DNA from: Cylindrodendrum hubeiense
Taxonomy: Eukaryota > Ascomycota > Sordariomycetes > Hypocreales > Nectriaceae
Direction: 5' to 3'
Length of the DNA stretch: 64,000 bases
Assembly (NCBI GenBank): GCA_014621425.1
Contig: JAANBB010000007.1
Location: 1 to 64,000 of the forward strand
Of this stretch, positions 1 through 64,000 are shown in pieces. The position numbers and the translations under genes are program-made. The notes beneath the pieces were generated by a model, which was not told the origin of the DNA, made no database searches, and saw nothing but the letters and a program-made list of their open reading frames with translations. The number at the start of each line of letters is the position of its first letter. Position 1 is the stretch's first letter.

Positions 1-792
1 GTCGCTGTCGGTGCTGCCAGTGCAGTCGCCATCGCTGGTCTGGCCGTCAAAGTTGGCAGTGTGGTCCTCGCAGTTCTTGGGCCAGACAGCGGGGCCGGGA
101 GCAGTGTAGCTGGTGGGGGCAGGGTAGTAGATGTTGATGAGGATACCGGGCTCCGTTCCGTCGTAGGCACCGGGGAACGAGACCACATCGGTGGGCTTTC
201 CGGCACCAGTTCCGTCGACGGTGAGCTGGGCACAGCCGATGTAGAACTGGGCACCACCAGCAGAGCCGGCAGCGTGGAGAGCGATGTGCTCAACGCGCAG
301 CAGGTAGTTTCCGGCGGCCAGAGTGTCGGGGAGAGCGAAGGTGAAGTTGTGGATACCAGCGTTGTTGACGTAGGTAGCCCACTGGAGACCGGCATCGGTG
401 ATATCGCTGGTGGTGAGCGAGTAAACCTTGAACCAGTCGCCGTCACCCTTGTAGGCGTTGGCCTCGGTGCCATCGGGAGCCTTGCTCATGTAGACGGCCA
501 GGGGACCGGGGTGACCCAACTCGGAGTTGATGGTGAAGCCCACCTCATCACCAGGGGAGACGGCGTGAGTGTTGGTCTTGGCCATGATGTCGGCGTCGAG
601 TCCTCCCTGGTTGCACACCATGTTCTCGGAGGTGACATCGGCGATGGGGGAGTTGGAGTTGGTGGTCTGGCGGACATATTCGTAGGGGCTGGTAATGTTT
701 CCATTCACAATGAGAGCCTCGAAGTTGTAGTGAGCCAGAGCGGCGGGGATGGCGGCGGCAACGGCCAGGAGGGAAGTGAATGAGGAACGCAT
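1..792 (-). CDS. AA9 lytic polysaccharide monooxygenase, partial at left edge
   Basis: Secreted copper enzyme that oxidatively cleaves cellulose or related glucans. Read from the ATG at 792, the protein opens with a 20-residue signal peptide ending in ALA, followed directly by HYNF, so mature His1 is the first copper-brace ligand. The second brace His lies in a GHPGPL motif after the ELGHPGP turn. The HIALH segment and the QFYIGCAQL strand supply the conserved secondary-sphere His/Gln and axial Tyr. All are standard AA9 (GH61) signatures in the expected order. No intron is seen in the 264 codons visible. The frame is still open at base 1, in a Ser/Thr/Asp-rich stretch (TGSTDSD) that looks like the start of a linker, so a CBM1 or other tail may follow outside the window. 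The long open frame on the opposite strand is a shadow of this GC-rich gene. Confidence 0.95.
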   Translation of the reverse strand, partial: MRSSFTSLLAVAAAIPAALAHYNFEALIVNGNITSPYEYVRQTTNSNSPIADVTSENMVCNQGGLDADIMAKTNTHAVSPGDEVGFTINSELGHPGPLAVYMSKAPDGTEANAYKGDGDWFKVYSLTTSDITDAGLQWATYVNNAGIHNFTFALPDTLAAGNYLLRVEHIALHAAGSAGGAQFYIGCAQLTVDGTGAGKPTDVVSFPGAYDGTEPGILINIYYPAPTSYTAPGPAVWPKNCEDHTANFDGQTSDGDCTGSTDSD

Positions 793-2320
793 GATGGCTG
801 AGTGTTGGCTAAGTGTTGGCAACGGTGGTGTGAAGTTGGGATAGATAGTAGGGAGTGAAAGGGCAAAAAGCTAACCACCAGGGTTTGCAATGAATGTAAT
901 GACTCGTAGAGACGAAGAAAAGAATGGCGCAAGCGACAGCTGCAGCGAAGAATGAACTGAACCTCAAAGTAAAGTGAATGGGATGAGAAGAAAGGCCAAA
1001 AGAGGAGACGGAGTGAGGACGAGACAGGGCATTTATGGAAATGGTCTCCAGGTGCCATTTCCAACGACCCTCTTTACCACAACCCTTGCTTGTCGACAAT
1101 TGCTGGGAAATCTCGCTGGCCTCAGGGGAGTCGCGATAATCGATTGGGAGCCGGATTCTGAAACGGGTGGCTGTCGTAACCGCCGGGGCCACGAGGGGGC
1201 CTGCGTTGGGACCGGGAACGAGTATCTGGGCGTTTCTGCAATGAGGCGATCCCTACAAGGCGTTTGAGACGCGACAATCCGGCCTGGCGGGCTGGCATTG
1301 CCATGAGGCTCTTCCCGACAACCCTGTCTGTCAGGCACACGGAGCGTCTCAGAGCTCGGACTAGACGCCCTATTCGGGTTCCGGCCCCATGGAACCGAAC
1401 GCAACTAAGAGGGGGAAATGTCGTCCGATCTTTGGATCCTGGGGCTGTGAATTCAATTGTAGGATGAAGTGCGATTGAGTGTTGGCTGATTTGAAGCCGA
1501 TACAATCAACACACCCTCGTCTTCAATTGCACGCGAAAACCCCAACTCCAGTACGAGAGAGTTTGCGGGAAGTAGATCTCGACGATTCCTCTTGGTCAAT
1601 GCTGGTCTGGTATAAGCGATTGGTGGAATTTAATGTTGGTAGGGGGCTGTCGACTGCAAGGGTCTGGCGTTGTAACAGGTGGGTGGATCTACCGATCTGG
1701 GCGGCAAACGCCCTGAAAACGGTCTGAAGGGTCAGACGAAAACGGTCTGGAAAACAATGATTCGGTCCCTTCCAGGCCGTCCAGGGGTTGACTTTAAACG
1801 AAACTCTTATGCATATGATGCGTAAAGCGGTCCCGAAACCATCTCATTTACTTGACGAGGCCCGCGAAGTAAAAATGCGAATTGAATGCTTCTCTCAAAA
1901 TCTAGTCTGCAATCTCCGCGATACACCACGAGCCACCGGTCTCTGCGGAAAAGAAGAAATAGGCGCCATCCCCTTGCCAGAATCCATGCTCAATAAAGGA
2001 CTCGGTTGTCTATATCGCCAAGCAATCGCTTCCATACATGGCCAAAAGAGGTTTCGTCGATCCCCACGAGCGGAAACTGAGCCGAGCGTCTCGACTCTCG
2101 AGTAGAGAGAGACCGGGGTTGGTTTCGAGTAATTTAGCCGCCGCCATCTTCTCTGCGACCTTGACGATGGCACTCGTCATCCTGGGTCGCGTAAAAGGCC
2201 CTCGGCTCCCACCCAACGAAAAGGACTAGCTTTCCTATTCCATTCTATATCCTGATGTGCCGGTAAGCCGCGGAAAATCTACTCTATTGTCGCGGCTCGG
2301 AGAGTCTGACCGACTCTTCT
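793..2320. other. Intergenic, LPMO promoter side
   Basis: Several open frames occur here on both strands, but none has recognisable domains, a consistent intron pattern or plausible composition. The first few hundred bases should hold the LPMO promoter and 5' leader. Short GGGG-type CreA-like cores (for example near 1183 and 1438) are present but too common to be decisive. A short repeat of ACGGTCTG occurs around 1718-1750. Nothing else is recognised. Confidence 0.5.
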
Positions 2321-4666
2321 CTAATCTATCTTCGGCTCTCGACTGCTCGAATCCTCACCTCGTTTTATCTGTCTGATCAAATCCACACCAAAGGCCTCGG
2401 ATGCACCATCTTCAACCTGCTTCGTCCAAAAAACATCATTGCCAGTTACCAGGATCGACTTCCTCCGCTCCCTTTCAGCCACGCTCAACCCTAGCCCAGC
2501 CCGTTTGGTCGCTTCCATCTCTTCCAAATGCCGCACGCGGTGGGCGTACCGTTGGTTCCGGTCTTCCCGAATCCTCTCCGAACCAGCTTGGTGCAGAATA
2601 GACCGGACCAGTACACGGAGGAGGAGGAGCACATGTTCACTGATGAAGACCGTGACGGGCAACATGGCCCAGCTCCCATTCCCAAACTTATCCGCACTGA
2701 AGAGATGCACGATAGCTGCGGTGGAGATGCTGCCAAGCCAGGTGAGGGCATCGAGAGAGTAAATCCATGGACCGATGCCGTCAGACCGAACTGGGGCAGG
2801 CCGCTGGTGCTCAATGGATATCTTTGCAAAGTCTGACCGAAGTTCAATCCAATTGTTGATAAGAAAACCGATCGGGATAATAGGCCACACTGGAGAGAAC
2901 AGAGCCAGGTAACCGAACTGTAGGACAATCTCAGAGATGTCATCCTGAACATTGTAGAGAGGCAGAGTTGCCTCATTCCGGCATCTGGCTAGAAACTCAG
3001 CCTCATTGGGTTCATCGGGAACAATCGAACGAAGTGTGGCTTCCTGGGAACGAGACTCGCGGTAGTCGCGATACCACCCAGACAGCTTGTGCTTTAGTAA
3101 CGGCATGATATTCTCTTCGAAGAAGCTCGACAACTGCCCTGTAACAGTGAGGGCAATGACTTCATTTTTGAGCCTATCCGAATCGACTCGAAAAGGTACG
3201 TGGACGAACTTTTGTCCAACCGTAGCGAGAAGCTTTTGAAGAACGGCTTCGAGTCTGGGCACAACGTCATCGCCGAACGGGATGTAGATGAAGGCCGTAA
3301 GAAAGATTGGCAGATAGTTGGTGCACGTGTTGAGAACGAAGACTTTCTGGGTTAGCGACATTTCGTGCAGGTCCGCGGTGCGATGGTTTTCGAAGTCAGT
3401 CATCCACGTAGCAGCGTCTTCGAGCGCTGTTGTGATGTAGGGTAGTGAAACCGCCAGGAGAATTGTTGGCAGATATTCCTAGCAGCTGGTTAGACAAAAT
3501 TCCCACGAACTACAGTTGAGAGCTGAGTTGAGAGCCTACTAGATAGAATTTATAGGGACCGGCGTAGGTTTCTGATATCAGGATCTCGATGGCGAATACT
3601 GATACAATCGCAGTTCCAAGGGCAATCATTGCAAAGAGCAGAAAAGGGATTTGCAGCAGCTGTCGGCTGATTTGCTTCCACTTTGGAAAGTAGTAGTGCG
3701 TTCGGCCGCTTTTGTCAACGTAGGATTTGTCGTACTTGAATTGGGGCCGGGTGACCTTTACTTGTTGGATATTATTTACCCCCCATCGAAGACTGAGATC
3801 GACCTCGGTGATTTTCCAATACTCGAGAAACACGGCACACCAGACACTGGTGAGGATACCATATGCCAGGGAGTATCGAGGAAGCCAGAGCCATGCAATG
3901 ACACCCGTGGTGGCGGGAATGGACAAGAAGAGGAGGTAGGTCTGAATAAAGGCGAAATAGAAAGCCACCTGTAGACAAGATAAGTATGAATACAAAGACG
4001 CATAGGGATGTTTGATTCTTACCTTAGATCCGAGCAAATCCCGGATGGAGTCAAGATCCTCGGGTGCCAGGAAGATTCTCTTGCTCAGATGCCGGAGGAG
4101 GGATTGGTTGACTTCGGTATTGTGTAGCGGAAAGATGGATTTTACGCGCTCCCACTTGCCTATTCCTGGCGTGATGCCTGCACCGCCGAGATCCTTGGGC
4201 CAATTGACAAGATGGTAGACGGATAGGATATCTTCGGCTTCATAGTCTCCCTTGACCACGGTGTTCTTGTCTCCGCCGGGGTGATTGGGAATGATGCCGT
4301 ACAGCCAGTCCTTGACCCTACTCTTGATTAGCATTGACCTGTAGGAGTCATATGTGACTGTAACCTACCTAGATTTGTGAACAGCATGTCCGAGGAGCTC
4401 CCGGGGTGCCTTTACGAAGACGAGGAGCGATTGGTCATAGCCTGGTCTGACCTCAGTGTCAAGACCCGCCTCCTCCAGATCCTGCAGCAGAGTTTTGAAC
4501 TCATCAATAGCTTCATTATGGTCTGCAAAATATCAGGTGGGTTCATTGAGCGAAATTGAGCGAAATTGACAAGATACACACCTGCATCACCGAAATCATA
4601 CAGAACGACGTACTTGTCGTTGTACGTCGTTGGAGCGCGCTGCGGCTTTGCGTAGGGATGAGCCAT
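2321..4666 (-). CDS. TMEM16/anoctamin family protein (probable Ca2+-activated lipid scramblase)
   Basis: Five exons read as 4666-4582, 4522-4369, 4338-4023, 3968-3540 and 3478-2321, giving 713 residues in frame, close to the 735 of Nectria haematococca nhTMEM16. Family hallmarks are clear: a cytosolic N-terminal alpha/beta domain (about 1-185), then multiple membrane segments. The TM7-TM8 region carries DDxxE at residues 507-511 and NNWIELRSD at 536-544. D508, E511, E540 and D544 sit exactly +5 from nhTMEM16 calcium ligands D503, E506, E535 and D539. Acidic residues at 449-450 may supply the TM6 ligand. Characterised fungal members scramble phospholipids and some conduct ions; yeast Ist2 also tethers ER to plasma membrane. 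Scramblase activity is inferred from conservation of the calcium site. Intron phases all agree, so the model is solid. Confidence 0.92.
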
Positions 4667-6150
4667 GCCGATGTTCCGCGTCGCTAGCGTCGATAAGCCG
4701 ATTCAACGCGGGGCGTTCAGCCCAATGCAGACAGCGGTCCCTGGTTGACAAGTGGAGGGACGGGGAGGCGCGGAAACTGAAAGTGGTGGTGTTGTTGTTG
4801 ACACAGCTAGCCCGCCAAACGCATAATGTTGGCGAGAAGAAAGTTGATCGATTCCGGAGCAGAGATGTTCGAGTTCTACACGTAAGCCTCTCCACTCGCC
4901 AAGGACAACAATGGCGAGGCTCTATCAGCCCTAATGCTTGGTGGTGGACCGGCTGGCGGCTATCCGGCACGGCCTACACGGCACGTCGCATAGCCTCCTT
5001 GGCAGGTCTTAGAACGAGCAACATTGCTTCTTTGGCTTGTGCTCGACGAAAAACGGGGTTGTCGGGAAAACGGCAACCGATGAGGTCATGAATTCGGCAG
5101 GTCAATTACGATTGGAGTAAGTATGAATTTGTTCTAAAGATGCAGGTACCGTGCTTAGTATGGAGGCTCAAGATACAATGTTGATCATTTACGGGCCCCT
5201 TACAAGTTATGTCAGCGCCCCTCAACATCGCGCCAAGGCGTGCATCAGCACAGCCCAACCGGCTCCCGTATCAAATCTTTCGGTGCTGGCATTGCCAAGG
5301 CAATTGTCAGGATTGATTGAAAAAAATACAGTGGAACTGACAGGAATGTGATTGGTCATCCAAGCAAGAGGATCCGTATCCCGTATACCGATGTGCTTGG
5401 GTATTCCTCGAGAGAAAAGTGAGACAGTCACGGTAATCTCCGCCACTAGAGTATCAATCTCAATCACTTAAAGAGTACGTCCAGTATGTGTTAAGGCCAG
5501 ACTCCATGCAGTTGGCCTGGACAAGCATTTTCACCATCCTTGAAAAGCCTTCTAGACCGCATCCGGGGTCGGGATGAACTGGCGAATGGACACTCGTCAG
5601 TGACATATCAGTTTTTGACACCAACCAATTCTAAGAGATTTTGATGGGAGAGCGAGAGGACCTTACCTTGCTGAAGTAACACAACGGCGGTGATGTCACA
5701 AGCAAGCTGTCAAAATTGAATATTGCCGACTTGATGGGAACCCTCGGAAGATGCAGGCATAACGGTTGGGTGATGCAGCTTTGACTTTGGGATGTCGTAC
5801 CAGGCACAGTAAACGGCGAACTGTGTTCCGCTCATGCTATTTTAAATCACATGAAGCTTTTGTATCTCAGCGCCACCCTGCACTGTGATGGGAGGGGTAT
5901 CACCATGATAGTTCGAGCATTTCCAATTGAACCCTGCCGATCACTGACGATGACGTGTGACCAGCATCACACTATCACGAGATTGCGAGGATGACGCAAA
6001 GGTCACATTCATGTCAATAATATTGGTATATGAGAGCCATCCCCGCTCCCAATCGTACCTAGCGACCCCTCTGTCTCTCATCTATCGATAAATCAACCCA
6101 AGTACTCGCTGAAAATATACCAACCCACACAAGCTTGAGGATACATTATC
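4667..6150. other. Intergenic
   Basis: Divergent promoter space between the anoctamin gene and the small gene at 6151. Short open frames occur but none is convincing and no repeat or RNA gene is recognised. Confidence 0.5.
5893..6070. promoter_or_regulatory. Possible stress-response elements upstream of the small hydrophilic protein
   Basis: AGGGG lies at 5893-5897 and its complement CCCCT at 6066-6070, about 255 and 80 bases before the ATG at 6151. These match the Msn2/4-type STRE core. A 5-base core is frequent by chance, so this is only suggestive, though it suits a small hydrophilic stress-type protein. Confidence 0.25.
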
Positions 6151-6451
6151 ATGAGTGGAATCACAGACGAGGTAGCCATCGAGACCCACGATCTCATTCA
6201 CGACGCCGAGCTCGAGGAGCAGAGGGTTCGTTACCACTACAACCCAAGGCCAGGCACAAGACACGCTGACAACCCGTCTTTAGCTTCATGGTACCAAGTC
6301 TCTGACTGAGGAGGATCCTGGTCCACCGGAAAGGAGCGATCTCGGCGATGCTCCGCACAGTGATTCAAAAAAGGCCGAACACAAGGGGTCTACACTGGAC
6401 AAAGTCAAGGAAGCTTTACACCTGAAAAAATCTTCGAAGCAAAATCCGTGA
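6151..6451 (+). CDS. Small hydrophilic protein, 80 aa, unknown function
   Basis: Two exons (6151-6225 and 6284-6451) are separated by a 58-base intron with GT...AG ends and a GCTGAC branch-like site. They give an 80-residue, highly charged protein without Cys or a membrane segment. It begins MSGITDEVAIETHD and ends in a basic amphipathic stretch, LDKVKEALHLKK, followed by KSSKQNP. The central part is rich in Glu, Asp, Pro and Ser and is probably disordered. I do not recognise a family. Composition resembles small stress- or conidiation-associated fungal proteins, but that is an impression only. The start is the first ATG of the frame, and the intron restores one continuous frame. Confidence 0.6.
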
Positions 6452-8059
6452 ACCGATTGAGGGGGTTGTTTGGAGTAAAGATTATCAAGATTGTACAATA
6501 CGATATTGAGATTGAGAGGTTTGGAATTTGATATCTGCTACTCTGGGAGCCAGTTGTAGCGTTAATAGGGCTGTAATATCTATGAACTTCTTGCTGTGGC
6601 TGCTATGCTGACGCCGGGTCACATGAGGGCGAGCGGGGATGATGCATGTGCCCTCTAAACGCTCCGCCAAATATCCATGAAATCAGAGAATCCGGATGCA
6701 GTCACGAACAGGGAAAATTGACACCTCCATCACGGCGGGTAGGATAGAGACAGGTAAATTCCGTACCTGAAGCCTCCACAAATGTCCCTCATCTCTACGC
6801 ATTGCGTCTTAAGAAGTGGACCCTCACAGTGGTGAATGCAAACAGCAAGACGTACTGCGATTCTCCCGTTCCGACGGTCCCGTGCGAGTTAAGGCAATTA
6901 GTGATCATGGTGTAAATATGGCACCAACACCGCTTTGGAGGCCCACGATGGGATCTTCTGCTAGATTCTGGTCGATCCGTTTAAGGAAGATAGCGAATAA
7001 AATGCACGTCCAATTATTTCCGTTGCGAGCCCTGTATGTGGACTTCGGTCACCGTTTTGCTAAGTCTGAATTGATCCAAGTGCCACGACAAGTATATATA
7101 TATGTGTACTAGATAATAAAGAAAATCTATACTCTATATGAGTGACATTTTTAGTTTCTTCCGTAAGATACGTACAAACTTATAGCTATAGTAACCATCG
7201 AATGGTACAGTTAGCTTTCAGTATTCCATTAATCACTTCCCTGAAAGAAAACCGGCTTTGTTGCATACCTCGTCATATTACGGTAATATTGCCAGTCACC
7301 ATTCATATGTGAGCGTCAATATACCTGAGCATATCCTTGGGAATGCCTTCAATAAACAAAATTTCCTTACGCAAATGAATGAGCCTTTGTTCCTTCTCCA
7401 GAAAAATCTTCTGAATTAGGCAATGCGCCTGATACGCGAGGATGTTATGTTGCTTCGTTAGTATGGCGATAGCATTCATCTTCCTTGACGTGTCAGTGGC
7501 ACCAGGTGCACTTTATTTATACCATGTCTACTAATTGTTGTAAAGAGCAACGCAAAAAATATCCCACTGAGTCAATCACTGTTTCTAATAAAGGGCGGCG
7601 CAGCACATTTTTAATCTTTATGATCCTTTCGCTCAGTCTCATAACACATTGAGGTTTCTTGTAGAATAACTCTTCCCATGATTTCTATCGCTTTGGCCGA
7701 GAGACCTAGCCGTGATACATTTCAGCTAGAAACCAGCGCGACAGAGGGGTTCTACGTGATGAGCTAGGGCATTGTCCTTGATTCACATCAGATCGCATAT
7801 GATCTCGCAATAGGGGCGTGGGAGCATGGAATTCCATCATCAATTCAGTTCAGGGGCATTATGAGGGTCTAGGTGAGGAGGAAGTGGCTGCCCACAATCA
7901 CTGTTTACCCTCAAGTTATGTGGTATTTATTTGCTGCCCATCCATACCTCCGTTACACAGCAATCGTGGCCTATTCTGAACCAAGAGCGTCCAACATAGC
8001 AAAGCAGTCCATCTTCCAGAATCCTTTAAACCCAGTATCTCAACCCTAAAATCAGCATC
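6452..8059. other. Intergenic, AT-rich
   Basis: AT-rich around 7085-7200 and 7500-7620, with short TATATA runs. An open frame at 6816-7112 has no family features and lies in low-complexity surroundings. Nothing is recognised. Confidence 0.5.
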
Positions 8060-8587
8060 ATGGCTGCATCGTTTTTATCAGTTAACCGTCAAAATCGCCT
8101 CGACTACACAGTGGGCGATCTAACCATCCTACCCGACACTGATCATTACCGCGTTGGGGTGGCCATCATCCGCCAACACCCCTCTATACCTTCCCGGGGT
8201 CCGCAGGTCCTTGTTTTCAAGCACCAGCCGTGGCCAACAGTGTCCCGAAACCGCTGGGTTTTGCCATATAGCCATCTCGGGCCCAACGAAACAATACGTC
8301 AGGCGGTCCGTCGGGTGATTGCTGAGACATCTGGTATCGACTTCGACACCATCCTCAACGAATCTTCAATATTAAGCGTCAATGAGGTGCAGGGTGGGAA
8401 CAATGTCCAGTTCAACTTCGTTGTCTCTGTCGACAGCAGTGTCCGAGTCCACACCGACGACTTGGATTGGCGCTGGGTTAATGAAAGTGAACTTAACGGC
8501 CTGGTAATGGTGCGTATGCGCGAAACGATCAAAAATGCCTTTCTGTGTCTCAGGGAGAAATATGACTCAGAGAACACGCCGGAGTAG
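8060..8587 (+). CDS. Nudix-fold protein with degenerate Nudix box
   Basis: Intronless 175-residue protein. The sequence has the Nudix layout: strands RVGVAIIRQ and QVLVFKHQ, then a Trp-Val-Leu-Pro strand leading into the Nudix box at about residues 71-93, followed by strands ending in the DLDWRWV motif common near the C terminus of this fold. Compared with GX5EX7REUXEEXGU, the box keeps E77, R85, E89, G92 and I93. The leading Gly is Ser71, the Glu after Arg is V86, and the last Glu of the EE pair is T90. Two of the acidic positions that build the metal site are therefore missing, so pyrophosphohydrolase activity is doubtful and it may bind rather than cleave a nucleotide. Many fungal genomes carry small Nudix paralogues of this size. 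Confidence 0.7.
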   Translation: MAASFLSVNRQNRLDYTVGDLTILPDTDHYRVGVAIIRQHPSIPSRGPQVLVFKHQPWPTVSRNRWVLPYSHLGPNETIRQAVRRVIAETSGIDFDTILNESSILSVNEVQGGNNVQFNFVVSVDSSVRVHTDDLDWRWVNESELNGLVMVRMRETIKNAFLCLREKYDSENTPE

Positions 8588-9835
8588 TGAGCTATGGATT
8601 CTCGTTGGGAACCTGGAGACGCAGGATAACCACATCGGGGCGGATATGCAAAACATGCAACCTCTGATAGGCGAGTGCTTATTATGCTTAATTCAGGGCC
8701 AAAATAACTTGTTTACATTTGATGAGATGACTATGAGAACACTCCAAAGTCCCAAACCTCAAATAAATTGTGTTCCATTCACATTAGTAGTCTTGGATGA
8801 ACTCTGTTGCATTCCAGTTCGTCTACCCAACAGAAACAGGAATCTGGGCAAGTGTGTCTCAGTATTTACCTACAACCAGGTTCAGTACGTGTCTTGATCT
8901 TTTGTGTTTGCCCCTTAGTTCTTGATGTCTTAATACATCTCTTGGCTCAGCCAAACGGCTCCAGCTGACTGTTGGGGGCTCAAGCAAGGGGCATTTGAGC
9001 TAGTGCGACACCACTGTAGCGATACGTCCGAAGCCGAACACCGTGGGGATCCCTGATATTAATAGAGGCCAGCCAAAAGTGTTGCATTCCTGCTCATTGG
9101 CTCCACTTGCTTCTATTGAATGGGTAAGCACGTGCAGTGCGCTAGAGTCGCGAGGCAGGATACGGCCATCCCGCATTCCCAAGCAGCCGCGGCTGACAAT
9201 GTTTAGTACTCGGCGATTGTTCGAGAACAAATCCAGTAAACAGGGAAGCCGGGATAGAATTGCCATCAACCGGACGCTCGCAGACCATTACGGGATGGGA
9301 TCGTATGTCTTTACATGTGCGGGAGCCGTAGTGCCGTCGCTGTGGGGTTGTCTGGCAAGTGGAAATTAACAGCTGGGAAGTAAATCAGCACCCAATTAAG
9401 TTAGGTATCAATGAAAGTCTCTTAAGTTCCCTGTGACGTGCAGATTTCCAATCTGCAGCTCACAACCACGCCACAAGTGCTATGGTCACAGATTAATCTG
9501 CATCGGGGAGACTCAACCAAGATGATACAGGACTAGCCCACGAGGTTCGCTGGAGCTCCCGAGCAATTGCTTTGTAAAGAGATAGCTCACAAATTCGACC
9601 ACGCGACTCAATTGATCCATGTTTGCGTGCCAAATCCACTACAATACACTCTACTGGAAACACATCACCGTTATCAGTTAGAAGGTCGGCAAAGCGCGCC
9701 ACTAGAATATTTACTCAGCTCAGGGGTAGTTTAGGCATCCGTTTAACAATGCAAGTGATTTATACTTTGAATTTAATGCGGTTAACATGTGTTTGGAAGG
9801 TCACTTTGACGGGCACCACCTCGAGGGTCACAATA

Positions 9836-9945
9836 AAGACGGGGCGCCAAGATGGGGCTCCAAGATGGGGCTCCAAGACTGGGCCTCAAGACGGGGTTAA
9901 GGCGGGTCCAAAGTCGGGGTGGAAAGTTGGGTGCAAGACCACCAT
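9836..9945. repeat. G-rich 13-bp minisatellite
   Basis: About seven imperfect tandem copies of AAGAYGGGGCTCC. Copies at 9836, 9849 and 9862 are nearly identical, and later copies drift in sequence and by one or more bases. The G-runs spaced by about 9 bases on the + strand could form weak G-quadruplex-like structures. No gene overlaps it. Confidence 0.75.
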
Positions 9946-10830
9946 CAAAAGTGCGTAGCTAGGCCGGGGATAGTGGATGACTGTATCACATTGAGTGGTT
10001 TTAACGTCTAAGAAGCTTACTTTTCAGAGACTGTGGCCAATGGCAAAGGATTGAGTAGATGGTACATCAAAGGTGTACATCAAGAGGGAACATCCAGACA
10101 GTAATACCCCCAGACAGTACACCCAGACAGTACATGATTGAATTTGCAAAAAGCGGGAGATGCTCTCACAAAAACATCAAGTGGCAAGTACCTTCAGAAA
10201 CTTATCAACAGCCCGCCGCCCGAGCAAGATATGGGTGCATGAAACAGGGATCTAACGTTACCAACCAGTGGATCCAGCACAAAGTTGGAGTCTTACCGCA
10301 CTCAATTGGAGAAGGTCAGCCGATTATTGTGGATTTCCATGTCTCTGGTTACGTCATGCCCAAGCGGTGTCGCCGATCACTTCTAGGCAACAGAATTAAT
10401 CGCAGGACTAGTTCCGATTGATGCAGCCAATTCGACTCGGCTCGTAAACTAACTACTCGGAATCGTCGGCACGGGTTGAGTTGTGACGAGACCTGGACAC
10501 TGCCGTAAACTCCAAGTGGCCAAGCTCGTTGTTCTACACGTGAGTAGTGGTTTCTAGCGGCCACAAGCTGCCCTTCTCGTCCGACGTTCTCTACTCAGAT
10601 TTTGCACCGACGTCGCTCCGATGCAGCAGTGGCTTGAGTGGTGAGAGTCCCGGGATTAGGAGCGGGGATGTCCGCTCGTGATGCGACGGGGTCATGGGGG
10701 ATGAATGAGGGTTGACCCTTGCTGATTCCAACACATGCTCCGCTGGTTCCAACGTTTGCTCCGCGCTGCTCCAAACGGTTACCCCAGCGCGGGGTTAGTC
10801 TGGGGTTGATATCGCTTGACAAATGCGGAG

Positions 10831-10838
10831 TATATAAG
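10831..10838 (+). promoter_or_regulatory. TATA box of the sugar transporter
   Basis: TATATAAG about 100 bases before the ATG at 10937, with pyrimidine-rich sequence between them. Position and sequence fit a core promoter. Confidence 0.55.
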
Positions 10839-10936
10839 TACGGTCGCCAAGCCTGGGTTTCATAGGACATGTTCGCAGATCACCTCTCGCAGTTTTGTGT
10901 TTGATTCCCTCAAGCTCTCAGAATACTCCAATTACA

Positions 10937-13308
10937 ATGGATAAAGACACCCCCGCCGACATTGGCCATGTTGCTCACGATGAGAGGTACGGGGACGAGA
11001 AGATCGGGGCTGAGCCCTTGACCCCCGAGCTGGACGACGGGACTGGCCGCCGCAAATCGGCTGCTCTCAACATTGTTGAGAATCCTTTGAAGGTGAGTTT
11101 CACAATTCCTGGCCAATGGCCATCTCCCGTATGCATTGATGCTGATCCTTTTGCCCCCCACAGCGCAGCTCCCGGGAGAAGGCTGTTGCCGATGCCGGTA
11201 TTTTTGCCGAGTCGAACGGCATGCCGGAGCACGTCTCTCTGTTTGGCCGCGCCGCCCTGGTCGCGCGTGACCCAGATAATTTCGAGCAGCTCACCGAGAT
11301 CGATGAGCACGAGCGCACTGCGCTGATATACGAGAGGGATCACAAATGGCACGGCCCGTTCATGCTTTGGTATTCCATCTCCCTGTGTGCCGTCGGAGCC
11401 GCCACGCAAGGATGGGATCAGACTGGATCCAACGGAGCCAACTTGTCCTTCCCCAAGGAATTTGGCATTGATGGCCCTGGAAGAGACGAATGGATTGTCG
11501 GAATCGTCAATGCCATCATCTTCTTGACTGCCGGCCTCATGTAAGTGCTACCGGCGCTATTCCCTGGTCCGACCTTGGCAACTGACCTAGCCCACAGTGG
11601 TGCTTTCATCGTCGATCCTCTCAACTACTATTTCGGGCGACGAGGCGAGATCTTCATCACTGCTTGCTGTCTCACTGCCACCCCTATTGGTTCTGCTTTC
11701 GCCCAATCATGGCAAGGCCTGTTCGCGGCGCGATTCGTCATGGGTATCGGCATTGGCGCCAAGAACGCCACAGTGCCCATCTACTCTGCCGAGATGGCCC
11801 CCGCCCGAATTCGAGGTGCCCTCGTCATGTTTTGGCAACTTTGGGTTGTGGCTGGTGAGTCTTTTTTTAATTGGTCGTTTTGGGATTTTTGCTGACCGTT
11901 GCATCTAGGTATCTTCCTGGGCTTCTGCGCCAATGTCATTGTCAAGGACACCGGTGACATCGCTTGGCGCCTCCAGCTCGGCTCGGCCTTCATCCCATCC
12001 TTCATCCTGGGCATTGGTATCTTCTTTTGCCCTGAGTCTCCTCGTTGGCTCATGAAGCACGGCAGAATTGCCGAGGGATACCAATCAATGAACCGCCTGC
12101 GAGCTCACCCCATCATCGCCGCAAGGGATTACTACTACTCGTACGTTATTTACCAGGAGGAGCTGAAGGAGGCCCATGGCGCGGGATACTTCTCCCGTAT
12201 GTGGGATTGCTTCGCCGTGCCTCGCATCAGGCGTGCCAACTACGGTGCCTCGACTGTTATGATTGCTCAGCAGATGTGCGGTATCAACAGTAAGTCGCCT
12301 ATTGTCTCGTGCGGATTGTCAGTGCTAACAAATTGTAGTTATTTCTTTCTACAGCTCGACTATTTTCGAAAACGTCGGCTACACAGCCACCCAGGCTCTG
12401 TACGCGTCCCTGGGCTATGGCGCTATCCAGGTCGTGGCTACGATCCCTACCCTGTTCCTCATTGACACCAAGGGTCGAAGAACCTTGACTTTGGCTGTAA
12501 GTCGCTTAATTATATTGCTGTATCTGAATAAAACTAATCATCCGCTTTACATAGACGTTCCCCGGAATGTGTATCTTCCTGCTTGCTGCCGGTCTATCTC
12601 TGTTGAACGATTCGGAGACGGCTAGCCGTGGCGCAAAGATTGGACCAGTTGTCCTGTAAGTTGACTAAAGGTGTTTGCAATACTCAGCTTGTCTAACCCA
12701 TCTCTTCAAATAGATTCGTCTACCTATTTACCATCTGCTACTCCTTGGGCGAAGGACCAGTCGCTTTCCAGTACTCTGCCGAGGTGTTCCCCACCATTCA
12801 GCGAGAGCAAGGAATGGCTTGGGCCGTCTGCATCAACAACACTTTTGGTAAGCGTCGTGAACATTGATATACGGAGCCCGTGCTGACGAAGACATATTAG
12901 CTGGCATCCTTAGTCTGACTTTCCCTCGAATGCAGACCGTTATGACTCCAACTGGAGCTTGTATGTAGACCCTTGATGCCATTTCTTGCGGGGTAATTTG
13001 CTGACATTGGTTCTAGTCGGTTTCTATGCCGGGCTTAACCTTATTGCCTGGTTCATGATCTTCTGTTTCGTCCGAGAGACTAAACAGCTCACCCTGGAAG
13101 AGTTGGACCGTAAGTTAATCTCGCCTGTCTCATCTGGCCTCCAGCTAATATCTCGATAGAGGTTTTCTCGGTCCCAACGAAGGATTTCATCTCTTATGAA
13201 ACTAAGGTTTGGCTTCCTTATTTCATTAAGCGACACATCCTGCGACAGAAGATTTCCAAGCCACCACCAATCATCGAGAAGGCTGAGAATATCCGAAGCG
13301 AACTGTAA
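10937..13308 (+). CDS. MFS sugar/polyol transporter, myo-inositol-type
   Basis: Ten exons: 10937-11092, 11164-11540, 11598-11854, 11909-12289, 12339-12496, 12555-12655, 12714-12847, 12901-12960, 13017-13109 and 13160-13308. All phases agree and give 621 residues. It is a twelve-helix sugar porter. PESPRWL after TM6, DTKGRRT in the loop after TM8 and [22 protein letters not shown] around TM10 are sugar-porter signatures. The long cytosolic N terminus with [13 protein letters not shown] before a WHGPFMLWY segment, and the [12 protein letters not shown] motif after TM1, match the fungal Itr/myo-inositol-like subgroup rather than hexose carriers. The C-terminal tail is about 60 residues and charged. 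It acts in the plasma membrane, probably as a proton symporter. The true substrate (inositol, another polyol or quinate-like compound) is not determined by sequence. Confidence 0.93.
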
Positions 13309-13906
13309 GGGCCACGTGGGGAGAATCGCAGCTCCCGAAAGAAATAACATTGGCTGTATCAGACTCCACGTCCTTTGGGATGTATAAAGTATTTAATGGT
13401 TGATTGCTCGCTGTTATTTCTGCCATGTCAATACCTAGCTAGAAACAGCCTTCAGTGGACAATACAGTATATATAGTAAAAATACATGCATACATATTGG
13501 ATTCAATAGCCTAGGGCATTTGCTTAGAACAAACATTATCAAAATTGTACTATATATACTATTGAAATTAAGGGGTAATTTGGTATGTCCAATTGTCGTT
13601 CAAATGCTCATGCTCATAGCTGTAAAAGAGTGACTCCAGCTCTCCGAGGATTGAAATAATGACGGAGAGAGCAGCAAAGTAAAAGAGTGTACAGAAAAGA
13701 AATCATTTTGTTGAGGTCAAATGTGAAGGGAAAACTGGGTATCACGACTGCACCAAAACTCGAACCCCCAAAGCATCTCAACTCCGTAACCAGCAAGACC
13801 ATGGCTTGAACAAACATCCACCCCAAAAGTGCTCATCATACCATCCTAGGCTGCGTTTGTGCATAATTATTTTGCTTGAACCCATTCATTGAAGCAATTG
13901 TGTGGC
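13309..13906. other. Convergent intergenic, AT-rich
   Basis: The shared 3' region of the transporter and the secreted protein gene. AT-rich with TATATA runs around 13460-13560, as expected for fungal 3' ends. No gene recognised. Confidence 0.5.
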
Positions 13907-14752
13907 TCAGCTGGCGTACAGTAAGCATGAGGCCAGTGTCAACAGCATCAAGCTGAAGGCGGGCGTATGAATGGGAGCAGGTGAATCCTCGTCGGCATTG
14001 GTGGTATCGTCGGCAGTATCGCTAACGACTTCTCCGGTTGATGCGAGAACCTTTTCGCCGGTGGGATACATGATATTATACACAGGAGTGTTGTTCAAGA
14101 CTGGAGCGAGTCCGAGGGTGTGGGGGCACGAGGCTTGGTTGTAGGTCGGATAATCGAGGTCACACGTTTCGTCAAAGCCCATGGTGCAGAGCGAGTCGGC
14201 GATGTTGTAGAGAACGTAGTTGTCGCCAACGTAGGTGTCGTTTTGATCGAGGCAGCTGGCGACGTAGTTCATGCTGTTGGAGGCGCTGAGGGGCAGCTTC
14301 TTGCCCTTGGTGTGGATCAGGTCGTCGCAGTTGGACGGGTCGACGGGTTCGTACGTCATCTCGATGGCACCGCCAGCGGTCGGCTTGTCGGTGGCAGCGT
14401 AGCCGGTGTACAGATAGTTCCAGGCATCGTAGCTGACGTCGTAGGCGCCCTCGGACTGGTCGACGCGCAAGAGGTGGACGGTGCGGTCGGCGTAGGTCAG
14501 GGCGACGCAGATGTTGTCGCAGTCGACGTCGATGGGCCAGTAGGCGATGCGGTCGGTGTCGACCTTGCAGCCCAGGACGCCGATGGACGACGAGAAGCTG
14601 GCATGGGGCGTGACCCAGACGGTGTGAGTCTTGGCTGCGGCGGTGTGGGCCAAGATGGAGATGCAGAGCGGGACAAGTAGTGAGAGTCGGAGCGAGAGGC
14701 GGAGCGCGCGTCGGAGCGGGGCCCGGAGCGGGAGGGTCGGAGCCGGCCGCAT
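13907..14752 (-). CDS. Secreted, probably GPI-anchored protein of unknown function
   Basis: Intronless, 281 residues from the ATG at 14752; the frame extends upstream only with non-ATG codons. An Arg-rich n-region precedes a hydrophobic stretch ending HTAAA, a signal peptide or signal-anchor. The mature protein starts KTHTVWVTPHASFSSS. It has many Cys (CKVDTD, VDCDNIC, SNCDDL, ASCLDQ, SLCTMG, TCDLD, SCPHT), which suggests disulphides. N-glycosylation sites include NDT and NNT. The C terminus has an acidic Thr-rich spacer followed by a hydrophobic tail (SLMLLTLASCLLYAS), as in GPI-anchor signals. The motif set around CVALTYADRTVHLLRVDQS suggests a barwin/double-psi-barrel-like wall protein, but this is a guess. 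The 186-codon open frame on the other strand is a shadow. Confidence 0.75.
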   Translation of the reverse strand: MRPAPTLPLRAPLRRALRLSLRLSLLVPLCISILAHTAAAKTHTVWVTPHASFSSSIGVLGCKVDTDRIAYWPIDVDCDNICVALTYADRTVHLLRVDQSEGAYDVSYDAWNYLYTGYAATDKPTAGGAIEMTYEPVDPSNCDDLIHTKGKKLPLSASNSMNYVASCLDQNDTYVGDNYVLYNIADSLCTMGFDETCDLDYPTYNQASCPHTLGLAPVLNNTPVYNIMYPTGEKVLASTGEVVSDTADDTTNADEDSPAPIHTPAFSLMLLTLASCLLYAS

Positions 14753-17023
14753 GTTGGAAGGAGTGACGGTGACGGCGGCGCGATCAGAGAGAGCTGGAAG
14801 GAATGACAGTCCGCATGGTGCGGCGAGACAGCGATTGTGCGAGACAGCGGCGCGAGACAATCGACGACGACGAAGCCGGCGCGTGGAGTGACGGCGGGAG
14901 TTGCGATAATTAGGGGGCAGAGCCTGCAGCGCTGCCTATTCAGGCTAGCCTGCCAGCGAACAACGTGGATTAGGTGCCATGCCCCGAGACGCCACCGATC
15001 GGGCTAGCGCCATCTAGCAGGGCATAGCGGCTTTTTGGTCACGCAGGGGACAGTGTCGCTTCTCCCGAGAGGGACTGGACCTGCCGACGGCAGATGGTTA
15101 GCGATGAAATGGCTGCGGTTTAAAATACAGTTGAAAGACGAACCCCTTGTGAGACTTCGAAATCCAAGGTGACCAATTGCCTTTAGAGGGCTTGCTCATG
15201 TCTCGGCTGCAGTCAGCCGCATGAGACACCTGCCGAGGTAGCTGTGTCGCGTGACCAATAAGCCTGTTTGACGGTGCCTACCCCAACTCGACACTACCGA
15301 AGTCAATTCGCTCACCTCTACATCGCGAACAGGAGGACGAGGCAGCTAATATACGAGAGGTGTGATAATTAGAGGCAGCTCAATTGCATTTGAAAAATAC
15401 TACGCAATTCTAGCTGTAGCATATCAAACATTCACGATCCATCTGCAAAAGCTCTCCATCATTTCAACATGCCCATCTGTGCGGCTCCCACCTTTGTAGA
15501 ACGCCAAAGCCTCCGCATGGATCTCGGGTTCACCCCCCTTATAATTCAGTGCATCATACTCGATCGCCTCCAGTACAGTCTTCTTATTAATAATGCCATT
15601 TTCGACTTCTCCAAATATATCGCAACGCGCCCATATTGCATCGCCATATCTCCTGTCGTTGTTTGCACCAATATACCCTAGCCAAGGTTCAACTACCAGT
15701 GACAAGGCCCTTATCAAGTACATTCTTTATGGGTAACTCGAGGAATAATTGCTTTACCACCATTCTGATGCTGATTATTGAGGTGATGTGGGTATTAAGG
15801 ATAACTTAAGAACAGAAGATAAGGATGAGCTAAGAACATAATCACGACATCCCTTAGCATTTTTATATAAATAAAAAGTGATATTGAAGGTACAGATTGT
15901 AGCGGTATGGAGGACGTGGCCATCAAAAAAGGTTTAAGTTGTGTGTTTACGATACGACGATGACAATCAGGATGTGTATGTGGGTCATATGCCTCGTTAG
16001 ATAACTATTATGTCTAATGGCCTAGGCACATACCTGTGCGAAGTCCTTGGCATAATCTAGCAACCACTTGAGGTAGCAAGGTATCTATAGGAGGGAGCAG
16101 TAAAAGTAGCTAACTGAGCGGGCGGGATTGAACGAGGCTGAGCCGGAGCATCTGGGGGGACCTCCTGGTTGAGTGCATTACTCCTGGACATGTAGGGAGG
16201 CGTGGGTTTTCCAGAGCGGAAATCGCCGGGATTATCGACGGATGCCAGGCTGATACTTCCCCGCATTGGGGCTCATGAGTAGTGGGCAAGGAGTGTCTGA
16301 CAAAGTGCCGAAGTGCGCAGCAATGCATCCCATAAGCTACGGTTGCTGGGCGTCGAGATTCGGGGTTTGGGCCGTTCTTTTCCCCCGAGTCCGACCCGCA
16401 TAGGAATCAAACTCGAGGCCTGCATGTGGATCTTATTGCCGCGTTTTAATAATTAACTTATTAGTAAAACTGTCGGACTGGTGTTATGGTCTCATTGCCC
16501 CGCGGCATCTTAGCGTGCTCCGCCGTATTACTCGGTTCCGCTGCGGTTCCACTCCCCGAGAGTCTTGTTACAGTCCTCGGCAAGCCACGCGAACCGTCCC
16601 CACTGCGCCTTGGCGAGCGTCTGCTGCAGGGCTGAGCATTCCAGCACTCAACTCCAGGTACGATCAATACGAAGGTGTCTGAGTGGCCCATCTACCCGGT
16701 TGTGACATAGGTGGCTGATGAGGACAGCTTCTCAACGGTTGCTTAACGGCTGCCTACAGTATTGCATGCGGGTGCGTTGCATTGCGGTGCCATAGCCCAG
16801 CTCGCATAGCTCGCGTGACGTTTAGACTCGCGACATAAATCCCAGTGTGGTTAAGGTGAGCTCAATCACACGTCAGGCTGCGTAGGGTGCGACATCACCA
16901 GCGACGCTGTTTACTTATAACCCTTCCAGTCCATTGGAGTTGACTCTTTCTATTTCTGGTTCTTTAGGCTCTAACCATTGTTTTTCTTGGGTTTTGCCAT
17001 TTTCTCACAACCAAGTCTTGGCC
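14753..17023. other. Intergenic, one unexplained short open frame
   Basis: Over 2 kb with no gene I can identify, apart from the fragment at 15424-15723 described separately. The stretch around 15780-15960 is AT-rich. Confidence 0.5.
15424..15723 (-). pseudogene. Possible gene fragment, unrecognised
   Basis: An open frame of 99 codons whose sequence looks protein-like rather than random. It has a WLGYIG segment, a YGDAIWARCDIFGEVENGI stretch and an acidic EPEIHAEALAFYKGG stretch. A stop codon lies just upstream, no signal for an upstream exon is evident, and AT-rich sequence full of stops surrounds it. It could be the C-terminal remnant of a larger gene. No family is assigned. Confidence 0.3.
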
Positions 17024-19000
17024 ATGCATCTCCGCCCTCAAGTTGTACTATCTGCCATTTGGGCATCACCCATTGCCACGGCGGGATATCTGCCAGAAAA
17101 GGCATGCAAAGCTTTCCCTGGAGACTCGGACTGGCCTTCTAAAACACAATGGAACCATCTCAACGAGTCACTGGGCGGAAGATTGCTCCAGCCAACTCCT
17201 CCTGCGGCCGTTTGCCATACTGATTGGCCAAACTACGACCCTTCCGCTTGCTCGCGTGTTAAATCTGACTGGAGCGTCTATGAATACCACTGCGACAATC
17301 CTATATCCGTCATGTGGGACCAGTTCACCAACGACACATGTCTACCTAATGAAGATTTCCCCTGCACTGCTACCGGCTATCCTGCTTATGTGGTAAATGC
17401 CACTACACCAAAACATGTGAAGCTAGGAATTGATTTTGGTGAGTGGCTCTGCTGGACGTTTGTGCTATAAGGTACTCACAACTCTACAGCCCGAAAGCAT
17501 CACATTAGACTGGTGGTCAAAAACACCGGTCACGATTTTATTGGCCGCTCCATCGCTCCCGGGGCACTGTCTCTATGGACACATCACTTGAATGATATCG
17601 AGTATCATGAAGGCAGTTTTAAACTGGATGGTTGTGATACTATAATTCCCGGTAACGCTGTGACTGTCGGTGCGGGCGCCCAGATGTACGACATCTACTC
17701 TGCCACTGATAAATTCAATGAAACCATTGTAGGTGGCGGAGGAAAATCAGTTGGAATTGGTGGATACATTACCGGGGGTGGGCATTCCATTCTTTCACCG
17801 CGGTACGGTCTCGCAGCGGACCAAGTCCTGCAGATGGAGTTGGTTACGCCAACTGGCAAAACACTTACAGTTAACGAAAATCAGCACTTTGACCTCTTCT
17901 GGGCAATGCGTGGAGTAAGTGTATTGATCTGCGCCGCTTGCGCGAATGTAGCTAACTACTCGTAGGGCGGAGGTTCCACCTTCGGTGTAATTACCGCAGT
18001 GACTCTTAAAACCCACCCGTCCCCGAAACTACTAAGCTCATCATGGATGCTGCTTACCGATCCAGATGCCCCATTCCTATACGACGCTATTGCGTATACC
18101 TTGTCACAGTTCCCATCGCTCGGGGATGCGGGCCTCTCGGGTTACTCAGTGTCAATATCCAGCATGCCAAATCCAATACCGTCCCCTGGAGGACATACAG
18201 AGATCGCTGGGATTGGCGGGCGATTTATTCTTCAAGATACAGAAGACGTGCAGCATATGGAAGACCTGTTGGCTCCGTTGAACGAAACAATCCAGGCACG
18301 CTGGGCAGGTAGCGTGCAAGTGATTTTGGACACCGTATTCTATGGCTCTTTTCTTGAATGGTTCAATGTCTATTACGACCAAGGAACCGCTGGGAACAGC
18401 TCCTATCTAGTCTCGAGGCTTCTAGATAAGTCGGCGTTGGAAAGCAACGCCACGTCTCTGGCAGCCGCCGTTAAAGAAGCCATGAGAACTTCAGGAAACT
18501 TCATGGCATATATCGTCTCTGGCCGAGGTGTCCACGACGCAGTGCCCAGGGGTGGGAGCGATGCGGCGAATCCGGGCTGGCGGAAGTCATATGTGCACTC
18601 CAGTAAGTCGACGTGCATTATTTCATCTGCGGCGCTAATGTAACCCCCTAGTTACCGCACAGGGCTTCCCTGCTTTCAACGAGACGGCGAGGAGCGAGAC
18701 CATTAGCGACCTTAACGGTGCGTTTGAGCTAATACGAGAGCTGGCTCCAGACACTGGTGCTTACATCAATGAAGTGGGTCGATTGTGCACTGTTATTTTC
18801 TTGTCAGGCTAACAACGTCTAAACAGGCGTTTCCATTCGAGTCTGACTGGCAGCACACTTTTTGGGGGGACAATTACGAAAAATTGTTGGATATCAAGCG
18901 ATCAGTGGACCCTGAAGACATTTTTTGGTGCGCGCCGTGCGTGGGGAACGAACGATGGAGACAGCGGCTCGATGGGCGTCTCTGCAAGATTGATGAGTGA
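17024..19000 (+). CDS. Secreted BBE-like FAD-linked oxidoreductase
   Basis: Five exons (17024-17438, 17490-17914, 17966-18602, 18652-18773, 18827-19000) encode 590 residues. I chose Met 17024 over the upstream ATG at 16934 because it gives a clean signal peptide ending in ATAGY. The FAD-binding PP-loop domain (FAD_binding_4) contains VVKNTGHDFIGRS, where the His is the usual covalent flavin attachment point, and VGIGGYITGGGHS. The Cys that makes the second flavin bond in classic berberine-bridge enzymes is absent: the segment reads VGGGGKSVGIGG. The BBE C-terminal motif is present as WGDNYEKLLDIKRSVDPEDIFW. Several N-glycosylation sites occur. Such fungal enzymes oxidise sugars or secondary metabolites; the substrate is unknown and no biosynthetic cluster surrounds it. 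Confidence 0.92.
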
Positions 19001-19356
19001 AACTCTGTATGCGGCCATAAGCGGATACGCAATTCGATTGAGATATCACGCAAGAGGCCCACTTATTGTCGCGATGCACCCGCTCACTCTCTCAATCGGG
19101 TGATTTTTGTAAATGGGAATACTTTCAGCTAAATAAAACATCCACAAGTTCAACGAACCATCACATGGGTGAACAGCAGGGGCCTTGGCGTCATAATGGA
19201 CTCGGATTGCTCACAAAATGATACAATAAACCACGCAGCTCACGGTAATAAGTAAGAGGTAGCTTGCTGCCAATAACCCGTTCTAAAACCTGACCAGTTT
19301 CATTCCCCAACCCATAACTACATATTCTGTCTTTGTGCATACAGCTCAAGTCGAAA
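19001..19356. other. Intergenic
   Basis: 3' region of the oxidase gene and promoter of the MFS gene at 19357. Nothing further recognised. Confidence 0.5.
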
Positions 19357-21058
19357 ATGGGTGCTAAAAGCGAGGCTAACGTCGTCGCCCAGGACGTTAG
19401 CGGCGAAGGACCCGTTATCTCGGAAAAATATGCGGATATCACGCTGAGGATTGTCGAAGAACATGGCAAAGATTTTGGCCCATTGACTCCCGAAAAGGAG
19501 AAGAAGCTACGATTTAAGCTTTACTTGCATGTCATGGGTCTGCTGTCAGCCATTAACTTGCTGCTTTTTGTGAGATTGAGATACCCGATAATGCTATCAT
19601 CCGCTAACTAATTATAGATCGATAAATCCACTCTTGGATATGCCGCTATTTTGGGACTATTCGAGGAGACCGGCATTAGCAAGGCCCAGTACAACAATCT
19701 TGGCACTTTCTTTTACGTCGGTAAGCAATATACGGACATTGTCTAGCCCCATATCCCTCCGAAACTTTGGCTTACAATCTTCAATAGGTTACCTTGCCGC
19801 ACAATGGCCAGGCCACTATGCCATGCAGAAACTCCCTTTCGGCAAATTCGTCGCTGGTCTTGTCTTTATGTGGGGAGCCACAGTGCTGCTGCACTGCGCG
19901 GCGACAACCTACGCCGGCCTCGTCATCCTTCGATTGCTTCTAGGAGCGAGTGAATCCGTCGTTGTGCCGGCCATGGAGATGACCATCGGCATGTTCTTCA
20001 ATCGCCACGAACAGTCATTCCTCCAACCTTTCCTCTGGGTAACTTCGGCCGCCGCCCCAATTTGCGCCGCATTCATCTCATACGGCTTGCTCTGGAGCGA
20101 GAGCTCGGTCCTCCCCTGGAAGCTTTTCATGATTGTCACCGGTGGCATTTCAGTGCTGCTTTCTGTCGTTGTGTGGTTTTACTACCCAAACAACCCTGCC
20201 GAGGCGAAGTTCCTGACACTAGAGGAGAAAGTGCACACCATCCAGCGCGTCCACGAATCGAGCCAGAGTTCCATCGAGCAGAAGCAATTTAAGAAGGAGC
20301 AGTTTATTGAGACCCTCCGCGACCCCGTCTCATGGCTATTCTGCCTGCAGGCCTTTACCCTCATGCTGTCGAACAACCTGACCTACGGACAACAGAACTT
20401 GATCACCGTCGCCCTCGGCGTCACGAGTCTGGGCTCGACACTGGTGGCTGCTGCAGGTGGCGGATTCGGAGTTCTCGTCTGCCTTGCTGGAACCTTTGCT
20501 CTTCGATGGTGGCCCAAGAACCTCGCTCTCCATGGACTGGTGTGGTGTATACCCGCCATCGCTGGTGGCATTGGCATGGTCACCATAAGTTGGGATGCAA
20601 AGCTTGGGATGTTGGCATGCCTTCTCCTGGCTGGCCATACATATGGAAACACTTACATCATCGCTCTGGGTTGGGCCACGTCTTCTGCAGCGGGCTATAC
20701 CAAGAAGCTGACACGTAATGTCTTGTTCATGGTCGGCTACAGTGTTGCGAACCTGATTTCGCCCCAGATTTGGGTGCCAAGCGACGCACCCCGCTATTAC
20801 GGAGCCTGGGTTGCGCAGATCGTCATCAGCTGGGTCGGCACACCTGTCATCCTGTTTGTGATTCAGATCATCTTGAAGCGCAGAAATGCCGAGCGCAAGG
20901 CGTGGGAGGCTGGTTTGACCGAGGAGGAGAGGGCAAGCCATCAGCTGGGAGAGGTTGAGCAGCTGGATGAGGGCGGTGTTCTGGTCCGCAGGAAGGTTGA
21001 CATCGCCTTGTTGGATCTCACTGATCTGGAGAACCCGTTCTTTGTTTATCCTATTTAG
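19357..21058 (+). CDS. MFS transporter, anion:cation symporter family (Dal5/allantoate-permease type)
   Basis: Three exons (19357-19569, 19618-19720, 19788-21058) give 528 residues. Met 19357 has a strong context (AAAATGG). The cytosolic N terminus with [17 protein letters not shown] precedes TM1, where [20 protein letters not shown] is typical of the Dal5 branch (D-K position after TM1 and the GL-EE-TG segment). [21 protein letters not shown] after the second intron and [15 protein letters not shown] in TM4 are also family signatures. The tail is acidic and ends ENPFFVYPI, also seen in relatives. The family carries allantoate, ureidosuccinate, dipeptides, nicotinate-like acids and other anions, so the substrate cannot be fixed. 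Two introns fall early, the common arrangement for the family. Confidence 0.92.
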
Positions 21059-21945
21059 GATGGAAACAAGAATTTCATTAAGAGCGTTGCTATGCGCAGG
21101 CACACCAATACCTATTTGCGCACAGAAGAAGAGTTATGAATGCTAGTAATAATAAATTGCACTATCTCTTACAATTAAGGATTAAACTAAACCACCGTGA
21201 TATATGTTGTTAAATATTGTGTTTATGTTTGTTTAACTTACTTTATGCTTATTTTCAACTCCGTTACCTTCCTGGTGTCTGATGCCTGCGTTTATCAATG
21301 GCAATACTTGTTCCTGCGGATATCGGCACGGTTAATTGTGACTCGTTTTCTAGGCCCCGTTGTTTCGAATCATGCATGCATCCCACCGTTTCACATTCTC
21401 TTGAACAGGAGGCCTCACTTGGCAGCGCCGACTCGTGTATGAGACATCTCCAAGCGGCTAATCTAGTTATGAATGCGGTGTAACTCCCGTAGGGCGACTA
21501 GTGGGCTGACATAGTGTCCGTTATTGGGTATACTGTCGAGTTTAGTCGCGAGGTCATGCCAAGAAAATGACCACAGTGACTCCGCCACATCACTGCTGCA
21601 CGTCAACCCCGGGAATACGAATGCACGGTAGCCATCCGATTGATCGGCAGCCAACAGTTTGCTCTCAGCTCTCCTGCTGTTCGGCGTCAAGCATTCTGAG
21701 TGGTTCACATCAGCCTCGCTACAACTGTTGCATGGCTTGTGCGCGATTTAATTAAGCTTACCTCGTTGAAAATGATTTCCCTATTACCATGTGTGACGTG
21801 TTAACCGACGCCCCGCGCCATAGTCTACATGAATGAGGTTTGTCGCCCTGCTATCCCTGCTGCATCTTAGACATCATATATTTATCAGAAGGCCGACCCC
21901 GCGTTCACCTCAGAATGGCTCGGTCCACCCCATGATTCAAGCACA
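21059..21945. other. Intergenic
   Basis: Contains no recognisable gene. AT-rich just after 21120. It ends with the promoter and leader of the GH16 gene. Confidence 0.5.
21915..21935 (+). promoter_or_regulatory. Short upstream open reading frame before the GH16 gene
   Basis: An ATG at 21915 starts a six-codon frame ending in TGA at 21933-21935, ten bases before the main ATG at 21946. If transcription starts upstream of it, this uORF could dampen translation. The transcription start is unknown. Confidence 0.35.
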
Positions 21946-23079
21946 ATGTTTTCCTTGCCCGTTTTGCCTTCATGCCTGCTACAGCTAGTCGCAATCGTTG
22001 CTGTAGCACGCTGTGCTTCACAGCTCGTTAATGATGCAGACTGCGACTGTTTTCTTATCAACGGTTCGGTTCCGACATATTATTCCAACCACATGTTCTT
22101 CGACTTTCGGTCTCTCTCAGAGTACGCTGGCGTCCCTGATGTGAGAACAAATTCATCAACGGCATACTTGGCGCCCGCGTCAAGTGATTATTTCAAGCAC
22201 GACAACTGGACCGACGTTTGGGATATTCAAACGTGGGACAACAGCTATGGGCCAGGCGAAGGGTTATCGAACGATGCAGGCGTTCTTATGGTCAACTCGC
22301 GGAGCAACGTCTTCATTGACACAAATGAAGATGAAGGTGCCGTATCCGGCACATTTTTGACGTTGCGAACAAAACGTATCCGAGGCTTCCAAACTGCGTC
22401 GGAATTCCAAAGCGTCAAGAACAATTACCGATTTGTTTCCATGCGGATGTTGGCAAGGACTATTGGGGGCGCCGGGGCGGTAACAGGCATGTACACTTAT
22501 CGGGACGAAAGCGGCGAGCTTGCCGACATCCAAGAATCCGACGTTGAGATTTTAACCCGCGGTCCTCGGGATAAAATCCAATACACGAATCAGCCGTCTT
22601 ATACAGATGAAGGCGGCGACATCCCGAAGGCGACGAGGAATGCCACCACGCCAGACTGGTCAAACTGGGTTGTCCACCGCCTTGACTGGACCCCCGACGT
22701 GGTGAAATGGTACGTCGACGGAGGGGAGGTCGCAAGCATAAAGTTTCAGACGCCAAAAGATGCCGTCGACCTTCATTTCAGCGCGTGGAGCGATGGTGGC
22801 ACATGGAGTGGCAATATGTCCATGAACCATGAAGTTAACCAGCAGATCCAATGGATTGAAATATTGTATAATACCACGACTGAGAATTTGGTCAAGGAGA
22901 ACTTTTGGGATCGGAAGCGCGCCGAAAGTACGTGCAAGACAGTGTGCAGCATTGATGAGACAACCGACGCAGGCCACGCAGTTATTTTTTCGGCGGCCGT
23001 CGGCGTATCTGATGGCCGATTTGGAGGTTGCACAACTTGGATAATAGCCATAATAGTGGGAATTACTCTATGGATTTAA
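21946..23079 (+). CDS. GH16 family beta-glucanase/transglycosylase, secreted, likely GPI-anchored
   Basis: Intronless, 377 residues. Signal peptide (hydrophobic 5-22) is followed by a Cys-rich start (DADCDCFLING). The GH16 catalytic motif is E197-S-D199-V-E201 in the context DIQESDVEIL, with E197 the nucleophile and E201 the acid/base. The substrate-cleft Trp-rich segments WSNWVVHRLDWTPDVVKWYVDG and FSAWSDGGTWSG follow, as in fungal cell-wall GH16 members. Several N-glycosylation sites (NGS, NWT, NAT, NMS, NTT) occur. A Cys pair (TCKTVCSID) near the end precedes a hydrophobic C-terminal segment (TTWIIAIIVGITLWI), consistent with a GPI signal or membrane anchor. Probable role is remodelling of beta-glucan or attachment of chitin to glucan at the wall; the exact acceptor is unknown. 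Confidence 0.9.
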   Translation: MFSLPVLPSCLLQLVAIVAVARCASQLVNDADCDCFLINGSVPTYYSNHMFFDFRSLSEYAGVPDVRTNSSTAYLAPASSDYFKHDNWTDVWDIQTWDNSYGPGEGLSNDAGVLMVNSRSNVFIDTNEDEGAVSGTFLTLRTKRIRGFQTASEFQSVKNNYRFVSMRMLARTIGGAGAVTGMYTYRDESGELADIQESDVEILTRGPRDKIQYTNQPSYTDEGGDIPKATRNATTPDWSNWVVHRLDWTPDVVKWYVDGGEVASIKFQTPKDAVDLHFSAWSDGGTWSGNMSMNHEVNQQIQWIEILYNTTTENLVKENFWDRKRAESTCKTVCSIDETTDAGHAVIFSAAVGVSDGRFGGCTTWIIAIIVGITLWI

Positions 23080-23196
23080 ATTAGATATTGAGTGGCATAT
23101 TTGTGTTACTTCTAAGCTTGGAAATTCTCAAGCCGTCTTCCCGAAATCAACGTCCATGTGGAAGGACGCGTCCTCTGATCTATGTGCAACTCCGTG

Positions 23197-24588
23197 CTAA
23201 TTCTTTGGCTCACACACAGAGATCCACGGCGCAATAACGCCTAGAAGAAATTAGCCAGAAATAGAGAATTTTTACTGGGTAGATACTTACTGCTGAAAAA
23301 AAGTCGCCCAGTTTTGGCGTCGTGAAGTACGGTGGTAGCCACTGGTAGTGTCTCACCCGCATCCTCGATGATCTTGTCAATCACATAAACGCCATCTTGC
23401 TTTCGCATACGCAGAGTAGCAGTAGGAGGACGGGCATTGAATGGGTCCTTGTAGGCCTTGAAAATTTCGACTCCTACCGGAAAGGCAGCAATGTACATGT
23501 CGCCATGCTTGTCAAAAGCCAAGTTATCGATGCCGTACCCGGCGAAAACCTCGTCGACCTTCTCAAGCCCATTGTCTGGAAGGATGCGGTAGACTGTAAT
23601 GGTTCCCAGCATGGAGCTTGGCACATACAGCAGCCCGTCTGGGCCCATGGCAAGACCGTTGGGAAATTTGAGTTCTTCAGCAACCGGCTTGCATCCAGCC
23701 TTGTTGCAGAATGTCACATCTCCTGTGCCAAGGATGGGTGAAAGGGCATGTCTCTATTTTGGATCAGTGACGTACGATCCTGGAATGATTATTGCGCTTA
23801 CCCATCCAACTTTGTGTGGCCCGTGGTCATTGGTGATGTAGAATGAATCACCTCCCGCGGCAGCAACTCGGTTTGGTGTAGCGATATATTTGTTTGCGTA
23901 GGTGTGAACATGCTTCAGCTCGGTTGCATCCGGTCCAGTCTCGAAAAGGTCGATGGTAGAATTTCCGCCAACAGACGAATGATCCAGGAACTCACCCGTC
24001 TCGGCGTCAACTGAAGGGCGATGGTTGACCAAGAGTAGTTCAATAGTGCCCTTCTCAATGTTGTCGGTGCCGGCGAATCCTGCGACGTCCAGCAAGCCGT
24101 CACCAGCTGTTCCGGTATATCCCGGCGTCTTGAGGACGCGCAGTTGAAACCCGTTCTCAACAGGCTTGTCGATGTCCAACACAACCACGGAATCTCTCTG
24201 GGAACGACCAGTGAGATTGAAATCGCCGACACTTTGGAAGTCAGCCTCTATGAGTCAATGCACTGCGGTCTGCCTCGTTTGCGTTCGACGCGTCTTGGCG
24301 CGTCGCTTTGGGAGAATGAGGGTCTTACCTGGGCATCCAGTGGGACCGAGAGATAGGATCTGAGCAGGCGAGAAATAGTTGACGAGTTGATTCTGACAGC
24401 CACATATCTTCGCATGCCTGCATACGAGTATCGGCAATCGTACGGCATGTGTACGGGAAGTCGGAGAGTGGCTGGATGGTCTTTCCGATGCCGAAGCCCA
24501 ACCAGATCGCGTCTTTTAGGTACACTTGGAAGAGTACGGCAAGCAAGGCCACGGCCGACAGGCCGATTTTGAAAAATATATTCACCAT
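23197..24588 (-). pseudogene. Paraoxonase/arylesterase-like lactonase; first exon does not join in frame
   Basis: Four exons are recognisable: 24588-24329, 24247-23802, 23753-23291 and 23240-23197. The last three join in perfect phase and encode a six-bladed propeller of the PON/SMP-30-like type. Motifs include IATPNRVAAAGGDSFYITNDHGPHKVG, FPNGLAMGPDGLLYV, IDNLAFDKHGDMYIAAFPVG and a C-terminal APWISVCEPKN. Exon 1 supplies a membrane anchor (residues about 3-24) and the conserved ACEDMWLSESTRQLFLACSDP. The only good donor (24328) leaves phase 2, while both usable acceptors near 24248 need phase 1 or 0, so the sum is one base over a multiple of three. Either a one-base indel has inactivated the gene, an unusual splice is used, or the assembly has an error here. 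Family members hydrolyse lactones and aryl esters with two calcium ions. Confidence 0.7.
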
Positions 24589-25862
24589 CGCGCAGTCTTT
24601 CCAGTGAAACTGTAGTGGCTGAATTGATGTGAGGAATGAAGAGGGACAAAAAGTGTGAGGCTTCAGGAGGAGCGCTTATGTGGATACCTTCCGGCACGTC
24701 CCGATCCGGTCTTGTCAAGCCCGTCGCGGCCGGATTTCGAGTTCGCAGTCCCTAATTCCGAATTCCGCGAATCCTTTACTGTAACCCTAGTAACGATAAT
24801 ACTGTGAGGAGTGCAGATTCTATTCGAAATCGAGGCTAGTAGGGCATCGTATATAGCCCAATCAAGCGCGTAGTATCGCCCCATGTTCAACCCAATAGGA
24901 ACATTGATGAGGTGGAGCTGGAAGCTGGACAATTTAACCCCAGCCTGATTCTAGGAAGCCTTATGATTTAAATCACAAACATACTAAATACTTTGTCATT
25001 TCAAGATACATAAAGCCACGGGTGTGCTGACCACTTGTTCGCATTGGCATGCTGAACATGCTGTTCTGGGTCGAACTCTCTGTTCCGGATATAGTCAGTG
25101 CTACGCGCTGGTGTGGCCACCGGGAAATGCGCAATTTATGTTTCTTTGCCCCGTGCCTAAACAGTTTGTTGATTTCCCCCCGTTGAATTGGGTAATTCCC
25201 GGTATAATACTGCCTATGTTGCTCTGAACAAGTGAAGAAATTTCGCCTACCCGCTTAAATTATCTCACCAAGGAAGAAAAGTCTAGCTGCATGTAGCCAA
25301 ATAGCTTGGCATTGATGATCCAAATATGACTGAACTTGACTCCAGCGACCTCAACCTATAATATCCCAGCCTTCCACCTCTCCAGATGGATTCAAGATAG
25401 CTAGGGCTCGTTTCAGTGGCTCAGTGAAAGAGCAGTGGCTTGGACAGACCCACACACCAGCCGCGTGATGCACGGTCGCAGATATTGTACCCAATCACTC
25501 TCAGGGCATGACAAGCTCCCTGATTTGCCCCGACTTTGTCCCCTCTACGTCCCAATATCACCTTTCGAATCGGTCTGCTTGTGTCGTCAACGCCATGTAG
25601 TAAGTTCGGGTTTCTGTGAACTATAATTAAATAAGTACCATGTCCTTTTTTGGCTTTACCAGCAGAAAGTGAAGACCAAATTCCCATGCCACTCGGCCTA
25701 GCCCGCTGGTTGGGATGCGGACTGCTGCCACTAGCCGCAGCCAAGGACGTGGGGGTGAAAGGGTTAATTAATACTGAACCAACAAGATGTGATATAAAAG
25801 AGACTGCCCCGTCTATTTTCCTTCTGTGAGACACCTCTCTTTCTCTTGGTAGAGATATAGGC
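24589..25862. other. Intergenic
   Basis: Upstream of the lactonase gene and of arsH. No gene recognised. A palindromic GGTTAATTAATAC around 25761 lies in the arsH promoter. Confidence 0.5.
25793..25800 (+). promoter_or_regulatory. TATA box of arsH
   Basis: TATAAAAG, 63 bases before the first ATG at 25863. A start site about 30 bases downstream would place the first ATG inside the transcript, which bears on whether the presequence-like extension is made. Confidence 0.6.
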
Positions 25863-26997
25863 ATGCCGGTGAAACCACTTCTCCAAGCTTTCCGCCCTCG
25901 GCCGGTTCTGGTATCTCGATACAATTCTTGTCTCCAGTCGCGAGCACAATCTCGGCCTTTCCACGTATCCATCACCATGAACAGCCACGGTGACCTCAAC
26001 AATTCTCATGCCGCTCGGCCGCAGATAGAGCTTGTGCCAGATTCGGCATATAGCAGTCGGTCATTTGCTATTTCAAAAGAGGACGATGAATCGGAGGTGC
26101 GCGAGCACTACCGCCCTTTTCTGCTCGACGATGCCCATGAGGCTACCGACTGGGTCGCTCAATTGGAAATGAGCACGGTGTTGAGGATGGTTGAGTCCGA
26201 AATCGTCAATCGGGGCAACGAAAGATTGCGTATTCTCGTATTGTACGGCAGCATGAGAAGTCGGTTAGTGTTTGCTCCATGTTTCGCAGTTCTCAAGCTT
26301 GTAAACTACCGGGTCTCTAATTCCTCTGGGCAGATCATACTCTCGATTGCTCGCCTACGAGTGTTCTAGAATTCTCTTCCGCCTCGGCTGCGACGTCCGT
26401 GTCTACGATCCTGCGGGTCTCCCACAGAAGGACGACGTGCAGCACATTCATCCTAAGGTGCAGGAATTGCGAGAGCTTAGCAAATGGAGCGACGGCCACG
26501 TCTGGATCAGCCCAGAACAGCATGGCAATCTGGTAAGTTCCTGCTATCGCAAGACCGTCATATCACGATACTGAATCAAATCATAGACTGGCATCTTCAA
26601 GCAGCAGATCGACTGGATCCCGCTATCATCAGGCTCAGTTCGCCCAACTCAAGGTCGGACTCTAGCAGTTGCCCAGGTCAGCGGTGGATCGCAGTCATTC
26701 AATGCTGTCAACTCTTTACGGATCTTGGGCCGATGGATGCGGATGTTTACTATTCCCAACCAGAGTTCCGTCCCAAAAGCGTACACGCAATTCACTTCGG
26801 AAGAGGAAGGCAGCCGTATGTTGCCAAGTTCCAATCGCGATCGCATTGTTGACTGCATGGAGGAATTGGTGAAGTACACCATCGTGATGCGCCCTCACTT
26901 TAACTTGTTTGGCGATCGCTTCAGCGAACGTGATGAAAGAAGAGCCAAACTAGAGGCTGAGCAAGAGATTAAAAAGCAAGACAAAACTAGCAATTGA
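25863..26997 (+). CDS. arsH: ArsH-type NADPH-dependent FMN reductase (organoarsenical oxidase)
   Basis: Three exons (25863-26263, 26334-26532, 26587-26997) give 336 residues. The flavodoxin-like ArsH core is unmistakable: [21 protein letters not shown] at about 124-144, with the phosphate-binding GSxRxxSxSR (G129-R138), [30 protein letters not shown] and the ArsH-specific [15 protein letters not shown]. Established role: oxidation of trivalent organoarsenicals or general quinone/azo reduction using FMN and NADPH. The first 38 residues are an extension with six basic and no acidic residues, containing SRPFHVSIT, which looks like a mitochondrial presequence. Met39 (25977, context CACCATGA) is where cytosolic ArsH proteins usually start ([11 protein letters not shown]). 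It begins the arsenic cluster and is convergent with arsM. Confidence 0.95.
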
Positions 26998-27280
26998 TGG
27001 TATTAGAGGCTTATAGAATATGGTCAATGCGATGAGGATTGCCAATTTGTCTCAGAACCGAATGTTGCAAGTTGTCGGGATCTTATCTCTAGAACAGGCA
27101 TAGACAACGAATCATTCTCAATCTGATTTCTTTTTACATCAACCTGAGTGCTAGCTCGTTTTCCAGACCCTGTACATGCCTAGTAGCGGCACGCATGGCT
27201 ATTGACTGCTTGCGTAGATCTGTAGATCCCATGCAATCATGCCAGTTACGGTTGCTTCCAGGTGTCGTATCTTTCTCGCA

Positions 27281-28424
27281 TCAAGTCTTGACGGCGTATA
27301 CTTTGAATGATCCTTTCCAACCTGTCAGATCTCCAGTGAAATCGCGGCAAGGGACATTTTACTTACCAACCCAATCATTCAGGTTACCCTGCGTGAGGCT
27401 GACATAGCTGTTCTCTGCTGCGCAACAGTTTGCTGCACGAGAAGATATTCCAGCTGTGCAGTAATCACTTGAAGCTTCGCCATCCTTTTCCGTTTCTGCC
27501 TTTCCTAACGCTGGTGGAATGCAATAATCAGCCTTATTTGAGCCGTCATCATTTGTCTGGATATAGACATTCAGGTCACATTTCGTGTCGGTAATGAGGA
27601 TTTCTAAACTCACAACGATCAGCTCATTTAGGGAATCCCAAAACTCATGATTAAAAACTCACCTCTGAAACCAGCATCTTCAAGGAACTTCTGATACTCA
27701 TAAGCCTCGCTTGCACCTGAAATGCAACCGACGTACATGGCCATGTCGGATCTGAGTGCCTCAGGCAATGGCTTCTTTGCCATGATGTCCGAGATGGCAA
27801 GACGGCCGCCAGGCTTCAGGAGGCGGAACATTTCTTTGAAGACCAATGTCTTCTCTGCGGCGGGAACAAGATTGATGACACAATTGGAAATAATGCAGTG
27901 GGCTATTCCAGACTCGATGACCGCCATGTCAGTGATGCCCGACTCAACGAATTCGACATTGGTTTTGCCCGTTTCAATCTTGATTTTGTTGGATTTGGCG
28001 AGCATATCCTCCAAAGATGTCAGCGTCTAATATCTCAAGGCACGTATGAGTGGTTTGGCATGCCCTTACCTTGTTCATATCGACGCCGATAACCTTTCCG
28101 GATGGCCCAACTTTGTTGGAAGCAAGAAAAGCGTCGAATCCGGCCCCGCTTCCTAGATCAATTACCGTCTCTCCCTAGCATTAAGATCAAAGTTAATTAC
28201 AAAATTATAGACGTTACGATGGCCGTACGAACCTCGCAAATACTGGCAATAGCAAGAGGGTTCCCGCAACTGAGGCCAAGATTCGCTTCTTGGGAAATAC
28301 CTGCAAGTTCTTTCTCGGAGTACCCGAAAGACTTCGCGACGGTGCTTCCATATTCAGGACTGGTCCTTTGCGAAACAGCACTGTAGTGGCCGCGGACTTT
28401 GTCATAAATTTCCTGGGAATCCAT
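27281..28424 (-). CDS. arsM: Arsenite S-adenosylmethionine methyltransferase (ArsM/AS3MT)
   Basis: Five exons (28424-28233, 28174-28070, 28026-27663, 27603-27367, 27321-27281) give 312 residues in frame. The short last exon supplies the family C terminus [10 protein letters not shown]. The SAM-binding motif I is [11 protein letters not shown] (about 68-78), followed by VIGVDMN. Conserved arsenite-binding cysteines correspond to C53 (GLSCGNPLA), C148 (SNCVINL) and C200 ([10 protein letters not shown]), equivalent to the C72, C174 and C224 used by algal ArsM. The C-terminal domain has a CC pair in AANCCA. The enzyme methylates As(III) to mono- and dimethyl species that are volatile or exported. 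It shares a 399-base divergent promoter with the bZIP gene at 28824. Its product, trivalent methylarsenite, is a substrate of ArsH next door. Confidence 0.94.
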
Positions 28425-28823
28425 TGATGTAAGAGGTGGAAGTGATTGTTTTCAGGTCAGATTTACCTACGTGATTTAGATCTTGGGCTGAGACGTGAGA
28501 TTTATAGACGATGCCAACATGTACTCATGATCCATCTCTCTCCGATCACATGGTAAGCACATGACAGTTTGTCACTCAAAACTTTCCCTTTTGGGCAACG
28601 GTGCAACTCACAACTTCACTAAGCCAGAAACAGCAATTTTTTGATCTGTCATCGCCACATCATAACCCAGACGGCCACCAATCGTTGTGTCGGTATGATT
28701 TCATACCCACACAATATCGTCATTGCTTATCTACCCCCGGTTTCTTTTGAATGAGCCTCCAATAACACAATCCATCTCATCTGCTCGAACCACTCATTCT
28801 CTGCCCTAGCCCCCAGATTCGAG
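28425..28823. promoter_or_regulatory. Divergent promoter between arsM and the bZIP gene
   Basis: 399 bases between two ATGs facing away from each other. It should hold control sites for both genes and is the natural place for a binding site of the bZIP protein. I found no perfect Yap8-type 13-base palindrome. Confidence 0.5.
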
Positions 28824-29573
28824 ATGATGAGTAAATGGTCGTCCAAGCCGGCCGACCACAAGGCTGCCAGGCTACGCAACAACCAACGCCGTCACCGCAA
28901 GAGAGTTAAAGATCAAATTGCCGACCTTGAAGCTCGTCTAAAAGACACGCAGCTACAGCTCAGCCAAGCTCTTGCCCGTATCGGTGAGCTTTCCGGTGAG
29001 CTGGACCAGGCGAGACACAACAAGTCGATGCCACTGAAAAGCCAAGATGCCTCGAAAGAAGTTCCAATCACCATGACTGGGGTATCTGAGACACTGAAAA
29101 CCGGCCATTCCTGTCAACTGACTCTAATTCGAGAGTCCGGCAAAATCCTAGGTGATGACCTAAGTCGCCCTCTAACCGAGAGAGAAAATGACGGAACGAG
29201 GCATCAGCCCTCCGCCGATCAAGATGAGCCCATCTCCACCGTGGGCTCGGCTAGGAATCTTTCGCCCCAGCTATTGGCCCCATCGGAAAGCGAGATCAAT
29301 ATGCAGGCACTTCCTCCTGACCACGAGGCATTTACAGACTTGGCAGACCATGATTGCTGTTACTTGCGGCCTCCAGACCCTGGGACATCAACCACTCGCT
29401 GCCGAGATGCCTATCTTATCATCACCCAGCAAAATTATAAAGCCTTGGATAGTACTGCTATACGTGGATGGTTGGAACCCGGGTTTAGAAGAGCAATTCG
29501 TGAAGGAGATGGATGTCGCGTGGAGACGAACTTGTTGTTTTCGTTGTTGGATTTCATTAGCTCCTCTTCTTGA
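28824..29573 (+). CDS. bZIP transcription factor, probable arsenic-cluster regulator
   Basis: Intronless, 249 residues. The basic region and zipper are at the very N terminus (about 10-60): RLRNNQRRHRKRVKDQ, then IADLEARL and further heptads with Leu/Ile to about 65. Relative to Yap-type factors, the invariant Asn is Leu and the Ala-Ala pair is Asn-Asn; this NNQRRHR variant occurs in a fungal subgroup. The middle is Ser/Pro/Asp-rich and disordered. The C-terminal domain (about 170-249) has CCYLRPPDPGTSTTRCRDAYLII, GWLEPGFRRAIREGDGCRV and LLFSLLDFI, a conserved block in related fungal bZIPs. Cys residues there could sense As(III), as in yeast Yap8. The regulatory role is inferred from its position between arsM (divergent) and acr2 (166 bases downstream). 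Confidence 0.8.
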   Translation: MMSKWSSKPADHKAARLRNNQRRHRKRVKDQIADLEARLKDTQLQLSQALARIGELSGELDQARHNKSMPLKSQDASKEVPITMTGVSETLKTGHSCQLTLIRESGKILGDDLSRPLTERENDGTRHQPSADQDEPISTVGSARNLSPQLLAPSESEINMQALPPDHEAFTDLADHDCCYLRPPDPGTSTTRCRDAYLIITQQNYKALDSTAIRGWLEPGFRRAIREGDGCRVETNLLFSLLDFISSSS

Positions 29574-29690
29574 ACCAATCATCGTTAGGGCATGACAGGT
29601 ACAGTAGCGGCATTTTGACGTTCCAATCATAGCCTGGGCATGACAGGCTCCCTCTACGGCTCCCTCTACCCAGTGCCCCGATTGCCTTGG

Positions 29691-29700
29691 TATTTATAGA
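29691..29700 (+). promoter_or_regulatory. TATA-like element of the arsenate reductase gene
   Basis: TATTTATAGA, 40 bases before the ATG at 29740. If used at the normal distance, transcription would start near 29720-29730, just upstream of the long start codon. An out-of-frame ATG at 29723 may or may not be included. Confidence 0.45.
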
Positions 29701-29739
29701 ACGCTTGAGGTACCCTCAGTGTGATGCGTCGACGAGAAT

Positions 29740-30447
29740 ATGCAGAACCTTTCAATCACCATCCGCCAATACGCTCCATTTATTGCATTTCAGAGTCTCA
29801 GACAATTGTCGACAAGCACAAGAATGGCAGCTGCACACGAGCTCGGCAACCCTCCGCCTTGGTACGCTCAGTACCCGACCCCAAGAGAATCGCAGCCAGG
29901 CGGCGTGACGCGTGAGGAGTTGTTGAAGATGCTTAAGGGAGGTGAAAGTGGTGTCAGTCGCGACTTTGTCCTCGTCGATTTGCGACGTAACGACCATGAG
30001 GTGTGTCCCAAGCTCTCCCCTCCTCCACAGCGAGGTGTATCGCAAGCTCAACACAGTTAAAAACCCACGCACTTAGGGCGGTACAATTCGTGGATCCATC
30101 AACCTCCCCGCGCAGAGCCTGTACCCGGCTATACCAACTCTTTACACTATGTTTAAATCTGCAGGCTTGCGGAAGGTCATCTGGTATTGCTGTAAGTCAC
30201 AGTACTCCCGTCATTACTACCTTTTAGTATGTCGAGAGAAAGACATTATCTAAAATTGCCTGCAGCTTCTTCACGTGGACGTGGCACGCGAGCTGCTAGT
30301 TGGTTCGGCGACTACATTGCTGATTCTGGCGATGGAGAAATGCAGAGTCTGATTTTGGTTGAAGGAATCAAAGGTTGGGCTACAGCAGGCGAAGAATTTG
30401 TAGAATGGATGGACGAGTATGTCACAGCCGCCTGGATCAACAAGTAG
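29740..30447 (+). CDS. Acr2-type arsenate reductase (rhodanese fold)
   Basis: Three exons (29740-30000, 30077-30191, 30266-30447) give 185 residues. The rhodanese/Cdc25-like domain begins GVTREELLKML, with FVLVDLRRNDHEGGTIRGSINLP and the active-site loop WYC-SSSRG-R, i.e. C125-x5-R131, spanning the second intron. Acr2 enzymes reduce arsenate to arsenite with glutathione. Residues 1-28 are rich in Arg, Ser, Thr and Gln with no acidic residue (QSLRQLSTSTR), resembling a mitochondrial presequence. Met29 (29824, AAGAATGGC, strong context) starts the usual cytosolic form MAAAHELGNPPPW. It is tandem with the bZIP gene. Its product, arsenite, is the substrate for ArsM; no Acr3 exporter gene is found in the window. 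Confidence 0.93.
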
Positions 30448-30737
30448 AAAAAACGGTGATCTTTGAGAATAGAGGGGGGCTCTATGTGGTTTAATTTCTT
30501 GCACCCTTTGCATACAAAGTTTCGCAAAATTTAAACGACTTTCCGGTCTCTTATCGTAGTTGATCTCGCAACGGAACAAAAGGTCTAAAGGGCTTCCATA
30601 TTCCAATGATAGATCCGAGGCAGTCTAGTCAATAACGAATAGGATGAATGTGAATGACCCATCAGAATCTCAAGACAAACCAACACCCATAGTATTGCCT
30701 AAAGTTTACCCTGACATAGCTGGAACTGCAACTGTGT

Positions 30738-31609
30738 TTAGTCGATTGTGGGCGGTGTGTAAGCGGCCCATTCTCCATCCGCGGTGTACTGCGTCCACAC
30801 AGTGTCGTTTGGCAGAGCAATCACTGGCCATTGTGCAATCCCAGTGTCAGAGATCATATTTCCGGTGGTGTAGCCTTTGTTGAACCAAATCATAACGTGA
30901 GAAAGAGGCTTTAGCACACCGCTTCCCTTCGGTAATATCTCGCTCACATAGACTTGTTTCCAAACGTTGTCAGTATCCTATACCTTTCCATAACAAGAAA
31001 TGAGAGCTCTCAGTACCTGGCACGTGTTTCCCATGAATGTTCATATAGAGCACCACGGAGCAAGAAATATCGCTTTTGAAACCAAACGAGTCGGACTTGA
31101 TATTGGGGTCCGTATATACACTGGACCTTTTCCAGCCAGTCATTTCATATGTTTGGCCAAACTCAATTGACGTCTCGTTGGAATGTCTCTGGAATGTCTC
31201 TGAGAATCGTCGATTTAGCTCAAGTAGCCATGGATTTCCACAACATAGCGTATTGAACAAGATATGTAAATTTGAACGTACCGCCAGCTTTGATTGGGCC
31301 GTCAGTTCCTGCAATACTGTACGTGTCCTCCCAGGAAATAATCATGGTTTCCTTGATATCCTCTTGGCCTCGTTAGCGATGATTTTAACTGTTCACTGTT
31401 TCAGCTACCATTTAAATATGCAATGTCGTTGTTGGCATGATTTCCGCTCGGCCCCTGTGTGACCTTGGCCATGCACAATGAGAACCCCGGTTTTTTGAAG
31501 TCTTCAACCCACTTAGGGTCTAGGAGAGGCCGCAAAAGTCAGCAATGTAATTATCTGTCTAACCTCAAACACGCTCACCAATCTTCACACCAATGGTATA
31601 TTTGGTCAT
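30738..31609 (-). CDS. Unrecognised 212-aa protein, five exons
   Basis: Exons 31609-31579, 31519-31409, 31362-31282, 31199-31024 and 30977-30738 join in frame to 212 residues. The first exon is only 31 bases (MTKYTIGVKI). The protein lacks a signal peptide and membrane segments and is rich in aromatic and beta-prone segments: WVEDFKKPGFSLCMAKV, TMIISWEDTYSIAGTD, TSIEFGQTYEMTGWK, HVMIWFNKGYTTGNMI. It looks like an all-beta soluble domain of the lectin or pore-former/aegerolysin-like size class, but I cannot name a family and do not claim one. The fourth intron uses a weak donor (GTGCCA), chosen because the better-looking GTACTG would break the frame. An 11-base duplication (GGAATGTCTCT) covers the third acceptor, leaving two candidate AGs, only one in frame. 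Confidence 0.6.
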
Positions 31610-32730
31610 GTTCGCGTTGAGCTGTGGCTTTGATGATTGAGTGTGTGGATGTTGAGGGTTTAAGGCCGTGGACTTGGTCTGAGCTGGGACCTGGAAACCG
31701 ATTTGTTGTGATGGACATAAAATTGAGGAGGTAACGAGGTGCATTTATCCCTGGCAATGCACTTGCAAATGCAGTGCGGTGATTCAAAAAGGCTAATTGA
31801 CAAGTCCATGTGGTTTCCGGCATTAGTTCCTTGCGTACAAGGATCGATAGCTCTATAACTGGCCAACTGGAAGCCCTCAAATTGTTCTAGATGTTATTTT
31901 GTCTCTGATGTTCCAAGTATCCCCTCCAACCTTTGCGGCTAGCTTCATGCGGAGTTATTTAATCCTATACCATCCAATAAACCAGCAGATTATCTCACCT
32001 TTTTAACTTCAGATTGCCACCCAGCCGCCACAATACATTAACCTCGCCTTGAGGGGGAAAATAGGCCTTAGATTCTTATCAAAAACATTTCTGATAGCAT
32101 TATTCATCATTTTGCCTTTTTCTCAGTAGCATTTTGTAGCGCAAAAAGAACTCACTTCCCTTTATGGGAAAGTAACTTCGGCCTAACCACTGATACAGGA
32201 TTCAAAAGGGTCTTTCCTAATCCGACAGTAGGGGAAATCCAATACTGAAAACAGCCAGACAACCTCCGGAAATTCTTTAACTTTACTACTAGAATCTCAG
32301 GCAACGTGTGTGGTATCATGTGGGCGAACTGCAAGTGCGGATTCTAAGTCATTGCGCAGCCAAATTACCGGTATAAGCTCTCAGCACAGCCACTATCTTT
32401 CAAGTATGGGTTGACCGTTTTTTGTCCATCATGATTTGTTTCGGGGCTTCATGCAGCTCTTTTCTTTCTTCTTAATTAGTTGGGGAAGAAAAAAGTAATG
32501 AGCACCATTCTCACGCCCTTTTCGAGCAATGTCTCCTAATATGTTACTGACAGGCATAGTCAAAAATGGTACGATCATTCGTACTAATCGTGAAAAAAAT
32601 TACAAATATGAAAAGACTAAAGCGAGAATCCGCATGGCTAGACAAGGCAAGGAGAGCAATTAGTCTCCAACAGTCCACTCCCCACAACCTAGATTCCCCA
32701 ACATATATTTACAAGAATGAGATGGCCAAC
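31610..32730. other. Intergenic, AT-rich
   Basis: Promoter of the unrecognised gene and downstream region of the split protease gene. Nothing recognised; AT-rich around 32460-32640. Confidence 0.5.
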
Positions 32731-33833
32731 TTAGATGGCGGCAGCAAGAAGAACACCCATGGCCACAGCGACCAACCCGGGAGCGTTCCAAGCACCAGCG
32801 CCGGTGACCACCGAGATCGTCTCAGTGGGCTCGTAGCTAGGTGCAGTGTACGAGGGAACCTTGTCAGTTGCGTGGTACGTGGGCTTGTAGGTGGCAGTGG
32901 CATTCTTGACCGGAGGAGGAACACACTCAGAGCATCCAGGCACCGGGGTGGGAACGGGGTGCTCAGTGACGGGGTAGATGGTGACAACGTGGTTGACGGT
33001 CTTGGTCGAGCCAGCACTGCAGTCATCCATGCCGTAGGCGCACTTCACGGTCTGGTGGAGAGTGTAGGTGCCAGTGGTCTGAGGGCAGACAAGAGTGGTG
33101 GAGGTGTAGGCCTCGGTGGTCAGGGCCCCCTTGGTGCAGCTTCCCTTCCCGGGGCAGTCGGTCACAGTGTAAGTGCGGGTCGACGTGTAGGTAGAGGTCA
33201 AGGTGGTGACAGGGGTCTTGGTAGGCTTGGGCTTGGTCTCCTCTCCGGGGCAGTAGGTGGTGTACGCGGTGACAACCTCGATGGTCAAAGAGCCGTAAGG
33301 GCAGTTGGTGACGGTTAGGGTGTAAAATATTGCTTTTGTGGGTACCCATGGGTAGTCCTAGGGACTTATTAGCTTATAGCACTATAATCGAATCTTGAGG
33401 TATCGAAGAATACCCATGGGTTCCCACAGAAGCAATATTTTACACCCTAGTGACGGTGGGAGCACACGAGGTGATTGTGTAGACCGTGCTGGTGGTTATG
33501 GTCGACGTCAGCGTCTCAGGAGCCTTGGTAGGCTTGGACTCCTCTCCAGGGCACCAGGTCGTAGTTGAAGTGACAATCGCAGTAGTCACGGAGCCGTAAG
33601 GGCAGTTGGTGACAGTGGGAGCGCACGAAGTGATGGTGTAGACGTTGGTGGCGGTGACAGTCGACGTCAGGGTCTCGAGAGAGGTCGTGCTACCAGTGGC
33701 TTCTCCATCAGTGGCATAGGTGCTAGTCGTGTATTCATCCGTGGTGTGAGTGCCAGTAGCGTGTCCATCAGTGCTCTCAGCAGTGGTGGTACTCTCAGTC
33801 TCGGACGTGGTGCTCTCTGCAGTAGTGCTCTCA
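32731..33833 (-). pseudogene. Orphaned 3' part of the aspartic protease gene (stalk and GPI signal)
   Basis: Continuation of the protease gene beyond the 291-bp insert. From 33833 to 33450 the frame reads a Ser/Thr stalk, then two copies of a Cys-containing repeat (TSCAPTVTNCPYGS-type). It is broken by the MITE at 33316-33449. From 33315 to 32731 it resumes with YCPGEETKPKPTKTP, further Thr-rich and Cys-rich segments, a Pro-rich spacer and a hydrophobic end (APGLVAVAMGVLLAAAI) typical of GPI signals. Removing the MITE with one copy of its 8-bp duplication restores an exact repeat copy in frame, showing the ancestral gene ran through here. In the present sequence this part cannot be reached by translation from the protease start unless both inserts are spliced out. 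Confidence 0.8.
33316..33449. mobile_element. 134-bp hAT-type MITE inserted in the protease gene
   Basis: Terminal inverted repeats of 39 bp (33316-33354 and 33411-33449) with two mismatches, both beginning TAGGGTGTAAAATATTGC. The outer bases TAGGG fit the hAT consensus YARNG. The insert is flanked by an exact 8-bp duplication, GTGACGGT (33308-33315 and 33450-33457), the hAT size. The 56-bp centre has no coding capacity. The empty site is predictable because the host sequence is an internal repeat: an undisturbed copy with the same surroundings (GGGCAGTTGGTGAC) lies about 300 bases away at 33600. The near-perfect repeats and duplication suggest a fairly recent insertion, mobilised in trans by an autonomous hAT transposase elsewhere. 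Confidence 0.93.
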
Positions 33834-34124
33834 TGGTGTTGTTGTTGTATTATTATTACCGTCATCTAGATGTCTACAGAATCCCTTATGGGCAAGATGA
33901 CGTGCTAGGCTGGTGTCTACAGCTAAAGAAACCTAGGTTCAGGGTAGCTAGCTTCGGCTGGAGCCGACAGCTCGCTAAGACTGACCCGTGGCTCGGATCC
34001 GCAGTCCGTATCACGTGTGAGACTAATATCCCTCCACGCGAGCCAGGATTGCGATCCTTCTTCCTCTTCCATCTAACAATTAATAAGCCCTCCTTGGCCT
34101 ATTATTTCGAGCCCGGCATGGAGA
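33834..34124. mobile_element. 291-bp insertion in the protease stalk, class uncertain
   Basis: Non-repetitive sequence interrupting a Ser/Thr-coding repeat. It is flanked by 10-bp direct repeats AGTGCTCTCA (33824-33833 and 34125-34134). Deleting the insert with one repeat restores the protease frame exactly. A 9-10 bp duplication suggests a Mutator-like element, but no terminal inverted repeats are seen. Because the host itself repeats this motif, part of the flank match could be pre-existing. An alternative reading with a CATGG 5-bp duplication and an LTR-like TGTTG start is possible, but it would leave a stop in the empty site. It contains stops in all relevant frames. Confidence 0.6.
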
Positions 34125-35815
34125 AGTGCTCTCAGCAGTGGTCGTAGCCTCAGTGGTGCTCTCAGTTTCGGACGTGGTGGTGCTCTCTGCAGTGGTTGTA
34201 GCCTCAGTCGTGCTTTCGGTTGTGCTCTCAGCCGTGGTTGTAGCCTCAGTCGTGCTTTCGGTTGTGCTCTCAGCCGTGGTCGTAGCCTCAGTCGTGCTCT
34301 CGGTTGTGCTCTCGGTTGTGCTCTCAGCCGTAGAAGTAGCAGTGGACGCCTCAGAGGTGGTGATCTGGATATCGCCACACTCGCCAACATATTCGGGAAT
34401 GCCATCGGCGCCAGCAGGGAAAGGTACAAGGTTGGAACCGCAGTCCACGTTGTTCGCAAGGTGGATCGCTCGGTCATCCCAGTCATACACGACATAGGCG
34501 GCGCGGAGGAAAGAGTCTCCAAGGACGGGGAAAGCTGTCAAAGATTAGCCACTCAATTCTGTTAAAATGGAGGCTCATCAGAACTCACCGTCATCGCGGT
34601 AAGCACCGAGAATGCAAATGTTATTCTGGGGCTGCTTCCAGATGAAGTCGTTGTAAGGGACCTTGATAACAGTCGTGCCGAGGGTGAAGTCGACACTGCC
34701 CTTCAACTCGCCAACGTTGCAGTCAACCTGGTACAAAGCGGAGTTGGGGATGGGCTGGACAGTAGGGAACTTCGCGAGAAGGATATCGAAGATGGAGCTG
34801 GGCAAGGCACTAACAGTGTAGCCACTGTCGAGGAGAACACTCAAGCCATTAACCTGGGAAAAGAGCGTGTCCTTGGTGCCGTCGTCTTGGGTAAGAGAAA
34901 TACCGTCGATTTTGATCCAGTAGCTATGTAGGAGTTAGAATCATCCCAAAAATGAATTGAAATGTGACATGCCGAGTGTAGCCATCGGGGGACGACGCGG
35001 CAGGGATAATGGGGCGCTTCTCGAGATGTCCAGAGAACTTCTTGGTGTCGAGGCCACCGTAAATTACAGAACCTAGGGCTGTGTCAGCAATTCCCAGAGA
35101 ATAAACTCCTCTCGCGTCTTACCTCGGGTGCTCTCAATAGATCTTATATCAAGACTGAAAGCTCGGCGTTTGATGAAGCCCTGATTGAGCAAGGAGTCAA
35201 TCATGAAGGGGTACGGGGAAGTCCAGCCTGATAGATCAGGGCCGGCACCCAGAATGCCAACGTTGAGAATCTGGCTGTCGTATGCGGCTCCAAAAATCTG
35301 TTGGCTGACCTTGGCGCCTTTCCGATGGGACTCATTTAGTCTTCATTGGTTATCTACCAGGGGGCATGATACATACCTCCAATGTTGACGTAATCGCCGA
35401 CATATTCGAAGTTCACGTATCCGGAGCCATACGTGACACTGCCTTGGACACCATAGTCGATTAGGGTGGTGCTAAAGGTGAAGCGCGGGAAGGTGGCACA
35501 GAAGGCCGGGTCAGAGGCCGACGCGCACGTAGGGTTGACCCAAAGTTCTGATGATCCGGTGTCGAAATTGACCTTGATCGTCTGGCCAGGAGTGCCGAGC
35601 ACGAGGTCGATGGTGTAGAACCAGCCAGTCCGCTGGTCATCCAGAACAATATCGCTTTGTCGCTTGGTGATGTTCTTGACGACGGGGGCTCCCTCGGAGA
35701 CTTCGAGAGGGAATCGGAGCAGACCATGTTCCTGGACCACGCGGTTGTCATTGGGGACGGCAAGGGCCTGTGCCAAAGCGGGCACGGCCGCAATGGACAA
35801 AAGAGTTGACCACAT
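34080..35815 (-). CDS. Yapsin-like pepsin-family (A1) aspartic protease, truncated by insertions
   Basis: Exons 35815-35377, 35317-35123, 35072-34973, 34923-34589 and 34534-34080 give 507 residues. Signal peptide 1-19; propeptide ending at K51-R52, a kexin site. Catalytic aspartates are D85 in VNFDTGSSELWV and D277 in LLDSGYTVSALP; the ILGAYRDD and PVLGDSFLRAAYVVYD segments are also family features. The third intron is GC...AG (donor GCATGT), the only choice that keeps phase. After the catalytic domain comes a Thr/Ser/Glu repeat stalk. Translation then runs 17 codons into the 291-bp insert and stops, so the GPI signal at 32731-32790 is lost. The product is probably secreted instead of wall-bound. 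Intact yapsins process wall and surface proteins. Confidence 0.85.
34135..34380. repeat. Ser/Thr/Glu stalk coding repeat
   Basis: Imperfect tandem units, mostly 24-48 bases, encoding variations of TTEATTTAESTTEST on the minus strand within the protease gene. The same motif resumes at 33830-33750 beyond the insertion. Such repeats expand and contract by slippage and form O-glycosylated stalks in wall proteins. The plus-strand open frame over it is a shadow. Confidence 0.8.
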
Positions 35816-38313
35816 GTTAGTGGTTATCGCAAACCGGCTTAAAGAGTGACCGGTGGGTATGGGGAAAGGGACAGTAAAGATCGTAAGGGTTGAATGAGAG
35901 GCAACACTGAGAGAGGAGCGTTCCAAAGGCGAGCGCGGGAATTCGCATTTCTATACAAGTCTCCGGGCAAAGAGTACCCCGGAAATCGGTTGGCCATCTC
36001 CTCAACCGCCCTAACCAACGCCTCGCTCTGGGCAAATGCTTAACTGTTGTACCCTGTCCGCCTTGCGAAGTGGCAGCGAGCTGCCAAGAACCCCCTCTGT
36101 CGGGCTCTTGTGGGAAGCTGGGGGAAACCATCCACCCATAATCACGCAAGGTGGAAATGAGGGACGGTTTGTAGCTTGTCCGGCCTGACTAGGACCTGAC
36201 GGTGCCTGGCTAGGCTGCGGGCTAAGCATCGCCGGTCTGTCCGGGGTAACTCGACGAGTCGACGCCTCGAAAGCCTCTCCTTTCATGGAAATACTCATTC
36301 GTCAAAGGTATTGGGTATCTGCAGAGTCCTAGATCTATCACACTGAACTGCTATGCTCATGATCAATTGATGGTTTGAGGCAGACTTTTGCACAACGGTC
36401 AGTTATTGAGCATTATCACCATGTACATATCCTAGACCTTACCAAAACAGGGAGGAGCGCGACCAGCTGAGTGCGACTAGCCCGGAAGGTGTGTGGGGCG
36501 CTCAGCCCTGTGTTGAAGAAGGCTTAACGTAAGCCGCCGAGTATTTTCGTGGCTTGCATTTCCAGTTCTAGGCCTTGGAATGAGGCTTGATAGCCGGACG
36601 AATGCTTCCGGTGTGGAAATGTATTGGGGACTGGTGACATCCTCTTATGCAACTAATTGCAGCAATTTTGATTCTGGCGATGAAGATGTCACCTGTGGAA
36701 ATCAACCACACAAGGCTCACGAGAGATAGCCTGTGCAACCAAACGCAACCCACTGTCCCTTCTAACGGGCATTCGGAGTAAGCACTTTACCCTTTTGCTT
36801 AACCCAGGACAGAACGGGCCTGTTGTTGCCTGTAGCACCTTGATATGGTGTCCAGTCAAACCGAGGGTGCGGTACCCGCGGCGCACGAGTGTCATTGTTT
36901 CCTGCAGAGTCCATGCAAACCCGAGGAGGTGGTGGTTAGAGTCAGCCAGTGACATGGCTAAGCGACGGCAGCCCCTGAGGACGGTCACTGTTTCCCTGTG
37001 CCTTTTTTAAGCATACAAGTCCCTCCCCACGCTGTCAACAAATGACTAGAAAAGATGCCGGAGGCGCCGAGGCTGAGGCTCGCCTCTAGTTGCCATCTGC
37101 CTATTGGTTGGTACTCACCGTACTGCATCCTTGTCTGCGACGGCCCGTAATTACGAGAAATGCAGCTATCCGCCAGTGCGACACAAACAAAGTTGGTACA
37201 CCTGTCCAGGTGATGAGTGAAGCAGGCGTCCGATCGTACCGCAATTCTGAGAGCAAAAGGATCACCCGAGCCCGACCCTCTGGCAGTACCAACGCCCCTG
37301 TCTGGCAGCAAGGCAGAAATGATGGCAACGCTGATACAGGGCCTCCATGGTGACCGTGCTAGAGAGATCTGTATTCAGGGGCAGGGGATTCTCGTGTCGT
37401 GTATCTTAAAGTTGCATGGCGTTAAGCTGAATACCGCCAGGATCGGCGTCCAGTTCCGACTCGGCGAGCAGATGGACCAGGGGCTGGCACAAATCCGAGG
37501 TAACGCGGTGCTGTGTTTTCAGCCTAGTAGCCTTTGGGTTAGAATTAAAGCTATCTCCAGCAAAATAATGTGTGGACCCGCAGCTTGCTGCAACCGAGCC
37601 CAAAACGAGCCCAAAACCGCGCCATGAGCGAGCTCTCAATTGAGTGCTGCACACAAATGCCTACACTCGGCGGTTGCTTGCACCGAGCTTGAATGGATTG
37701 GATTGGGTCCAAAATTTGATTTCAAGATCCAAATGTCTTAAGATTGTGATTTCGATGAAGTGGTGAGATTGTCTTCAGGTGCAGACTCAATCGGTGCATG
37801 TGCGGGCCTTGGCTGCTATTGGAATACCGTTCCTTTGACTTGGCGGTGACATGATTCACTGCACACTCATAAACAAAGTTGAATAGTGAATTTAACATTT
37901 TAGTTATTGAGAGAATGTACGAGGAGTGTCATATTTGTCGTAGAAATATTAACAGCATTGTTGTCACGATAATTGACACATTGTCCTCTCCCTTGCCACC
38001 TACCCTAGAGTACAACCAGATGATGCAAATTCAACAACTGGAGTGATATTCATATTTTTGATGCCTCTGTATAATATTTCCAATGCATTGAATTATGGTA
38101 ACCTACAACTTCACGCAGCCAACCCAGCCCTGCCAGGCTCACGCATTTATGTCTACCTTGATAATACGTCAGCAGCGGCTGACTTGCTAGGCCAGGCGTC
38201 GGAATCTTCGCATGCCCAGTTCCTACAGTTCCATCGATCGCACAAACCCACGGGGCAAATCCATATAGATCGCAATCCATTAGATGATAGGAATCTAACC
38301 TAAATTATGTTTA
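35816..38313. other. Long intergenic region
   Basis: 2.5 kb with the protease promoter at its left. Several short open frames on both strands (for example 36689-36988 and 37217-37627) show no family features and no intron structure that would extend them. No repeat, tRNA or transposon signature recognised. Confidence 0.5.
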
Positions 38314-39289
38314 CTATGGACAACGCCACAATGAGTATTCCGAAAAGGCAAAGAATGCTTCTTCGAAGGGTTTGGTAATCTTATCAGGCCAGTCCTTAGC
38401 ATGCCAATCATGGTAAATACTCACTCCGTACCTCATTTTACAATATTCCCAGTATTCCGGGTACCAACCAGCCTGCTCCCAGTCTATAATGGCACGGATC
38501 TTCGGCGGGAAAGCGGTTGAGATGATGATGTTGCCCAGAGTAAGATCCCCGTGCGTAAAATAAACATTTCCAGTATCAGGGATCAACTCTCGATACATGT
38601 CGGGATGGTCAAGACCAAGAATCCCGTCTGGTCCAGGTCTCTGGCGAGTTGCAGTAGCAAATAGCCAGTCATTGAAGGACTTGATATTTTGAAACGGGCC
38701 TTCTTCGTAGTCAAGTCTAAAGAACCTGTCATGCACAACTCCACCATTAACGGATGCTGCACTAAGGTTAGCAGTATCTTATATCAAAAAGGGGAGTAAA
38801 GTACCAATATGATTGGGGTATTCTTGAGTAATAAGCCTCAGTAATACTATAATTTGACGGAGTTCGCCTCTAATAAATTTCATATCATCTTCAGTAAGAG
38901 ACGACCAAGCTCCTCGCAATGTCCCTCCGTGAATTGAGACTTATATAAATGAAGTTTTGGTTACCATGTCTTCTCCAACCGAAAACCTCGGGAACAGGAA
39001 TTTCACCATTCGGGAAGATCTGTCGAATGGCACGCATCGCTTGTACCTCCTCCAGCCTTAGGTGAGACACGTGGTCAATCTTGACAGCAATGTTCAGACT
39101 CTCGATCCTGATGACACGGGCTCCTCCGTCTCTGTAGTCTTTAATGATTGAAGTCGGCGTGGGAAGTTGCGGTCTGGGAGACCAATCTGATTGAAAGAAT
39201 GAAGAGTCAAGAAAGTCCGTCTCTGTCTTTGAAACATCTGGTAGAGTCGAGGTATCCAGATACGGTCGACATGACTCGCTTGGCGCCAT
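38314..39289 (-). pseudogene. Aminoglycoside-phosphotransferase-family gene with one-base frameshift
   Basis: Exons 39289-38805 and 38756-38314. The protein-kinase-like APH fold is clear: ARVIRIESLNIAVKI with the nucleotide-site Lys, EVQAMRAIRQIFP and IPVPEVFGW in the N lobe. The C lobe has the catalytic loop VYFTHGDLTLGNIII and the metal-binding AIIDWEQAGWYPEYWEYCK. The frame is broken inside exon 1: after FIYISL the same strand continues in a different frame with HGGTLRGAWSSLTEDD, the normal family sequence. The break is a single extra base within 38930-38936 (an A in CTCAATTCAC on the coding strand). No intron signals explain it. Total coding length is one base over a multiple of three. 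Fungal members phosphorylate small molecules of unknown identity. It is a recent pseudogene or a sequence error. Confidence 0.8.
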
Positions 39290-42119
39290 GGAGGGCAACC
39301 GTGAGAAGGGGGTGAGTGTGGAACCCTGAGTGTAACGATGCTGTCACGTCCCAAGTGATCAGCTTGTTGGGCGAGGCATTTCCGGGTTACCCGCCCGAGA
39401 CTCTTACGGGGCAATATATGTTCTCAAAAGTGGGCCCGCTCAGGCACCTCAGTCCAAGCTCAGCTCAAAGTAGCAAGAGCTCAGCTCTTGAAACGCAAAT
39501 GGATTTTGGTATGCTTGAGTTTCGCCTCCGAGTATTATGGCAACACGCATTCCAGATGGCATTAGGACGATAATGTGCTTTGGAGGTCCCATATATCAAC
39601 ACAAAGAATACCACATAACATGGCAAGATAAAAGAACGCAAGCTCATCCGTAATACGCTTTCTTATCTCGGACTTGTTGGGATATGGCAGGCGTGAATGA
39701 TGGGAGCGATGCAGACGTTGGGGAGGTCGCAATATAAGGCCTTGTCTATGACCATAATTGAGATGGATCAAAGGTCTGGATACAGCCGGGGAACTGTGGC
39801 ACAGGAAGCAATGGTTCTAATGGTTCTTGGTGTCTCTAATGTGAAAGAAAAGAAGGATAGCGATAAGAGCTGCTGCGACTGCTGTGGTCTAAGTGGAGCA
39901 AGGGGACCAAAAGCGTAGTCAAAATTTAGAGGAAGGAAAAGTGATGATAGTTTCATCGATAAGGCAGACCGTACATCGCTAGCTGCTGGCCCGGACTTCA
40001 TTGAAACATCGGAATAACGTTGGTCCCATCACAGTGGAAGCCGCACTTAGGGCAGCCCGCATTCCAGAGGCAGGATATGTTATTGCGCACAAGCAGGTTG
40101 AAGGCTGAGGTGCAGACCAAGCTAGACCAAGCATAAGATAGGAAGATCTGGTACTTGGAAACACTTGATAGAATGCTTCTCAATGCATTCATCAAGAAGG
40201 GAAAAGCAATGACAAGAATCGTAGCGACAGCTTCGGTAGGTCAGTAAGGCAGGACAACGGTGTAACCTCTCCAAAGATTGGGCAGAGCTGCCACCTTAAG
40301 TAGTGATCAAGCTAGCCATTGGTCCCACTCGTATCAATACCCCGGTGCGTTACCCACTCCATCACATTATCTGAGGTTTGGCAGCGGATGATGGTGAGAT
40401 CAGAGGCGCTCAGGGTTGGTAGCGATTTGAACCCCGGCCATTTCAACCCAACGATCCTTGGAGTGAGTCTGTAATTTATTGACATAAGATTAGTTTGATC
40501 CCAATTGTGCCATTCTTAAGTGGAGTGATGTTCCGTATCATCGGCTCATCCCACAGGTAAGCTTCGTCCCAAGTTGGAGATGCGGGCGTTCATCCACCAG
40601 CTTTCGCCTCATCTGTCCGAAGAAGAGCTCGGAGCTAAAGCATATGGCCACTGGCGCGCATGTGTCATGTAACCCTGTCTCCAGCTTTGCTTTTGAGGGA
40701 GTTCTCGGATAATGCGGCTAGGACCCACCTCTCTGGCATGAACCTGTGCCTCAAACTGAAGATGGACACGGATCTAGACCTCAGTGTAGCCTAAACTGGA
40801 CCCGAGATGCAGCTCGGATGACAGTGTGACAACGACTCCCTGGTCTGATATGCGGCGAGCGGTCATACCTGTGTATCAACAAGGCAGAGAAGCGAAATTG
40901 ACATGACTCATGCGTCAGGGCAATGTAACGACGAGCTCACGGTCCGCGTGGAAAAACTTGTTGCCACCCGCAATCGACGCAGACATGGGGACGGTAACTC
41001 CACATTCTCCCTTAGACTCGGTGCGGGTTGTGGGGCCGGATCCTTCCAAGCCGCGGCAGCATCCTTGGTCCCGATTTATATTTGAGCCGGAGGCATCTGG
41101 ATCTGGAGATGTTGTACTGCACTCTTAACAAGGTTTGACGTAATAATGCCGAGCATGCTGTGTATGCCTTTCGAGGTACCCAATCTCCAAGAAATCATCT
41201 CATGGCCTGAGCCTTTGCGATAACTTGTATCCCGCAGAAAGATTAGAGCGTTGCTACAGCTCGTGTTATGTCGCTCGTACGCACTGCTGACGCCAATGTT
41301 CCACTCCAAGTCCGAAAAGATCTATCCATGATAGTGGTACAGATTCCGCTAACAGATCCACAATCGAGCCAATGACCTGGTGCGGTGTCGGGAAGTTGAA
41401 GTCGTCGTGCATGAAGATAGCTAGGGTGGGAAGTGCTATCCCACGCTGGAAAACCCTGTACTCTGACTTTTGATGGGCTGGCGGTGACGCGATGCGGTGG
41501 GATAATTGTGCGCACCTTTTGACCCCGGAAATCCGGGGCCTTGGAAACAACTGCCCCACGATTTTGGTGGATACCCGCATAGACTATGATTGCGTGCTAC
41601 GGCTACAACCACAGAACCTCAGGGGTGACGGGTGAGACAAGTCCTTCCCGTCCATCCCCACACGCATTCCAGCCTTTCCGACGCGTCGATGCGGGCGGAG
41701 AAAGCGCGATTCTCTAGCAAAGTGGGCGCATTGGCGGAGATATGGGTTGTCCATGACGCCCCGGCTTTAACGCCTTGCCACCTCTCTCCGATCTATTGCT
41801 GGACTAGCTGCTTTCTTCCTGGCGGACCATCTTTAAACTGGCAATCTCATCCCTAAACGGGCCCTATCTCGGTCTATTGCTGAATTACCGGGGGTGGGAT
41901 AAAACTCCTACGTCGTCACGTCATCCAGCAACGCGAAGGCGAATCTCGCCCATGTCTACCCGCTATCTAAAAACCTGTAGTGACATACTTATACGTTTTA
42001 AAGAGTCGTTGAAATACTGTTGTATTCGCCAGAATTAAGCATATTGCCAACTTCTTCAATTGGTGCTGACAACTACGTGGTCTACGGTTATTTCCTTGTA
42101 CAAGGACGCGATCATCACC
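39290..42119. other. Long intergenic region
   Basis: 2.8 kb with no gene I can defend. A minus-strand stretch at about 40240-40000 encodes a hydrophobic segment (VATILVIAFPFLMNAL) followed by a Cys-rich end (NAGCPKCGFHCDG), bounded by stops. It might be a relic of a membrane protein. Other frames are unconvincing. Confidence 0.45.
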
Positions 42120-43686
42120 ATGTCGGCTTCAGACGAAAAAGGCCAGCCGCACGACAATACGCCTGCCAAGTCGGCCAGCGACGCTGTTGTTTCAAGAGGC
42201 CATGAGACCGACAGCAGCTACGATGATGACTTGCCACCGAAGACGTGGAGGTCATACGTCTGGGACACCCTCGACAAGCCCAAAGCAGAACGCCGCTTCC
42301 TCCTCAAGCTCGATTCAGTAATCCTCACATTTGCCTGTTTGGGATACTTTATCAAGAACTTGAACCAGATTAACATTAACAATGCCTATGTGTCTGGAAT
42401 GAAGGAGGATCTCAACATGGAGGGAAATGAGCTCAACTATATGCAAACCTTGTGGACAATCGGTTACGTTCTTGGAGAAATCCCCAGGTAAGTGAAACTG
42501 GCACGGGAGATTTCGATCTCATGATTTGAGGTAACAGAAACTCCAAACTAACCCGTGTACTAGCAACTTGCTGTTGACGAGGATCCGGCCCTCACTGTGG
42601 ATTCCGGCATGCGAGGTCACTTGGTCCGTCCTCACCATTGTCATGGCCAAGTGCACCAATGTCAACCAAATTTATGCTCTCCGCTTCTTCATCGGACTCG
42701 CTGAAAGCACCTTCTATCCCGGAATGCAGTACATCATTGGCTCATGGTATCGAAAAGATGAGCTTGCCAAGCGATCGTGCATCTTCCACGCTAGTGGATC
42801 CGTTGGCTCCATGTTTTCGGGATATCTGATGGCTTCGGTCTACCACCTTGACGGAGTGCACGGTTTTAAGGGATGGCAATGGCTCTTTATCATAGACTGT
42901 GTCATCTCACTCCCGATTGCCATCGCCGGATTCTTCTTCTTCCCAGATTTGCCTGAGATCACTCGAGCTTGGTATCTGACCAAGGACGATATTGCACTAG
43001 CGAAAAAGCGCATGGACCTCGAAGGCCGGGCAAACCGCTCTCCGTACACCCTTGCAAAGATCAAGAAGATCTTTTCCAGCTGGCACATTTATCTGCTTAC
43101 GCTGCTCTACATATTCTTCAACAATGGATGTGGTGCATTGTCCCAACCTGGTTTCCAGCTCTGGTTGAAAGGTCAAGGATACAGCGTCTCTAACTACAAC
43201 ACCTACCCAACCATCACATCGGCAGTCACCGTCCTCACCACGCTCATTTATGCTTGGAGTTCGGATACCATTTTTAGGGGCTCGCGATGGCAACCAATTG
43301 TGTTCTCAGGGACCTTGCTTACTGTCTTCTATTCGAGTTTGACAGCCTGGAATATCCCTGATGGTTGGAAATGGGCTTGCTTTATTCTCGTCGGATTGGG
43401 CGGAGGAATCAGTGGTCTTACCTTTGCTTGGGCGCATGAAATTTGCAAGGATGACAACGAAGAGCGCGCTCTCGTGGTCGGATCGATGAATGAGATGGCC
43501 TATGTGTTCCAAGCTTGGCTGCCCCTGCTTATTTGGCAGACCGTCGAAGCCCCACGATATCCAAAGGGTTATCCGACCATGGTGGGATTTGCAATTGCAA
43601 TGGTCGCCATGGCGTTTATCATTCGGTTCTTGCATAGAAATGAGTTACTGGCAAAGAAAGCTGCTGCTGCTGTAGCGGAGAACTGA
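42120..43686 (+). CDS. MFS carrier of the Liz1/Fen2 pantothenate-transporter type
   Basis: Two exons (42120-42487 and 42564-43686) give 496 residues. The N terminus is long, acidic and cytosolic, followed by [50 protein letters not shown], the diagnostic TM1 region of Fen2/Liz1-like anion:cation symporters. [49 protein letters not shown] and [19 protein letters not shown] follow in the expected helices. Residues QPGFQLWLK and [23 protein letters not shown] are also subfamily features. Fission-yeast Liz1 and yeast Fen2 import pantothenate by proton symport; other members carry biotin, nicotinate or tartrate-like acids, so the substrate is not certain. Located in the plasma membrane. Confidence 0.92.
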
Positions 43687-44503
43687 TCCAGAACTTGATT
43701 CCTGCGATTGAGTCACTTGTACTAAGAATAAAAAGATAGTCATACTCCTAGACAACCTGAAATGGGCTGGTGAGCGTATAATGACATAAAAAGTAATAAT
43801 CTTATTTTATCAGTATCTAAGGATCCAGTTCGATAAACACAATGACTTTGCATTTGGCGCGATGCAAAGTGCTTGCTAGACATCGATCTCAGGTTCAACA
43901 GTAGAATAATTCACGAAGATACATATTTATCATTCGGAAGGAAGTAATGCGCTGTAAAATTGTCTTTACTGGTTGCTGTAGTTATGTGGCGCTGTGTCAT
44001 AGATCGCGAATGCGGCTAGCAATTTTTAGGTTTCGCAGAGTTCCCATGTTATTACTTCATAAGGAACCATATAAACCAGCCCATTTCAACAGAACAAACT
44101 ATTAATCTCGTTTCACACCATTCACAATATCTAAGGCGTCAGCATGCATCTGTGGGCGCATTTATGGGCCGAGGGCGTTGTGAAATAATTTTCGGGATGA
44201 CGTGCTTGAGATGCCCACTAACGCCCTTGTTTGGCCAGCCTGGTGTGCACGTTACAAATCGGAAGAACCCATTATGGGGAAACAGGAAACCACGCATTCG
44301 GAGCCGAGCGGGAGGACCTTAGACTCGTAAGATATGGTGTTAGATTACAACATCCGCTTTGGCTCACTTTTCCCTCATTATATCTGCCAGAGTCCCTCAC
44401 TACACGACAAGAATGATCATACCAAGCTACCGATGAAATTGAGTGATCCGACGCCAAATACCTCACTTATTTATTCATAAACCAGAACGATTGAGTCCTT
44501 CAA
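43687..44503. other. Intergenic
   Basis: Between the MFS gene and the flavin monooxygenase gene. AT-rich around 43720-43820. Nothing else recognised. Confidence 0.5.
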
Positions 44504-46096
44504 ATGAGCACTCATCAGACCAACGGCACTTCGCCGGCCGTGCCTGGACCTAACAAGTTTGGTCCGAATACCAAGGTAGCCGTCATTGGTGCTGGAGTTA
44601 GCGGAATAACTACTGCAGCGTACTTGTTGAAGAACGGTGTCGATGTGACCGTATTCGAGCGATCTGGACTTACTTCCGGAGTCTGGCACTACGACTCGAA
44701 AGCGCCAAACAGCCCGAGCTATCCGAGTGTGGCACCGTCGGCCGGTGACTATGAGATATCTAAGCTTGGCCAATTTTTGCCCACAAAAGCACCTGCGGCT
44801 TCTCAGAATGGGGACCACACTCACCCACTCGACAGCGACGATGCGGAGGCACGACGGATTGCTTTTTCGCCTCCCGGTCCAGCTTACGCCGGGCTGAGGA
44901 ACAACGTACCGACGACTTTGTTGTATAGCAGCCTTGGACCCTGGCCTCAAGGCACGGAAGATATCACCGGACACAAGCAGATTAAAAGCTATCTCCAGGG
45001 CCTTAGTACTCAACATGGTGTTGACGATGTGACTGTCTTCCATACGCGCGTTGACGACGCGAGGAAGTCAGATGACGGCAAACACTGGAACCTCCGAACG
45101 GTTACGCTGCTCAAAGGGGATGGATCACCTCGGGTTTTGGAACGCACCTGGCAGTTTGACGCACTAGTCATCGCATCCGGACACTACAACTTGCCCCGAA
45201 TCCCCGACACCCCCGGACTGTCAGAATGGAAGGCTCGATATGGCGACCGCATTCTTCACACGAAGGAATACCGTCATCCCGAAGCATTCAAAGACAAAAC
45301 GGTTCTCGTTATCGGTGGCGGCGCATCAGCAATGGATGTGTGCCGTGAGTCAACCGCAACGGCAAAGAAAGTCCTACAGAGCACAAGAGGCGGCGAATTC
45401 GATCTGCCAAAGTCCATGTTACCTCCATCAATTGAGCACCTCGGAGGCATTGAAAAATTCGAACTCGATGCTGAGGTTACGAAAACTAGTGAATTGGACC
45501 CAGCAGCTCCAATTCAAGGCAAAATCGTCTTGGCGGATGGTCAAGTCGTTCGAGATATTGATTATGTTGTCTTGGCAACCGGATACTTGACCTCGTATCC
45601 TTTCTTCCCACAGTATCACGCAGACAGTACTGACATTGACGCCGTAACGCCGGATATTCTTGTCACATCAGAAGGAAATATGGTGCACCATCTTCACAAA
45701 GACATCTTTTACATCGAGGACCCCTCACTGTCATTTATCGGAGTTCCTTACTACACGGCAACCTTTTCACTTTTCGACTTCCAAGCTCAAGCGCTGGCGC
45801 GATTATACTCGGGGAAGACGACATTGCCGAGTCGAGAGGCGATGAGGGCGGATTATGAGAAGCGAGTCGCCGCTACTGGGCGAGGACGTGGGTTCCACAG
45901 CTTGGCTGTGGACGGAGCCGAGCCTGATTACATCAAGGACCTTTTCGCCTGGGCCAATGGAAGTCTTGTAGATGACAAGACTGAACCTCTGAAGGGACAC
46001 ACGGATCAGTGGCTGGAAACGTACTGGGAGGCAAGGGAGACGAGAAAGAAGCTGAGGGAGAGCACTGGCAACCACCCAGAGGCGAACTGGCCATGA
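44504..46096 (+). CDS. Flavin-containing monooxygenase
   Basis: Intronless, 530 residues. The FAD-binding Rossmann motif is VAVIGAGVSGI (G29, G31, G34). HTKEYRHPEAFKDKTVLVIGGGASAMD carries the FMO-type motif region and the NADPH-binding GGGASA. DYVVLATGYLTSYPFF is the conserved ATG-containing motif near the C-terminal half. Length and order fit class B FMOs rather than Baeyer-Villiger enzymes, whose FxGxxxHxxxWP fingerprint is absent. It would oxygenate soft nucleophiles (N or S) of small molecules in the cytosol or at the ER. The neighbours (an MFS carrier and a carboxypeptidase) do not suggest a biosynthetic cluster. The ATG at 44504 is the first in frame, with A at -3. Confidence 0.92.
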   Translation: MSTHQTNGTSPAVPGPNKFGPNTKVAVIGAGVSGITTAAYLLKNGVDVTVFERSGLTSGVWHYDSKAPNSPSYPSVAPSAGDYEISKLGQFLPTKAPAASQNGDHTHPLDSDDAEARRIAFSPPGPAYAGLRNNVPTTLLYSSLGPWPQGTEDITGHKQIKSYLQGLSTQHGVDDVTVFHTRVDDARKSDDGKHWNLRTVTLLKGDGSPRVLERTWQFDALVIASGHYNLPRIPDTPGLSEWKARYGDRILHTKEYRHPEAFKDKTVLVIGGGASAMDVCRESTATAKKVLQSTRGGEFDLPKSMLPPSIEHLGGIEKFELDAEVTKTSELDPAAPIQGKIVLADGQVVRDIDYVVLATGYLTSYPFFPQYHADSTDIDAVTPDILVTSEGNMVHHLHKDIFYIEDPSLSFIGVPYYTATFSLFDFQAQALARLYSGKTTLPSREAMRADYEKRVAATGRGRGFHSLAVDGAEPDYIKDLFAWANGSLVDDKTEPLKGHTDQWLETYWEARETRKKLRESTGNHPEANWP

Positions 46097-47020
46097 TTTA
46101 CAATGTTTCATAATATTTCCTACCATCCTGTATGAGATAGGCTGGAGTCAGTTTGACTATATCATGCTCGATAACACAATTTAACGATGCTGCATTCTAT
46201 TATCACAAGGATTTCCCCCGACTGAGCTCGCAAAGCCCTCCTGGTTCCTCTTCGATTGGGATGAGTGAAAATATTTGGGAACTTCGATCAAGTCAGTTAA
46301 TTACACCTCAACAGTTTTCCTCTATGCCGGCGGATTGACAGGGGCTTGGTGCACTTTTGTAACGACACATCCGCATAAGTCGCAACCTGTTGTCGTCTTG
46401 ATGGGTGGAATCCAGTGGTAAGCGCCACATGATACCCATGCCCACTAAAACCCGCGAGATACAGCGCTAGCCCTGCGGTGTACAGCGGTTGTTGTACCGA
46501 AATCGAATGCAGCTTACAATTCGGGATTAGGCTCTGCAGAATTAAACTATGGGATCATTAAGGTCCAAATGACGATATCTTTCCGAATTCTAAAGCTGCC
46601 GGCCGATTTCATATGCAAACGCTAAGGGCCGAGCCGCCGCAGCCTTAATTCGGATTGCCGAGCCGAAGACTGGGGTAGCATCCATGGTCGCAATAGGCAG
46701 GTCTTAGACTGAAACAGGTAGGTACCGCTTCTAGGCCTCGACTGGCACCTTTAGCTTTTCCAAAGGTCCCTGCGGGTACACGAAGGGATGGCCATATGTG
46801 CAACTATAAAGGTTAGTTAAGGACTTGGCGAAGCTTCCTTGCTTAACCGACCTCATTTTTGGCACGATTTTACTATCTAATCCACGACCTTCCGAATCAG
46901 GCTTAATATTGGATAGCTTGGGAGCTATTAAAGAGACCATGATTCTGCTCTCCATGGCGTCTTGATTTTTATCAAGCTCTACGAGAAGTGGCATATCTTT
47001 TTGTCGACACAAAGATCTCA
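46097..47020. other. Intergenic
   Basis: Downstream of the monooxygenase and upstream of the carboxypeptidase. Open frames are short and unconvincing. Nothing recognised. Confidence 0.5.
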
Positions 47021-48464
47021 ATGCAGCTTACGTTGGCCGTCCTTTTTTCTGCCGCATTGACCTCGGTCACGGCAGAACAGCGTGTATCCTATGATGGGTA
47101 CAAGGCTTACAGTATTGTCACAGGAGACGATGGCCAGGCGATTCGTGACAAGCTTTCGGACCTCGACTTCGTTGCCCTCACTGTCCATGAGGCTTCGGAC
47201 CATTTTGATGTCGCCATCGCACCCGATGATGTGTCAGAATTCGAAGCCCTTGGCCTTGAATCCTCGGTGATTAGTGACGACTTAGGAGCCGAGTTCGCTG
47301 AAGAGAGCATCTTCGAGGATTACTACAGCAGTAAGCCGTATTTCGGATCTCTTTACCTGAACATGGACTCATAATTTATTGCAGCTAGCGATTCGTCGCT
47401 TGACAAACGCCAGGCGTCTGCGCTGCCTGCCCTTTCGTGGTTTAATTCCTACCACACCTATGCTGATCACCGCCTGTTCTTCAACGATCTCAATGCGGCC
47501 TTTTCGCAGAACTCGGAAATTTTCGTTGCCGGAAAGTCCTACCAGGGTCGTGATATTTATGGCATTCACTTCTGGGGAGCAGGTGGCAAAGGCAAGAAGC
47601 CTGCTGTCTATTTCCATGCCACCGTCCATGCTCGCGAGTGGATTGCAGCTCCAGTCAGTTTTCCTGCCTTTTTCTCTTTTGTGGAAAACGTTAACACAAT
47701 AAAAGGTCGAAGAGTACCATGCATGGCAGCTTATCAACGGCTATCTCACCAACGACACTCAGATTACCGCAATTGTGGACAGCTATGACTTTTACTTCAT
47801 TCCTTTCTCCAACCCAGATGGTATGAACCTGTAAACCCTGAGTAATTGGAGATTTTGACTTACAACTACAGGATTTGTCTATACCCAAACTACCAACAGA
47901 CTCTGGCGCAAGAACCGTCAGCCTCGGTCTAGCAGCTCGTGTATTGGTACTGACAACAACCGAAACTGGCCCTTCCAGTGGAGTCTCAGTGGCGGAGCGT
48001 CTACAAACCCTTGCGACGAGGACTACAAGGGCTTAGCAGCCAGTGACACGCCCGAGATCACCACCCTTGTCAACTACACCAAGAGCATCAATACAAACGG
48101 CATCAAACTTTTCATTGACTTCCACAGCTACGGGCAGTACATTTTGCAACCTTATGGCTACAATTGTGGCATCTACCCGGCAAACATCAACAAGCAACTG
48201 TCTGTAGCAAACCAAGTGGCAACCCGCATCTTTGCATACAGCGGTGCTCGCTATACGACCGGAGCTAGCTGCAGTACTTTGTACGCCACGACTGGCTCTG
48301 CGCCTGACTACCAAAGTGGAGTCGCTGGTGCAGAGTACGCATGGACTATTGAACTCCGGCCCTCTTCTAGCAGTGGCGGCGGTTTTGTTCTCCCGGCCAA
48401 CCTCATCTTGACTACGGCTCGGGAGCAGTGGGAGGGACTTAAAACTTTGTTTGCTGCCATTTAA
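47021..48464 (+). CDS. Secreted M14A metallocarboxypeptidase with propeptide
   Basis: Four exons (47021-47330, 47385-47653, 47706-47820, 47872-48464) give 428 residues. Signal peptide 1-18, then an M14 propeptide (about 23-100, [16 protein letters not shown]) ending near a kexin-type K111-R112. The zinc ligands are the HAREW motif (HxxE) and the His of [10 protein letters not shown]. Substrate-binding Asn-Arg is in [11 protein letters not shown] and the catalytic Glu is in TIELRPSS. The insertion of introns right after HAREWIAAP and SNPDG is common in fungal members. It removes C-terminal residues from peptides outside the cell. Carboxypeptidase A-type specificity (hydrophobic) is likely, but the specificity residue was not assigned. 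The second donor (GTCAGT) is weak. Confidence 0.92.
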
Positions 48465-49564
48465 TGAAACAAGTGGATATGACGCATCGTGGTGATGGAA
48501 ACTGCCCACAATGCTCTCATAGGTTTTGACATAAGAAGCTACTATTCTCTAAGTATACGAACCATGCAACAGGGTTATCCCAAGTGCTTTTTTACGAATG
48601 GTTATTTCGACCTATGACTTCTATGAATGCCAACCCTACAGCCAACCCATTACTCCCTGTCGCATTTTGGGGTCACCTTGAGACGTCTGGGGGATTTATC
48701 TGGCATCGGATTCTGGGCTTTTTATCTCAAAGCCTTGGTCAGCGAGATCCAGGTCTTCCGGTCTCCAGTTTTCCGGATCCGGAGCTTCCAGAGGCTACCC
48801 TCATCTCTTCTACAAGACTGCCAGTGACCATCGCTGGATGGAGAAATCAAGCGCTTTTGTGACTATTTGCCAGTTGAAAGTCGTAAGAATTGTACCTATG
48901 GTGAAGAAAGAAACAGCTACGTACTAGCTATAAGATGATAGTGTTGCACCCAAGATAGCTGAAACTAGGAAAAAGCAATTATATTGCAACATCATGATAA
49001 GTCTCGGCGATACCTCTGCCTTCCCTCGGCTATAGCTCGGTATTATAGCTGGGACTGCTACATTGAGCAGATATGCTATTGATACACGCGACACTGTGTG
49101 TGGCTCATGTAGCACCTTATCATACTAGAATGAACCAAATTTTAGGGTCCAGTGACTGCTATATGGCCATTATTCTCAAGAGGATCAGGGACGTTCCGGC
49201 GTTGCACTTTCTGGGATGAATCCGCATTGGACGTTATTAAATAGTACACTCTTCAACGCGAAATTTACTGGGCTGCTTCATCATCCTCAGCCAGTCCTGC
49301 ATTAACTCCTGCATAAAGCCCGTAAGCTGAAACAGAGATTCGGGCCAACAACCACATTAGAGGGATGACAACGAACAACACGACAAGGTTAACCACGAAA
49401 AAGGATCGGCTGAAACTCAGCGCGGCCACCTTCCCCTTCTGGAAGATTAGGCTAACACCTGCATTGTCTAATTCTTCAACAAATCCCCATTCCCCTTTCT
49501 GAAAAATCATTTGCATCGACCGAGATCACTTGACGCGGAAACATCGATTCCTGTGGAAGCAAAT
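48465..49564. other. Intergenic, with one short candidate open frame
   Basis: Apart from the 83-codon frame at 49265-49516 (listed separately) there is no recognisable gene. The ATPase gene begins at 49565. Confidence 0.5.
49265..49516 (-). CDS. Hypothetical small membrane protein, 83 aa
   Basis: An ATG at 49516 opens an 83-residue frame ending at 49265. It contains a strong membrane helix (SFFVVNLVVLFVVIPLMWLLA) flanked by basic residues and an acidic C terminus (GLAEDDEAAQ), and a repeated IFQKG(E/K) motif near the N terminus. It lies divergently only 48 bases from the ATPase start, so a shared promoter would be very tight. It may be a real small gene, a fragment of an older membrane protein, or chance. 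No family recognised. Confidence 0.3.
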   Translation of the reverse strand: MQMIFQKGEWGFVEELDNAGVSLIFQKGKVAALSFSRSFFVVNLVVLFVVIPLMWLLARISVSAYGLYAGVNAGLAEDDEAAQ

Positions 49565-52500
49565 ATGACAACCCTTGACATTGTACAGACGGGACGAGCC
49601 CGAGCTCGCAAGCTTGTTCAATCTATCGCAATGGGTCGAGGATATGTTCGACAAGAAACATGGGAAAAGCTGAATCGCTTGGATGGAGACGCTCATGAAG
49701 AGATTCAATCTGCATTCAGCGGCATTTTGGAGTCAATCGGTAGTGTTGTGTCCACGTGAGATTGCGGCCTGATTTATTACTGATTCTTGGTCTAACATCA
49801 TTTATAGATTGGCTAAAAACCTTTACACAAGTCATGCGCAATTTGTGTTCGAGCTTCTTCAGAATGCAGAAGATAACTACTTTCAACGCGCTGAGGAACA
49901 AAACCAATTGCGGTACGTCGAATTTCGAATGTTTCATGATCGTATGGTGGTCGACTGCAACGAAGATGGGTTCACCGAAAATAACCTTAGAGCTATCTGC
50001 GAGGTGGGCAAAAGCTCCAAGATAGGATCTGAAGGGTATATTGGTGAGAAGGGTATTGGCTTCAAGTCAGTCTTCATGGCAGCGTGGAAGGTTCATATCC
50101 AGTCTGGGGATTTCTCCTTTTCTTTTCAGCATCGTCGTGAAGAGTCAGGTCTCGGCATGGTCACCCCGATTTGGGAGAACCCTAGTGAGGATGTACCGCC
50201 CCATCTCACTAGAATGACTCTTTACTTCCACCAAACCGAGGATCCGCAAGTTTCATCCACTCAACGGGAGACGATACGTCAACAGCTCAAAGACTTGCAA
50301 GGGGATATCTTGTTGTTCATGCGTAAACTCCAAGAAATCCGGATATCAATCTTCGACGAAGAAGGGAATGATCAATATTCTGCGGTTCTCTCAGCAAGTG
50401 AGATTGGCCTGAGTCGTGTCACGGTGAAGAAGGCGATAAATGAAGACGGGAAATCAAACTCAACGACGAGGACATATCACGTTACCAAACATGTTGCGGG
50501 AAACCTCGCGAAAAATGAGAACCGGAACTATTCAGAGTACGAGGAAACGACAAAGAAGTACTCGACAGCCCGTGTTGTCCTCGCGTTTCCACTCTCTTCC
50601 GATTCTACGCCCATCATTCAGCCACAAAAGGTTTTTGCGTTTTTACCGGTTGATTATAGGGGATTCTCAGTAAGGAACCTAAACGCATTTACAGACACAC
50701 AACTAATTGCTTAGTTCCTAATCCATAGCGACTTTGTCACGCAGGCGAACCGGCAAGGTATAGGAGTGACTTCGGCACGTAATCTCAGTCTTCTTCACGG
50801 TATTGCCGATGCATTCATTGAAACCGTCTTGCAGCTCTGCAAACACCCCACTCTACAGTATACCTGGGTGCGATATATCCCACTCAAGAAAGACTATCCA
50901 TTCGATGCATTCTGGTCAACATTGGTCACCATGATTACCTTGAAGGTGTATACGACACCCCTATTGCGGCCTCGAAGTGAGGGCCCATTGCGATCTATTA
51001 CGGAACTTCGAAAGCCTAGGCCATGGCATTTAGATTGTTTTGGCGATCTTCTATTTGAAGATTTGAACCCAGAAATCTGTCTTTCACAAGGCTATGAGGA
51101 CAGCGATGTTGAAATCCTCGAAAACTTTCAACTTTGCTTCCTTCGACAAAAAGATCTAATCAAAATGGCAGAGCGAGATTTGAGATCAGAATCATCCAAA
51201 ATGAGGTCCAAAACCACCGAAAATGATTGGCATACAAGAGTCGCGTCGATCTTTATTTCAGTGCTTGACAGTCCCGTTATTTCGGAGAAACTGAAATCTA
51301 GGGTTCGAAATATGGCTCTACTACCGCTCCAAGATGGAGATTGGGTTGCACAAAGCACCGATCGCGACGTCTACTTTGCCGAAACTGAAGGTGTCATGAT
51401 TCCTCATACGCTTAAGTTTAACCTCATATTGTCGTCAGCAGCAGAGAACTCTACCCGTTTACGTCTCTTCGAAAAGCTTGGAGTTCAAAATTTGCACGTC
51501 GTAGATGTCCGCCTAAGAATTCTCCTGTGGGGGGATACAGATTCCGGAATTAGACGATTTGGCTGGACGCCTGAAACCTATGTTCGCCATATGAAGTTTC
51601 TATACTTCACGCACCATCGCAAATCTGTTTTATTTGAGACAGGGTCCGAAATGCGCTTTGTTTCACAAGGCGGCAAAGTTCAACTACCTTCCGTTACGGA
51701 TGTTTACGTACCAGACTTCAATCCATTCGGCCCCATGCTACTTTTACAGCCAGTAAAAGCACATGATGGATTCGAAGGGGCACCCGGGTTGCATGTGAAA
51801 TTCGTTCACAAGCTATACCAATGCACCGTGGAAAAGCCCTCACAAGATTTCATTTCTTGGGAAGACTGGTTGGTCATGTACGGTGGCTTACGGAAGGCAC
51901 TGAGACTTACGGATGACGGCGCCCTTGATTTGTCGGATGCGTGCTATTATGTGGCGAAACACCGCCCAGACAAGTTTCTAGGCTTTCTCTGCTATCACTG
52001 GCCTGAACAAGGGAAAGGAATTGAGAAGAAGACGCTCCTGCAAAACAACCTGAAAGTTCTCGAAGTTCTATGCCAAGGTGGCCAAATGGTGAAGTTGTCA
52101 GAGACTTATCTTCCGTTTCCAGATCTCCGTTCGCAGTGCACGAAATTTCTGAGAGAGAATGAAAGATTCCCATTTCTTGAACTCGAAGGGTCTCTGGAGC
52201 GAGATACCTATTCAAAGGATTGGGGCTTTCTGGTGCGATGGCTCGGAGTAAATATAGAAGAGGGTATCGAATTTTACCTGACTATGTTGACCCAAATACG
52301 TCAGACAGATGCCGGCAAGGTTGGAGATTGCCGGAGAATCTTCGAGATTTACAGGATCATTTATGGGAAGTGCATACAGTCCGGGTTTAACCCCAGTGAC
52401 CTGAAATCTATCCAGTCGGTTTAATGCCTCTGTGGATTCAGTGCGAAGCTAACTTGTTTAGGGAACGCTTTGAGAGTGAGAAATTGATTTACGTTCCTGA

Positions 52501-55185
52501 TTCGAAAAAGCAAAAAGCATGCTGGACTGGGCCCTGGCTATGTGTTTGGGAAGCACCGCCTATTCTTGAGTCCCAATATTCTCTTCAGGCGCGCTTCGAG
52601 GAAGTATTTGCCGATCTACCATCTCGATCACTTGATATATCCCTTTTCTTCACCCAGGTCCTCAACATCTCGAATTTGGATTACTTTGATCTTGTTGAAG
52701 AACTTAGGATGATGTCAAAAATGTTTTATTGTGACTTTAACCAGATTCATGACCTGTACAGGTATCTTGATCGAATGGTTCATCAACTCTCTCCTCTTGG
52801 CTGTAAATTTATCAAGTACGAGTTCCATTATCCGGGTCTTTCTATCCTGGTGACTGACTTGCATTCACTAGAAATTATTTCAGAAGTATGGAGATGATAT
52901 ATGCCGAGAATGAAGTGGAAGCCGGGTGGTATCGAATCCCAGAATGCCTATGGTCAAGTGAGACTGAAATCAAAGGACGAATGACTTTGGATCACCACTA
53001 CGAAGATTTATACGATCTATTTGTCGAATTCCTCGGTGTCAGCACTCTGAGCCTTGAGATAGTTTGCCAGGAACTGGTGGGACTAGGTGCTTCGTCTGCA
53101 ACAACTGTCGACCAGGTAACTGCGAGCATATGGGCCCTGAATTCTTTTCTATCAGATACAACCCAGCCTCCCGACACGACAAAATTGTGTGAGGGACGAA
53201 TTTTCCCGGTTCGATACCCAGACGGGAAAATTGAGCTCGGGAACGCTACGTCAGACTTCGTCATTGTGGATCGTTTGCACCTCGGAGCAATCTTCCAGCC
53301 TCTTGTGAAAACATTGCATTTCACCTTTGAAGAAGTCCGAATCCTAGCTCCTACCATCAACTGGCTTGGGCTTGGAACACGATACTTGTCGGTCGTGATC
53401 AAGGAATTCACCAAAGTTGAGATCTCTGACAGAATCCCGGTCTCACATCCTGAACGTGAAATTACGCCAAAGGCACATGCGCTTTACAGGTACCATCACT
53501 TAAGCCCCGAGAAATGTTGTACAAGGAACTTCGACTGATCAGTGGCCTAGAATTGCATATCATTTCAACAGTCCTAGACTCCAAGTCACCGGCAAGCTCT
53601 ACGAGACCCTCAAGGATGCTCGAGTTTATGAGACAGATGGAATTTCGTCAAGACTATATCTTTGGCAAGACGGCAAGGAATATTCTCACGAAATTAGTCG
53701 GAGTGATTTGCATATCAACGAAGACAGTTCGCCACTGGAGATTTTTATTCCGCGAAGCAGGAGCAAACAGGAGTCATGTTATGCACAGAGACTCCCGTCT
53801 CGTATTTTTGAATGGTTGATGACCGATCCGGTAACGCAAATCTCCGAGAAGATTGAGGAAAAGGGCCTGCGAATCACAAGTACCATCCTCAACTCGAGCC
53901 GTGCTGTGATTCCAGAAATCCTCGAATACGAGGGGATTGCTCTTGGTGACTTCAAAGATGATTTTTCCGAGCCCGAAGATGGCTATCAACCAGAGCAGGA
54001 AAATCCCGGTAGTGTTACTCCCGACGACTCGAATGCTCATCTCCTCAGGACTCAGACACGCACTGAAGCAGAAGGCGGTAGAGCGAGTCTATTGACAAAC
54101 TCGACAACTTCAGATACGACAGACCAAAGCCCTTTGCGTACACCAACAACATCACAGAGCATAAACCACTCTCTCACAGGGGCTCAATCCTTCACGGCGG
54201 AGCGCCAAGGGGGGCCTCACGCCGAGTCACCTAGTGAGCGGAATGGGGGTCATGTGTCCCCATCACCTCAATTTTGGAATGGAGCCGATTTTCGCGCGGA
54301 CCAATCACAACAATCCTACGCCGAATACACTCATGCAAGAAGTGACTTTGCACATCGCTCTGCGTCTCGGGATACGTCCCGTCCAATCCTGGTTGATAGT
54401 GAGACAGACCGTTATGTGAAAATACTTAGAAGAGTCGTGAGGGCTGCCCGAGCAGCATCATTCCCATCCCAAGGATCCTTCGACATGACCGGAATTTCGG
54501 ATGCCCTGCCTAGAATCGAAGTGGAGAACAGCTACGATGGGCTTGAACAGCCTCCTCGTTTCCGATCCACGTCTCAGCTGGAGCGTGACAAGAAAATCGG
54601 GGCCGCCGGCGAGCTTTACGTATGTATTCAGGGACATTATCATTGCGCTCCGAAATTCTAATGGTTCTGCAGGTATTTGAGCTTCTGAAAAAGTTGGCAC
54701 TGCCTGGCTTCTCGATGGCAAACTGGCAAAGCACCATTCGAAAATATGTCGTTGAACATCCGGAATACGCTGATATCGTTTATGATGATGCCAATGGAGC
54801 ATTCACCAAGCTGCTCGTTGAGAATGGTTATTTGAACAGGGAGGTGTGGGACCACAAAAAGCCCCATTACCTCCTCGAGGTTAAATCCACCACTGGCCCG
54901 TGTAATACTCCGTTCTTTATGAGCAAGGGTCAATACCGCAGGGTAAGTTGATCAAATTGGAGTAACTCATTTCACGATTGAGAGCTAACCAAGCGACAGA
55001 TGCACACCTACCGGGAGAGTGTGGACACAATCTACATCATTTTGCGAGTGTTCAATGTCGACAAGGACTCTGTTAGGGTGAGAGTATTTGTCAATCCTGC
55101 CAAGTTAGAAGCATCCAGACATCTCCTATTCACGGCGGAAACATGGTCTATTGTACCGGGGAATGGACATGTACCTAGAGCTTAG
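49565..55185 (+). CDS. GHKL ATPase - NOV_C (DUF3883) fusion protein, 1745 aa
   Basis: Eight exons (49565-49755, 49808-50669, 50715-52414, 52462-52815, 52884-53489, 53551-54619, 54673-54942, 55000-55185); all phases agree. Residues 64-300 form an Hsp90/sacsin-type GHKL ATPase. The N box has E79, N83 and D86 in FELLQNAEDN; a G1-like box DCNEDGF lies at 113-119; the G2 lid GEKGIGFKSVF at 143-153. A long middle (300-1290) has two repeats of the kind LIYVPD...W...C(V/L)WE/S followed by IRE-like helices. Residues about 1340-1500 are Ser/Thr/Gln-rich and disordered. The C terminus (1585-1700) is a NOV_C domain with GAAGELYVFELL, Asp1628/1632 and LLEVKST (E1663, K1665), an arrangement like PD-(D/E)xK nucleases. 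Relatives include plant NO VEIN and many uncharacterised fungal proteins. Nuclease activity is inferred. Confidence 0.88.
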
Positions 55186-55804
55186 ATCAGTCTAGGGTTT
55201 TATTAGTCGTGTCGTTGGTTTGGCACTGGGGAATTTTCATTCATTTAACCAGTACTTTTAATCAGTCATTGCTTCATGTTACATACTACACAGAGTTCCT
55301 TGACCCTGAATTTGGAATTTGGAATTATTTGTTTGCAATAACCAAGCCCCCCGCATATTGTATGAAGGAGGCGATCTTGGAACAGCGAAGAGTTGGTGAT
55401 GGATTCTTTGACTAAAATTACTGTTGATATACCCTATATCGTGATGCCATACTGGGTGTGGCTATGTGATGTTTACAGGTGTGTCTTGCGGCTCCCGCTA
55501 GTGTGGCCGCACCGACAAAGTCTAATGAATCCACCGACATGCAGGGAACTAACTAATCTAGGGACCTGGGAGGCTGAATTCAGTCATTGGACTGGTCTGG
55601 TATATCGTAAAAGTCGTCAGAAATTTCAGAGTGGCAATCGCGCTTCTCATCAAAGGTGGATCACGTCGGAAATCAGAATGGCCTCCTTCATGTGATGTCG
55701 TTACTCCAACTAGAAGGTGATTATGAGATTCTGTGCCATCCCTGAAGCAGAGAAATTAGCAATTGAAATGAACATTATTCATAGCACTATGCGTGGGATT
55801 CTCT

Positions 55805-56512
55805 CAAGGTGATAGATGTGGCGGGCAGTCATCCTGGAGGGGTGCACCATGGAGCGAGGAGGTAGGATTGAAGATGGTGTCGATCGTCTGTCAGAAGCGA
55901 CCTGTCATCCCTGGCAGTAAACAAGAACCAGGCTCACGCTTGCCTGGTTGGCGGAGACTTGCCTGTTGGCCGATGGAAGTGTTACGTACAGAGTAGACGA
56001 TTCCGACCCGGCCTTCAAGGTGCATCCCACTACGGCAGCGGATGGGCCCAGACCACCAGACCGGTTCGGAAGCAGCCTGGGCAGACAAGGTCATGTATTC
56101 TCGGTGAAGAGAAAGCCGGGGCGAATCAAGGCTGTACTCGTGAGAATGGGGGAAAACGACGTGGTTGGTAAATCCCGCAGGGCCGTGTAGTCGAGCGAGC
56201 CATGGCGTCGCCCCGCCGTGTGGAGGTCGGCGAGGATCATCACGATGGCTGGCTAGTGATGGGAGGACCAGCAAGGTGTGAGGCCAATGGGCTAGTCGGG
56301 ATATCTGGCCAGCGGCGCAGTGGGGGTGGTTGTTTATGCATCATAATAGGGTCGCTCGTGGCGGGCTTTTTGTCGGCCCCTCGCACCATGACTGTAGGCT
56401 TATTGATTAAGCATATTTATTAACTTGTGTTAACCTGAAATGGGCTGCACTCCCGCATCGCAGTGGATCTCGGGTTGACGTCTCTCCAGTTCTGGGGAGG
56501 GGAAGCACCTTG
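55805..56512. promoter_or_regulatory. Five zinc-response CAAGGT cores upstream of the zincophore gene
   Basis: CAAGGT at 55805-55810, 56016-56021, 56086-56091 and 56272-56277 (+), and ACCTTG (reverse orientation) at 56507-56512. Aspergillus ZafA and relatives bind sites with this core upstream of zinc-uptake genes, including the Pra1/Asp f 2 orthologue. About 0.6 copies are expected by chance in 1.3 kb counting both strands, so five is a marked excess. Expected behaviour is induction under zinc starvation. Confidence 0.6.
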
Positions 56513-56983
56513 ATGGTGTCTTGGCTTTGTGGAACCAAGAACCCGGATGGCACATTCGTTGACATGCGTTGACATGATGGCCATCCGTTGGTGATCCTTT
56601 GACCCTCCTTCGACCCTCCTTTGACATCGGTATTCACAGCCATCAGGGCTAACAATGTTCCGCCCGCTGATCTATAGAATTTTCCATCCTCGTCATTTGT
56701 CCAGTTCTCGGACTCGCCGCCGGGAGCCCACCGCGGCCCACCCCCGAGTCACCGGTCTCCGCTCCGTGTCGAGCTGCATGGCGACTCCTCAGCAACCAAC
56801 CCCCACTGAGTCCTTTCCAACAGCCCATGTGCTGACGAGAATGCTGGCGAGCCAAGAGAAAGACGCCGGGGAGACGTTAGCGGACGAGCTACGCCATCGG
56901 CCTCATGCAACCTCTGCAGCTGCGTCCGTCCCATGGGCCTGGGTCCGATCGTCGCCATGAGGCCCAATGCACCGCGGCTTCTC

Positions 56984-56990
56984 TATAAAG
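56984..56990 (+). promoter_or_regulatory. TATA box of the zincophore gene
   Basis: TATAAAG 129 bases before the ATG at 57113, followed by a C/T- and CAAG-rich leader. Confidence 0.5.
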
Positions 56991-57112
56991 ACCTGCGAAC
57001 CGCTCCTGCATGAACCAGATCATCCTTCCAAGCAGCTCCAGACCGCCTCAATCCGCTCCAACAAGCCTCTCCCAGCTTCAAGTAGCCTCAAGCAGCCCCG
57101 ACAACCTTCAAG

Positions 57113-58099
57113 ATGATGTTCAAGTCCTCCACCGTGGCCCTCCTGCTCGTCAGCGGCGCCGTCGCCTCCCCCATCTGGGCCCGCGAGGCCAAGGCCACCA
57201 AGACCGAGTCTGCCTCCAAGGCCTCTGACACGGCCAGCGTCTACGACTGGTCCGACGGTTGGACCAAGGACTACACTGTCCACCAGTCCTGCAACGCCAC
57301 CCTGCGCCACCAGCTTGTCGACGGCCTGAACGAGGCTGTCCAGCTGGCCCAGCATGCCAAGGAGCATCTCCTTCGATTCGGAAACGAGTCCGAGTTCGTC
57401 ACCAAGTACTTTGGCAACGGCTCCACCTCAGGCCCCATTGGTTGGTACGACCGCATCGTCAACGCCGACAAGACCGGCGTCATCTTCCGATGCGACGACC
57501 CCGATGAGAACTGTGCTACCCAGGATGGTGAGTAGCCTCATTCCCCCAGTCGCCAACTGTCCCAAAACCGCATGCTAACAACCTCACAGCCTGGGCTGGT
57601 CACTGGCGAGGCGAGAACGCCACCTCAGAGACCGTCATCTGCCCCCTCTCCTTCGAGATCCGTCGACCTCTGTCCTCGGTCTGCGGCCTCGGCTACAACG
57701 TTGCCAACTCCAAGCTCAACACCTTCTGGGCCACTGACCTGATGCACCGTATCCTGCACGTCCCCGTCATCAGCGAGTCGATCGTCGACCACTACGCCGA
57801 GGACTACCCCGAGGCCCTCGAGCTCGCCAAGACCGACCCTTCCAAGAGCCCCATCGACAGCGACACCCTCCAGTACTTTGCCATTGACGTCTACGCCTAC
57901 GACATTGCTGCCCCCGGCGTTGGATGCACCGGCAAGGTTGAGAAGGCTACCGAGACCACCGACGACAAGGCTGCTGCTACCACCACTGAGGCTGCCAAGG
58001 TGAGTTTCAACTCGTATAAAATCAATTAGCAATGTGGGAACTAACATGGAAATATAGGAATGCCACACTCACTCCGACGGCGCTGTCCACTGCTCTTAA
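57113..58099 (+). CDS. Pra1/Zps1/Asp f 2-type secreted zinc-binding protein (zincophore)
   Basis: Three exons (57113-57527, 57590-57999, 58058-58099) give 288 residues. Signal peptide ends near VASPIWA. The M35-like fold has HxxxH at H191-H195 in [10 protein letters not shown], with [14 protein letters not shown] following, as in Asp f 2. The short last exon adds [13 protein letters not shown], the Cys/His zinc-binding tail that defines Pra1/Zps1 proteins. Two disulphide Cys flank [18 protein letters not shown] Thr/Ala/Glu-rich linker connects the domain to the tail. The protein binds zinc outside the cell and returns it to a ZrfC/Zrt1-type transporter. That transporter is usually divergent from the gene, but here no transporter lies upstream for more than 1.9 kb. 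Five CAAGGT sites upstream agree with zinc regulation. Confidence 0.92.
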
Positions 58100-59466
58100 A
58101 CATTCTTATTCTTATTAGCTTATTAGCTGATTAGCTTAATACAAACCCTTTCCTCCTTGGAATTACCGCTCTCAAACATCGTGAATTATGCAGACAAAAA
58201 TAATTGTTTTATAAAATCTAAGGATTTTCTAGGAAATGTAAGTGTATAGTCCAAGTAGTCCGGAACCCCTCACTGCTCAATTAAAGGCGAGGATCAGGTA
58301 AGGCTCAGGTGCGATTAAGAGCTTCATCCGATGTCGAGACTCTCCACTTTTCTGATTGTGATTTTGCAGGGCTGACAAAAAGCGCACTCACTGTAAGCTT
58401 GGCTGCTCGCAGTGCACAAAATATCTGAACCCAATGCCGAGACGCCGGACGACATAAAGCTGACGGATGCCCAGCGAGCATGGCCCTAGCGTAGCTCGAC
58501 GAATCCAGCAGATGCAAGACAGCGATGCGAGACACAATGACATAAATCACACGTCACTAAGCGGGTGGGACCAGGCTAGGAAAGCAGGTATGGAGTCCAC
58601 GTTGATCAGGCTTATTGGGCACTGGGCAGCAACGGCTCAATGCTCGTGTGTGTCGTACTATGTACGTGCTGCGACGTACGTGATGGGATGGGCCATGGCG
58701 ACGGCATCGTCGACGGTTGGAATGGAGCGAATCTGCGGATGCGTTTCGCCGAGTTTCACTGAGCTGAGCGTCTCGCCGTTTCGCCGTTTCCATGTTTCAA
58801 CGGGCTCCCGGGCTGCTCCCAGCTGACCGCCTACCGAGCGCGGCGTCCGTTATCCTCCGTTATACTGCGGAACGCGCGACCCCTGCGCGTGTGGCATCGC
58901 AGCCCATCCCCACACCACTCTCTCGCGCCCCTGAGAAAACGGTGGCACACCGGGTCCTCCCGCTGCCGCGACGTGCTATTCCCCCATTCGCATAGCGCTG
59001 CCACTTGGGCACCAGACGGTGGCCTCATCGTGGGCCAACAACGGGCGCCAACATGCGTGACGGGAAATCATCTAATACGCTGCCGCCGTGATACGCACCC
59101 GGCGCACTCTCGCTTACCCGCCCCAGGCCCATCCGCCGCGGCCGCTGCCCGGTGCCAATCTCGATATCTGTCGCCCGCGTCTCCTCGCTGTCTTGGGCCA
59201 TGCCATGCAATTGCGCCATGACAGCTGTCACTCATCCCCCCCCCTGGCCCGGAGCTCCCGCCGGGGTCCGGCCCCCGCTGGCGCGACCATGCAGCTCAGG
59301 CACAGCTCAGGTGCTTTTTGTTGCCAATCGGGAGGACGCAATCGACTCCCTTTGACCGCTCCTCCTCGTCCAACTTAGCATCTCCAACCTCTGGAAAGTG
59401 CAGACCTTCTCCGGCGTCGTCAAACCATCGCAGCTTGGTCCCGTTGCCCGGTCTCGAAACGCAGCC
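58100..59466. other. Intergenic, GC-rich right half
   Basis: 3' region of the zincophore gene (AT-rich to about 58270), then a GC-rich promoter region for the sphingolipid methyltransferase with CCCC-rich stretches near 59235-59280. The numerous overlapping open frames there come from GC richness and show no protein features. Confidence 0.5.
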
Positions 59467-61169
59467 ATGGCGCAGAGAGTCAACGGGAATGCCCACCTCA
59501 CGGCTGACATCGACTTCATCCGCACTCCCCCGCCTGCGCAGGATACGCTGGGGACCGGCAAAGATTGTGGAGTGAGGATCACCGATGTAAGTTTGCCCTA
59601 GCACGCTCCGCTGCGCATGTAGATCGCCACTAACAGTCTCCAAGTCGCCCGCCATCAAGAATGCTCCTCTCCCCGCGGACGGCCCCGGATACGAACAATT
59701 CTCGAACGCGGCCCTCGCCTTCGGGCTCCTCGGAATCCCAACATGGCTCTCCTGGCAGTTCAACGGTGGTCTGAAGCTGACCATATTCTTTGGTCTCTTC
59801 ACCGCGGCCCCCATCCTGATAACCATCTGGACCTTCTTTTCCACCGTCAGTCCACGACTGAACGACACTGTGAAATTGCCGGGCCGCCCGGTCGAGTACT
59901 ACTTGAAGTTCAAGAAGCCCATTGACCAGGCACGGTGGAATGGACGGCACAAGATCCCGATGCAGACGTTTTTCGAGCTGTACTTTGAGGGCGATGTCGA
60001 CCTAAATGGCGATTGCCTTGAGGTATTCGAGTATCGACACGATTGGGCCAAGTTCAACTTTACGCTGGACCTCTTCCGATACATCTTCTTCAACTTCGCC
60101 CCGGATGTCATTTTCCATCATCGATCCCAAGATGAGGACCAAGTCCGTCCCAACTACGACCGCGGCAACGATCACTACGCATGGTTCCTCGGCCCTCGAA
60201 TGATCTACACATCCGGCATCATTTCTGACCCGTCTCGTGAGGAGACCCTAGAGGAGATGCAAGACAACAAGATGGCCGTGGTCTGCGAGAAAATCGGGCT
60301 CAAGCAAGGCGAGACCGTGCTGGATATTGGCTGTGGGTGGGGAACGCTGGCCAAATTTGCGAGCGTCAACTATGGTGCCCAGGTTACAGGCGTCACTCTA
60401 GCCCGCAATCAGACCGAATGGGGAAATGATGCGCTCAAGAATGCTGGTATTCCCCAGGAACAAAGCAGGATTTTGTGCAGCGACTATCGCGACATCCCGG
60501 AAACCAAGTTTGACAAGATCACCCAGCTGGAGATGGCCGAGCACGTTGGCGTTCGCAGACTGACGACATTCTTCCGCCAGTGCTATGACATGCTGGAGGA
60601 CGATGGATCCATGTATGTCCAGCTTTCTGGGCTGCGAAAGTCATGGCAGTACGAGGACTTTATCTGGGGGTTGTTCCTCAACAAGTACATCTTCCCTGGA
60701 GCCGACGCATCCACGCCGCTCAGCTACTATGTGGGCTGCCTCGAGAGCGCTGGATTTGAGATCAAGAGGTAAGAACCCTGGGTTTTAAACAGGAAACTGG
60801 CTAACTTTGTTCCTCAGCGTTGATACTGTTGGTGTCCACTACTCTGGCACGCTGTGGAGGTGGTACCGCAACTGGCTCGGCAATGCCGACAAGATTAAAG
60901 CTACCTATGGTGTAAGATGGTTCAGGGTATGTTCTCCGCCAGCCGTTGGCTCCGTCCACGCTAAACTAGTCTAGATTTGGGAACTCTTCCTCGCCTATTC
61001 TACCATCGCCTCGCGCCAGGGCTCAGCCACCTGCTTCCAGATTGTGGTCGTCAAGAACCTCAACTCGACCCACCGCGTTGACGGCATCTCGTCGCAATTC
61101 GGCCTCACCGGCGCTCTGGAGGCGAGCAAGGCCGGCCGCACAGCCCCATATCCTGTTTTGAAAGCTTAG
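59467..61169 (+). CDS. Sphingolipid C9-methyltransferase
   Basis: Four exons (59467-59586, 59645-60768, 60818-60926, 60975-61169) give 515 residues, the usual size. Two N-terminal membrane helices (about residues 56-75 and 82-105: LAFGLLGIPTWLSW, IFFGLFTAAPILITIWTFF) are followed by RPVEYYLKFKKP. A cyclopropane-synthase-like SAM domain follows, with VLDIGCGWGTLAKFA at 265-279, VTGVTLARNQ and the ITQLEMAEHVG motif. VHYSGTLWRWYRNW and SRQGSATCFQIVVVKN close the family pattern. It methylates C9 of the 4,8-diene sphingoid base of glucosylceramide, a fungal-specific step affecting membrane order, hyphal growth and defensin sensitivity. It acts in the ER membrane. The final intron is short but canonical. 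Confidence 0.95.
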
Positions 61170-62057
61170 CTGCATTGTTCTACTAGCAACTCGCACGTTC
61201 GCAGCGCGGTCCGAGAAGGTCCGAGAGGGCTTCACCTTGGATCTCGGGTGTGCAATGCTGCGGTTGATAATCGCGTCTTACGGTGAAACGAAATGAGCGG
61301 TCCTGTTCTACTTGGATGTCCCTTGAGATGGAGTTTGGGTACGGAAAACCTGCTGCATCGACATGGCCGGAATAGAAATAGTGAATGGAGTAGAAAGATT
61401 GATGGTAGCGACTAATGACTAAATTTATGGGCGGAACTGAGTTGTTTTGAGCTGCTGATCTGTGTTCCCCGCGTGATCAGATCCAAATTGACTAGCTATA
61501 ATACTTAGTGCACCTGGTCACAACCGTCCACGAGCGGTGGACTGACTCGCGCAGCTCATGCTACATGATTCCTATGACGGTAAGGATATAAGGACATGGG
61601 TGTGGAAATAGCGATCAACGGCGAAAGATGAACGACTGATGCTATCGAGATTCACCATGCCAGATCTGGCTGAGGAGGGGTGTAGGGTATTCGAGGCGGG
61701 AGTTCTAGAAGGCCCTCGAGAATCTTCCTCATTATCGGCCGCCCCAGTCAAGCGACGCTCCCATTGGACCCGGTAGTTTCAAGCGGCACATTCTATGGAG
61801 CTCGTCCTCAACCACAGCGCGATTGGATTTCTCTTATCAATTGGCCTCCCCCAAGCGTCGAATCATCACGACTTCTGCGGGGTTAGCGGCCCCGCAACTG
61901 CCGGCATAAAGCGTTTGCGCGCCGCCCTTCGCCGCCCGTAGCCGTGCCATCTCGGTCACCACTAAGAAGGTCCGAAACCGCCGACGACGACGCTGCTAGA
62001 CGAAGCCGTGTCTCACCGCGCGGCATAGTCACCGACCCCGCGAGATACCAAGACGCA
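61170..62057. other. Intergenic
   Basis: Downstream of the methyltransferase and upstream of the bZIP gene. No gene recognised; an upstream extension of the bZIP frame to 61944 uses only non-ATG codons. Confidence 0.5.
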
Positions 62058-63740
62058 ATGGCCACCGCCGAGTCCCCTCCACACGGCCCCGACCAGGGCG
62101 CGTCGATGAGCGAGGAGCAGGAGAGAAAGTAGGCGTCTCGCGAAATCCGGGTCAATTAACGGCGAGAGACTCACACGTGCCGACAGGAAGCTGCGGAACC
62201 GCCTCTCCCAGCGGGCTTTTCGCCGCCGGCAGGCGGAATGCATCCGGGAGCTGCGCAACCGGGTCAATGTCGACCAGCGGCCAGATAGCGAGCGGGTAGA
62301 GGCACTCCAGCAGGAGAATAGCCGCCTCCGGAACCAGCTCGTCGAGGTGCAGAGCAAGCTGGGCAGGCTGCTAGCCACGGTGCAGTTGCTTACAGACTCC
62401 GTGGCTACGACGCTCGACGGAACGGATGCCGACGAGGCTAAGGATAGTGGAAGCGAGGCCGCAATACCGACCAAACCTGAATTTCAGCGTAGAAACAAGG
62501 CTCGGGGGAAGCGGCCTCGATCAGAAGACCACAAACTGCCGCTATTAGATATCACCGATATTACGGAGTCGGTGGAGACGTCAGTCCTTAGCTTTCGCCC
62601 GTCGGTTACCCCAGATGCCATCGATAGTAAGTTTATCCAGCTCAGCAACCGTAGAGAAGTATCTCACATCAAGACAGAAACTAGCTTTCCTGGGCCAGGC
62701 ACGGTCATATCTGACCCAGGAACCCTGTATCAGCAAATACCCAACATTTGGTCCTTCGAGTATCAAATGGGTCTAGATCCATATATGGATGCCATCACTG
62801 CATCCCACCATTCCAGCATGATGCTTGGCAAAGAATGGATCCACTCCAACTCTCCATTCTCAGACCACATCCATGTTCTGCAATGCCTTCTCAAGGACAA
62901 ATTCAGCATGATGGGCATTTCTCCCGGGCTGCAGGGTCCAATCCAGAGGTGATTAACGCAGAATTCCTTGTCTTGGGTCCGTGCTGATGTCTCGATAGTC
63001 TTTACCAACCGGTCCTGATGGTTCTCTCCATGTTCAACAGCATGACTAGACCCGATGTCATGGCTTGGTACGCGAAGACGCGTTTCTTCCATATCATCGA
63101 ACTCACCGCTTGGCAACTCTATCCTTCGATCGGCACGTTCGAAAAGCTCCACGAGAGGTATCGGCCAACCGAGGTGCAGATGAAGAACCAGTACCCGCTG
63201 GTTATTGACTGGATCCCCTTTCCCTCTATCCGAGACCGGCTCATCCAACTCCACGCTGCCAATCCCCAGATCGACCAGATTTTCTGCGACGCCGTCACCG
63301 GCTACGTCGTAGAGGCGCTCATGTGCGACTTGATCCTTGGTGCGCCGACCGCCAAGGTTTATATCCGCGTCACCGATCTAATCACGGCCATGTCGTCCAC
63401 GTCGCCATCTGCCGACCGCCAGCCCGGCAACGGCGTGAAGCTTCCGGCCCCGGATGTCACGTCGCTCTTCAGATCGCCCGAATACGCCGCAGCCGCCTTC
63501 AAGTACCTCAACATGGACCGGGGCGCCTCGTACTACAAAATAGACCCGGCCTTCTTCGGCAAGTATCCAGAGCTGTACGACCCGACCAACCACATGACTG
63601 CAAGCGGAATCCCTTTGAAACCAGACATGCAGACCTGCCTCACATATCCAAAACCGCTTAATACCTCGACTGTGGAGACATATCGCAGCTTTATTCACTT
63701 TTCCATTGACGCCGCCAACAGCATTTCGGTCATTGTTTGA
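62058..63740 (+). CDS. bZIP transcription factor with DUF3425 C-terminal domain
   Basis: Three exons (62058-62128, 62187-62948, 62999-63740) give 524 residues. The basic region straddles the first intron: KKLRNRLSQRAFRRRQAECIREL has the N-x7-R signature with RLSQRAFRRRQ instead of the Ala-Ala pair, followed by heptads through ENSRLRNQLVEVQSKLG. The middle is acidic and Ser-rich with an NLS-like KARGKRPRS. The C-terminal part (about 280-420) matches DUF3425: WHLTAWQLYPSIGTFEKLHERYRPTEVQ-like spacing, QYPLVIDWIPFPSIRDRLI and DLILGAP/AKVYIRVTDL segments. Such bZIP-DUF3425 proteins are common in filamentous fungi and mostly unstudied; a few control stress or secondary metabolism. The target genes are unknown. 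Confidence 0.9.
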
Positions 63741-64000
63741 ATTACCCCCGTGGAGTTTGGCTGCACAGTACCTAGCAATCGTACATCTGTTACAATGATA
63801 TAGTTGCACCGCATGAAGATTGATACCTTGCTGTCGCACATCTTTAACCTCAAACGTGCTTCGCCGACTAAGCCCGAGCCCGCATATCGCAATCCCCGCA
63901 GGCGATCTCGTGAGGAAAGTATGTCATCGAATCTTGAGTAATGGTGGTTCGACGACCCACTCTCAGGATTTGACTAACTTTGGAGTGACTAAAAACCACG

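Follow-up and report, generated by a model that had tools for sequence, protein, structure and literature searches.

What kind of protein joins a GHKL ATPase to a NOV_C domain in a filamentous fungus, and what might it do? A gene of this type is found in the 64,000 nt of Cylindrodendrum hubeiense DNA that we have analyzed (contig JAANBB010000007.1, positions 1 to 64,000; hereafter, the window). The initial annotation, made from the letters alone, proposed a machine for genome defence or quality control. The pairing of domains that it described is confirmed, and its interpretation is supported in part.

Gene structure

The gene has eight exons (49565-55185, plus strand), which are spliced into a single open frame of 1745 amino acids. 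Introns in the splice model are of the GT-AG type, with a size of 45–68 nt; the least certain junctions are those of introns 52415-52461 and 52816-52883. In this model the protein length, E79, N83, D86, the lid, E1663 and K1665 all agree with the initial annotation. The features are as follows:

49565..49755, plus strand: exon 1, residues 1-64 (splice model; match to homologue P0001 at 49580-49756)
49808..50669, plus strand: exon 2, residues 64-351, GHKL ATPase core (SACS PF25794, TmtA PDLC03972, conservation)
49851-49874, plus strand: E79/N83/D86, in exon 2 (conservation)
50043-50063, plus strand: GEKGIGF lid, residues 143-149, in exon 2 (conservation)
50715..52414, plus strand: exon 3, residues 352-918, end of the ATPase module and first half of the middle region (splice model; collinear with prokaryotic TmtA)
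52239..53046, introns included, plus strand: duplicated modules A (about 860-970) and B (about 971-1090) (hhalign self-comparison)
52462..52815, plus strand: exon 4, residues 918-1036, last part of module A and beginning of module B (splice model, self-comparison)
52884..53489, plus strand: exon 5, residues 1036-1238, remainder of module B and more of the middle region (splice model, self-comparison, segment comparison)
53551..54619, plus strand: exon 6, residues 1238-1594, last part of the middle region, linker and start of NOV_C (splice model, conservation)
53969-54577, plus strand: poorly conserved Ser-rich linker, residues 1378-1580, in exon 6 (composition, conservation)
54578..55167, introns included, plus strand: NOV_C, PD-(D/E)xK nuclease-like domain, residues 1581-1740 (conservation, profile, predicted fold)
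54611, plus strand: NOV_C GxxGE with E1592, in exon 6 (conservation)
54673..54942, plus strand: exon 7, residues 1595-1684, NOV_C core including Q1681 (splice model, conservation)
54772, plus strand: D1628, in exon 7, with 11 residues absent before it
54877-54885, plus strand: E1663/K1665, in exon 7 (conservation)
55000..55185, plus strand: exon 8, last part of NOV_C, with the stop codon (splice model; homologue match 54667-55161)

Two features of the central part had already been noticed. The LIYVP..W..C(V/L)W modules are real, and there are two copies of them: modules A and B align to each other with a probability of 98.7 (E 4.1e-16, hhalign), while the 14 other segment pairs compared do not exceed 3.7. 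The linker is indeed rich in Ser (13.8%, 8.3% in the whole protein) and Gln (6.9%, 4.4% in the whole protein). It is also the least conserved of the six parts of the protein, with 16% identity.

Relationship with prokaryotic TmtA

By sequence kinship, profile comparisons place this fungal protein in TmtA (Tiamat), an anti-phage family of prokaryotes. TmtA is the PADLOC name of what we take to be the Tiamat protein. Model PDLC03972 matches the window protein with 260 bits (E 1.2e-77, best stretch residues 58-416); for the sacsin-type ATPase of C. hubeiense, used as a control, TmtA models give 58 bits (E 8e-17). All proteins scanned, 24 fungal and 31 prokaryotic, are matched by TmtA models, and the closest prokaryotic relatives score as defence genes. 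The fungal and prokaryotic profiles are collinear over 1123 columns (E 1.7e-101), through to residue 1371. Taken alone, segments 441-740, 741-960 and 961-1240 each match prokaryotic profiles; segment 1241-1377 matches neither prokaryotic set. The kinship with prokaryotic conflict systems, suspected in general terms by the initial annotation, can thus be narrowed to TmtA.

Both sides have a collinear ATPase and middle region and a common NExGF motif. Some TmtA proteins also end in NOV_C, as the fungal protein does: Pfam finds this domain in 19 of the 31 prokaryotic proteins and does not find it in the other 12. In the prokaryotic clade nearest to the fungi the C-terminal end differs. The fungal gene differs from TmtA in being eukaryotic and intron-bearing, with a duplicated middle module, a poorly conserved linker of about 200 residues before NOV_C, and companion genes which contain only the middle region.

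ATPase domain

Pfam finds an N-terminal GHKL/Hsp90-type ATPase domain in the window protein (SACS PF25794, E 5.3e-9). Across 108 fungal homologues, conservation of the key residues in the ATPase and NOV_C domains ranges from 96 to 100%. The N box (E..N..D) and the G-x-x-G-x-G lid are found in 97-100% of the fungal rows and in all 31 prokaryotic TmtA rows. Hsp90/TRAP1 and sacsin structures are retrieved by both the fungal and the prokaryotic profiles.

The second ATP motif is different. In Hsp90 it is DxGxG, whose Asp binds adenine, whereas the window protein has CNEDG. Cys114 takes the place of this Asp in 109 of 109 fungal rows, where only the last Gly is kept; TmtA has Asn at this position in 29 of 31 rows, a further difference between the fungal and prokaryotic proteins. 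Since the adenine-binding Asp is replaced by Cys in fungi and mostly by Asn in TmtA, ATP use can only be hypothesized, and on these residues ATP binding by the window protein is not a given. The assignment to the GHKL fold stands, because the other motifs and the profile matches support it. The ATP site had been described as intact-looking: this is right for the N box and the lid, but it overlooked the non-standard second motif.

NOV_C domain

In the window protein itself, Pfam does not detect NOV_C (nothing at E<=0.1). PF13020 (NOV_C) is matched by 14 of 24 fungal relatives at the same threshold, and the fungal C-terminal profile clearly matches prokaryotic NOV_C. Conservation is high at E1592 (109/109), D1628 (108/109), D1633 (109/109), E1663 (106/109), K1665 (108/109) and Q1681 (105/109); in the fungal rows these nuclease residues are conserved to the same degree as the ATP site.

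The domain is predicted to have a PD-(D/E)xK nuclease fold. The model of a fungal NOV_C homologue resembles these nucleases and contains the alpha-beta-beta-alpha-beta core; the Z scores of its structural matches are below 8. Foldseek alone gives no match at E<=0.001, and its weak rows include non-nucleases (Rep15, cohesin). The initial annotation had called NOV_C, with its ExK motif, nuclease-like. A PD-(D/E)xK-like domain is supported by fold matches to nucleases and by the constraint on E1663, K1665 and the Asp residues; neither an unrelated C-terminal fold nor free variation at these positions was found.

The copy in the window is peculiar in one respect. Alone among the 109 rows, it lacks 11 residues before D1628, a segment which includes a Trp kept in 102 rows and a Glu kept in 106; the initial annotation had not mentioned this. 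Because of this gap, the nuclease domain of the window's own copy may be altered or dead.

Related genes in C. hubeiense and other fungi

The C. hubeiense genome contains at least eight related loci, three of which carry the middle region alone. Copies with the ATPase group in sets common to other genera. One related subclade (P0010, C189) seems, from its sequences, to be losing its nuclease: P0010 has QVK instead of EVK, as does P0011, and C189, the sister copy of P0010, has no NOV_C match. A total of 1672 database proteins match at E<=0.001; all 118 named proteins among the best 120 of them are from ascomycetes, as read from their names. We should also note that one middle-only copy lies directly downstream of an open frame which, judged by eye, resembles a NACHT-WD40 NLR.

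Comparison with other GHKL systems

"Sacsin/NO VEIN-like" is not the best name for this protein, which resembles TmtA much more closely than it does the sacsin-type protein of the same genome. It has the GHKL core PF25794 in common with sacsin and other SACS proteins, but differs from sacsin in its single SACS match and its nuclease-like C-terminus. Plant NO VEIN, a developmental factor from which NOV_C takes its name, also combines an Hsp90-type ATPase with NOV_C.

VcSduA (Shedu type I-D, formerly paraMORC3) has a GHKL ATPase, a clamp-like middle part and a C-terminal PD-(D/E)xK nuclease. It is an analogue in working, with a nuclease of another family (DUF4263); extracts of PMC12137116 propose that its ATPase controls the nuclease, as we propose here. 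MORC and paraMORC proteins are likewise GHKL ATPases associated with nucleases. Extracts of PMC2292703 tie them to nucleases and restriction systems, describe an S5 motif specific to MORC, and report MORCs as absent from fungi.

Possible function

ATP-gated nuclease defence is, we infer, the most likely function of the window protein. ATP binding would close a dimeric clamp. A trigger would be sensed by the helical middle region, which has grown through the duplication of one module; this trigger could be nucleic acid that is foreign or aberrant, or else a protein from a virus or transposon. Clamp closure would then position the flexibly tethered nuclease, or license it to cut nucleic acid. 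That the fungal TmtA-family proteins act as a cell-autonomous defence against viruses, transposons and other non-self nucleic acid is a proposal that we consider about equally likely to be right or wrong. Extracts of PMC12926258 list the mechanism of Tiamat as unknown.

Other functions should be considered. Like plant NO VEIN, the protein could have a housekeeping role in the nucleus and serve as an ATP-driven clamp for chromatin, RNA or genome maintenance, defence having been lost or never present in eukaryotes. The developmental role of NO VEIN agrees with this, as do the ATPase-bearing sets common to other genera, which retained genes would form. Tiamat-type matches on plant DNA, reported in extracts of PMC12409356, point the same way. 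Nevertheless, multiple copies with truncated and nuclease-degenerate relatives look more like a conflict family, and the closest prokaryotic kin score as defence genes. We consider this role unlikely. A sacsin or Hsp90-like quality-control chaperone, whose NOV_C is just structural or RNA-binding, appears quite improbable. It would account for the SACS label and for the sacsin and Hsp90/TRAP1 structures retrieved, and the non-standard second motif would suit a poor nucleotide binder. The nuclease residues, however, equal the ATP site in conservation, and similarity to the same-genome sacsin-type protein covers a stretch of only some 100 residues in the ATPase core. Apart from one SACS match, Pfam finds no other domain in the window protein at E<=0.1, and the sacsin hallmarks (repeated SRR, DnaJ, HEPN) and a ubiquitin-like domain are absent from its matches.

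The nuclease might also attack the cell's own nucleic acid after contact with non-self, as an executor of allorecognition or cell death similar to heterokaryon incompatibility genes. A multi-copy family and the putative NLR frame next to a middle-only copy fit this idea; sensor and executioner genes are reported to be clustered in fungi (extracts of PMC12881547), and fungal defence islands have been raised as an idea (extracts of PMC10197012). But the single adjacency could be chance, and there is no NLR-type neighbour among the ten window ORFs scanned, where neighbours with Pfam matches are metabolic, transport or unknown genes. We find this role highly doubtful.

A broader form of the defence proposal would give filamentous ascomycetes an expanded innate immune family derived from Tiamat, a counterpart of bacterial defence systems in which full-length proteins are sensor-executioners and middle-only proteins are adaptors, decoys or brakes; this is fairly unlikely. 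The main text of two reviews on fungal immunity and cell death (PMC10197012, PMC12881547) does not contain the terms sacsin, NO VEIN, GHKL, Tiamat or HSP90.

The kinship with TmtA along most of the protein length makes a defence role in fungi directly testable. If the defence proposal is true, a bacterial anti-phage family persists in ascomycete fungi as multi-copy genes. It would provide exact residues for tests and a eukaryotic handle on Tiamat, and it may explain the TmtA/Tiamat model matches on plant DNA described in extracts of PMC12409356.

Gene model and neighbouring genes

The gene is read as a single frame of 1745 residues, spliced from eight exons with GT-AG introns of 45–68 nt. Length and residue numbering are the same as in the earlier gene model. 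P0001, a fungal homologue from the database, has matches on all eight exons; least certain are the intron 3 donor (GTCGGT) and the placement of intron 4. The genome assembly has 47.5 Mb in 798 contigs. Ten ORFs of the window were scanned, two of which have no Pfam match. The neighbours with a match are ordinary genes.

Genes in the window
49565–55185 (+): protein with ATPase, middle region and NOV_C
2321–4334, 19634–23079, 42568–46096, 59870–60772, 63018–63740: neighbouring ORFs with Pfam matches (anoctamin, two MFS transporters, GH16, FMO-like, CMAS-type methyltransferase, DUF3425)

Relationship with TmtA

PADLOC identifies the window protein as TmtA, a prokaryotic anti-phage protein which we take to be that of the Tiamat system (E 1.2e-77, best stretch residues 58–416). 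TmtA models might match any GHKL ATPase, so a sacsin-type protein from this fungus (contig C789) was chosen as a control. It matches these models with 58 bits (E 8e-17, best stretch residues 104–196), so they are not fully specific. A profile of 24 fungal relatives matches six single prokaryotic relatives with probabilities of 99.6–100 (E 2e-23 to 1e-63), and the single control sequence with 2.4 (E 0.019). The control locus, L119, codes for a separate sacsin-type GHKL protein with motifs ELIQNAADA and GAFGVGF, weakly matched by the TmtA models.

The prokaryotic relatives come from one scan of genome contigs, with 299 confirmed; the best 80 were kept, 46 of them with complete frames, and 31 of these were aligned. 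All 31 match TmtA, 30 match SACS and 19 match NOV_C. The profile-to-profile alignment of the fungal proteins with these 31 members spans 1123 columns (E 1.7e-101). The ATPase and segments 441–740, 741–960 and 961–1240 each have their own prokaryotic match, while segment 1241–1377, aligned alone to the prokaryotic sets, has none. The fungal NOV_C segment matches only the prokaryotic set picked for its NOV_C ends; of two sets with other C-termini, one of six members gives a partial match (probability 81.6) and one of nine members gives none (1.4). Judged by these matches, the C-terminal part is variable among the prokaryotic relatives, which is usual in conflict systems. In an archaeal TmtA (L007:7848–12626), a NOV_C part follows the ATPase and middle region in the same reading frame, with one stop codon between them.

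In a first ATPase tree (89 rows, 74 prokaryotic and 15 fungal), the fungi cluster together (100/100). Their stem is long (1.31), and its join to one archaeal row and 11 rows from a TmtA clade of mainly Pseudomonadota is weakly supported (85/62). In a second tree, two more copies from the C. hubeiense genome were added (C334 and the divergent C157) and eight rows were removed. The fungi and C157 group together (100/98) and join the same 11 bacterial rows with supports of 98/95. These trees are unrooted, have long branches and lack other eukaryotes, so they do not fix the direction and route of descent.

A UvrD-type helicase gene is directly adjacent in all the loci of this bacterial clade with a complete TmtA frame, nine of 11 (L002, L009, L013, L018, L025, L028, L032, L042 and L053). 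It codes for about 570 amino acids and lies downstream of the TmtA ORF, overlapping or abutting its 3' end, so Tiamat looks like a two-gene unit in the clade nearest the fungi. Pfam finds a NERD nuclease domain in eight of the nine helicases, and this neighbour again points to nucleic acid as the target.

The ATPase and NOV_C domains

The window protein matches SACS (E 5.3e-9, Pfam). The profile of 24 fungal relatives matches Hsp90 structures (best E 0.0015), with weak matches to TRAP1 and sacsin structures; the prokaryotic profile matches sacsin (1.9e-10) and TRAP1 (Heat shock protein 75 kDa, 2.4e-6). Conservation was studied in 109 rows: the window protein and 108 of the best 120 listed homologues, 12 being left out for length. 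Residues of the N box and lid are 97–100% conserved. The second motif (window residues 114–119, exon 2) is different: in place of the Hsp90 DxGxG, fungi have CNE(D/N)G, with Cys in 109 of 109 rows, and prokaryotic TmtA mostly NNExG, with Asn in 29 of 31. The common NExGF supports kinship with TmtA, and NNExGF/CNE(D/N)GF is a possible signature of TmtA-type ATPases. The missing DxGxG Asp calls for caution on the predicted ATP binding.

The initial annotation described a fusion of this ATPase with NOV_C, which is confirmed. Of the 109 rows, only the window copy lacks 11 residues directly preceding D1628; among them are a W conserved in 102 rows and an E conserved in 106. The gene model has no intron at this gap. 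Other family members could be nucleases even if the window copy is not one.

Copies in fungi

The database search found 1672 proteins; among the best 120, the 118 named read as ascomycetes. One middle module is present twice, and the segments of both copies match one prokaryotic stretch (821–901 in one set, 849–930 in the other), which suggests that the module was duplicated on the fungal side. The C. hubeiense genome has at least eight related loci.

Related copies in the genome
Window, C275, C334, C157: ATPase, middle region and NOV_C
C189 (L114): ATPase and middle region, no NOV_C match
C24, C479, C777: middle region only, about the same stretch in all three

The window copy, C189, C334 and C275 each cluster with members found in other genera, with supports of 99, 99, 90 and 99 in the sets shown, so their duplications are not recent. 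The C157 branch is too long to be placed among these sets. This paralogue (L115) is highly diverged and branches outside the other fungal copies. Its ELIQNADDN box looks bacterial, its lid reads GEKGIGF and its NOV_C carries EVK. The nearest relative of C189, database protein P0010, has QVK for EVK; this line seems to be losing the nuclease.

Apart from the proteins of C. hubeiense itself, the middle-only type has nine more database members, from a search in which full-length proteins could not appear. Two are 76% identical over the whole query, so the type looks retained rather than debris. The C777 member (L113:3803–5958) lies directly downstream of an open frame (1–3269) which we judge by eye to be a NACHT-WD40 NLR.

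Proposed mechanism

The chain has two conserved ends; between them lie a long middle region, predicted to be mostly helical, and a poorly conserved linker. The middle region might recognise a trigger, ATP would drive dimer closure, and the nuclease would then be released or positioned. Among tested systems, the nearest precedent is VcSduA, which likewise combines GHKL with PD-(D/E)xK. Its phage defence is abolished by E27A and likewise by K557A, and models suggest that its middle domain is clamp-like (PMC12137116).

Tiamat appears in a review as one of the systems whose mechanism is unknown (PMC12926258), fungi are reported to lack MORC ATPases (PMC2292703), and a 2025 survey places 100% of the Tiamat systems in its plant-associated metagenomes on plant sequences and calls for further work (PMC12409356). 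The accessible text of the literature searched contains no published link between fungal NOV proteins and Tiamat. Our comparisons strengthen the earlier interpretation in kind, not in function: the window protein belongs with a specific prokaryotic defence family.
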